Source of the DNA: Clostridia bacterium
GTDB taxonomy: Bacteria; Bacillota; Clostridia; Christensenellales; Borkfalkiaceae
Direction of reading: 5' to 3'
Assembly (NCBI GenBank): GCA_017463205.1
Contig: JAFTPQ010000050.1
Span: forward strand, 1 to 37,434
DNA: 37,434 nt
The notes under the pieces are model-generated. The model was given only the letters and a program-made list of their open reading frames with translations, was not told where the DNA came from and searched no databases. The position numbers and the translations under genes were made by a program. Positions 1 through 37,434 of this stretch are shown one piece after another; the stretch's first letter is position 1, and the number at the start of each line of letters is the position of its first letter.

Positions 1-291
1 GCAGCCAACGTTCCGTTGGATCTTGTCTTTCTATCTTTCGTTGCTGGGACTTGTAACCGTATCGTTCCCCTACAGGAAGTCAAGAAACTCAGTTTCTTGT
101 CAGGGTGCAGGGGCGGAAGCCCTTGCAAAGTAAAGCCCCCATTAAGCAAGCTTTGCTTGCGCCCTCTACTGCGTAGCAGTTATGGCAACGCTTGTCGTTG
201 CCTGTTATAAATCCTAGCCACAACTTTGCCGTCAGGCAAAACTTCACTCGCCATAGGCGAACTTCACTTGTCGTCAGACAAACTTCACTTT
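1..291 (-). repeat. Hairpin-cassette repeat, copy A
   Basis: One of seven related intergenic cassettes and the only one lying in reverse. Read on the minus strand it starts with three tandem units headed by gtgaagtt, each followed by a tiny hairpin (GTC/GAC, CGCC/GGCG, GCC/GGC). It then shows gttgtgg, a GGCAACG/CGTTGCC hairpin, CTGC/GCAG, GCAAGC/GCTTGC, a GGGC/GCCC hairpin and AAGAAACT/AGTTTCTT. It ends with a purine-rich spacer and the terminal CCAACG/CGTTGG palindrome at about 5-19. No gene is seen here; the open frames across it are repeat translations. The left end may continue outside the window. Confidence 0.85.
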
Positions 292-308
292 CCCCAAAAA
301 CAACACAC

Positions 309-350
309 CAAAAAAGCCCAATCCAGCGCCTCTGCTGTGGTTGGACTTTT
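309..350 (-). terminator. Intrinsic terminator downstream of queT
   Basis: On the minus strand, AGTCCAACC pairs imperfectly with GGATTGGGCT around an inner CAGC/GCTG stem, and a run of six T follows. It lies just after the queT stop codon and before repeat copy A. Confidence 0.6.
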
Positions 351-374
351 CACCATTCTATTTTTATCCAATTA

Positions 375-887
375 TTATTTATCTTTTTGCTTCGACAATA
401 CAGCGTACAACGGCGCGCCTAAACCGTACACCCAAATACATTCGGTGAAGAAAATCGAACTCGCATACGTCCAATACGCCACCGTTGCGCTCATCTGCCC
501 GACGTCCCTGCACAAAAACACTATGATCAACGGTATAATCAGCGTGTTGCAAACAACGGGAAACAAGCCGCCGATCAGCACTTTCCAAACCCCTTTTTTT
601 AAAAAACTGCCCACCATGTACGTGCCGAATGCCGCAATCAGCGTCGCCAACGAACCAAACAACACGTCGTACAGCGCATAAGCAGAGCTGAAATTGACGA
701 TCATACACCCTACGTACAAAGCAGGCACTGCCTCGGGAAAAAAGAGGGGTAAAATGCAAAGCGCCTCTGCAGGTCGGATCTGGATGGGTCCGAACGCAAA
801 GGGCAAAAATACATACGTAAACACCACGTATAATGCGGCGATGATCCCCGCGCGACACAGTTGTTTGGTGTTAAAAAGTTTTTTCAT
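375..887 (-). CDS. queT: QueT-family queuosine precursor transporter
   Basis: This 170-residue protein is nearly all hydrophobic, with five or six membrane segments. It carries the QueT (COG4708) signature near residues 29-45 (FAFGPIQIRPAEALCILP) and the following motif VNFSSAYALYDVLFGSLAT. QueT proteins are S components of ECF transporters that import preQ1-like queuosine precursors for tRNA modification; they need a shared energising module that is not in this window. The ATG at 887 has GAGG about 9 nt upstream. The 55-nt leader holds a probable preQ1-I riboswitch, which agrees with the family assignment, and a strong promoter precedes it. The gene is monocistronic between that promoter and its own terminator. 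Family confidence is high; the substrate is inferred. Confidence 0.88.
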   Translation of the reverse strand: MKKLFNTKQLCRAGIIAALYVVFTYVFLPFAFGPIQIRPAEALCILPLFFPEAVPALYVGCMIVNFSSAYALYDVLFGSLATLIAAFGTYMVGSFLKKGVWKVLIGGLFPVVCNTLIIPLIIVFLCRDVGQMSATVAYWTYASSIFFTECIWVYGLGAPLYAVLSKQKDK

Positions 888-896
888 GAAATTGTA

Positions 897-940
897 CCTC
901 GGTTTTTTTATGGGGAAGTGTTTTCCGAAAACCTTCCGCT
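897..940 (-). promoter_or_regulatory. Probable preQ1-I riboswitch in the queT leader
   Basis: On the minus strand GGAAG (937-933) pairs with CUUCC (918-914) to form P1. The loop contains UCGG (928-925), which can pair with CCGA (902-899) beyond an A-rich tail (AUAAAAAAA), giving the H-type pseudoknot typical of preQ1-I aptamers. The 3' pseudoknot strand runs directly into the GAGG Shine-Dalgarno, which suggests ligand-dependent control of translation. Its size, position at the transcript start and association with queT all fit. No covariance model was run. Confidence 0.75.
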
Positions 941-948
941 GTTTTTTT

Positions 949-978
949 AGTATACCATTTTTCCGAAAAATTTGTCAA
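949..978 (-). promoter_or_regulatory. Sigma-A-type promoter of queT
   Basis: On the minus strand, TTGACA (978-973), an 18-nt spacer and TATACT (954-949). The predicted start near 942 begins just ahead of the riboswitch P1 stem. Confidence 0.8.
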
Positions 979-984
979 CCGTTT

Positions 985-1641
985 TTACGCATTTTGTTGT
1001 TGAAATCGAGTTGTTTGTTTTTCCTCTTGACGGTTACAACGCTCCCACAGCAACGCCGCGATCCCGTCTGAAAGAATCTCTGCCATCGTATATACAAGGT
1101 TTAACCTCGTCGTGTTCAACAATCCGTAATTCGCCACCGATTTTTCCGCCACGACTCCCAAAACGGATACGTCGCCCAACGCGCCCAATTTCTTGTTTGC
1201 GCCCGCGCCCGGCAACAACGGTTTATCGTTCAATTTCATCAACCCGATATCCCCTTCCTCGCCCACAGCCGCGTCTACGGCGATCACTTGGCTCCCCACG
1301 TGCGTTTCTTTTAAAAACGTCCGCATATACCCGATTTCTTTCGCAGTTACGGGCGCGCTCAGCGTTCCGTATAAAAACACACGCAACCCCTGCGTTTTAA
1401 ATTTTAACATCGATCCCGTAATCGGGCCAAGACTGTCGCCAATGGCAAGATCGCTGCCCACACACACAACGACGGGGGGAGTTCCGTCAAACGGATCTTC
1501 GCCCATATTTTGCGGTGAACGCAACCCTGCCCCCCTCGTTTTATCATTTTTTTGCCGAGCATTACGCCGCAACAACTGATCCGTCGCCATCGAAATTCCG
1601 TCTGCCGCAAGCTTGTTATAAATATGAAACGCGTATTCCAT
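985..1641 (-). CDS. yyaC: YyaC-family sporulation-associated protein (GPR-like fold)
   Basis: 218 residues. The core from about residue 55 (PPVVVCVGSDLAIGDSLGP, then YGTLSAPV, VIAVDAAVGE and KPLLPGAGANKKLGALGD) matches the YyaC/DUF1256 family, which is related to germination protease Gpr and found in spore formers. The enzymatic role of YyaC is not established. The ATG at 1641 is preceded by an AGGAAGGG-type ribosome site. The N-terminal region before the core is unusually long and basic and contains TRGAGLRSP (about residues 35-43), encoded by a GC-rich repeat also present in other genes of the window. The C-terminus is a polar Gln-rich tail. The gene is divergent from cvpA. It is the main hint that the organism can, or once could, sporulate. 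Confidence 0.85.
   Translation of the reverse strand: MEYAFHIYNKLAADGISMATDQLLRRNARQKNDKTRGAGLRSPQNMGEDPFDGTPPVVVCVGSDLAIGDSLGPITGSMLKFKTQGLRVFLYGTLSAPVTAKEIGYMRTFLKETHVGSQVIAVDAAVGEEGDIGLMKLNDKPLLPGAGANKKLGALGDVSVLGVVAEKSVANYGLLNTTRLNLVYTMAEILSDGIAALLWERCNRQEEKQTTRFQQQNA
1515..1542. repeat. GC-rich coding repeat (family 3) inside yyaC
   Basis: The 28-nt stretch contains acgcaaccctgcccccctcg and matches 11390-11420 in xre1 with essentially one difference across about 30 nt. A shorter related copy lies at 29574-29590. Read through the yyaC frame it encodes TRGAGLRSP. Confidence 0.65.
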
Positions 1642-1779
1642 TGGACTGTTCCCTTCCTTTTTTTTACGTACGAATTTTTATGTACAAACCTCCATAAGCC
1701 AACCGACGAGGAAAGTATTGCCGAAAAGAAATACGAATAAACCCGTTTGTAAAATTTTTTAATCTTTTTTCGTAAACAG

Positions 1780-1808
1780 TTGAAAAAAAATTGCCAATAT
1801 GGTATAAT
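1780..1808 (+). promoter_or_regulatory. Promoter of cvpA
   Basis: TTGAAA (1780-1785), a 17-nt spacer and TATAAT (1803-1808). The leader is about 75 nt, and GAGGAG lies just before the cvpA ATG. Confidence 0.75.
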
Positions 1809-1888
1809 CATATGGTACGATAAAAAAGCCATAACGGTTCGGCAAACATTATAAACATAATATAATAAAAAACATAGAGGAGATAAGA

Positions 1889-2605
1889 ATGTTGCAAATC
1901 ACCACGCTTTGCGCAAATTGGACAAATTTCATTGCAGACGTAGTCGTTTTATGCGTATTGGTATTATTTTGTATTCTCTGCGCGAAAAAGGGCTTTATCA
2001 ACTGTTTATTGGGGTTCATCTCTAATATCGTCGCCATTTTCGTGGCAGTCGTTTTAACAAAAGTAGTCATTTCCATCACAGGCGGTTGGTTTGGCGTACA
2101 AGATGCGATGGCAAGCGGTTTTGAAAACGCGTTGCTCAATATCAAAGGCTTTGATACGGACATTTCGCAAACGGGGATGTCGGAAGCGTTGGCGTCACAA
2201 AACGTTCCTGCTTTTTTAAGCAACTTGTTGGTGGACACTTTTGCCAACGCCGAAGTGGAACAAGGCACAACGCTGGCTATGGTGACGGGCGACGCCCTTT
2301 CCGGCCATGCCATCACACTGATCACATGGATCGTGCTTTTCTTTGTCACTCGTTTCGTTTTCTTTGTTTTGAAGAAGTTTTTCACCGTTTTAACCAGCAA
2401 GATCAAATTGTTGGGTGCGATCAACACCGCCCTCGGCGCAGTCATCGGCTTGATCGAAGGTCTTTTGATCGTCTACGGCGTTTTGGCAATTTTAACGTTG
2501 ATCCCCGTTGCGGCGATCTCCACCTATTTAAACAGCTCTTTGCTCGTCAGCCAAATGTACAATCACAACCTCATCTTTATGATCCTCGGTTGGATCATGG
2601 CGTAA
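1889..2605 (+). CDS. CvpA-family membrane protein
   Basis: 238 residues with about four hydrophobic segments: 17-34, 38-62, about 140-165 and 180-206. The N-terminal half follows the CvpA pattern, in which a first helix leads to a KKGFI-type turn (here CAKKGFINCLLGF) and a second helix. The C-terminal half has the second pair of helices around GAINTALGAVIGLIEGLLIVYG, typical of the family. CvpA homologues are named after colicin V production, but in Firmicutes their role is unclear and probably linked to envelope stability. GAGGAGATAAG precedes the ATG. The gene is monocistronic, with its own promoter and a shared bidirectional terminator. It is the only plus-strand gene left of oriC, so it is co-directional with none of its neighbours. 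Confidence 0.8.
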   Translation: MLQITTLCANWTNFIADVVVLCVLVLFCILCAKKGFINCLLGFISNIVAIFVAVVLTKVVISITGGWFGVQDAMASGFENALLNIKGFDTDISQTGMSEALASQNVPAFLSNLLVDTFANAEVEQGTTLAMVTGDALSGHAITLITWIVLFFVTRFVFFVLKKFFTVLTSKIKLLGAINTALGAVIGLIEGLLIVYGVLAILTLIPVAAISTYLNSSLLVSQMYNHNLIFMILGWIMA

Positions 2606-2667
2606 CGCTTATACGGCTTTAAAAATTTTCTTCACTTTTCAACGCTCGAAAACCGATTTACTATGTA

Positions 2668-2706
2668 AAAAACTCGCGGTAAGTTCTCTTTCCGCGAGTT
2701 TCTTTT
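2668..2706. terminator. Bidirectional terminator between cvpA and jag
   Basis: The stem AAACTCGCGG (2670-2679) pairs with CCGCGAGTTT (2692-2701). A-rich and T-rich flanks make it usable from both sides, ending cvpA and the rpmH-to-jag operon. Confidence 0.88.
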
Positions 2707-2751
2707 TCTGATTTTTTTTCTTATTTTTTAAGTGATATCAAAACCGTTCTG

Positions 2752-3771
2752 TTATTTATCTTCGTTGTTGCTGTTTCCAAGGAAAATCCCGAAGAAATCG
2801 TTGTTGGGTTTCATCGTCGTACCGCCCGTTTCTCCGTTGCCGTCCGACGGTTTTTTGTCACGGTTGAAATTCTTTTTATAACCGTCTTTACCGCCGCGGT
2901 TGCCATAACCTCTGCCGCCGTCGCGACGTCCGTAACCGCCTTTCCCGTGATTTCTGTTATCTCTGCCGCCTCTGTTTCCGCGATCGTTTCTCGCCGCCAA
3001 AGCAGGCGCGTTGGGATCTTCCAAATTATCGGGAATGATTACGATATAACGGTTGGGTTCTTTGCCTTCGCTCTGCGTCGAAACCCCTTCTCTTTCGGAA
3101 AGCGCCGCGTGAATAATTCTTCTTTCATACGGGTTCATCGGTTCTAATTTGATCTTTTTACCCAAGCGAATGGCTTTTTGAGCCAAATTTTCCGCCAATT
3201 TATTCAACGTTGCTTCTCTGTTTTCGCGATAGTTTTCACAATCGACCACAACACGCTTGTATTCGTCTCTGCCCGTGTTTGCAACTGCGCCCGCCAACGT
3301 TTGAATGGCGTCTAACATCGCGCCGTGTTTACCGATGATCGACGTCGTATTTGCCGCCGTCACGTTGATTTCCACTTTTTCGCCTTCCGAAACCAGCTCG
3401 GTACAAGCCGTGATATGCAACAAGTCGAACAACCCTTCCAAAAACGCCACCGTTCTTTCGCCGTCTGTCATACCTTCCGTATTGACAACTTCGTTGTAAA
3501 CGCTTTCTTTTGCGGTTTTTTTACATTTTTTATCTTCTGTCGTATCCGACGTCAATTCTTCGTTTTTTGTCGTTTTTTGAGCCGTTTCTTCGTTTGTTTT
3601 TATAACCGCCTTTGCTGCGATGTTTACGCGCGCTTTCACCGACCCAAACAATTTCTTTTTGCCTTCTTCCAAAACGACGATTTCCGCCGTTTCCTCGGTA
3701 AGCCCGAGTTCCTTCAAGCCTTTTTCGACGGCTTCGTCCACCGTTTTACCTGTAAATTCCGTAAATTCCAT
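2752..3771 (-). CDS. jag: Jag/KhpB RNA-binding protein
   Basis: 339 residues. Residues 1-50 form the Jag-N domain (FTGKTVDEAVEKGLKELGL, then KKLFGSVKARV). A KH domain of type II follows around the motif SIIGKHGAMLDAIQTL, and an R3H domain carries NPYERRIIHAAL and the family's IVIIP end. A linker rich in T, K and E separates Jag-N from KH. The C-terminal 75 residues are a Gly/Arg/Asn-rich tail (GYGRRDGGRGYGNRGG), reminiscent of RGG RNA-binding regions, and this makes the protein longer than usual. KhpB partners KhpA in post-transcriptional control of cell elongation and division in other Firmicutes; khpA is not in the window. AAGGAG precedes the ATG. It is the last gene of the rpmH-rnpA-yidD-yidC-jag operon. 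Confidence 0.93.
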   Translation of the reverse strand: MEFTEFTGKTVDEAVEKGLKELGLTEETAEIVVLEEGKKKLFGSVKARVNIAAKAVIKTNEETAQKTTKNEELTSDTTEDKKCKKTAKESVYNEVVNTEGMTDGERTVAFLEGLFDLLHITACTELVSEGEKVEINVTAANTTSIIGKHGAMLDAIQTLAGAVANTGRDEYKRVVVDCENYRENREATLNKLAENLAQKAIRLGKKIKLEPMNPYERRIIHAALSEREGVSTQSEGKEPNRYIVIIPDNLEDPNAPALAARNDRGNRGGRDNRNHGKGGYGRRDGGRGYGNRGGKDGYKKNFNRDKKPSDGNGETGGTTMKPNNDFFGIFLGNSNNEDK

Positions 3772-3829
3772 GTTTTCTCCTTCGCCTGCAAAAAGCGGGC
3801 AACATAATCTCTCTCTTTATTTTTCAGGC

Positions 3830-5308
3830 TTATTTTTTGCCTTTATTCTCTTTATTTTTCCGAGTTGCGTTCTCTTTTGCGTTTTCCATCGAACGGTTCA
3901 TACGCAAACGCTGATCGTGTCTTTTTACGATTTCTTCTTTTTCCTTTTTATATTCGCTGCGGTCAACCAACTTATTGATCACCACCGTCGAAAGCATCGA
4001 GAACAGGTTGCTGGTGATCATGTAAATGGAGAACGCCGAACTGTACATAAACGAGAAGATAGCGAACATACCCGTCATAATGATCATCATCATTTTTTGT
4101 TGAGACGCGCCCTGTCCGTCTACCGTAGAAAACTTCTGTTGTTCTTTTTGCGAACGCATCGAAATGAATTGTTGCAACAAAATCGTACCGATCGAAAGCA
4201 AGATCAGCACGTAATAACCGTTTGCCTCACTTTTCGCTTCCGTCAGTTTCGCCGTAATTTTATTATATGCGTCCGCCGTATAAACGTTGGTATATTTACC
4301 CACCGCGTTTAAGCTGACTTTATTATTTCCGATACGGAAATCTTCCCGTTCGATCTCCGTTTTAAATTCCGAATAGTTCAAAACGGGATGCTTGTACGAA
4401 GCGTCCGTTGCCCAAATATTTTTGATCCAAAGGAAAGAAGTGTGTTCTTTCACCGTCGTATTATACGTTTCCACCACCGCTTCTTGCGCTTTTTCTTCAA
4501 AATACGATTTTATCGCACTCTTCGCCACGTCCGCCTTTTGCTGTTCGGTAAGAGGAGCAGCGTTTTCCGTTTTATCGTTTTCTTCTACGGCAGCCGCCAC
4601 TTTCGCTTTTGTATATTCTGCAATCTCTTTGTTTTTATACGCCTTTTCCACGTCCACCATATACACGCATTGCGTTTTATTTGCGTTGACGTACGCAACG
4701 ATATCTTTCTTTTCCGTCGGCGTATCTTCGGACACGAGAAGGGTGTAATAAATATACGAATTTTCGCCTTTTTCGTCTTTTACAACGATTTTATCCCCTT
4801 CGATACGGATATTTTCTTCCGTCAGATCGGCACAATAATATTCCATTTTCGTATTGTACGCTTCCACCATCGTATTATAATTTTCGATGTTGGAATATTG
4901 CGAATAAGCGTTAAATGCGTTGATCGCCACGATAAAGATGATCATAGACAGGATCATAGGCAAACAGGACGAGAACATGGAAACGCCGCTTTCCTTGTAC
5001 ATTTCCATCACTTTTTGGTTATACTTTTCCTTGTCGTTTGCATACTGCTTTTGCAGTTTTTCCATACGTTCTTGGTTTTCTTTCATCTTGATGTTTTGTT
5101 TGCGCATCGAAATACGTTGATATACGTCGAAGGGCAATACCACCAATTTTAAAATTAAAGAAAACAAAATGATCCCAATGCCGACAACGCCGACGCCGCT
5201 GATCAAAAATTGAATGATCTTCCCTATCCAATTGAGGTATACGTCGAACGTTTGACCGAACAGACCGATCTCCACGTCAACGCTGTTTAATAAATTTATC
5301 AAGTTCAT
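3830..5308 (-). CDS. yidC: YidC/Oxa1 membrane protein insertase with large insertion
   Basis: 492 residues, against roughly 260-300 for common Gram-positive YidC. The core has a first TM segment at about 38-60 (IILFSLILKLVVLPF), a cytoplasmic hairpin of charged coiled coil at 68-105, and a second TM around 115-133 (CLPMILSMIIFIVAI). The last TM segments lie near 365-385, 405-420 and 425-445. The position of the family's groove arginine in TM1 reads Lys here (SLILKLVVLP). Between the second TM and the conserved SFLWIKNIW (291-299) sit about 140 extra residues, rich in K, E and Y, which should be extracytoplasmic. The protein inserts membrane proteins alone or with SecYEG. Its N-terminus lacks a lipoprotein signal. 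It follows yidD and precedes jag by 58 nt. Confidence 0.93.
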   Translation of the reverse strand: MNLINLLNSVDVEIGLFGQTFDVYLNWIGKIIQFLISGVGVVGIGIILFSLILKLVVLPFDVYQRISMRKQNIKMKENQERMEKLQKQYANDKEKYNQKVMEMYKESGVSMFSSCLPMILSMIIFIVAINAFNAYSQYSNIENYNTMVEAYNTKMEYYCADLTEENIRIEGDKIVVKDEKGENSYIYYTLLVSEDTPTEKKDIVAYVNANKTQCVYMVDVEKAYKNKEIAEYTKAKVAAAVEENDKTENAAPLTEQQKADVAKSAIKSYFEEKAQEAVVETYNTTVKEHTSFLWIKNIWATDASYKHPVLNYSEFKTEIEREDFRIGNNKVSLNAVGKYTNVYTADAYNKITAKLTEAKSEANGYYVLILLSIGTILLQQFISMRSQKEQQKFSTVDGQGASQQKMMMIIMTGMFAIFSFMYSSAFSIYMITSNLFSMLSTVVINKLVDRSEYKKEKEEIVKRHDQRLRMNRSMENAKENATRKNKENKGKK

Positions 5309-5357
5309 GTGCTTATTTCCGTTTTTATTATTTACCGACCGTTACAACAAAAATTTT

Positions 5358-5684
5358 TTATAACAGCCAACGTTTTTTCAAAAATCGTTCGGGCGCGGGA
5401 TCAAACCCGCCTTTACACCACGGATGACAGCGTAAAATACGCCATGCGCCCAATGCGATCCCTTTAATCGCTCCGTGGTTGTTGATACATTCGAGGGTGT
5501 ATTGCGAACAGGTCGGCTGATATTTACAAGTGTGTTTCGACAGATATTTTTGATAGAATATTATCACTCGCATACACAGCATTTTGCCGTACGGTTTCCA
5601 TACGGTTTTTCGTAAATATCGGGCATTTTCCTTCAAGAGCCGCCAAAACGACACCTTCAAAGTTTTTCCTTCTTTATCATACAT
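5358..5684 (-). CDS. yidD: YidD, membrane protein insertion efficiency factor
   Basis: YidD is recognisable from [20 protein letters not shown], then [19 protein letters not shown] and GGFDPAP. The Cys residues of CKYQPTCS and RCHPWC are typical. YidD assists YidC-dependent insertion at the inner face of the membrane. The frame is open from an ATG at 5684, overlapping rnpA, but that ATG lacks a ribosome site. A TTG at 5658-5660 has AAGGA six nt upstream and overlaps the rnpA stop as TTGA, so translational coupling from there is plausible. A start at residue 34 or 37 would give the shorter, more usual family length. The order rnpA-yidD-yidC is standard. Confidence 0.9.
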
Positions 5685-5974
5685 TGTAAATGTTTTTGAT
5701 ACGTTTCAAACGTATACGTTTCCGCCACTTTCGGCACGAGGATCACCGAATACGTTCCTTTCATTTGGTCCGCCGTCAAGCGAAACGCTTCTCTAAGCAA
5801 ACGTTTGATGCGGTTTCGCCGTACGCTTTTTCCGTGTTTTTTTCCGATCGATATCGCCATACGCATTTTGTCCGAAGGCCGATACAGCATCGTAAGCGAA
5901 GGCGAAAAGGCGCGTTTGCCTTTTTGAAACAACCGTTGAAAATCCCCTTGTTTTTTTATTCTCAGATACTTCAT
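5657..5974 (-). CDS. rnpA: Ribonuclease P protein component
   Basis: 105 residues. The basic RNR signature is [20 protein letters not shown] (residues 47-66), and the N-terminal [18 protein letters not shown] is also typical of RnpA. The protein binds RNase P RNA (rnpB, not in the window) and helps process the 5' ends of tRNA precursors. It lies 141 nt after rpmH in the usual order. No clear Shine-Dalgarno precedes the ATG (the upstream bases are cacataaaaa), unlike most genes here. A small stem-loop lies between rpmH and this gene. Confidence 0.95.
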
Positions 5975-5985
5975 TTTTTATGTGA

Positions 5986-6029
5986 GAAAAAACCGTTTTT
6001 GTCTTCTTTACAGCCGTACGGTTTTTTTC
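5986..6029 (-). terminator. Possible attenuator between rpmH and rnpA
   Basis: AAAACCGT and ACGGTTTT can pair around a loop of about 25 nt and are flanked by T runs on both strands. It could reduce readthrough from rpmH into rnpA. The stem is short, so this is tentative. Confidence 0.3.
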
Positions 6030-6115
6030 TGTTGATTAAAATGGCAAATCCTCTCCTTTTTTGAAAAGGAAAGGAATTTGTCATTATTTTGAAACCGCTT
6101 TACGAAAAACGATTT

Positions 6116-6250
6116 TTAGTGGCTAAGTCTTTTTCTGCCCTTATCTCTACGTCTTTTCAACACTCTTCTGCCTGCGGACGTAGCCATTCTTTTACGGAAG
6201 CCGTGTACTTTGCTCTTCTGTCTTTTTTTAGGTTGGTAAGTTCTTTTCAT
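6116..6250 (-). CDS. rpmH: 50S ribosomal protein L34
   Basis: A 44-codon frame on the minus strand reads [14 protein letters not shown], then [17 protein letters not shown] and [13 protein letters not shown]. This is a full-length L34 with its usual basic composition. CAGGAGAAAGATC precedes the ATG, giving a clear ribosome site. It is the first gene of the rpmH-rnpA-yidD-yidC-jag operon and is driven by a consensus promoter 84 nt upstream. In most Firmicutes dnaA lies divergently on the other side of rpmH; here dnaN lies there instead, on the same strand. Confidence 0.97.
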
Positions 6251-6340
6251 GATCTTTCTCCTGATTTTGTTTTTTTTATTCTTTATCTTTTTTACGTTTT
6301 TTTACCGGGTACCATAAATTTCCCCACGATAACGCTACTT

Positions 6341-6369
6341 ATTATAACGCAATTGAAATTTTCCGTCAA
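6341..6369 (-). promoter_or_regulatory. Promoter of the rpmH operon
   Basis: On the minus strand, TTGACG (6369-6364), a 17-nt spacer and TATAAT (6346-6341). It gives a leader of about 84 nt before L34. Confidence 0.85.
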
Positions 6370-6501
6370 GCAATTTTACTTGCTTTTCCTTGCTTTTTCT
6401 TTCTTCTTTCCGTTTTTTTGTTTTTTCCGCCGTCTTAAGCAAACTTGATCCCGACTGCGAAAGGGGACGATCGAAAAGCTCCGCTGTCAAAAAAAACGTT
6501 T

Positions 6502-7605
6502 TTATTGCGCGCTGGTACGGACGGGCAACACCAAATATTGACAACGCTTGTCTTCTCCGTTTTCGATGGTGAAAGGGGACACTGCCGAATTGAACGAAAG
6601 CACTGCGTTTTCTTCTTCCAACGCTTTCAATGCGTCCATTAAATATTTCCCGTTCATGGCGATTTTCAATTCTTTTCCTTCCAAAGCGCAAACCACCGTT
6701 TCTTCCACTTTCCCGATTTCGGAATTTGCATTGATCACGATTTTGCCGTTTTTTACGTCGAATAACACCAAATTGTTTTTATCTCCGCGAATCAATACGG
6801 ACGCGCGTTCTACGCTGTCGATCAGCTCGGCTCTCTTTACCGTTGCTTGCGTAGTAAATTCGGTGGGGTAGATGTTTTCTTTGCGAACAAATTCGCCCGA
6901 ATACAAACGGGAATTGATCACCGTATCTTTCAATTCCACCGACAACAAATTTTTGTTGGCATAAATTTTTAAACCGTCTTCCCCGTCCAACATACGCGAA
7001 ATTTCCGTCAACGTGCGCGCAGGGCAAACGATTTTCATATCGCCGCTGCCGCCCAACACGTCTGCATACGAACAAGCCATTCTAAACCCGTCCAACGCCG
7101 TCGCCGTCAGTTTGCCGTCTTGCGTTTCCAATAAGCAACCTTTTAAAATAGGTCTGCTTTCGTCCGTCGCGCAACAAAAGACCACTTTCGAGATCAGCGT
7201 TTTTAAATCGGATTCTTTAATTTCAAAATATTCGTCCGTGGACACGCCTTCGCCAAATTGCGGGAAATCGGACGCAGACAACGTTTGCATAGACGATTCG
7301 CTTTCGGCATATTTGATGGAAATACCCCGTTCGTCGGAAGCGATCACCACTTCGAAATCGGAAATTTTATTGACGAAATCGGCAAACGTTTTCCCGTTGA
7401 CGCACACTTCGCCCTCTTCCAAAACTTCCGCGCGGATCTTCTTTTCAATAGAAATTTCCCCGTCGTAAGCCTTTAACGTAAGTCCGTCGTTTTTCGCTTG
7501 TAATTTGATACATTCCAGCACAGGCGTAATCGTCTTTGCCGCGCAAGCTTTGCTTACCGTCAACGCCGCATCTGCCAACACCATTCCTTCGCATACAAAT
7601 TTCAT
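6502..7605 (-). CDS. dnaN: DNA polymerase III beta subunit (sliding clamp)
   Basis: 367 residues, the normal length for DnaN, with three repeated clamp domains of about 120 residues. Recognisable stretches are KTITPVLECIKLQA near the N-terminus, LSASDFPQF, ATDESRPILKGCLLE, ATALDGFRMA, the third-domain VKRAELIDSVERASVLIRG, and the C-terminal end YLVLPVR. The clamp encircles DNA and tethers polymerase III and other proteins. AGGAGAAAG precedes the ATG, and a TATAAT lies about 25 nt further upstream without a clear -35. dnaN normally follows dnaA, but here it has no dnaA next to it and points toward rpmH, which indicates a rearranged origin region. About 1.5 kb separates it from oriC. Confidence 0.97.
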   Translation of the reverse strand: MKFVCEGMVLADAALTVSKACAAKTITPVLECIKLQAKNDGLTLKAYDGEISIEKKIRAEVLEEGEVCVNGKTFADFVNKISDFEVVIASDERGISIKYAESESSMQTLSASDFPQFGEGVSTDEYFEIKESDLKTLISKVVFCCATDESRPILKGCLLETQDGKLTATALDGFRMACSYADVLGGSGDMKIVCPARTLTEISRMLDGEDGLKIYANKNLLSVELKDTVINSRLYSGEFVRKENIYPTEFTTQATVKRAELIDSVERASVLIRGDKNNLVLFDVKNGKIVINANSEIGKVEETVVCALEGKELKIAMNGKYLMDALKALEEENAVLSFNSAVSPFTIENGEDKRCQYLVLPVRTSAQ

Positions 7606-7810
7606 AATTATTTTCTTTCTCCTGTCTGCTCTTATTATATAGTATTGTTTTTTATCTGTTTTATTTTACCATATGCGTTATTTTTTTGCAAGCAAAAATA
7701 CACGTGTTGCGCCGTTTTCACCGTTTTTTCTTTTATTTTTTTTCTGACGTTTATTTTTTCGGCAAACGGGAATCATTATGGTGCGAAAGGGGAGAGGGTT
7801 GGAAGGTGAG

Positions 7811-8119
7811 GTGAAGTTTGCCTGCGGCAAGTGAAATTTGTCTGACGACAAGTGAAGTTCGCCTATGGCGAGTGAAGTTTTGCCTGACGGCAAAGTTGTG
7901 GCTGGGATTTATAATGAGCAACGACAAGCGTTGCCATAACTGCTTCGCAGTAGTGGCGCAAGCAAAGCTTGCTTAAATTGGGCTTTACTTTCGTGGGCTC
8001 TGCCCACACCCGCAAGAAACTGAGTTTCTTGACTTCCTGTTGGGGAACGATAAGTTTATTAATATCAATAAAGAAAGATAGAAAGACAAGATCCAACGGA
8101 ACGTTGGTTGGTTAGAGGT
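7811..8119 (+). repeat. Hairpin-cassette repeat, copy B
   Basis: The cleanest copy. Four tandem gtgaagtt/gtgaaatt-headed units occupy 7811-7894, with mini-stems GCC/GGC, GTC/GAC, CGCC/GGCG and TTGCC/GGCAA. Then follow gttgtggctgggatttataa, GCAACG/CGTTGC, CTGC/GCAG, GCAAGC/GCTTGC, GTGGGC/GCCCAC, AAGAAACT/AGTTTCTT, gacttcctgttgggg, an AT-rich loop, the purine spacer gaaagatagaaagacaagat, and the terminal CCAACG/CGTTGG. The right end (ttggttagaggta) overlaps the last codons of the minus-strand SLOG gene and is identical at the end of copy G. With the dnaN promoter this accounts for the gap 7606-8111. Confidence 0.88.
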
Positions 8120-8612
8120 AGTAAATGGGTTTATCCGGGTAGCGTTTTTTACAGTACCCGACCGTGAACGCCGCGCCGCCCGTACTCTTTATACAATACG
8201 CCAATACGACGTCCGCTCGATCCACCATATACCGATCGCGTACCTGCATACACCCGCGATAATAATATGCACTCATCATCACCTGCTCGTCCGCAGCTTT
8301 CACAATATCCACATATCGCTGTTTGTCCTCTGCCGAAAAATTCTTTTCTTGCCCGTAGCAGGGAATACACACCACCAGCTTAATGTCGGAATACCGTCCT
8401 TTTAACGCTATCACAGCCTCTGCCGCCAATAAATCGAACCCCATCGCAACTCCGTTGTAAAAGGTCTTCGCGCCGAGCTGTATCAGTTGCTCGACGGCGT
8501 TTATCACCCGTTCTTTCGTGATCCCTTCTTCCAATGTTCGATGCCCCGTAAATGCGCAAGACGTTATATTTGTTTCCTTTTGCTCCGCAGACGATATCCA
8601 TAATTGTTCCAT
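8112..8612 (-). CDS. YpsA-like SLOG-superfamily protein (DUF1273-type)
   Basis: 166 residues. The N-terminal SCAFTGHRTL and the later FYNGVAMGFDLLAAEAVIAL match the YpsA/YspA group of the SLOG superfamily, Rossmann-like folds thought to bind nucleotides or nucleotide-derived ligands. The central part has VVCIPCYGQEKNFS, and the end has DRYMVDRADVVLAYC followed by GGAAFTVGYCKK, a typical SLOG arrangement. YpsA has been linked to cell division and stress in Bacillus; the role here is unknown. A consensus promoter ends so close to the ATG that the transcript appears leaderless. The last two codons and the stop fall in sequence shared with repeat copy G, so the 3' end may derive from the repeat. 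Confidence 0.8.
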   Translation of the reverse strand: MEQLWISSAEQKETNITSCAFTGHRTLEEGITKERVINAVEQLIQLGAKTFYNGVAMGFDLLAAEAVIALKGRYSDIKLVVCIPCYGQEKNFSAEDKQRYVDIVKAADEQVMMSAYYYRGCMQVRDRYMVDRADVVLAYCIKSTGGAAFTVGYCKKRYPDKPIYYL

Positions 8613-8621
8613 AACTTCTAT

Positions 8622-8650
8622 ACTATATCACACTTTTTTGATTTTGTCAA
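8622..8650 (-). promoter_or_regulatory. Promoter of the SLOG gene (leaderless)
   Basis: On the minus strand, TTGACA (8650-8645), a 17-nt spacer and TATAGT (8627-8622). The expected start near 8615 is only 2-3 nt before the ATG at 8612, leaving no room for a ribosome site. Confidence 0.75.
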
Positions 8651-8664
8651 GATTTGAGAATAAA

Positions 8665-9076
8665 GTGAAGTTTTGTAGAGTGGTGAAGTTGTGGCAGGGA
8701 TTTATAACGAGATACACTCCACGCGGTCGTTTTACTCCCTTGGGGCGCTCGCAAGCTCGCTATTCCGTCACTCCGTTCCTTACGGTATGACAGGATGGGG
8801 AACGATACGGTTACACTTCCCAACAACGAAAGATAGAAAGATGCGATCCAACGGAACGTTGGTGACTGCTTCGCAGTAGTGGCGCAAGCAAAGCTTGCTT
8901 AAGTGGGCTACTCTTTTTGTGGGCTCTGCCCACACCCGCAAGAAACTGAGTTTCTTGACTTCCTGTTGGGAAACGATACCGTTATTAATATCAGTAACGA
9001 AAGATAGAAAGTCAAGGTCAAGCGGAACGCTTGCGACAACGGAAGATAGAAAAGACATGATCCAACGGAACGTTGG
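8665..9076 (+). repeat. Hairpin-cassette repeat, copy C (next to oriC)
   Basis: Starts with a degenerate gtgaagtt pair and gttgtggcagggatttataa. It then inserts a module absent from copy B: gagatacactccacgcggtc, gcgctcgcaagctcgctatt and a CCGT/ACGG hairpin before gtatgac. Terminal-type palindromes occur at about 8850 and 9062, and a variant CAAGCG/CGCTTG lies between them near 9019. The right end is only about 40 bp from the oriC triplet track. No gene is seen. Confidence 0.85.
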
Positions 9077-9099
9077 TGGAGGGGAGAAATAGGATAGAT

Positions 9100-9381
9100 T
9101 AGTTTAATAAATAATATTAGTAGTAGTATTAGTAGTGTCGGTGGAATTGTGGATACAATACTTTTTTTAATCCAAGAAACCCTTTAAAATCCTCATTGTT
9201 CTCCCATTTATATTTCTGTGGACAACCCCTCTTTTTTGTGTGGATAAAATTGTGGATTCTTTGTGGAATTGTTGATCGTTTTTGATGCTTTGTTTATTTT
9301 TAAATTTATTTTTATACATATTTTCTGAATAATTATAAAGTTTTACGAGTTATCCACAAAGGTTATCCACAGTGTGGATAA
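9100..9381. other. Chromosomal replication origin, oriC
   Basis: Perfect DnaA boxes are TTATCCACA at 9350-9358 and 9363-9371 (plus) and TGTGGATAA at 9239-9247 and 9373-9381 (minus). Near-matches lie at 9148-9156, 9217-9225, 9251-9259 and 9262-9270. Between the clusters, 9280-9345 is very AT-rich. The gap 8613-9531 holds only the SLOG promoter, repeat copy C, this region and the rsmG promoter. Gene orientation largely switches here from minus on the left to plus on the right, as expected for bidirectional replication. dnaA is not adjacent. Confidence 0.92.
9112..9156 (-). promoter_or_regulatory. Candidate basal unwinding element with DnaA-trios
   Basis: Plus-strand triplets TAG TAG TAG TAT TAG TAG run in phase from 9118 to 9135. 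A GC-richer spacer follows, then a near-perfect minus-orientation box (9148-9156). On the minus strand the order is box, GC-rich spacer, CTA-type trios, as described for the Bacillus subtilis origin unwinding region. Confidence 0.7.
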
Positions 9382-9492
9382 CTTAATACACAGATAGGTG
9401 GAAAACTTTGTAAAAACAGGAAGAATAAAGGCGAAAAAATTGCATATTTTAAAGGAAAGAAAAGGAAAAATACAAAAGCGTAACAAAAAAGA

Positions 9493-9521
9493 TTGCCATT
9501 TTCTGTAAGAAGTGGTATAAT
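9493..9521 (+). promoter_or_regulatory. Promoter of rsmG (near-leaderless)
   Basis: TTGCCA (9493-9498), a 17-nt spacer and TATAAT (9516-9521). The expected start near 9528 is about 4 nt before the first in-frame ATG downstream of the promoter (9532). Confidence 0.75.
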
Positions 9522-9531
9522 AAAAAACGCT

Positions 9532-10227
9532 ATGAAAATACGGGATATACAAACGATTTTACAAAACGAGATCATGGGCGAAAAACGTGAGAAATTCGAA
9601 ACATTTCGCGCGCTTTTGTTGGAATATAACGCTCGGTATAATTTAACGACGATCTTGGAAGAAAAGGATATGTATTACAAACATTTTCTCGACAGCGCGG
9701 CTGGCGTCGATCTGTTTCAACAAAACGCGCGCGTTGTGGAGATCGGTTCGGGCGCGGGATTTCCGTCGATGGTGTTAAAACTGTTACGCCCCGATCTTTC
9801 GTTCGATTTATTGGAAAGTGTTGGTAAAAAATGTGAATTTTTACGCGCGGTTGTGGATAAATTCCAACTTAAAAACGTGCATATTTATAACATTCGTGCG
9901 GAAGAAGCCGCAAAAGTGGATAAATTTAGGGAAAAGTATGATTATGCAACGGCGAGGGCTGTGGCAAGAATGAACACGCTGACGGAATATTGTTTGCCGT
10001 TTGTGAAGGTGGGCGGACAGTTTATCGCATATAAAAGCGGGGATATCACCGAGATAGACGAAGCGGAAAACGCATATAAAATTTTAGGCGGAAAAAAGAA
10101 AGCCGTGTATCCTTACGCATTACCGGAAGGGTATGGCGAGCGGGTGTTGGCGGTGATCGAGAAAGTGAAACCCACGCCGTTGAAATATCCGCGCGGGCAA
10201 GGGAAAGAACGGAAAAATCCGCTGTGA
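9532..10227 (+). CDS. rsmG: 16S rRNA (guanine527-N7)-methyltransferase RsmG
   Basis: 231 residues from the ATG at 9532. The family's N-terminal helix pattern is seen in FRALLLEYNARYNLTTI and the following YYKHFLDSA. The SAM-binding motif VVEIGSGAGFPSMVLKLL lies near residues 72-89. YDYATARAVARMNTLTEYCLPFVKVGG is also characteristic, as is the C-terminal KYPRGQGKERKNPL. RsmG methylates G527 of 16S rRNA (E. coli numbering). The frame is open upstream to 9493, but that would place the start inside the promoter, so 9532 is preferred; 9574 is a further option. rsmG is a usual origin neighbour, but mnmE, mnmG and parAB are absent. It ends at a terminator shared with the convergent xre1. Confidence 0.94.
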   Translation: MKIRDIQTILQNEIMGEKREKFETFRALLLEYNARYNLTTILEEKDMYYKHFLDSAAGVDLFQQNARVVEIGSGAGFPSMVLKLLRPDLSFDLLESVGKKCEFLRAVVDKFQLKNVHIYNIRAEEAAKVDKFREKYDYATARAVARMNTLTEYCLPFVKVGGQFIAYKSGDITEIDEAENAYKILGGKKKAVYPYALPEGYGERVLAVIEKVKPTPLKYPRGQGKERKNPL

Positions 10228-10241
10228 TAAAAAAGCAAAGA

Positions 10242-10275
10242 AAAAGTTCGTTTTATCAACGAACTTTTTTCATTT
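10242..10275. terminator. Bidirectional terminator overlapping the xre1 3' end
   Basis: AAAGTTCGTT pairs with AACGAACTTT around a TTATC loop, with A and T runs on either side. The right half of the stem encodes the last residues (KKVR and stop) of xre1, so coding and terminator functions overlap. Confidence 0.85.
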
Positions 10276-11617
10276 TTATAAAGTATAACAAAACAAATAT
10301 CGCGCAATCAAGCGTCATCGCCAACAACAAACACCCTTCCAATGTTTCGATCACGTTCCATCCGTCGCTTAATGCAGGTTTTGTATACACTTTGATCGGC
10401 AATCCGTCGCCCGTTTGTGCCGTGTGAACAGTGGCGACTTCTTGGTTATTCCACACGTATTCGCAAATTTCCTCGCCGTGTTTGTTGAACAGATAATATT
10501 TTCGTTCTTCCTGTTCTTCGCCGCTCGGTTTTTCTTCGTTTTTTTCATCAGGTAAAACGATTTCTTCAAAAATTTCAGTGTTCGTGTTTCCGTTGGCGTC
10601 TTCCCACGACGAACCGTATAAAACGTCTTGCGCCATATAAGCTTTGAAATCATCGTAATTATCAAACGTTTTTGCTTTTGTAAAATTGTAAACGTTTAAA
10701 CATTCAATGCAAATCAGATACGTGATGGCAAGAACGGCAAAAACACTTATACAAGGGATGCCGACCCGTAAAAGGATCCGTTTTCGGTTTTTATTTGCTT
10801 TCTTTTGTTGATCGGTGAGCGTGATCAAACCGCGCGAAACCAATATTTTTTCGATCCATATTTTATATACGGCGAAAAGGAGAATGGAAACAACGGCAAA
10901 GGAGATTGTTGCCAATAATAACCAAGACGAAAAAGTCAAGCCCGCATATGCCGTATGAATAAATAAAAAGGGGATGGGGAGTGTATTTATCAAAATAAGA
11001 AACAGCAACGTATTTTTACAAATGCCGGCAACGTTGCGGTTGAAATCGGACACGATCGTTTTGACGGTCGTATTTTTTTGGTCGTTTTCGTCCTCGTCCG
11101 TTTCTTCCGTTTGCCGATAAAATGCGGAGTTGGTGAAACAAATTTGACAAATAACGCCTGCGAGAAAAAAGGCGAGGGACAAGCACGCTCCTAACAAGCC
11201 TCTATAAAATGCAAAATTGCAGATGACGGCAACAATGACACCTAAAAGCCCCAGACCTGCGGAAATAAAACTTTGGTTTTTATATTTGACCAAACGGAGT
11301 TTAAACAGTCTTTTTAATTGCTTTTCACTGTTTTGTTTTTGCGTAGGTTTATTTGTTTTGAGATCGGGTGGATTTTGGGTTGAATTTGGTAAAACGAAGG
11401 GGGCAGGGTTGCGTTCACCGCGTAAAAGTTCGTCGGAAGTGACTCCGAAAATATCGGCGATGACGGGGATCAGATGCAGATCGGGCGTACATTCGTCCCG
11501 CTCCCATCGACTGACGGTTTTATCCGACACAAACAATTTATCGCCGAGTTCTTTTTGCGTCATATTGTGCGATTTACGCAAGGCGGCGATGAATTTTCCA
11601 ATGGAGTTGTATTTCAT
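10256..11617 (-). CDS. Membrane-anchored XRE-family regulator (paralogue 1)
   Basis: 453 residues from the ATG at 11617, which has AAGGAGC upstream; the longer open frame runs into repeat copy D and is rejected. Residues 4-65 are a helix-turn-helix of Cro/C1 type (MTQKELGDKLFVSDKTVSRWERDE, split across helices 2 and 3). About six hydrophobic segments follow, in the regions near 120-165, 215-270 and 310-335, with another at the C-terminus near 425-445. A soluble stretch between the last TMs (LYGSSWEDANG onwards) probably faces outside. The layout suggests a membrane sensor-regulator, but its signal and targets are unknown. A paralogue lies at 23945-25276. The segment ERNPAPFVL after the HTH is encoded by the family 3 repeat. 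Confidence 0.82.
   Translation of the reverse strand: MKYNSIGKFIAALRKSHNMTQKELGDKLFVSDKTVSRWERDECTPDLHLIPVIADIFGVTSDELLRGERNPAPFVLPNSTQNPPDLKTNKPTQKQNSEKQLKRLFKLRLVKYKNQSFISAGLGLLGVIVAVICNFAFYRGLLGACLSLAFFLAGVICQICFTNSAFYRQTEETDEDENDQKNTTVKTIVSDFNRNVAGICKNTLLFLILINTLPIPFLFIHTAYAGLTFSSWLLLATISFAVVSILLFAVYKIWIEKILVSRGLITLTDQQKKANKNRKRILLRVGIPCISVFAVLAITYLICIECLNVYNFTKAKTFDNYDDFKAYMAQDVLYGSSWEDANGNTNTEIFEEIVLPDEKNEEKPSGEEQEERKYYLFNKHGEEICEYVWNNQEVATVHTAQTGDGLPIKVYTKPALSDGWNVIETLEGCLLLAMTLDCAIFVLLYFIKMKKVR
11390..11420. repeat. GC-rich coding repeat (family 3) inside xre1
   Basis: Contains gggggcagggttgcgttcac and matches the reverse complement of the copy in yyaC over about 31 nt with one difference. 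It encodes ERNPAPFVL in xre1, a different peptide from the one in yyaC because the strand is opposite. Confidence 0.65.
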
Positions 11618-11635
11618 GATTTTGCTCCTTTTTGT

Positions 11636-12185
11636 GTGAAGTTTTTTATGTTGAGTGAAGTTTGCTTCGCGAGTGAAGTTTTGCCTAACGGCAAAGTTGT
11701 GGGAATATGAAGATGGCGATAAGGTTATTAATATCGATAACGAGGGATAGATAAGGCTTGATGCAACGGAGCGTTGCTGCCTGACGACAAAGTTGTGGCT
11801 GGTATTTATAATGAGATACACTCCACGCGGTCGTTTCACTCCCTTGGGACGCTCGCAAGCTCGCTATTCCGTCACTTCGTTCCTTACGGTATGACAAGAC
11901 GGGGAACGATACGGTTACAAGTCCCAGCAACGAAAGATAAAAAGATGTGATCCAACGGAACGTTGGTGACTGCTTCGCAGTAGGGCGCAAGCAAAGCTTG
12001 CTTAATGGGGGCTTTACTTTGCAAGGGCTTCCGCCCCTGCACCCTGACAAGAAACTGAGTTTCTTGACTTCCTGTTGGGAAACGATACCGTTATTAATAT
12101 CAGTAACGAAAGATAGAAAGTCAAGGTCAAGCGGAACGCTTGCGACAACGGAAGATAGAAAAGACATGATCCAACGATACGTTGG
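11636..12185 (+). repeat. Hairpin-cassette repeat, copy D
   Basis: The longest copy. It starts with three gtgaagtt units and then gttgtgggaatatgaagatg. A GTTAT/ATAAC hairpin and a variant terminal palindrome GCAACG/CGTTGC (near 11763) precede a second internal start (gacgacaaagttgtggctgg). It then runs through the gagatacactccacgcggtc module to CTGC/GCAG, GCAAGC/GCTTGC, GGGC/GCCC and AAGAAACT/AGTTTCTT. Near its end CAAGCG/CGCTTG and a final CCAACG/CGTTGG with loop ATA instead of GAA (12173-12187) are seen. The gap 11618-12315 holds this, a terminator and nothing else seen. Confidence 0.85.
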
Positions 12186-12263
12186 TGTAGAAATTATAAC
12201 ATACTTTCGTTGAGAAAACAACCCCTAAAACCGAAAATAAATCTCTAAAAAGGCGAAAATAAC

Positions 12264-12294
12264 TGAAAAACAGACGGAAAACAAACCTTTCCGT
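12264..12294 (-). terminator. Terminator of the beta-propeller gene
   Basis: On the minus strand ACGGAAA pairs with TTTCCGT around a GGTTTGT-type loop, followed by CTGTTTTTC. It lies just beyond the TAG stop at 12316-12318. Confidence 0.65.
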
Positions 12295-12315
12295 GTTCCC
12301 CGTCTTTATTAAAAA

Positions 12316-13584
12316 CTAAATTTTATCAAATAATCCCGTTTCGGTATCCGACGGTTCTGCCTGCTCGAATACAGAATATTTCGTTTGTAACGCCCCTACT
12401 TTTAAACAAAAATCCGTGTCTAACAATTTCTTTCGTTTACTCTCTTTTCCACGGTCTTCCACAGCAAAAATATGCTTTCCGTTGGTGTATAACAACGTGT
12501 TTGTCCCGTCTTTTGTAAGCAAACAAAAATCTGCTACGCCTGAAGCCAATTCCGTTTCGATACAGTTTTTAAAATTTCCTGCCGATTGCGGCGTCAATTT
12601 TACCAATTTCCAACTGCGAGGAATAAAACCGGGATCTTCCGATTTTTTGTTCTTTTTCAACTCCTTTTCCACGTTGATCAGATTGTTATTGATGAAAATT
12701 TTTTTAGGGTCTTTTTTTCCGTTTTTCGCCATACTGCCGTCATTTGCGCCCGTTCTGCCGCCCGATATCATCGGCTTGCCTGCAAAACACATCACAAACG
12801 TGGAAATCAGCCCGATAAAAGCCTGTACAAGCCGAACGGGGATCAATAGAATATCCAAAAAAATATTCCCCTCTTGCGCGTCGTCGCCCGGTTTGCGGAT
12901 ACAATATAAATTTCCCGCTCCGTCACAGACAGGTTTTACGTATGAAAACCGTTCGTCGGAAATCACAGTTTCAATTTCCATCGATCGCAGATTTAAACGC
13001 AAAATTTCGGACGGCGTATACGTTAAAAATACGTTATTCGCATCTCTGCCTACCCCGTACGAGTTAAAAATAAGGTCCCCGTTTTCGTCAAAAGAGGGGT
13101 TTTCATCAAAACTGTCGCCGTCGGTTAAACTTTTATAATCGCCGTCGTTTTTGGAAAAAACAGCCAAATTGGCACGGACCGAATCCGTTTGCACCGTCCC
13201 TAAAATATCCCCTGTGTCATAAACGTTCAAAGACAAAAAACGAACTTCGTTGGACGTAAGAAAATGCGCTTCCGTCTTCTTTTCATCGTCCGTAAATTTA
13301 TAATATAAACCGGAAGTTTCATTGACGGAAAAGGCGTAAATCAACTTGTTTTCCTCTGTTGTCAAAGAAACGGAATGTAATGAAACGGAAACTTCTTCGT
13401 TGCGCGCTCCTTCAAAATAAAAATCGTCCGACATCATTAAATCGGTGTTTTTCTTCCATTCTCGGTTCTTTTCCGCCCGAAGCATGCTTTCCCGATAGCG
13501 CACGACGTAATCGCTGTCGTATTTTTCTATTTTTCCGTTGTTGTAAAGGCACAGTTTTTCACTGTCGGTAAACACAAATTTCAT
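12316..13584 (-). CDS. Unknown protein: PD40-like propeller with central hydrophobic segment
   Basis: Not recognised as a named family. 422 residues, starting at an ATG preceded by AAGGAAA. The N-terminal 240 residues are beta-rich and repetitive; DGDSFDENPSFDENGDLIFN resembles the PD40 blade pattern of TolB-like propellers, with YVKPVCDGAGNLYCI as another possible blade. A hydrophobic stretch at about 243-271 (ILLIPVRLVQAFIGLISTFV) could be one TM segment or hairpin. It is followed by a flexible Gly/Lys/Asn-rich linker and more beta-like sequence (TKDGTNTLLYTNGKHIFAVED). It has no signal peptide. It ends in TAG, the only other TAG in a real gene frame besides the one inside tig. Flanking intergenic regions are full of repeats. 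Confidence 0.65.
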   Translation of the reverse strand: MKFVFTDSEKLCLYNNGKIEKYDSDYVVRYRESMLRAEKNREWKKNTDLMMSDDFYFEGARNEEVSVSLHSVSLTTEENKLIYAFSVNETSGLYYKFTDDEKKTEAHFLTSNEVRFLSLNVYDTGDILGTVQTDSVRANLAVFSKNDGDYKSLTDGDSFDENPSFDENGDLIFNSYGVGRDANNVFLTYTPSEILRLNLRSMEIETVISDERFSYVKPVCDGAGNLYCIRKPGDDAQEGNIFLDILLIPVRLVQAFIGLISTFVMCFAGKPMISGGRTGANDGSMAKNGKKDPKKIFINNNLINVEKELKKNKKSEDPGFIPRSWKLVKLTPQSAGNFKNCIETELASGVADFCLLTKDGTNTLLYTNGKHIFAVEDRGKESKRKKLLDTDFCLKVGALQTKYSVFEQAEPSDTETGLFDKI

Positions 13585-13599
13585 AAAAAATTTCCTTAT

Positions 13600-13699
13600 T
13601 TCAACGCGTACATGGTATGTCTATTTTATAAAAATTATAATTCAACTCATACATGGTATGGGTGTTTGTAAACACAACTTCAACGCGTACATGGGTGCG
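13600..13699 (-). repeat. Palindromic element (family 2), three tandem copies
   Basis: Three copies of ttcaacgcgtacatggtatg or close variants, with cores centred near 13612, 13653 and 13691 (spacing 41 and 38). The third has atgggtg in place of atggtatg. They fill the gap between the propeller gene and ricT. On the minus strand they read CATACCATGTACGCGTTGAA. Confidence 0.85.
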
Positions 13700-13716
13700 T
13701 TGTTTTGTAAAAATAA

Positions 13717-14580
13717 TTATAACTCGTCCTTATCGTCGTTTTCGTCTTCTTCTTCCGCTTGTACGTTTTTCTTAAAACGCAGATCGGAAACAGGGAAGTC
13801 TTTATAGATCCAGCCGCCGTTACGATCGTCTATTTTCACTTTTGCGTTTAATTTCAACATATTGACGGATACAACGATGGCTTTCCCGTCGGGAGAAGAC
13901 ACTTCCGAACCGACTTTGGGCATCTTTTTATTGACGTCCGCATAATAATCGTTTTCATAACCCAAACAGCACATCAATCTGCCGCACAGACCGCTGATTT
14001 TGCCCGGATTTAAGGACAAACCTTGCGTTTTTGCCATTTTTACGCTTACTTTTTTAAATTCGGGCATATTGCCTGCGCAACAGCAGATCCGTCCGCAGGG
14101 CGCAATACCGCCCAAGTATTTGGTTTCGTCGCGCGTGCCGATCTGGCGTAATTCGATACGGGAATGGAAGGTTGCCGCAAGGTCTTTCACCAACTCGCGG
14201 AAATCCACGCGGGAAGCGGCGGTGAAAAAGAAAGAAATTTTACTGTTATCGAAAGAAAATTCGCAATCGATCAATTTCATATCCAAGCCGTGCTGCGCAA
14301 TTTTTTCCTTACAAATTTGGATCGCCTGCGGTTTTTTCGTTTGACAAGATTCGTAATGTTCTTTGTCTTTTTGCGTGGCGATCCGCACGATGGGTTTTAA
14401 GGGTGGAACGATCTCGTCGTCGGAAACGAAACGTTCGGGGTAAGCTACCCAAGCGTATTCGAGCCCGCGCGAGGTTTCTACGACAACGGGCATATTCCGT
14501 TCGTATACGTCGCCCGATTTCGGCGCGAAATAATACAATTTTCCGCCGTTTTTAAATTTGATAACTACTACTTTTACCAT
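13717..14580 (-). CDS. ricT: RicT (YaaT), PSP1-domain protein
   Basis: 287 residues from the ATG at 14580, which has AAGGAA upstream; an ATG seven codons earlier lacks a ribosome site. The PSP1 domain is clear: ISFFFTAASRVDFRELVKDLA, then IELRQIGTRDETKYLGG. The cysteine cluster CGRICCCA followed by SGLCGRLMCCLGYE binds Fe-S clusters in the RicAFT (YmcA-YlbF-YaaT) complex. That complex affects RNase Y-dependent mRNA maturation and sporulation or competence in Bacillus. ricA and ricF are not in the window. The C-terminus is an acidic tail. It lies downstream of holB on the same strand with a 101-nt gap, the usual Firmicute order. Confidence 0.93.
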   Translation of the reverse strand: MVKVVVIKFKNGGKLYYFAPKSGDVYERNMPVVVETSRGLEYAWVAYPERFVSDDEIVPPLKPIVRIATQKDKEHYESCQTKKPQAIQICKEKIAQHGLDMKLIDCEFSFDNSKISFFFTAASRVDFRELVKDLAATFHSRIELRQIGTRDETKYLGGIAPCGRICCCAGNMPEFKKVSVKMAKTQGLSLNPGKISGLCGRLMCCLGYENDYYADVNKKMPKVGSEVSSPDGKAIVVSVNMLKLNAKVKIDDRNGGWIYKDFPVSDLRFKKNVQAEEEDENDDKDEL

Positions 14581-14681
14581 ATATTTTTCCTTTTCGGGCA
14601 TATATTTTGCCCGATCGCGTAAAATAGACGCGCGGTTTTTTTGATCGGCGTTGTTATAAAAAACCGTTCAATAAAACCGAA

Positions 14682-15662
14682 TTATTGTTTATTTTTTTCT
14701 AAAATTTTGGCGATACAAAGCTGAATACATTGTGGGAAAACAGCGTTGAATTGCACTTGCTTTTCCGCTTGAGATAAAGCGTCTTGCGCGTAGATCAACG
14801 CGGACGGTTGATAACTTTGCGCCACTTTTTTTAAATTTGTCAGTTCAGAACTTAATAAAATATTTTTTTGGTTGTTTTTCGGAAGATGCAACAACAAAGC
14901 GTCGCGATAGATCAGGCGAAGAAGCGCCAACAGTTCTTTCGGGTGTTTGGTTTCGCCCACTTGCCGCGTGAGAGCAGGTAATTTTTCGGGGGAGCAAAGC
15001 ACCAAAGAAAAGGCGTTGTCCACCAACGTTTTATATTGCCCGCCTTCCAAAATATTTTGCGCTTCACCGACGTTGCCGCCCGATGCCGCCGCGCAAACGG
15101 AAAGCACGTCGCCATCGTATTTATCCCCGTATATCCGTTGCAGACAACGGGTGACGTCCGTTACGTCGAACGGAAGGATCTCGAGTTTTTTTGTACGGGA
15201 TAACACCGTTTGCAATACAGGGAACACCGTGGTTGCGCCCAACAAAAAAGTTACGCCTTGCGGGGGTTCTTCCAACAGTTTTAACAATTTGTTTTGCGTT
15301 TGAGTGTTGGCTTCGGCAAAATCGCTGAGAATAAACAGTTTTTTTTCCGTTTCAACAGGATTTAAAACGCTTTCTTCTTGTATTTTTTCGGCGTCTTCCA
15401 CCGTCAATTTTTTACCGTCTGCGGGAAAAAACAGGCAATCGGAAAAATTTTCCGCGTCGATCAAGTTGGAAATACGCTGTTGTTTAGCAGTTAAGTTTGT
15501 ATCGTCTAAACAGCCGAAAAAGAGTTTGGCAAACGTTTTTAACGCTGTGCGAAGATTTCGCGCGTCTTGGAAGGTAAGCAAATACGCATGGGATAATTGT
15601 CCGTCTTGCGCTTCTGCTTGCAGCAGTTGATAAGCACGCGTCGTTTTCAAAAGCGTCTGCAT
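14682..15662 (-). CDS. holB: DNA polymerase III delta' subunit
   Basis: 326 residues from the ATG at 15662, preceded by AAGGAGG; the longer open frame has no ribosome site. HolB features are LSHAYLLTF near the N-terminus, a region equivalent to Walker B and sensor 1 (KKLFILSDFAEANTQTQNKL, then LLKLLEEPP), and TVLSRTKKLEILPF matching the SRC-like segment (SRT here). The P-loop is degenerate, as usual for delta'. The C-terminal part is a helical collar domain. The protein is a stator of the clamp loader that places DnaN on DNA. It is the first gene of holB-ricT and has its own promoter just upstream. tmk, often next to it, is not present. Confidence 0.92.
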   Translation of the reverse strand: MQTLLKTTRAYQLLQAEAQDGQLSHAYLLTFQDARNLRTALKTFAKLFFGCLDDTNLTAKQQRISNLIDAENFSDCLFFPADGKKLTVEDAEKIQEESVLNPVETEKKLFILSDFAEANTQTQNKLLKLLEEPPQGVTFLLGATTVFPVLQTVLSRTKKLEILPFDVTDVTRCLQRIYGDKYDGDVLSVCAAASGGNVGEAQNILEGGQYKTLVDNAFSLVLCSPEKLPALTRQVGETKHPKELLALLRLIYRDALLLHLPKNNQKNILLSSELTNLKKVAQSYQPSALIYAQDALSQAEKQVQFNAVFPQCIQLCIAKILEKNKQ

Positions 15663-15701
15663 ACCTGTTTGATCCTCCTTTTTATTTTGCCATACATAAT
15701 C

Positions 15702-15730
15702 ATTATAACACAAAAAGAAAAAATAATCAA
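15702..15730 (-). promoter_or_regulatory. Promoter of holB-ricT
   Basis: On the minus strand, TTGATT (15730-15725), a 17-nt spacer and TATAAT (15707-15702). The start is expected near 15695, about 33 nt before holB. Confidence 0.7.
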
Positions 15731-15775
15731 GTGTACGTAGGCGTTGAAAGATAAGTTTTCGAGCCGAATAGTCGC

Positions 15776-15804
15776 TTTACATATGGGTAAATTTGTGATA
15801 TAAT
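15776..15804 (+). promoter_or_regulatory. Promoter of the RlmI-type methyltransferase
   Basis: TTTACA (15776-15781), a 17-nt spacer and TATAAT (15799-15804), diverging from the holB promoter. GAGGAAAAGG follows before the ATG. Confidence 0.75.
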
Positions 15805-15836
15805 GGTAAAAAAAGTGAAGATCGAGGAAAAGGATC

Positions 15837-17003
15837 ATGCCGTATACGGTTATTTTAAAAAAGAATGAAGAAAAGCGGTTGTTGGCGGGGCACAGTTGGG
15901 TGTATGCCAACGAAGTGGCGAGGATAGAAGGCAAGGACAAAAACGGGGCTCTTGCGACGGTGTGCGCGTACGACGGGCGGTTTATCGGGAAAGGATATAT
16001 CAATCACGCGTCGAAAATTTTGGTGCGGATATTTATTCGGAACAATGAAACGGACGAAGGCGATTTTTATTATGATCGCATTGCAGAGGCTTGGGCGCAA
16101 CGGAAGGCGTTGGGATATGAAAATTGTTGCCGCGTGGTGTTTGGAGAGGCGGATAATTTGCCTGCGCTGATCGTGGATAAATACGACGACGTATTGGCGG
16201 TGCAGTGTTTGTCGTTGGGTATACATCAGCGAAAAAAAGTGATCGTAGATGCGTTGGTGCGGTTGTTTTCGCCGCGCGGGATCTTTGAACGGAGCGACGT
16301 TGCCGTTCGGATAAAAGAAGGTCTTGCGGAAGAAAAAGGCGTGTTGTACGGAGAAGTTCCCGACGAGGTTTTGATCAAGGAAAACGGGTTGATAATGTCG
16401 GTGGACGTGAAAAACGGGCAGAAAACGGGGTATTTTCTCGATCAGAAAGAAAATCGGTTTGCTTTGCGCAGATATGCGGCGGGCGCGCGTGTATTAGATT
16501 GTTTTTGTAACAGCGGCGGCTTTTCGTTGAACGCGGCAACGGTGGCAAAGGAAGTGACGGCGGTGGACGTTTCGCAATTTGCCTTGGATAACGTGATGAA
16601 AAACGCGCAACTGAACGGTTTGACGAATATTTCCGTTGAACGGGCAGACGTGTTTGAATTGTTACGAAAAAAACGCGCAGACGGAGAAAAATACGGGTTG
16701 GTCGTGTTAGATCCTCCTGCTTTTTGCAAGAGCGCGAACGAGGCGAAAGACGCCTATCGCGGATATAAAGATATTAACGTATTGGGTATGAAATTGGTGG
16801 AAAAAGGCGGATTTTTGGCAACTTGCTCTTGTTCGCATTATATGACGTTGCCTTTATTTACCAAGATGCTGTCGGATGCGGCGAAAGAAAGCGGACGGCG
16901 TGTTCGAGTTTTGGAAATGCGTGCGCAAGCGCCGGACCACCCCTCTCTTTTAAACGAAGAAGAAACGCAGTATTTGAAATTTTTCGTTTTGCAAGTGCTT
17001 TAA
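15837..17003 (+). CDS. rlmI: RlmI-type 23S rRNA cytosine-C5 methyltransferase
   Basis: 388 residues. The N-terminal PUA-like domain starts with ILKKNEEKRLLAGHSWVYANEV. A middle RNA-binding domain carries FGEADNLPALIVDKYDDVLAVQ. The Rossmann methyltransferase domain has the SAM motif VLDCFCNSGGFSLNAA (near 220-235), the acidic residue in VTAVDVS, and the motif IV core VLDPPAF. TCSCSHYM carries the catalytic-type cysteine of RlmI/RlmK-like enzymes. It probably makes m5C in 23S rRNA; the exact target is inferred from the family. GAGGAAAAGGATC precedes the ATG. The gene is transcribed alone, divergently from holB, with family 2 repeats and hairpin cassette E directly downstream. Confidence 0.88.
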   Translation: MPYTVILKKNEEKRLLAGHSWVYANEVARIEGKDKNGALATVCAYDGRFIGKGYINHASKILVRIFIRNNETDEGDFYYDRIAEAWAQRKALGYENCCRVVFGEADNLPALIVDKYDDVLAVQCLSLGIHQRKKVIVDALVRLFSPRGIFERSDVAVRIKEGLAEEKGVLYGEVPDEVLIKENGLIMSVDVKNGQKTGYFLDQKENRFALRRYAAGARVLDCFCNSGGFSLNAATVAKEVTAVDVSQFALDNVMKNAQLNGLTNISVERADVFELLRKKRADGEKYGLVVLDPPAFCKSANEAKDAYRGYKDINVLGMKLVEKGGFLATCSCSHYMTLPLFTKMLSDAAKESGRRVRVLEMRAQAPDHPSLLNEEETQYLKFFVLQVL

Positions 17004-17034
17004 AAGGGTGATTTGTTCTCATTTTTGATAAAAT

Positions 17035-17090
17035 TTCAACGCATACCTGGGTGGGTGTTTTTGTGGTTCAACGCACACCTGGGTATGTCG
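17035..17090 (-). repeat. Palindromic element (family 2), two tandem copies
   Basis: Two copies of ttcaacgc(a)cacctgggt form, at 17035-17057 and 17067-17090 (spacing 32). On the minus strand each reads CCAGGTATGCGTTGAA or CCAGGTGTGCGTTGAA. They lie directly after the methyltransferase gene. Confidence 0.8.
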
Positions 17091-17101
17091 TTTTTATTTT
17101 G

Positions 17102-17532
17102 GTGAAGTTTGCGTTGCAAGTTAAGTTTGTCTAACGACAAGTGAAGTTTTGCTTAGCGGCAAAGTTGTGGGAATATTAAGATGACGATATCGTTATTAAT
17201 ATCGATGATGAGGGATAGATAAGGCTTGATGCAACGGAACGTTGGTAACTGCTTCGCAGTAGGGCGCAACCTGTCGGTTGCTTAATTTGGGCTTAACTTC
17301 GCAAGGGCTTCCGCCCCTGCACCCTGACAAGAAACTGAGTTTCTTGACTTCCTGTTGGGTGTCGATACGGTTATTAATATCGATAACGAGGGATAGAAAG
17401 ACAAGATCCAACGGAACGTTGGCTGCCCACACCCGTAAGGGACAATGCCCCTTAACCCCTTATTGGGTAACGACACGGTTACAAGTCCCAGTAACGAAAG
17501 ATAGATAAGACATGATCCAACGGAACGTTGGT
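17102..17532 (+). repeat. Hairpin-cassette repeat, copy E
   Basis: The first 66 nt are identical to the start of copy G. The cassette contains the GCAACC-TGTC-GGTTGC hairpin in place of GCAAGC/GCTTGC, GGGC/GCCC, AAGAAACT/AGTTTCTT, a first terminal palindrome near 17408, then AAGGG/CCCTT and a final CCAACG/CGTTGG at 17518-17532. With the family 2 copies and the wzz promoter it accounts for the gap 17004-17692. Confidence 0.87.
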
Positions 17533-17574
17533 TTTTTTTGCCGTTGGTTTTTCTGCGTTTTTTAAGAAAAACGC

Positions 17575-17603
17575 TTTACATTATAGAATGAAAATGATAT
17601 AAT
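17575..17603 (+). promoter_or_regulatory. Promoter of the wzz/BY-kinase pair
   Basis: TTTACA (17575-17580), a 17-nt spacer and TATAAT (17598-17603). The leader is about 83 nt, with AAGGAG before the first gene. Confidence 0.75.
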
Positions 17604-17692
17604 AAAAGCGTATGTTTGCCGTTTTGTTGATAATTTACTCTATGAACAAAACAAAAAAAACATAAGTACGATTGTAAAAGAAGGAGAATCTG

Positions 17693-18973
17693 ATGGAAGA
17701 AAAGATTCAAACGGAAGAAGGGATTAATTTTCTCGAACTTGTCAAATTACTGTTAAGCAAAGTGAAAATTTTAATCTTGGTTGTGTTGATTGCGGCGACG
17801 TGCGGCGCAGTTTTTGCCGTATGGCGTTATCATGACGTGAAATATTATGGAACAAGGGTAGAATTTTACGTCAACCCCGAAAAACCCAACGACGGAACAA
17901 ACACCAGCAACGCGCAATACGGCGTTTACGGCGCATATGGCAGACACGTTATGGATAATATGGTGAAGTTGTTGGCGTCGGAAAGTTTTGCCGAACAGTT
18001 GATGCTGGAAGAAAACGGATTGCCTACCGCATATGAAAATTATTGGGAATCGCCCGCAGAAGAATGTGGGTTGGAAAATAAGATCGCTTATGCGGAAGAA
18101 TTGATGACCACCGCGGCGACCGAAAATGAATTCTACGAAGAAAAGAAAGCCATTTTAGACAAAGCGGAAAAAGAATTGAGCGAAGTGATGAAGGTGTTAA
18201 ACCTCGAATGGCAAACGACGGCGTCCACGGTGATTTCGTTCAGCGAAGCGGCATATCAAAAGTTTTTGGACGAAGTTGTAAAAGATGACATAAACAACGT
18301 AAAATATGCCAATTTATTTGCATCTTATGCGGAAATGCAAGTGAAAGAAGCGGCGGTTGAAGAGGCGCAAGAAATTGCGGATGCTGCGAAAAATAAAGCG
18401 GATATTGCGCAAAAAGAAGCAGACGAAGCAGAAGAAGACGTATTTGAATCGTGGAGAAAGACGGAAAAATATATGACGATGCTTTCTCGGTTTAAAAAAG
18501 CAGTCAGCTATTCGTATTTGCAAGAAGGCGAAGACGCGAACGACGTAAACGATTTGGCGCGGAGCTTTATTTACGTCAACATTTCCATTTTGAACGACGA
18601 AGGCTTTGCCGAAGACGTGTTGGAACGCGTGAGAAGAGTCGTTCCCGATTACGTAGAAGAAAACATGACCGTGCCTTCGGGATATAGCGGAACGAACTGT
18701 TTGCGTATCACGCGTACGGATCAGATCGAATGGACAAACCCCTCTTTGAAGATACAGCAAGCGACAAAATACGGCGTTTTGTTGGCGGTGTTGGCGTTTG
18801 TGGTAACTTGTATCGCGATCGTTGTTATCGACAGATCGGATAAAAGATTGCGCGATTACGAACCTGTGATGAGAGAATTAAACATTCCCGTATTGGGCGT
18901 TGTGCCGATGATCGATATGGAAAATCAAGGCAAAGACAGCGATACGAAAAAGAAAACGGCGGAGGTGAAATAA
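17693..18973 (+). CDS. Wzz/CapA-type polysaccharide chain-length regulator
   Basis: 426 residues. A TM segment at about 28-50 (ILILVVLIAATCGAVFAVW) follows the Wzz-type N-terminal INFLELVKLLLSKVK. A long extracytoplasmic region follows, with a predicted coiled coil at about 215-255 (alternating A, E and K). A second TM near 362-382 is followed by a short cytoplasmic tail containing LNIPVLGVVPMID, as in CapA/YveK. The protein activates and anchors its partner tyrosine kinase and sets polymer length in capsule or exopolysaccharide export. The extracytoplasmic domain is longer than in many Gram-positive partners. Its stop overlaps the next ATG by one base. No glycosyltransferases or polymerase lie nearby, so the pair stands alone between repeat cassettes E and F. 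Confidence 0.85.
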   Translation: MEEKIQTEEGINFLELVKLLLSKVKILILVVLIAATCGAVFAVWRYHDVKYYGTRVEFYVNPEKPNDGTNTSNAQYGVYGAYGRHVMDNMVKLLASESFAEQLMLEENGLPTAYENYWESPAEECGLENKIAYAEELMTTAATENEFYEEKKAILDKAEKELSEVMKVLNLEWQTTASTVISFSEAAYQKFLDEVVKDDINNVKYANLFASYAEMQVKEAAVEEAQEIADAAKNKADIAQKEADEAEEDVFESWRKTEKYMTMLSRFKKAVSYSYLQEGEDANDVNDLARSFIYVNISILNDEGFAEDVLERVRRVVPDYVEENMTVPSGYSGTNCLRITRTDQIEWTNPSLKIQQATKYGVLLAVLAFVVTCIAIVVIDRSDKRLRDYEPVMRELNIPVLGVVPMIDMENQGKDSDTKKKTAEVK

Positions 18974-19872
18974 TGAAATTATTAGACAGAATTTCCAATC
19001 ACATTCGCAGAAAGAATATGCAAAAGGATTCGGAAGGCAGAGGTCAAGCGCAACGGATCGATTATATCATCGATGAAGACACGCCGTTCGACGTGACGGA
19101 AGCGTTCCGCAATTTGAAAGCGACGTTGTCTGTGTCTGTGCCGAAAAAATCGGGCGGAGTTGCGATTATGACGTCGTCGGCGTATCCCAGAGAAGGAAAA
19201 ACGACGGTGGCTGTGAATCTTGCGTTGATGTTTGCAATTTCGGACGCAAAAGTGGTGCTGATCGACACCGACCTTCGCAAAGGCCGTGTGGCGAAATATT
19301 TCAAACGGAAAAGAGTGCCCGGACTTTCCGATTATTTGTCGGGTCAAGCGGAATTGGAAGAAGTGGTACACCATTCGCATATCAATGAAAACTTATCGTA
19401 CATAACCTGCGGAACGCGCTCCCCTCGTCCTTACGAGTTGTTGGAAAGCGAGGAAATGAAAGCGTTTATCGAGGAAATGAAAGAAAAATACGATTATGTG
19501 ATCATTGATACTCCCCCTGTTTTGATGGTGTCGGACGCATTGGCTTTGGCGACTGCGGTTGACGGCGCAGTGCTGATCTGCCGTCATCAAGTGTCGTTTG
19601 TCAGCGATATTTCGCGCGCGCTCAGTGCGTTGCGGTTTGCAAAGGCGAACGTACTTGGGGTTGTAGTCAACGATTATAAAGCGCCTCAACGCGGGAAATA
19701 TTACGGAAATTATAAAAAGTATTATTATTACAATAATTACGGATACACGTACGGATCGACCAAAGCGGAGGATAAGGAAGACGATTTGGCGGTAGAAGAA
19801 TTGTCGAAAGACACGAAAAAAACGACCGATAAAAAAAACAATAAAGGTTTTGAAAAAAAACATAAAAAGTGA
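18973..19872 (+). CDS. CpsD/CapB-type tyrosine kinase (BY-kinase)
   Basis: 299 residues. The kinase core has a Walker A at about 69-78 (AYPREGKTTV), Walker A' near 94-104 (VVLIDTDLRKG) and Walker B in DYVIIDTPPVL, the typical bacterial tyrosine kinase set. The first-domain DEDTPFDVTEAFRNLKATL is the oligomer contact found in CapB. Near the C-terminus a tyrosine cluster (KYYGNYKKYYYYNNYGYTY) provides autophosphorylation sites, and a charged tail follows. It works with the preceding chain-length regulator to control polysaccharide export. Translation is probably coupled, since TAA and ATG share a base and GGAGG lies just upstream within the previous gene. No matching phosphatase gene is nearby. 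A strong terminator follows. Confidence 0.9.
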   Translation: MKLLDRISNHIRRKNMQKDSEGRGQAQRIDYIIDEDTPFDVTEAFRNLKATLSVSVPKKSGGVAIMTSSAYPREGKTTVAVNLALMFAISDAKVVLIDTDLRKGRVAKYFKRKRVPGLSDYLSGQAELEEVVHHSHINENLSYITCGTRSPRPYELLESEEMKAFIEEMKEKYDYVIIDTPPVLMVSDALALATAVDGAVLICRHQVSFVSDISRALSALRFAKANVLGVVVNDYKAPQRGKYYGNYKKYYYYNNYGYTYGSTKAEDKEDDLAVEELSKDTKKTTDKKNNKGFEKKHKK

Positions 19873-19900
19873 TCGGTTTTAAACGATGAAAAACGGCGTC

Positions 19901-19936
19901 GCCTCCTTTTTCTGTGCGGAAAAGGAGGCAGTTTTG
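19901..19936 (+). terminator. Terminator of the wzz/BY-kinase pair
   Basis: GCCTCCTTTT (19901-19910) pairs perfectly with AAAAGGAGGC (19920-19929), followed by AGTTTTG. Confidence 0.85.
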
Positions 19937-19942
19937 TAAGCG

Positions 19943-20477
19943 GTGAAGCCGTTTTTGGGTGAAGTTTGCCTTTGGTAAGTGAAGTTTGTCTGACGACAAA
20001 GTTGTGGGAATATTAAGATGGCGATAAGGTTATTAATATCGATAACGAGGGATAGATAAAGCTTGATGCAACGGAACGTTGCTGCCTAACGGCAAAGTTG
20101 TGGCAGGGATTTATAATGAGATACACTCCACTCGCTTCGTTCGGGACGCTCGCAGGCTCGCTATTCCGTCACTCCGTTCCTTACGGTATGACGGGGTGGG
20201 GAACAATATGGTTACAAGTCCCAGTAACGAAAGATAGAAAGACGTGATCCAACGGAACGTTGGTGACTGCTACGCAGTAGAGGGCGCAACCTGTCGGTTG
20301 CTTAATGGGGCTTGATTTTCGTGGGCTCTGCCCACACCCGTAAGGGACAATGCCCCTTAACCCCTTATTGGGTGTCGATACGGTTACAAGTTCCGATAAC
20401 GAAAGATAGAAAGTCAAGGTCAAGCGAAACGCTTGCGATAACGAAAGATAGAAAGACGTGATCCAACGGAACGTTGG
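19943..20477 (+). repeat. Hairpin-cassette repeat, copy F
   Basis: Begins with degenerate gtgaag units and GTC/GAC, then runs through gttgtgggaatattaagatg, a GTTAT/ATAAC hairpin and the variant palindrome GCAACG/CGTTGC near 20066. A second internal start follows, then the gagatacactccact module, CTGC/GCAG, GCAACC-TGTC-GGTTGC, GTGGGC/GCCCAC, AAGGG/CCCTT and CAAGCG/CGCTTG. It ends at 20463-20477 in CCAACG/CGTTGG, only 37 bp from the lon start. With the preceding terminator it fills 19873-20513. I see no clear lon promoter outside it. Confidence 0.85.
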
Positions 20478-20513
20478 GTTTAAAAGTGAAAAGAAGTGGG
20501 TAAAAATAAATAT

Positions 20514-22961
20514 ATGGAAACTGTAATGGATAAAGAAATAAATAGAATGACAAACATCCTTCCCCTTATCGCTTTGCGTGGGAAGGTCGCGTTTCCGCAT
20601 ACAAACGTGTCGTTTGAAGTGGGCCGCGAAATGACTTTGAAAGCCATCGACCGCGCTTCTGCGGACGAACGGTTGGTGTTTATATGCTCGCAACGCAAAA
20701 CAGAACAGGATAAAATAAATGCCGACGATCTGTATTCCGTCGGTTGTGTGGCGCGTATCAAACAAGTGGCGCAATTATCCGGTGGCGTTGTCCGCGTGCT
20801 TTGTGAAGTGCTGTATCGCGGTCACGCGCGAACGATCGGCACGGAAAGCGGCTATTTTTACGCCGTTGTGGATGAATTGAAAACCGTTCACGGCGACGAG
20901 GTGCTGGAAGAAGCGTATTTCCGTACGGCGAAAGAATTATTAAAAGACGTGATCGCTGCCGACGGGAAAATTGCCAAAGACACCGTAACAAAATTGGAAA
21001 ATTGCAACAACGCCGAAGAATATATCGACGTTGCCGTTTCTGCTATGCGCGTGCGCTTGGACGTGAAACAATCGATTTTGGAAGAAAATCGTATAGTCGA
21101 ACGGTTGAAACTGTTTGAACGGTGTTTAAACGACGAACTGGAAATTTCTAAAATCGAAAAAAAGATCGCTTCTTCCATTCGTCAAAGCATCGATAAAAAT
21201 CAAAAAGAATACTTTTTACGCGAACAATTAAAAGCCATTCATAAAGAATTGGGCGACGACAATAAAGAAGAAGACGAGTTCCGTCAAAAGGTGTTGGCGA
21301 AAGGTATGCCCGAAGAATTAGAGCAAAAATGCCTGAAAGAAATCGACCGTATGAGTAAGATGCAAACAACGTCGCCCGAATACACCGTGATTTCGGGGTA
21401 TTTGGAACAGGTGCTGGCGTTGCCGTGGACGGAAGAAACGGAAGATACGGAAGCTCTTTCCGATTGCGTCAAGGTGTTGGAAGCCGATCATTACGGCTTG
21501 GAAAAAATAAAAGAACGGATCACCGAATATCTTGCCGTATTGAAATTAACGGGCAATATGAAAGCCCCTATTTTGTGCTTTGTCGGCCCTCCCGGCGTCG
21601 GTAAAACGAGTATCGCGCAATCGATCGCGCGCGCGTTGGGCAGAAAATTTGTGCGTATGAGCCTTGGCGGCGTGAAAGACGAAGCGGAAATTCGCGGTCA
21701 TCGCCGTACGTATATCGGCGCGATGCCCGGGCGGATTATGTACGGTATGAAACAGGCGGGTTCGATCAATCCCGTATTCTTGTTGGATGAGATCGACAAA
21801 ATAACCTCGGATATGCACGGCGATCCTGCGGGCGCATTGTTGGAAGTGCTGGATCCCGAACAAAACTCCTCTTTCCGCGATCGGTATATCGAAGCGCCGT
21901 ACGATTTAAGCAAAGTGCTGTTTATCACGACGGCAAATACGTTGGATACCATTCCCGGGCCGTTGCGCGATAGAATGGAGATCATCGAGTTGTCGGGATA
22001 TACGATGGAAGAAAAATCGGAAATCGCGCGTAGATATCTTGCGCCCAAGCAGTTGGCGGCGAACGGATTGACGGACAACAACGCGGCGTTTGAAGAAAGC
22101 GGCGTGCGTATGGCGATAGAAGGATACACGCGGGAGGCGGGCGTACGTAATTTAGAACGCGTGATCGGTTCGCTTTGCAGAAAAGTGGCGGTGCAATATG
22201 CGTCGGACAAGCAGTTGCCCTGCGTAACGATAGACGCGAAAAAAGTGCCGCAGTTGCTTGGCGCGCCGAAATTTACGGTGGAAGAAGGCAGAGATCAAGC
22301 GGAGATCGGCGCAGTGACGGGGCTTGCGTGGACGGCGGTCGGCGGCACGACGTTGATCGTGGAAGCGATGACGATGCCCGGAAAAGGCGAAGTGAAATTG
22401 ACGGGAAAATTGGGCGACGTGATGAAAGAATCGGCACTTGCCGCTATGACCTATATTCGCGCGAATGCGGAAAAATACGGCATTGACGGGGAAATTTTTG
22501 CGAAGACCGATTTGCATATCCACGTGCCCGAAGGCGCAACGCCCAAAGACGGCCCCAGCGCAGGGATCACGATGGCGACGGCGATTTTGTCCGCGTTTAC
22601 GAATAAACCCGTGCGTTGCGATATCGCGATGACGGGTGAGATTACGTTGCGAGGAAAAGTGTTGCCCATCGGCGGTTTGAAAGAAAAGTCGTTGGCGGCG
22701 CGGCGAGTGGGTATAAAGACGGTGTTGATCCCCAAGGCGAACGAGCGTGAAATTGCCGAATTGCCTGCTGTGGTGTGCGAAGATATCGCTTTTATCCCCG
22801 TAAGCGGCATCGACGAGGTGTTTGCGGTGGCATTCGGGTTTCAAGACGGCGTAACAGAGAAAAACACTGTACCCGCGAAACCGAGAAAGAAACGCGTGCC
22901 GAAAGCGCAGCCGTTGCCTGTTGTTCCCGAAAAGAGCGATCATAACGGCGTTCGGTGTTGA
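20514..22961 (+). CDS. lon: ATP-dependent protease Lon
   Basis: About 815 residues. The N-terminal Lon domain begins with ILPLIALRGKVAFP, and a long helical linker follows. The AAA+ module has Walker A GPPGVGKTS, the Lon-specific RMSLGGVKDEAEIRGHRRTY, Walker B VFLLDEIDKI and FITTANTLDTIPGPLRDRME. The protease domain has the catalytic serine in DGPSAGITMA and the lysine in GGLKEKSLAA. Lon degrades misfolded and regulatory proteins in the cytoplasm. A short basic tail (KPRKKRVPKAQPL) is added at the C-terminus. The start is uncertain: GTG 20496, ATG 20514 and ATG 20526 are in frame and none has a strong ribosome site. lon followed by engB is standard in Firmicutes. Confidence 0.95.
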   Translation: METVMDKEINRMTNILPLIALRGKVAFPHTNVSFEVGREMTLKAIDRASADERLVFICSQRKTEQDKINADDLYSVGCVARIKQVAQLSGGVVRVLCEVLYRGHARTIGTESGYFYAVVDELKTVHGDEVLEEAYFRTAKELLKDVIAADGKIAKDTVTKLENCNNAEEYIDVAVSAMRVRLDVKQSILEENRIVERLKLFERCLNDELEISKIEKKIASSIRQSIDKNQKEYFLREQLKAIHKELGDDNKEEDEFRQKVLAKGMPEELEQKCLKEIDRMSKMQTTSPEYTVISGYLEQVLALPWTEETEDTEALSDCVKVLEADHYGLEKIKERITEYLAVLKLTGNMKAPILCFVGPPGVGKTSIAQSIARALGRKFVRMSLGGVKDEAEIRGHRRTYIGAMPGRIMYGMKQAGSINPVFLLDEIDKITSDMHGDPAGALLEVLDPEQNSSFRDRYIEAPYDLSKVLFITTANTLDTIPGPLRDRMEIIELSGYTMEEKSEIARRYLAPKQLAANGLTDNNAAFEESGVRMAIEGYTREAGVRNLERVIGSLCRKVAVQYASDKQLPCVTIDAKKVPQLLGAPKFTVEEGRDQAEIGAVTGLAWTAVGGTTLIVEAMTMPGKGEVKLTGKLGDVMKESALAAMTYIRANAEKYGIDGEIFAKTDLHIHVPEGATPKDGPSAGITMATAILSAFTNKPVRCDIAMTGEITLRGKVLPIGGLKEKSLAARRVGIKTVLIPKANEREIAELPAVVCEDIAFIPVSGIDEVFAVAFGFQDGVTEKNTVPAKPRKKRVPKAQPLPVVPEKSDHNGVRC

Positions 22962-22999
22962 AAATATCGACAAAAATAAGTTGGATAAGATAAACGATT

Positions 23000-23761
23000 A
23001 TGCAACAGAAAAAGAAGACGAAAAAACAAAATGCCCATACCAGGTATGAGGTGAAGTACGAAAAGAAGACGAAAAACGAAGAAATGCAGACACAAAATTC
23101 GTCTGTTTTGACGATCAAAAACGCTACGTTTATCACGTCGGCGGCAAAAGCCGATCAGTTTATTACGCCCGATAAACCCATGATCGCCGTTTGCGGAAAA
23201 TCGAACGTGGGAAAAAGCTCGTTTATCAATATGCTGGCAAATCGGAAAAAGTTGGCGAAAACGAGCAGCGAACCCGGGCGGACGAGATTGGTAAATTATT
23301 TTGATTTTGGAGAATTTATTCTTGCCGATCTGCCGGGGTATGGTTTTGCGCGCGTGTCGAAAGGCGAAAAGGAAAAATGGGCGAAGACGTTGGACTCATT
23401 TTTTAAAGACCGCGATAAGATAGCGCACGTTTTTATGTTGGCGGACAGCCGTCACGATCCTACCGAGGACGACGTGCAGATGATCGAGTTTTTAAATTTT
23501 CACATACTCCCCTTCACCGTCGTTTTGACGAAGGCGGACAAACTTTCAAAAATGAAGCTGAAAGAACACGTGCGTATGATTGCCGCCGATCTGTATTTGG
23601 GCGAAAGCAATTTACTTGCCACCAGCGCGGAAACGGGCTTTGGTAAAGATACGGTGTTGCAGAAGATAAAATCGGTGATCGACGTGCAAAATTCGGTGTT
23701 GGAGAACGATGAAACGCCCGAAAATACAGAGGATCTTGAAGACGTAGACGATTTTAATTGA
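23000..23761 (+). CDS. engB: Ribosome-biogenesis GTPase EngB (YsxC/YihA)
   Basis: 253 residues, longer than the usual 195-210. The G motifs are clear: G1 GKSNVGKSSF, G2 region GRTRLVNYF, G3 DLPGYGFARV and G4 TKADKLSK, with SAETGFGKD as G5. The GTPase acts in 50S subunit assembly. The usual N-terminus begins around LTIKNATFITSA (residue about 37). In front of it lies an extra basic stretch, including AHTRYEVKYE, which is encoded by a copy of the palindromic family 2 repeat. Translation could instead begin at the ATG at 23084, which would exclude the repeat; neither start has a strong ribosome site. The C-terminus is an acidic tail. It follows lon by 38 nt. Confidence 0.92.
   Translation: MQQKKKTKKQNAHTRYEVKYEKKTKNEEMQTQNSSVLTIKNATFITSAAKADQFITPDKPMIAVCGKSNVGKSSFINMLANRKKLAKTSSEPGRTRLVNYFDFGEFILADLPGYGFARVSKGEKEKWAKTLDSFFKDRDKIAHVFMLADSRHDPTEDDVQMIEFLNFHILPFTVVLTKADKLSKMKLKEHVRMIAADLYLGESNLLATSAETGFGKDTVLQKIKSVIDVQNSVLENDETPENTEDLEDVDDFN
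23033..23055 (+). repeat. Palindromic element (family 2) inside the engB N-terminus
   Basis: cccataccaggtatgaggtg has the perfect palindrome CATACC/GGTATG and lies in frame in the engB extension, encoding AHTRYEVK. Confidence 0.7.
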
Positions 23762-23794
23762 CGGGTTTTAAAAAGACGGTAAAAAAATGAAAAA

Positions 23795-23860
23795 CTCCCC
23801 TTTTCCTTGAAATTCTCGCTGAGCGAGAGTGAAGTTCGGGAAAAAGGGGCGTTTATTTTT
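23795..23860 (+). terminator. Terminator of lon-engB with inner hairpin
   Basis: CCCCTTTTCC (23797-23806) pairs with GGGAAAAAGGGG (23838-23849), followed by a T run. The loop holds a perfect CTCGC/GCGAG mini-hairpin followed by agtgaagttcg, which looks like a single unit of the hairpin-cassette family. Confidence 0.8.
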
Positions 23861-23888
23861 TTGTTGCGGAATACAAATGTGATATAAT
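23861..23888 (+). promoter_or_regulatory. Promoter of xre2
   Basis: TTGTTG (23861-23866), a 16-nt spacer and TATAAT (23883-23888). The leader is about 50 nt. Confidence 0.6.
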
Positions 23889-23944
23889 AAAATCATTCAG
23901 AAACGCGCGTCTGAAAATTTTGAAGTGAAAAAAGGTAAACGATT

Positions 23945-25276
23945 ATGGAAAAAAGATCAATGGGAAAATTTATAGCGGCTTTGCGGCGAGAAAACGGTTG
24001 GACGCAAAGCGAGTTGGCGGAAAAATTGTTTGTTTCGGATAAAGCCGTCAGCCGTTGGGAACGAGATGAAAGTATGCCCGACATCACCCTTGTTCCCTTG
24101 CTTGCGGACGTGTTTGGCGTGACGGCGGACGATCTGTTGCGCGGAGAACGGAAAGATTTTCCGACGCAAACGCAAACGGAAAAGAAGGAAGACGCCGAAA
24201 ACGTTTCGGACGACGCGGGCGGTGTTGCGCAAAAGCAGAATAAAGAAAGGATGCAACAAGCCTTAAAACAGCGGTTGTTGCGGGTGAAAGCTTTGTCTTT
24301 TGTTTCTTTGGCGATCGTATTGTTTTGTTTGATACTTGCGGCTATTTTTTTATTGGCGATCGAGGCAAAAAAAGTGAATGAGGCGGTGCTTGGCGGTTGT
24401 GTTGCCGTCGGCGGCGTTTGGATCGCTGCGATTTATCAAATTTGTATTACGTATGCTTTTGTATGCGTAGGTGATACGCACGAAACGTTGATGAAATTGT
24501 TTAACGGAAAGTTGGCGAATACGGTGAAAACGTATTTTATGATCCTGCTGTTTTGTTTCGGCGGAGCGATCCTTATTTTTTACGCGCAATCGAAACCGGA
24601 AGATATGGACAACGGAAATTATAATTTTATGCTGATCTGTTTGGCGGTGTTGACGGGCTTTGTGTTTGCGTTTGGCGGATATTTGCTGTATCGGTTTGCG
24701 ATTGAAAAAAGCTTGTTAAAAAAGAGAAAAATCGTTTTAGAAGAACGGCAGGCGGACGTCCAAAAATTGAAAAATAGGTATACTGTGCCCTGTGTTTTGA
24801 TTGCTACCGCGTGTATTGCGCTTTGCGTGGTTTCGCTGTTTTTCCTTTCCGATTTTCATTTTGCCCGCGCGCACGTGTTTGACAATAAAGAAGATTTTGT
24901 CGCTTATATGGAGCGCACAGACAGCCCTGAAGATCATCCAAAGCCCGATGGTGAAACGCCTTCGCACGGCGGCAGTTGTAGTTATGACGATTTCTATTTT
25001 CAATATTTAACCAAGAAAGGGCGTTGGATAGAAATTGAAGCGTCTTACCCAAATGAAACTATTATTTTTTATGCCTCGAACGCGTCGGTGAAAGGATATG
25101 TTTTTAAAGATTTTGCGAATGGAGAACTTTTCCCTATTCGTGTTTACGAGGAAAAGGATTATAGGGCGGGCGGAATTTTACGATGGATCACCGTCGGTGT
25201 GTCCCCTGTTCTTGCCGTGGCGGATATTGTGGTTACGAAAAAATTGTACGATAAAAAACGGAAAAAGATTGTTTAA
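23945..25276 (+). CDS. Membrane-anchored XRE-family regulator (paralogue 2)
   Basis: 443 residues. The N-terminal HTH (residues 6-66) reads WTQSELAEKLFVSDKAVSRW and is clearly related to that of the regulator at 10256-11617. A polar linker and about six hydrophobic segments follow, with a soluble loop before the last segment (HVFDNKEDFVAYMER, then SYDDFYFQYLTKKGRW) that parallels AKTFDNYDDFKAYMA in paralogue 1. The pair share architecture throughout, so they arose by duplication. The protein probably senses something at the membrane and regulates transcription directly; its ligand and targets are unknown. The equivalent of the family 3 insertion is absent here (GERKDFPTQ). AAGG precedes the ATG. 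It has its own promoter and terminator. Confidence 0.82.
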   Translation: MEKRSMGKFIAALRRENGWTQSELAEKLFVSDKAVSRWERDESMPDITLVPLLADVFGVTADDLLRGERKDFPTQTQTEKKEDAENVSDDAGGVAQKQNKERMQQALKQRLLRVKALSFVSLAIVLFCLILAAIFLLAIEAKKVNEAVLGGCVAVGGVWIAAIYQICITYAFVCVGDTHETLMKLFNGKLANTVKTYFMILLFCFGGAILIFYAQSKPEDMDNGNYNFMLICLAVLTGFVFAFGGYLLYRFAIEKSLLKKRKIVLEERQADVQKLKNRYTVPCVLIATACIALCVVSLFFLSDFHFARAHVFDNKEDFVAYMERTDSPEDHPKPDGETPSHGGSCSYDDFYFQYLTKKGRWIEIEASYPNETIIFYASNASVKGYVFKDFANGELFPIRVYEEKDYRAGGILRWITVGVSPVLAVADIVVTKKLYDKKRKKIV

Positions 25277-25294
25277 AGGTTATAAATATGTAAA

Positions 25295-25328
25295 AAAAGG
25301 GGAGCGGTGAAGGTGAGTTCCCCTTTTT
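25295..25328 (+). terminator. Terminator of xre2
   Basis: AAAAGGGGA (25295-25303) pairs with TCCCCTTTT (25319-25327), with the T run continuing. Repeat copy G starts 7 bp further on. Confidence 0.82.
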
Positions 25329-25334
25329 GTTTTG

Positions 25335-25809
25335 GTGAAGTTTGCGTTGCAAGTTAAGTTTGTCTAACGACAAGTGAAGTTTTGCTTAGCGGCAAAGTTG
25401 TGACTGGGATTTATAAAAGGCAACGACACGCGTTGCCCTAACTGCTTCGCAGTAGGGCGCAACCTAACGGTTGCTTAATGGGGGCTTTACTTTCGTGGGC
25501 TCTGCCCACACCCGCAAGAAACTGAGTTTCTTGACTTCCTGTTGGGGAACGACAAGGTTATTAATATCAATAAAGAAAGATAGAAAGACAAGATCCAACG
25601 GAACGTTGGCTGCCCACACCCGTAAGGGACAATGCACCTTAACCCCTTATCGGGTAACGATATGGTTATTAATATTGATAATGAAGGATAGAAAGATATG
25701 ATCCAACGGAACGTTGGTTGACTTCCTGTTGGGTAACGATACGGTTACAAGTCCCAGTAACGAAAGATAGAAAGACAAGATCCAACGGAACGTTGGTTGG
25801 TTAGAGGTA
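25335..25809 (+). repeat. Hairpin-cassette repeat, copy G
   Basis: Starts with the same 66 nt as copy E. It continues with GGCAACG/CGTTGCC, CTGC/GCAG, GCAACC-TAAC-GGTTGC, GTGGGC/GCCCAC, AAGAAACT/AGTTTCTT and three successive terminal palindromes near 25594, 25703 and 25782. The right end ttggttagaggta is identical to that of copy B and again overlaps the last codons of a minus-strand gene. It fills the gap between xre2 and the convergent helical-bundle gene. Confidence 0.87.
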
Positions 25810-26247
25810 TTCTTTCCACTTTTTTTCAAATTGTTCTTCGGTCGTAATCATTTCGTTTAACAGCGCGATAATTTCGTCGTTGCCGTCAATGGGCAATTCG
25901 CTTGCCGTCGTGCGCAACGCCGTGATCCCCATCACCGTCCCTTGCACCATCATATCCGCAATGTGCGCGCGGGAATTGTCGGTGAGCGTACTCATTTTGA
26001 TCGAGCTCCACATCATCGCTTTTTTCATCATGCCCGGTTCTTTCAATTCCAAATCCATATTTTTTGCAAGAATCGCCGCTTTTGCGGAAAAATGCTCGTA
26101 TGTTTCGTGTTGAGAAGTGAGTTCGCGTTTGATTTCTTCGTCTTCTACTTCCGGCAGAATGTCGGCAATCGATTGCAATGCGAGTTGTGCGTTGCGGTAA
26201 ATTTCCGCCAAAGCTTCTTCCGTTTTCTTTTTGTCTTGGTGTTCCAT
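25801..26247 (-). CDS. Predicted helical-bundle protein, unknown function
   Basis: 148 residues from the ATG at 26247, preceded by AAGGAG; the longer open frame is not needed. The sequence is almost entirely alpha-helical and amphipathic: EEALAEIYRNAQLALQSIAD, EIKRELTSQHETYEHFSAKA, then a Met-rich part (MMKKAMMWSSIKM) and a final helix with ITTEEQFEKKWKEYL. This pattern, with E, H and Q spaced in a four-helix bundle, resembles ferritin-like DUF2383-type proteins, but no metal-ligand set is convincing, so no function is assigned. There is no signal peptide. The last codons (TAC CTC TAA) belong to the sequence shared with repeat copies B and G. Confidence 0.7.
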   Translation of the reverse strand: MEHQDKKKTEEALAEIYRNAQLALQSIADILPEVEDEEIKRELTSQHETYEHFSAKAAILAKNMDLELKEPGMMKKAMMWSSIKMSTLTDNSRAHIADMMVQGTVMGITALRTTASELPIDGNDEIIALLNEMITTEEQFEKKWKEYL

Positions 26248-26339
26248 GGTTTTTTTTCTCCTTTTTTCTTTATTTTGCCTGTTTTTTGGCAAAAACATAC
26301 GAATCTATCGGAAAAAAATGAAAAATCGGTTAAAAATAC

Positions 26340-26369
26340 TTGACGGATAAGAAAAAAATGTGGTATAGT
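26340..26369 (+). promoter_or_regulatory. Promoter of rplU-rpmA
   Basis: TTGACG (26340-26345), an 18-nt spacer and TATAGT (26364-26369). The start is expected near 26376. Confidence 0.75.
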
Positions 26370-26376
26370 TATAGTC

Positions 26377-26500
26377 GAGCCGATAGAAACGGGCTTTTTT
26401 AAGTCAATATTTTTACAAAAAATTTATCGAAAATTCGATAAAGAACGTGAAAATGTTGCGCCTTGGATATTCTTCGAGACTGGAAAGAGGAGGTAAAATT
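26377..26500 (+). promoter_or_regulatory. Structured leader of rplU (L21-leader-like, tentative)
   Basis: A leader of about 125 nt with a 5' GAGCC/GGGCT hairpin followed by T6, a TTATCGAA/TTCGATAA hairpin and a GC-richer 3' part before AGAGGAGG. Firmicute L21 operons often carry an autoregulatory leader; whether this is that RNA was not tested. Confidence 0.4.
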
Positions 26501-26503
26501 TTT

Positions 26504-26809
26504 ATGTACGCTATCATCGATAACGGCAACAAGCAATATAAAGTTGCGGAAGGCGACGTTGTGAGAGTGGAAAAACTCGCAGCAGCAGAAGGCGAAACCG
26601 TATCTTTTAAAGTGCTGATGGTTGCAGACGAAAACGGTGTGAAGACCGGCGCAGAAGTTGAATCTGCAAAGGTTACCGCTACGGTTGTTAAGCAGGACAA
26701 AGCGAAGAAGATCATCGTCTTCAAGTATAAGTCCAAGAAGAACGAACGTAAAAAGCAGGGTCACAGACAACCCTTCACCGCTGTGAAAGTTGAAAAGATC
26801 GAACTCTAA
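26504..26809 (+). CDS. rplU: 50S ribosomal protein L21
   Basis: 101 residues, the usual length. [20 protein letters not shown] is the classic L21 start, and KKRKNY-type basic regions are represented by [26 protein letters not shown] at the end. The protein binds 23S rRNA in the large subunit. AGAGGAGG precedes the ATG at 26504; the frame is open further upstream, but that part lies in the leader. It is followed by rpmA after a 96-nt gap that contains a weak stem (AGTCGCTTTT with AAAAGCGGCT). The small protease gene ysxB/prp, which normally lies between the two in Firmicutes, is absent. Confidence 0.96.
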
Positions 26810-26905
26810 GTTTTCTTTCGCTTTTTGGCACACGTTAAGTCGCTTTTCATAAAATGTTTATAAAAAAGCGGCTCGGGAAAAATTTTTGAAAAAGGAGAAA
26901 TAAAA

Positions 26906-27184
26906 ATGATTTTTATCAGTTTATTCGCTCATAAAAAAGGTACCGGTTCCTCCCACAACGGTAGAGATAGCGAGGCAAAACGTCTTGGCACGAAGCGTAG
27001 CGACGGTCAGGCTGTTCTTGCCGGCAATATTCTCGTTCGTCAAAGAGGCACGAAAATCCATCCCGGCACGAACGTAGGTATCGGCAAAGACGACACCTTG
27101 TTTGCGTTGGTTGACGGAGTTGTTCGGTATGAAAGAATGGGCAAAGATAAGAAAAAGGCAAGTGTTTATCCCATTGCTGAATAA
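26906..27184 (+). CDS. rpmA: 50S ribosomal protein L27
   Basis: 92 residues. [20 protein letters not shown] and the later [20 protein letters not shown] identify L27, which reaches the peptidyl-transferase centre with its N-terminus. The mature form should start at about residue 9, since the first eight residues (MIFISLFA) form a short hydrophobic extension ending in FA directly before HKKG. Most Firmicute L27 proteins carry a longer extension of the LQFFA type removed by the Prp protease, and Prp is normally encoded next door; here it is not. AAAAAGGAG precedes the ATG. A clean terminator follows, ending the operon. Confidence 0.96.
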
Positions 27185-27196
27185 TTGAAAATTCGT

Positions 27197-27221
27197 AAAC
27201 CCACCGTTGCGGTGGGTTTTT
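27197..27221 (+). terminator. Terminator of rplU-rpmA
   Basis: AAACCCACC pairs with GGTGGGTTT around GTTGC, with the T run continuing. It lies immediately before the -35 of the next promoter. Confidence 0.9.
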
Positions 27222-27223
27222 CG

Positions 27224-27252
27224 TTTACTTTTTTGTAAAACAAGCGTATAAT
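27224..27252 (+). promoter_or_regulatory. Promoter of the EamA transporter (leaderless)
   Basis: TTTACT (27224-27229), a 17-nt spacer and TATAAT (27247-27252). The start is expected near 27259, about 3 nt before the ATG at 27262. Confidence 0.7.
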
Positions 27253-27261
27253 AATGGTGTT

Positions 27262-28305
27262 ATGAAAAGAAAGAATAGGAAAAACGCGCCGATCGAAAAT
27301 GTGACGAACGGGCGGGTAAAAAATAAAAATGACGCACCCATGTACGAGATAAACGGTTCTTTTCCTGAAAATGGGCATACCATGTACGAGGTGAATGATC
27401 ATATCAATAAAAACAAGCCCACCATGTATGCGTTGAAAACGAAGAAAAGCGCGGGAAATAGGTGGTTGGGGGTGGCGTGTATTATACTTGCGGCGTTTTT
27501 TTATTCGCTGATGAGTTTATTTGTACGTCTATCGGGGGATATTCCCACGTTTCAAAAATCTTTTTTCCGTAATTTGGTGGCGGCGTTTGTCGGGTTTGCG
27601 TTGTTGCTGAGAAGCGGATCGTTTAAAATGAAAAAAGGCAGTTTACCCGCGCTGTTGGGGCGGTCGATCGCAGGGACGGTGGGGATTCTTTGCAACTTTT
27701 ATGCAATCGATCGTATGAATATATCGGACGCGTCTATTTTAAATAAATTAGCCCCTTTTTTCTCGATGATTTTTTCGGTGTTTTTGTTAAAAGAGCAGTC
27801 GTCTGCGGTGGATTGGTGTATTACGGCGTTGGCGTTTGTCGGCGCGGCGTTTGTGGTAAAGCCCACCGCGGGATTGGCGAGTTTGCCTGCGTTGATCGGC
27901 GTATTGGGCGGTTTGGGTGCCGGGTTGGCGTATACGTTTGTTCGAAAATTGGGAAAAAACGGCGAACGTACGGCGTTTATCGTATTCTTCTTTTCGGCGT
28001 TTTCCTGTTTATCGATGTTACCGCTGACGATTGCGGCGTATCGCCCTATGACGTGGGGACAGGTGGGATGGCTACTGTTGGCAGGGTGTGCGGCAAGCGG
28101 CGCGCAATTTTCCGTGACGGCGGCGTATAAATATGCTGCGGCGAAAGAAATTTCCGTATACGATTATTCGCAAGTGTTGTTTGCGGCGTTGTGGGGAGTG
28201 CTGTTTTTATCCGAAGTCCCCGATTTTATCAGTGTAATCGGATACGTGATCATCATCGGCGCAGCGGTGTTAAAAGCGTTATACGGCAAAAAGAGCGGAA
28301 AATAA
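27262..28305 (+). CDS. EamA/DMT-family transporter with repeat-encoded N-terminus
   Basis: 347 residues. From about residue 68 the protein has ten hydrophobic segments in two halves of five, the drug/metabolite transporter (EamA) layout. Recognisable parts are YSLMSLFVRLSGDIPTFQ with FFRNLVAA, and ISDASILNKLAPFFSMIFSV in the first half, and SVYDYSQVLFAALWGVLFLSEVPD in the second. The substrate is unknown. The first 67 residues are hydrophilic and basic. They contain PMYEING, TMYEVND and TMYALKT, 14 residues apart, each encoded by a family 2 palindromic repeat. The promoter allows only a leaderless start at 27262; internal ATGs at 27340, 27382 and 27424 lie in the repeats themselves and lack ribosome sites. 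EamA family confidence is high; the start is less certain. Confidence 0.87.
   Translation: MKRKNRKNAPIENVTNGRVKNKNDAPMYEINGSFPENGHTMYEVNDHINKNKPTMYALKTKKSAGNRWLGVACIILAAFFYSLMSLFVRLSGDIPTFQKSFFRNLVAAFVGFALLLRSGSFKMKKGSLPALLGRSIAGTVGILCNFYAIDRMNISDASILNKLAPFFSMIFSVFLLKEQSSAVDWCITALAFVGAAFVVKPTAGLASLPALIGVLGGLGAGLAYTFVRKLGKNGERTAFIVFFFSAFSCLSMLPLTIAAYRPMTWGQVGWLLLAGCAASGAQFSVTAAYKYAAAKEISVYDYSQVLFAALWGVLFLSEVPDFISVIGYVIIIGAAVLKALYGKKSGK
27336..27438 (+). repeat. Palindromic element (family 2), three in-frame copies in the EamA gene
   Basis: Copies at 27336-27358, 27373-27396 (gggcataccatgtacgaggt) and 27416-27438 (cccaccatgtatgcgttgaa). Their ATG cores at 27340, 27382 and 27424 are exactly 42 bp apart, keeping the reading frame. 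Confidence 0.82.
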
Positions 28306-28330
28306 ACTTTTACCCTTTTTATAAAAAAAA

Positions 28331-28364
28331 GCGTAACGGACAAAAAAGTCGCGTTACGTTTTTT
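28331..28364. terminator. Bidirectional terminator between EamA and NFACT genes
   Basis: GCGTAACG pairs with CGTTACG around an inner GAC/GTC pair and an A6 loop, with A and T runs on the two sides. It serves both convergent genes. Confidence 0.82.
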
Positions 28365-28383
28365 ACGTTAAAAATGATACAAT

Positions 28384-30108
28384 TTAATCGGACGGGCGTT
28401 TGGGGGTGACGAGCAAGGTTTTGTAATCGGTGTAGATAACGAAACCTGCTTTGCTTTTGCTTGGTTTTTTTACGTGTTTTCGCAGACAATAGTCTACGGG
28501 GATTTTGTCCCCATCCCTGCCGTCTGAATAATAGGCGCAAAGTTCTGCGGCAAACAACAAGGTTTCTTCGGAAACGGATTTGCCCTCCGTTGCGATAATG
28601 ACGTGCGACGAATGGTATTTTTGCGTATGCAACCACACGTCGTCGGGGGAGGCTTGCCGCAACAATCGGTCGTTTTGCAAATTGTTCCGCCCTGCCAATA
28701 TCCGCATACCACCGTGGGAATATTCGCGGAAGGGGACGGCGAGTTCTTTTTTCTTGCCACCCACTCTTTCTTTTGGCGCGCGAAGTAAGCCCATTTCGAT
28801 CAGTTCGGTTTCGATCTCTTTCAAATCGTCGATAGAATCCGCCAAAGAAATAGTGGCGATCACACTGTCGGTGTACTCGATCTCTTCTTCCTCTTTCTTC
28901 AATATAGGCGTTAAAATTTCTTTTGCGCGCTTGTGTTTGTTGTACGTTTTAAAATACCTTTGCGCGTTTTTCGACGGGGGCAGGGTTGCGTCGAGTGCTA
29001 TTTTGATCGTTTCGCCGTTCAGAGAATACCAATTTTCCAACTCGACCATGGTAGCCCCTTTTTCAATGCGATAGAGATTTGCCGTCAGCAATTCGCCCTT
29101 GACGCGATAATCGTCTGCCTTTTCCGATTCTTTTAAACGTTCTAAGGTGTCTTGCAATTTTTTCGCTTGCTTTTTCTTTAAACCGCGTGCGGTGTTTTCC
29201 AATTTTCTTTTTTTGTCTTCAAAGCCTTTTTTGGTTTCTTTGCCTGTGTAAAATTCGTCTTCCGCTTTGCAGAGCGAGGGCATTTCCACGCCGTTTTCCA
29301 CGGGAAACGCAAAGAAATCTTCCGCTGTCTTCCCTTTCATTTTCAAACAGGGGCGGCAAGGCTCGTTTTGGAAAAAATCATCGACGAAATCCCAAAGGGG
29401 AAGCGGCGTTGCGGACGTCAACACGGCGTGGACAGAGCCTGCGGTTTCGACGACGCGGCGGACAATTTCTCTTGCGGTGGGCAAAGCCAGCCCCGCTACG
29501 TTTTCAAAAAGGAAGAAAGACAGAGTTTCTTCGTCCACGTTTTCCGTGCGCAAAGAAAGGAAGGTTTGCAGCCGTGAACGCAACCCTGCCCTATCCGTAA
29601 CCGTCAATTTATCCTGCGGAGCGGGATATAAATATTTTGCGCCGGCAAGCAAAACGCGTCGGGAATTATCCTCCAATGCCGACGTTTTTAACGCCCCGAC
29701 GATCACCCCTTTTTCCGTTAAAACGAGGTTGGAATACTTTCCCATCAACTCACAATGCAACGTGCGAACGCTTTCGGAAAAATCGGTGACGCAATGCAAG
29801 TCGATTTCGATGATACGTTCAAAATCGTATTGACGTATGGCGAGTATTTCCGCGCCCAGCAAGTGTTTGCGAAGCAACATACAAAAATTGGGGGCGACGG
29901 GAGCGGGGTCTTTTTCCGTTTCCGACAGACAAACGCGCGCATTGGACGCATTTGTGCTTAAAATGAGTTTAACCGTCGATTTTCCGGTGTATATAATAAA
30001 GGTAAGCTCGTCTTTGTTGGCTTGAGAAATGCGATTGATCTTGCCGTGACAAAGAAGGCGGTGGAGTTCTTCCGCCAAACGGCGGATATGAAAAGCGTCC
30101 TGAGGCAT
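28384..30108 (-). CDS. rqcH: NFACT-family RqcH/Rqc2 homologue (fibronectin-binding type)
   Basis: 574 residues from the ATG at 30108 with AGGAGAAAACGT upstream; the open frame continues 41 codons further without a ribosome site. The N-terminal NFACT-N domain has NFCMLLRKHLLGAEI and ERIIEIDLHC. The middle has helix-hairpin-helix and coiled-coil parts, including KADDYRVKGELLTANLYRI, a well-conserved signature, and DATLPPSKNAQRYF. The C-terminal NFACT-R domain contains DDVWLHTQKYHSSHVII. RqcH binds stalled 50S-peptidyl-tRNA complexes and adds alanine tails in bacterial ribosome quality control; older annotations call it fibronectin-binding. RqcP is not in the window. Two copies of the family 3 GC-rich repeat lie inside the gene. 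It is transcribed against its neighbours and away from tig. Confidence 0.9.
   Translation of the reverse strand: MPQDAFHIRRLAEELHRLLCHGKINRISQANKDELTFIIYTGKSTVKLILSTNASNARVCLSETEKDPAPVAPNFCMLLRKHLLGAEILAIRQYDFERIIEIDLHCVTDFSESVRTLHCELMGKYSNLVLTEKGVIVGALKTSALEDNSRRVLLAGAKYLYPAPQDKLTVTDRAGLRSRLQTFLSLRTENVDEETLSFFLFENVAGLALPTAREIVRRVVETAGSVHAVLTSATPLPLWDFVDDFFQNEPCRPCLKMKGKTAEDFFAFPVENGVEMPSLCKAEDEFYTGKETKKGFEDKKRKLENTARGLKKKQAKKLQDTLERLKESEKADDYRVKGELLTANLYRIEKGATMVELENWYSLNGETIKIALDATLPPSKNAQRYFKTYNKHKRAKEILTPILKKEEEEIEYTDSVIATISLADSIDDLKEIETELIEMGLLRAPKERVGGKKKELAVPFREYSHGGMRILAGRNNLQNDRLLRQASPDDVWLHTQKYHSSHVIIATEGKSVSEETLLFAAELCAYYSDGRDGDKIPVDYCLRKHVKKPSKSKAGFVIYTDYKTLLVTPKRPSD
28974..28994. 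repeat. GC-rich coding repeat (family 3) in the NFACT gene, copy 1
   Basis: acgggggcagggttgcgtcg corresponds to DATLPPS of the protein. Since DATLPPSKN is a conserved family motif, this copy may be chance similarity. Confidence 0.35.
29574..29590. repeat. GC-rich coding repeat (family 3) in the NFACT gene, copy 2
   Basis: gtgaacgcaaccctgcc is identical to 17 nt of the yyaC and xre1 copies. It encodes AGLRS in the same frame as in yyaC. Confidence 0.5.
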
Positions 30109-30393
30109 ACGTTTTCTCCTTACAAGCGCGCGGTTGCGCGAGATGGCGAAAGAGCCAAAGATCGTTGCGGAAGGGCAAAAACGGGCTCGATCGTCAAAAT
30201 TTTTACAAAGTTTATGGTTATTATACCGCAAATTTCATAAATTGTAAATAAAAACGATCGAAAAACGCTTTATTTTATTTGATAAATGTGGTAAAATGTT
30301 ATACGCGGGATTTGGAAAGGGAGTTTTTTCCTTGGCTTTGTCCCCTATCGGAAGAAAAAAATTATTAAAAGCAATAGTTGCAGGAGATTTATT

Positions 30394-31386
30394 ATGAAGT
30401 ATACTACCAAAGCGGCAGAAAAAAGCACGGTGAAGATCACCATCAAATTTGACGGTGCAGAATGGAAAGAAGCGCAAAACAAAGCGTATCTCAAATCGAG
30501 AAACAAGTTTGCGATCAACGGGTTCCGTAAAGGCAAAGCGCCTAAGCACGTAATCGAAAACGTATACGGCAAAGGCGTATTTTACGAAGACGCGCTCAAC
30601 CTTCTTTTCGCGGAAAATTACGGAAAGATCTTGGAAAAAGAAGCAGAAAAAATTTATGCGGTTGGCGACCCCGACGTGTCTGTGGATAAGTTGGAAGACG
30701 AAAACGTTACGCTTGTTGCGATCGTACCCGTAAAACCCGAAGTGAAGATTTCTTCCTATAAAGGTATGAAAATCAAGCAATTTGCGTATACTGTTAAGGA
30801 CGAAGAAGTGGAAGCGGAACTCAACCGTGTGTTGGAAAGAAATGCGCGCAAAGTGGACGTTACCGATCGTGCGGCAGCAAACGGCGATATCGTCAACATC
30901 GATTTTGTCGGTACGGTGGACGGTGTTAAGTTTGACGGCGGCGAAGCGGAAGGCTTTGATTTGACGCTTGGCAGCGGTCAGTTCATTCCCGGATTCGAAG
31001 ATCAGGTTGTGGGCATGAACATCGGTGAAAGCAAAGACGTAAACGTGACGTTCCCCGAAAATTATCAAGCGGAAGCCTTGAAAGGTAAACCCGCGGTTTT
31101 TGCTGTGAAATTGAACGGCATCAAGGCGAAAGAACTTCCCGAATTGACGGATGAATTTATCAAAGAAGCAACGGGCAGCGAAACGATAGAGGCGTACAAG
31201 GAAAAGAGCAAGGAAAGATTGCAAGCAAACGCAGACAGACGCGCAAACGATGATACGGAAAACAGTATTCTCGAAGCGATCGCGGCAAATACCGAAGTGG
31301 AAATTCCGCAAGCGATGATCGAAAGAGAAATCGACGGTCTTGTTCAAAAGTTTGAATATCAGTTGATGTATCAAGGCTTGAAGTAG
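30394..31386 (+). CDS. tig: Trigger factor, frame ended by an in-frame TAG
   Basis: 330 residues are encoded before TAG at 31384-31386. The ribosome-binding domain has GFRKGKAPKHVIENVYG. The FKBP-like prolyl isomerase domain is seen in GDIVNIDFVGTVDGVKFDGG and LGSGQFIPGFEDQVVGM. The chaperone arms begin before the stop and end at LMYQGLK. The same frame continues after the TAG with KDYLDFLKVTEADFR, exactly as in intact trigger factors, so a complete gene would encode about 432 residues. In related proteins a hydrophobic residue follows GLK or GMK, so the TAG probably arose from TTG by one base change. It precedes clpP and clpX as usual. Possible explanations are a nonsense mutation, a sequence error or suppression. 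Confidence 0.92.
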   Translation: MKYTTKAAEKSTVKITIKFDGAEWKEAQNKAYLKSRNKFAINGFRKGKAPKHVIENVYGKGVFYEDALNLLFAENYGKILEKEAEKIYAVGDPDVSVDKLEDENVTLVAIVPVKPEVKISSYKGMKIKQFAYTVKDEEVEAELNRVLERNARKVDVTDRAAANGDIVNIDFVGTVDGVKFDGGEAEGFDLTLGSGQFIPGFEDQVVGMNIGESKDVNVTFPENYQAEALKGKPAVFAVKLNGIKAKELPELTDEFIKEATGSETIEAYKEKSKERLQANADRRANDDTENSILEAIAANTEVEIPQAMIEREIDGLVQKFEYQLMYQGLK

Positions 31387-31692
31387 AAAGATTATCTCGA
31401 TTTCCTTAAAGTGACGGAAGCAGATTTCAGAAAGAATTATGAAGAACAGGCGAAGAAGAACGTTACCAACCAATTGATCATTTCGCACATCATCAAGGAA
31501 GAAAAGATCGAAGCGACGGAAGAAGAAGTAGACGCGAAGGTTGCAGAACAAGCAGAGTCCGTTGGCAAGGAAACGGAAGAATACAAAAAAGGAATGGATC
31601 CCCGTCAATTCGATTATATCAGCAGCGATATCGTGATTACGAAGTTGTTTAAGACGTTGAAAGAAAACAACGAAATGTACTTGGAAGACTGA
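31387..31692 (+). pseudogene. tig: C-terminal part of trigger factor after the TAG
   Basis: 101 codons continue in the tig frame from the TAG to a TGA. They hold the second arm and return helices of the chaperone domain (EEQAKKNVTNQLIISHIIKEE onward). No ribosome site marks a new start; a GTG at 31411 is the first possible one. The absence of any further stop or frameshift means the interruption is recent, artificial or tolerated. Confidence 0.85.
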
Positions 31693-31778
31693 TCGGTTTT
31701 ATCGAACAGCGACACGGCGCGTTCGCTCGGTTCGGGCGAACGCAAAAAAAATAGTCTTTTGGAAGGAAGCAGAAATAT

Positions 31779-32369
31779 ATGGAAAAGAACGTTTTGATCC
31801 CCTACGTTGTTGAACGCACGTCTTCGGGCGAACGCACTTACGATCTTTATTCCCGTTTGTTAGACGATCGGATCATCTTTTTAAGCGGTGAGATCAACGA
31901 TGCGGTGGCGAATACGGTGGTGGCGCAATTGATCTATTTGGAAGGGAAAGATCCTACGAAAGATATCAGTTTGTATATCAATTCTCCCGGCGGTTCGGTG
32001 TCGGCGGGGATGGCGATTTACGACACGATGAATTATATCAAATGCGACGTTTCGACGATTTGTATCGGTTTGGCGGCGTCGATGGGTGCGTTTTTGCTTT
32101 CCAGCGGTGCGCGCGGCAAGCGTTTTGCGTTGCCCAATTCGGAAATTATGATCCACCAGCCTCTTGGCGGCGCGCAAGGTCAGGCAAGCGATATTAAGAT
32201 ACAAGCGGAGCATATTCTTCGTACGAAAGCGAAGTTGAACCGTATTTTATCCGAAAACACGGGCAAAGACCTTTCAACGATCGAACGCGACACGGACAGA
32301 GATAATTATATGTCCGCAGACGAAGCGCGTAATTACGGTTTGATCGATAAGGTGTTTGTAAGAAGATAA
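31779..32369 (+). CDS. clpP: ATP-dependent Clp protease proteolytic subunit
   Basis: 196 residues, full length. The N-terminal [20 protein letters not shown] is typical. The catalytic serine lies in [14 protein letters not shown] (about residue 98) and the histidine in [14 protein letters not shown] (about 123). The aspartate is expected in the [15 protein letters not shown] region. [18 protein letters not shown] is the oxyanion-side signature. ClpP forms a 14-subunit barrel that degrades substrates unfolded by ClpX. GGAAGG precedes the ATG. It lies 86 nt after tig and before clpX; a terminator separates clpP from clpX, so clpX may have its own expression. Confidence 0.97.
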
Positions 32370-32401
32370 AACATAGTCGTTTAAGTGGTATAACGGTTGA
32401 A

Positions 32402-32440
32402 AATGCGCGCAGATCCCCTTTCGGGTTTGCGCGTTTTGTT
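32402..32440 (+). terminator. Terminator after clpP
   Basis: GCGCGCA pairs with TGCGCG around a loop that has its own CCC/GGG pairing, followed by TTTTGTT. Confidence 0.75.
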
Positions 32441-32470
32441 CCCTTTTTGTCGTTGAAAAAATTGAAAACG

Positions 32471-32528
32471 ACGGGGGCAGGTATGCGTTGAGTGATGTTT
32501 TTCACAAAAAAAGCAAGGCGCGCATACC
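32471..32528. repeat. Inverted pair of family 2 half-elements before clpX
   Basis: gggggcaggtatgcgttgag (32474-32493) faces cgcgcatacct (32519-32529), forming an AGGTATGCG/CGCATACCT stem upstream of clpX. The left half resembles both family 2 and family 3. A TATAAT at 32529-32534 abuts it, so it could affect clpX transcription. Confidence 0.6.
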
Positions 32529-32563
32529 TATAATTGATAAGAAAAATTTGGAGTTGAAAAAGC

Positions 32564-33808
32564 ATGGCGAATAAAAATCAACATTGTTCTTTTTGCGGAA
32601 AACCGAAAGAAGAAACGCGGCGTTTGATCACGGGGCCCGACGGGGCTTGTATTTGCGACGAATGTATCGAAATTTGCAAATCGATGGTGGACGAATGGGC
32701 GGACGATACTGAAGCGAAAGAAGAACTGCCGTTGAAAAAACCTGCCGAGATCAAGGCGGAACTCGATCAGTATATTGTCGGTCAGGATAAGGCGAAGCGC
32801 GTGTTATCGGTGGCGGTGTACAATCATTATAAGCGTATCAACGCAACGATGAAGACGTCGAAAAAAGACGACGACGGCATTGAAATAGAAAAGAGCAACG
32901 TTTTGTTGTTAGGGCCGACGGGCAGCGGTAAAACGTTGCTTGCACGGACGTTGGCGAAAATTTTGAACGTGCCGTTTGCAACGTCGGACGCAACGACGTT
33001 GACGGAAGCGGGTTACGTCGGCGAGGACGTGGAAAACATTTTGCTGAAATTGATCCAAAATGCCGATTATGACATCGAACGGGCGCAACGGGGTATTATT
33101 TATATCGACGAAATCGACAAGATCGCGCGGAAAAGCGAAAACGTTTCGATCACGCGCGACGTATCGGGTGAAGGTGTGCAACAGGCGTTGTTGAAGATCA
33201 TCGAAAGCACGACGGCGAACGTTCCTCCGCAGGGCGGAAGAAAACACCCCAATCAGGAATGTTTGCGTATCGATACGACTAATATCCTCTTTATTTGCGG
33301 CGGCGCGTTTGTGGGCTTGGATAAAATCGTATCCTCGCGGAAAGACGATACGACGCTTGGGTTCGGCGGTAAAGTTCGATTGGGCGCAAACGAGGCGGAT
33401 TATTCGGTGTTGGAAGACGTGAAACCGCAAGATTTGACAAAGTTCGGTTTGATTCCCGAATTTGTCGGGCGTATCCCTATCGTTGTCAACCTCGATCCGT
33501 TGGGGGAAGACGCGCTTGTTAAGATTTTAACAGAACCAAAAAACGCGATCATCAAGCAATATCAAAAATTGGTGGGCTTTGACGGTGTAAAACTGACGGT
33601 GGAAGACGACGCTGTACGCGAGATCGCGCAGACGGCGATCCGTTTGAAGACGGGCGCGAGGGGTTTGCGGACGATCATCGAAAGCGTGATGACGGAAGTG
33701 ATGTATAAGATCCCCTCAGAGGAAAACGTGGAAGAAGTGGTTGTGACGAAGGCTTGTTTGACGGACGGCGTTGCGCCCACCCTCGTTTATAAAAAAGCAG
33801 TAAGCTGA
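32564..33808 (+). CDS. clpX: ClpX, ATPase subunit of ClpXP
   Basis: 414 residues, full length. The N-terminal zinc-binding domain has [10 protein letters not shown] and [10 protein letters not shown], giving four Cys ligands. The AAA+ module has Walker A GPTGSGKT, Walker [12 protein letters not shown] and sensor-type regions. The IGF-like loop for ClpP binding is represented by [10 protein letters not shown] (LGF). [19 protein letters not shown] and [10 protein letters not shown] are characteristic ClpX stretches. It unfolds substrates and feeds them to ClpP. TTGGAG precedes the ATG. The gene follows tig-clpP, with a terminator and an inverted repeat pair in between. A strong terminator follows. 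Confidence 0.97.
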
Positions 33809-33845
33809 AATGGATTTGATGCGTTTTAAAAGAAAGAATTTTTTC

Positions 33846-33876
33846 AATCCGACGTTGATGAGCGTCGGATTTTTTC
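33846..33876 (+). terminator. Terminator of clpX
   Basis: AATCCGACG (33846-33854) pairs perfectly with CGTCGGATT (33863-33871), followed by T5. Confidence 0.9.
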
Positions 33877-33910
33877 TATGATTTTAAGGCAAATATTTTG
33901 TGTAAATGTA

Positions 33911-33931
33911 ATTCATCACGTACATGGGTGC
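33911..33931 (-). repeat. Palindromic element (family 2), single copy
   Basis: attcatcacgtacatgggtg lies between clpX and pckG. It matches the third copy at 13679-13699 in having atgggtg. The rest of the gap 33809-34214 holds only the clpX terminator and the pckG promoter and leader. Confidence 0.65.
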
Positions 33932-34081
33932 TTGGTTTTTGAAAAAAGCGGGTTTTTATGAGTCGAAAACAAGTTTTTTGCTTGTCGGCAATTTTTACAT
34001 CGAATTTTTTCGTAATTTTATCATAAGAAAAGGCGGAAATAAGCATTTTTTAAAAATTGGGAAAAATTTTCATTAAAACTG

Positions 34082-34110
34082 TTTACAATCGACTTTTTTT
34101 ATGGTATAAT
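34082..34110 (+). promoter_or_regulatory. Promoter of pckG
   Basis: TTTACA (34082-34087), a 17-nt spacer and TATAAT (34105-34110). The leader is about 98 nt and ends in AAGGAGAT; no known riboswitch is recognised in it. Confidence 0.78.
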
Positions 34111-34214
34111 ATATTTGGTGGAGAGATGGCTCTTTGAAAAAAATGGAACGGAAAGCCGTTTGCGCCGCCAAACAGACAAGAAAAAAATATTTATCATAGA
34201 AGGAGATAAAAATT

Positions 34215-35993
34215 ATGACGAACAACAAGAAGGTACTTCAATTCGTTGCAGACGTACAAGCGTTTGCGCAACCCGACAAAGTGGTTTGGATTGACGGTAG
34301 CGATGCACAAAGAGACGCGTTGAGAGAAGAAGCTTGCGCAACGGGCGAGATCATTAAGCTCAACCAAGAAAAATTACCCGGCTGTTATTATCACAGAACG
34401 GCGGAAAACGACGTTGCGCGTGTAGAAGACAGAACGTTTATTTGCTGTGAAAACGAAGAAGACGCGCTCCCTCATTCCATCGTAAAATGGAAAGCTCCCA
34501 AAGACGCATATGCAATGGTAAACGAAATTGCGAAAGGCGCATATAAGGGCAGAACGATGTACGTTATCCCCTATTCGATGGGTGTTGTTGGTTCGCCTTT
34601 CTCCAAGATCGGTATTGAGATCACCGATTCGATCTACGTTGTTCTCAACATGATGATCATGACCAGAGTAGGCAAAATGTGCCTCGATCAGCTTGGTGCA
34701 GACGGCGATTTCGTAAAAGGCTTCCATGCAAAGTGTAACGTAGATCCCGAAAAGAGATATATTATGCACTTCCCCGAAGACAATACGATCATTTCCGTGA
34801 ACTCGGCTTACGGCGGAAACGTGTTGCTTGGTAAAAAGTGCTTTGCGCTTCGTATTGCGACCAACCTCGGTAAGAAAGAAGGCTGGATGGCAGAACACAT
34901 GCTTATCCTCGGCGTAAAACGTCCTCAAGATAAGGAAATGAAATACGTTGCGGCTGCGTTCCCTTCCGCTTGCGGTAAAACCAACCTTGCAATGTTGATC
35001 CCTCCCAAGCAATATCTTGACGCAGGTTATGAAGTACAGTGCGTCGGCGACGATATCGCATGGATCCGCGTAGGCGAAGACGGCAGATTGTGGGCTTGTA
35101 ACCCCGAAAACGGTTTCTTCGGCGTTGCGCCCGGTACGAACGAAAAGTCTAACCCCAACGCGTTGGCTTCGACCAAACAAGGTACGATCTTCACCAACGT
35201 TGCGTTGAACCCTGCCGACAACACCGTTTGGTGGGAAAAATTGACGAAGGAAGCTCCTGCAGAATTGATCGACTGGACGGGTAAGCCTTGGACGCCCGAT
35301 TGCGGACGTAATGCGGCGCATCCCAACTCCCGTTTCACCGCTCCTGCGGAAAACTGTCCTGGCATTTCGCCTGAATTTAATTCAAAAGCAGGCGTTCCCC
35401 TTTCGGCAATCATCTTTGGCGGCCGTCGTGCGACCACTACGCCGCTTGTATATCAATCGAGAGATTGGAACCACGGTACGTTTGTTGGTACGATCATGTC
35501 GTCGGAAACGACGGCTGCGGCAACGGGCGCAGTAGGCGTGCTTCGTCACGATCCTATGGCAATGAAGCCTTTCATGGGTTATTCGGTGGATAAATACTTC
35601 CAGCACTGGATTGATATGGGTGCGAAAGTTTCCGCTGAAAAGCAACCTAAGATCTTCAACGTAAACTGGTTCCGTCAAGACGAAAACGGCAACTTTATGT
35701 GGCCCGGTTTCGGCGACAATATGCGCGTATTGGATTGGATCCTTGACAGATGCGAAGGCGCTGTTGACGCACAAGAAACCGCAATCGGTTATCTTCCTTA
35801 TGCAAAAGATATCAACATCGAAAATTGCGATATCGACGCAGAAACGTTGGATAAATTGTTGGTTGTGGATAAAGCTCGTTGGGCGGCAGAAGCAGAAGAA
35901 ATCACGGCGTACTATGCAGAAAACTTTGGTGACAAGATGCCGAAGGAGATCATGGAAAACCTTGAAATCTTGAAAAAGAACTGCGCAAAATAA
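34215..35993 (+). CDS. pckG: Phosphoenolpyruvate carboxykinase (GTP)
   Basis: 592 residues, matching the GTP-dependent family (about 600) rather than the ATP type. The P-loop is AAFPSACGKTNLAML, with the Cys typical of GTP-type enzymes. MYVIPYSMGVVGSPFSKIGI and the metal or substrate residues in CVGDDIAWIRVGEDG are characteristic, as are FGGRRATTTPLVYQ and NWFRQDENGNFMWPGFGDNMRVLDW. The enzyme interconverts oxaloacetate plus GTP with PEP, CO2 and GDP in the cytoplasm, linking the citrate-cycle acids to glycolysis or gluconeogenesis. In anaerobes it often works toward oxaloacetate. Codon use is biased toward highly expressed genes (AAC, GAC, CTT and TTC are common), and the promoter and AAGGAG site are strong. 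Monocistronic. Confidence 0.96.
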   Translation: MTNNKKVLQFVADVQAFAQPDKVVWIDGSDAQRDALREEACATGEIIKLNQEKLPGCYYHRTAENDVARVEDRTFICCENEEDALPHSIVKWKAPKDAYAMVNEIAKGAYKGRTMYVIPYSMGVVGSPFSKIGIEITDSIYVVLNMMIMTRVGKMCLDQLGADGDFVKGFHAKCNVDPEKRYIMHFPEDNTIISVNSAYGGNVLLGKKCFALRIATNLGKKEGWMAEHMLILGVKRPQDKEMKYVAAAFPSACGKTNLAMLIPPKQYLDAGYEVQCVGDDIAWIRVGEDGRLWACNPENGFFGVAPGTNEKSNPNALASTKQGTIFTNVALNPADNTVWWEKLTKEAPAELIDWTGKPWTPDCGRNAAHPNSRFTAPAENCPGISPEFNSKAGVPLSAIIFGGRRATTTPLVYQSRDWNHGTFVGTIMSSETTAAATGAVGVLRHDPMAMKPFMGYSVDKYFQHWIDMGAKVSAEKQPKIFNVNWFRQDENGNFMWPGFGDNMRVLDWILDRCEGAVDAQETAIGYLPYAKDINIENCDIDAETLDKLLVVDKARWAAEAEEITAYYAENFGDKMPKEIMENLEILKKNCAK

Positions 35994-36023
35994 TTATTGA
36001 TCATTTGTGAAAACCTCCTTAAT

Positions 36024-36060
36024 AAAAATTCCCGTCACGTTTTGCGGCGGGAATTTTCTT
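36024..36060 (+). terminator. Terminator of pckG
   Basis: AAAATTCCCG pairs with CGGGAATTTT around a short loop that also contains a weak GTC/GGC pair, followed by CTTAT. Confidence 0.85.
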
Positions 36061-36168
36061 ATATTTAGGATGCGGTTTGCATTCGTATTCGTTCAAGAAA
36101 ATCGAAGCGATATTCAAATTTACAAAATCGGCAGATAAAGACTTTTCATTTGTCTTTGGTTGTTAAAT

Positions 36169-36234
36169 GCACATACCATGTATGCGTTGAGTTTGTTTAT
36201 TTTTAAAATAGACGTACCATGTACGCGATGAAAT
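36169..36234 (+). repeat. Palindromic element (family 2), two tandem copies
   Basis: gcacataccatgtatgcgtt (36169-36191) and gacgtaccatgtacgcgatg (36211-36234), cores 41 bp apart. They give the clearest form of the element. With the two terminators and the fur promoter they account for the gap 35994-36408. Confidence 0.85.
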
Positions 36235-36276
36235 AAGTGAGGGCAGGTGCTCGTTAAAAGAAAAAAACGGTTTTAA

Positions 36277-36316
36277 AAGGCAGGTTGGATAAAAAAATTC
36301 AACCTGTTTTAATTTT
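36277..36316 (+). terminator. Second terminator-like hairpin upstream of fur
   Basis: CAGGTTG (36281-36287) pairs with CAACCTG (36300-36306), extended by AAAA/TTTT on the flanks and followed by a T run. No gene ends just before it, so it may insulate the fur promoter. Confidence 0.6.
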
Positions 36317-36341
36317 CCAGCGAAAAATTTTGTAAAAACTC

Positions 36342-36370
36342 TTGACTGGGACTCAATCCTATGTTATAAT
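36342..36370 (+). promoter_or_regulatory. Promoter of the Fur-family gene with possible operator
   Basis: TTGACT (36342-36347), a 17-nt spacer and TATAAT (36365-36370). The TTATAATATAATTAG stretch covering the -10 partly resembles a PerR/Fur-type 7-1-7 box, which would allow autoregulation; the match is imperfect. Confidence 0.7.
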
Positions 36371-36408
36371 ATAATTAGTAATCAATCTCAATAAGAGGAG
36401 AAAATAGA

Positions 36409-36801
36409 GTGCAAGAACGGCAGACAAAGCAAAAGCAGATCATATACGAAGCGTTACAGACGTTGGATCATCCGACGGCGACGGAAGTTTACGGGTGGGT
36501 ACATAATGTTTGCCCGACGGTTTCTCGCGCGACGGTGTTTCGTGTTTTAGGAGGCTTTGCGGCGAGCGGCAGAGCGTTGGAATTGCGTGTTGCAGGCAAT
36601 GAAGTTCGGTACGATTACAATACGATGCCGCATTATCATGCGCATTGTAGAATGTGCGGGCGCTTGGCGGACGTGGGAGTGAAAGGTTTTTCGGAAGAAA
36701 CGTTTGCGGCGATGGCGGCTTGCGGATTTGAGGTGGAAGGATATTCGATTGAATTTTTCGGTTTATGCGCTGATTGCAAAAAGGAGATGGGACAGGCGTA
36801 A
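36409..36801 (+). CDS. Fur-family metalloregulator (PerR-like)
   Basis: 130 residues from GTG at 36409, with AAGAGGAG eight nt upstream. The N-terminal winged helix has QIIYEALQTLDHPTATEVYG and VSRATVFRVLGGFAASG, the DNA-recognition helix of Fur proteins (TVYRNL in the classic form, TVFRVL here). HYHAHCRMCGR and LCADCKKEM give the two CxxC pairs of the structural zinc site, and the HxH of HYHAHC belongs to the sensing-site region. It regulates iron, zinc or peroxide responses; the Asp of PerR's sensing site cannot be assigned safely, so the specificity is open. It is slightly short for the family. A tRNA gene follows on the same strand. Confidence 0.88.
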   Translation: MQERQTKQKQIIYEALQTLDHPTATEVYGWVHNVCPTVSRATVFRVLGGFAASGRALELRVAGNEVRYDYNTMPHYHAHCRMCGRLADVGVKGFSEETFAAMAACGFEVEGYSIEFFGLCADCKKEMGQA

Positions 36802-36883
36802 ATCGAGCGATTGGGCGAGTTGGCGCGCCGAAAAATATTTTACAAAAAAATGTAAGATATGGAAAAATAGCTTGAAAAAATCG

Positions 36884-36912
36884 TTGACATTTTACCGCAA
36901 AGAGGATATAAT
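36884..36912 (+). promoter_or_regulatory. Promoter of tRNA-Gly
   Basis: TTGACA (36884-36889), a 17-nt spacer and TATAAT (36907-36912), a full consensus promoter as expected for a stable RNA gene. Confidence 0.88.
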
Positions 36913-36956
36913 AGAAAGCGTTGAGATGGTGCAAGCTGTTTCGGCGCAACATATAT

Positions 36957-37031
36957 GCGGGTGTCGCCTAGCGGTATGGCGACAGCTTCCCAAGCTGTTC
37001 CCGGCCGGTTCGACTCCGGTCACCCGCTCCA
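36957..37031 (+). tRNA. tRNA-Gly (anticodon CCC)
   Basis: A full cloverleaf. The acceptor GCGGGTG (36957-36963) pairs with CACCCGC (37021-37027), and the D stem is GCC/GGC. The anticodon stem ACAGC/GCTGT carries the loop TTCCCAA, giving anticodon CCC (36989-36991). A 5-nt variable loop follows, then the T stem GCCGG/CCGGT with loop TTCGACT. The discriminator is T and CCA is encoded. It has its own consensus promoter and a terminator just after, so it is a single-gene unit. Its 3' end is a possible integration site, since the sequence to its right looks foreign. Confidence 0.96.
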
Positions 37032-37032
37032 A

Positions 37033-37068
37033 AAATCGACAAACTTCGCAAGGGGTTTGTCGATTTTA
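37033..37068 (+). terminator. Terminator of tRNA-Gly
   Basis: AAATCGACAAAC (37033-37044) pairs with GTTTGTCGATTT (37055-37066) around ttcgcaaggg. Confidence 0.88.
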
Positions 37069-37118
37069 CCTATCTATGCAAATTGCTTATATCACGCAAA
37101 AAAGATGGCAGTGGTCTA

Positions 37119-37146
37119 TTGACAAACAAAAAATATATGCTATAAT
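37119..37146 (+). promoter_or_regulatory. Promoter of the last, partial gene
   Basis: TTGACA (37119-37124), a 16-nt spacer and TATAAT (37141-37146). A small TTCGC/GCGAA hairpin lies in the leader. Confidence 0.75.
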
Positions 37147-37190
37147 ACGCTCACGTTCGCAAGCGAAACAAATAAAAAAGTGGGGGTATT

Positions 37191-37434
37191 ATGGGATTAC
37201 TAAACGAAATAGCGGAAAGGCTATTAAGAAACTTTTTATCATTAAAAGAAGACGATTGGATAGAGTGGATAGCTTGGCTAAACGATTGGCAGGACGATTG
37301 CGATAAATTTAACGGCTGTTATTTTATCGTAAAACAAATGCCGAAATATCCACAACATCCAAAATGTATGTGTAGGCTTAATAAAATTGCAAAGCCAATA
37401 CCGTATATTACGGCGCAGGCAACTTGTGATATCC
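37191..37434 (+). CDS. Partial gene of unknown function, foreign codon use
   Basis: The frame is open from the ATG at 37191 to the window end (81 codons seen). GGGGG lies about 5 nt before the ATG. The visible protein begins MGLLNEIAERLLRNFLSLKE and has a Trp-rich acidic stretch (DDWIEWIAWLNDWQDD). A Cys-rich part follows (HPKCMCRLNKIAKPIPY), with five Cys in 81 residues. HPKCMC is faintly like the HPxCRC end of phage head-morphogenesis proteins, but this is not enough for an assignment. Codons TTA, CTA, ATA and AGG are frequent, unlike the TTG, ATC and CGN-rich genes before it. Its position just after a tRNA gene suggests a mobile element begins here. Confidence 0.7.
   Translation, partial: MGLLNEIAERLLRNFLSLKEDDWIEWIAWLNDWQDDCDKFNGCYFIVKQMPKYPQHPKCMCRLNKIAKPIPYITAQATCDI

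Follow-up and report, generated by a model that had tools for sequence, protein, structure and literature searches.

The repeated cassettes in this DNA are, as we tentatively read them and with slightly less than even confidence, non-autonomous DNA repeats of a Gut-1 type, built of hairpins and linkers, that were spread in trans to positions beside intrinsic terminators. The window, meaning the whole stretch of DNA that was analyzed (37,434 bp), is one entire contig of an assembly of 1.61 Mb in 73 contigs that is 73% complete (G000). Seven cassettes lie in it, all between genes, and their parts follow the order claimed in a preliminary description. The features are given here one per line.

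1 to 291, minus strand: cassette truncated by the contig end, with a Gut-1-like leader at 215 to 290 (36.5 bits, E 0.0011).
7811 to 8107, plus strand: cassette with four leader units, one hairpin block and a tail; Gut-1 match at 7809 to 7883.
7811 to 7902, plus strand: leader of that cassette, in which GTGAAGTT-type linkers alternate with small hairpins and GTTGTGG closes.
8041 to 8107, plus strand: tail of that cassette, with the constant linker GAAAGATAGAAAGACAAGAT and the final hairpin CCAACG-GAA-CGTTGG.
8665 to 9076, plus strand: cassette with two leader units, an M block, a T-g-H block and a double tail; it adjoins an oriC-like region.
11636 to 12185, plus strand: cassette with two GTTGTGG starts and S, M and T-g-w-H blocks.
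17102 to 17531, plus strand: cassette with S, T-g-w-H and P blocks; the same intergenic region is cassette-free in the congener G024.
19959 to 20477, plus strand: cassette flanked by a ParA-like gene's terminator and by lon.
25335 to 25796, plus strand: cassette with three CCAACG/CGTTGG tails; the leader start follows a T-run.

Every cassette starts with a leader of GTGAAGTT-type linkers, two to four in number and each followed by a small hairpin, then has GTTGTGG (GTTGTGA in one copy), and continues as a body of blocks in which short hairpins are joined by linkers of constant sequence. A linker, for instance GAAAGATAGAAAGACAAGAT, and then a hairpin like CCAACG-GAA-CGTTGG close the blocks. Repeat finding in the window recovered a 97-nt unit in 11 copies and a 40-nt tail unit in 15. 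The cassettes together occupy 2,947 of the 37,434 bp (7.9%), in agreement with the 3 kb or so estimated earlier, and the skipping, swapping and doubling of modules between copies is likewise borne out. The extents first proposed were broadly right, except that the ends placed at 8119 and 19943 overshoot by 12 to 16 bases. That the cassettes are noncoding and not ordinary insertion sequences is also supported. Six open reading frames running through them gave nothing above the curated cut-offs of Pfam or NCBIfam. Open frames of 92 to 197 amino acids pass through cassettes on the minus strand at 11685 to 12221, 20181 to 20774 and 8780 to 9058, and family-less frames of this kind could be annotated as spurious proteins.

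Two further features of the window are recorded here in their own right. The cassette end at 9076 falls shortly before an oriC-like stretch (9100 to 9450) in the ypsA/rsmG interval, which holds several TTATCCACA-type DnaA boxes and has dnaN close by. A second small repeat, beginning TTCAACGCGTACATGG, is found at 13600 to 13713, 17035 to 17090 and 33912 to 33946, with reverse copies near 600 to 629, 27366 to 27437 and 36203 to 36232. It comes with a hairpin and a T-run in places, directly precedes some cassette leaders (on contigs C2 and C24, and at 17035 in the window), and is present in G024 in the opposite orientation.

The cassettes had been presented as apparently undescribed, and for the leader this does not stand. 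When the Rfam threshold is relaxed, and only then, the Gut-1 model (RF01706) matches the window at 7809 to 7883 with 47.4 bits (E 1.8e-6 for the window) over model positions 1 to 77 of 77, so that the threefold order of linker and hairpin is present over the whole model. This score is the best in the window and in the genome, and it falls short of the gathering score of 50 bits; at gathering scores, Rfam finds only a single tRNA in the window. The leader at 215 to 290 listed above is the second Gut-1 match. The congener G027, which also uses the GTGAAGTT linker, has three places that pass the Gut-1 cut-off, at 50.6, 50.9 and 51.8 bits, one of them being locus L246. For the body the earlier claim survives, as none of its modules matched an Rfam family in the window at E 0.1. 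Rfam types Gut-1 as an sRNA gene. In Weinberg et al. 2010 (PMC2864571), Gut-1 is entered among structured RNAs, its taxon given as "Human gut only", and is named with the noncoding RNAs known only from environmental sequences. A literature search, with most subscription journals outside its coverage, met the accession RF01706 in that paper alone and found these arrays nowhere described as repeats; no description of the composite body in the window cassettes turned up within the reach of these searches.

The cassettes extend well beyond the window. BLAST of the cassettes against the whole assembly returned 86 pieces on 25 contigs, and a token parser applied to 690,240 bp from those contigs (six of them in part) delimited 56 cassettes, 40 of which begin with a leader; 56 is a lower bound because leader arrays also lie on four further contigs (C3, C35, C38 and C56). 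Many cassette 3' ends carry tandem extra copies of GGAACGTTGG after the closing hairpin, for example at C51:26775 and C9:8309 and also at locus L168, which look as if produced by slippage at the 3' end. The M module (GTCACTCCGTTCCTTACGGTATGAC) additionally occurs reversed beyond the cassette end, in the 3' flanks of C26:51371 and C63:197, and may be an independent palindromic repeat.

Across the class, Gut-1 was matched at E <= 0.001 in 36 of 196 sampled genomes including this one, 22 of them above the cut-off, with two or more matches in 27 carriers and one in nine. Within the genus it reached 25 of 41 genomes (14 above the cut-off) with a maximum of 39 matches, copy numbers here being lower bounds as candidates were scored in part. 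The control set gave one matching genome in 14 and none above the cut-off. The leader pattern found 84 stretches in named genomes, and the 80 matches listed all belong to Clostridia, Clostridiales or Oscillospiraceae metagenome-assembled genomes, many from herbivore guts. Three GTGAAGTT linkers at array spacing were present in 11 of 391 class genomes, this one included, against one match for the reversed control. A 397-base cassette query found some match in 26 of 61 genomes, again counting this one, and the matches in relatives are short and mostly single modules; the tail linker GATAGAAAG recurs with different stems at L034, L086, L105, L163 and L168. In the phylum search, the two hits among 299 genomes were this genome and one resembling a coding repeat. 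Carriage by phages was considered and rejected: two cassette patterns had no match in viral contigs, and GTGAAAT triples, found there in 79 stretches, had hairpins in both gaps in only 5 of 87 matches (four of them array-like by eye), so that viral contigs overall hold very few such arrays.

What is kept between copies differs for the two kinds of part. Among named genomes, the segments between successive GTGAAGTT linkers fold into a stem of 4 bp or longer in 64 of 91 distinct cases, those selected by the search pattern itself being left out, compared with 5.9% of shuffled segments and 4.7% of random windows; 40 distinct stem arms are found among the segments so bounded. The corresponding figures for this genome are 19 of 29 segments and 2.2% of shuffled ones. 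Linkers are thus conserved as sequence and stems as pairs. GNA triloops are unusually stable in DNA. The loops within the arrays have a strong polarity, with 49 of the form C(TNC)G against 2 of the form C(GNA)G, compared with 74 against 92 elsewhere, duplicate copies being included in these counts.

The arrangement of the motif in relatives gives further insight. The preliminary description held that terminal inverted repeats are absent, which for arms of the kind seen in relatives is true of this genome, where the reverse linker AACTTCAC occurs in none of the 56 cassettes and the form is one-armed, but not of its relatives. There, inverted pairs of arms are present at 13 of 16 Gut-1 loci, the best-scoring loci having been chosen, and a second inverted arm is found in 11 of 14 regions of G027 and in four of six regions from four other congeners. 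The CAAC end of the canonical form could be located in nine of the 16 loci, and each of the nine directly borders a T-tract, compared with 6.8% of positions drawn at random; an obvious hairpin precedes the T-tract at eight of the nine. At eight of the 16 loci a tRNA gene on the same strand ends 34 to 43 nt upstream of the motif. Canonical pairs lying 34 to 43 nt past tRNA genes and after T-tracts are seen at L283 to L287, L289, L290 and L292, in several families of the class.

Proximity to terminators is less uniform outside the canonical form. The 33 array ends tested in 19 regions of congeners, G027 among them, include 10 that lie 0 to 4 nt after a terminator-like T-tract; two more were recognized by eye, and no region has such a T-tract at both of its ends. 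Of the 40 leader starts in this genome, 17 have a terminator-like site no more than 30 nt away, compared with 9.4% of controls, which were positions with a co-oriented upstream gene. Within 100 nt the figures are 20 of 40 against 18.2%, and the other 20 leader starts, having no such site, count against placement at terminators. A consensus scan of positions 7600 to 25900 found 42 terminator-like sites against 27.3 in shuffles, a count into which hairpins of the arrays themselves enter.

From these observations a course of events can be proposed. Short perfect hairpins on constant single-strand linkers would have spread to intergenic sites by intrinsic terminators, with single-stranded DNA folded into hairpins as the putative active form. 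The linkers would serve as recognition sites and the stems would supply shape only, with an activity acting in trans placing copies beside terminators, either because settling there does least harm or because the placing activity targets such sites. In this lineage a single Gut-1-like arm may have become fused to the modules T, g, W/w, H/P, M and S and to the CCAACG tail, and the composite may then have been amplified. It is a bolder proposal, which we consider doubtful, that Gut-1, instead of being an RNA gene, is one of the arms in a mobile DNA of a new class, in which constant linkers of 7 to 8 nt are recognized, any stem sequence will do provided that it pairs, and precise delivery to the side of terminators is carried out by an enzyme other than the known Y1 or reverse transcriptase types, the window then representing a one-armed, composite branch.

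The cassettes could instead be a structured noncoding RNA or a 3' UTR element, whose sense transcript would carry hairpins that protect, terminate or regulate RNA. We think this unlikely, even though Gut-1 has been classified as RNA both in Rfam and in the paper cited above. The gene upstream is co-oriented in 38 of the 45 cassettes for which such a gene was called, as would suit a transcript, and RNA folding gives z-scores of -3.45 for the cassette at 7811 to 8106 and -4.65 for that at 25335 to 25796, the latter folded as RNA only. The cassette at 7811 to 8106, the sole one folded both ways, has larger scores as single-stranded DNA, -5.26 and -5.39 for its two strands, each of which folds like beads on a string. 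Mismatches in the leader show no clear G-U preference (12 GT-type, 8 AC-type and 14 other pairs); a count by slots, which is noisy and mixes slots, gives 164 GT against 95 AC and leans, if anything, toward the sense strand. The pair counts leave out the MAFFT alignment of the g-W-H module, which is blind to structure. Wobble pairs are not decisive between DNA and RNA. Harder to reconcile with an RNA are the inverted pairing of arms and the start of the motif directly after a T-tract at all nine located ends in relatives, as there is no space just upstream for the motif to have its own promoter when it begins where a terminator stops. The zero spacing to T-tracts, the inverted pairs and the DNA folding together lean toward folded single-stranded DNA over a structured RNA, and relatives in other gut Clostridia suggest that Gut-1 is repetitive DNA lying next to the terminators of genes and not a gene for a small RNA.

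Intergenic sites that correspond between this genome and congeners were compared, with presence and absence at the ParA-lon and G024 sites judged by eye. The gap between the ParA-like gene and lon holds a cassette of about 520 bp here. Among 29 congener loci fetched, ten without lon were left out; of the remaining 19, two have an array with other stems (L168 and L193), two are filled by a different repeat that contains CTAAGACTGTGTCAA or a near relative of it (L173 in G016 and L174 in G020), and no array was seen in the other 15. The dnaN-ypsA gap measures 506 bp here and about 123 bp in G024, the cassette being present here only; the gap before 17693 likewise has a cassette here and none in G024. 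Arrays stand between ypsA and rsmG in both genomes, in opposite orientations. There is thus gain or loss at matching intergenic sites between congeners, although not to the exact base. Neither a target duplication nor an empty site exact to the base could be established, no mobilizing enzyme was found and no copy carrying a gene between two arms was seen, all of which counts against a mobile element; spread by recombination alone could account for the copies.

Recombination is also the route assumed if the cassettes are DNA sites of benefit to the host, for example an insulator close to terminators, a nucleoid-protein site or a brake where replication and transcription meet, maintained by selection. 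Such a role, which we regard as decidedly improbable, would fit the adjacency to T-tracts, the sharing of linkers by several genera and the orientation of the cassettes, which agrees with the local GC skew in 50 of 56. Since 393 of 545 called genes follow the skew too, skew and gene direction cannot be separated as the cause of this orientation. The patchy occurrence of Gut-1 over the class and the genus speaks against such a role, as does the inconsistent occupation of matching sites.

If the cassettes are mobile repeats spread in trans, as we favor, an enzyme that moves them might be sought among known types. The preliminary description had raised a substrate moved in trans as in REP elements; that idea is on balance weakened here, and the chance that the cassettes are REP- or REPIN-type elements mobilized by a Y1 (RAYT-like) transposase, or owe their movement to a reverse transcriptase of the group II intron type, appears very small. 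In its favor are a similar style (hairpins, inverted pairs and strand bias), the preference of group IIC introns for sites after terminator hairpins, and the distribution of Y1_Tnp, which occurs in 14 of 41 genomes of the genus and in 7 of the 10 congeners with at least eight Gut-1 matches against 7 of the 31 others (Fisher p 0.017, uncorrected for multiple testing or kinship); the genome with the most Gut-1 matches, G030, has both Y1_Tnp and RVT_1. Against this, the Gut-1-rich genomes G000, G020 and G027 lack a Y1_Tnp match, in the case of G000 within an assembly that is 73% complete. Of the five genomes with most GTGAAGTT pairs, G000, G006, G027 and G033 have neither Y1_Tnp nor RVT_1, and in G063 RVT_1 is absent and the match to Y1_Tnp is weak. 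Arrays of GTGAAGTT are not associated with Y1_Tnp (3 of 8 against 11 of 33), and none of 10 Y1 loci of congeners, fetched as 1.6 to 3.4 kb, has a Gut-1 match or linker cluster alongside. Several of these loci match Rfam STnc490 beside the Y1 gene (L197, L200, L201 and L203 to L205, one above the cut-off), and these matches are perhaps a regulatory or end structure of Y1 insertion sequences. A reverse transcriptase was rejected as the mobilizer, RVT_1 being absent from G000 and not associated with Gut-1 in the genus, and Rfam found no group II intron in the window.

That the cassettes are remnants of a single decayed protein-coding element or an artifact of assembly is barely credible: 18 of the 56 lie less than 450 nt from the end of a contig or examined stretch, and C40:1-1789 and C51:22235-24023 share 1,789 bp at 99.2% identity before diverging inside a cassette (which may reflect a strain mixture, an assembly error or recombination between cassettes), and flanks shared among C40, C51 and C4 were set aside as possible assembly errors, but most cassettes stand inside contigs among ordinary genes, a related grammar is present in named Clostridia genomes and the six frames tested rule out a protein-coding remnant as far as they go, so that decay and artifact are refuted for most copies.

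The results change the context of an orphan. Gut-1, known in Rfam as an RNA from the human gut, can now be placed in many Clostridia genomes, often as multicopy inverted pairs by terminators. Attention moves accordingly from ligand binding to gain and loss between strains, to proteins that bind the linkers and to the folding of single-stranded DNA. When stems change wholesale between fixed linkers, RNA finders based on covariation would call an RNA gene irrespective of any actual transcript.

Comparison with known systems places the cassettes near several of them. Group IIC introns resemble them in occupying post-terminator sites, and differ in that this genome has no reverse transcriptase and the window no Rfam intron match. 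REP, BIME and REPIN elements are likewise short intergenic palindromes in many copies, and the inverted pairs of relatives recall them; they share one palindrome, whereas in the cassettes the hairpins vary and the linkers are shared, and no Y1 transposase was found in this genome. Pneumococcal BOX elements have a variable number of modules. In general description (PMC3049150) they are, like the cassettes, modular, noncoding and intergenic, and they differ in their hosts and in having fewer module types. The closest relation is to Gut-1 (RF01706) itself, which has three hairpins on GUGAAAU-type linkers and is matched by the window leader over its full length. The cassettes depart from it in using the GTGAAGTT linker, in scoring just below its cut-off and in being one-armed, fused to other modules and dispersed in many copies, as opposed to forming a single gene.
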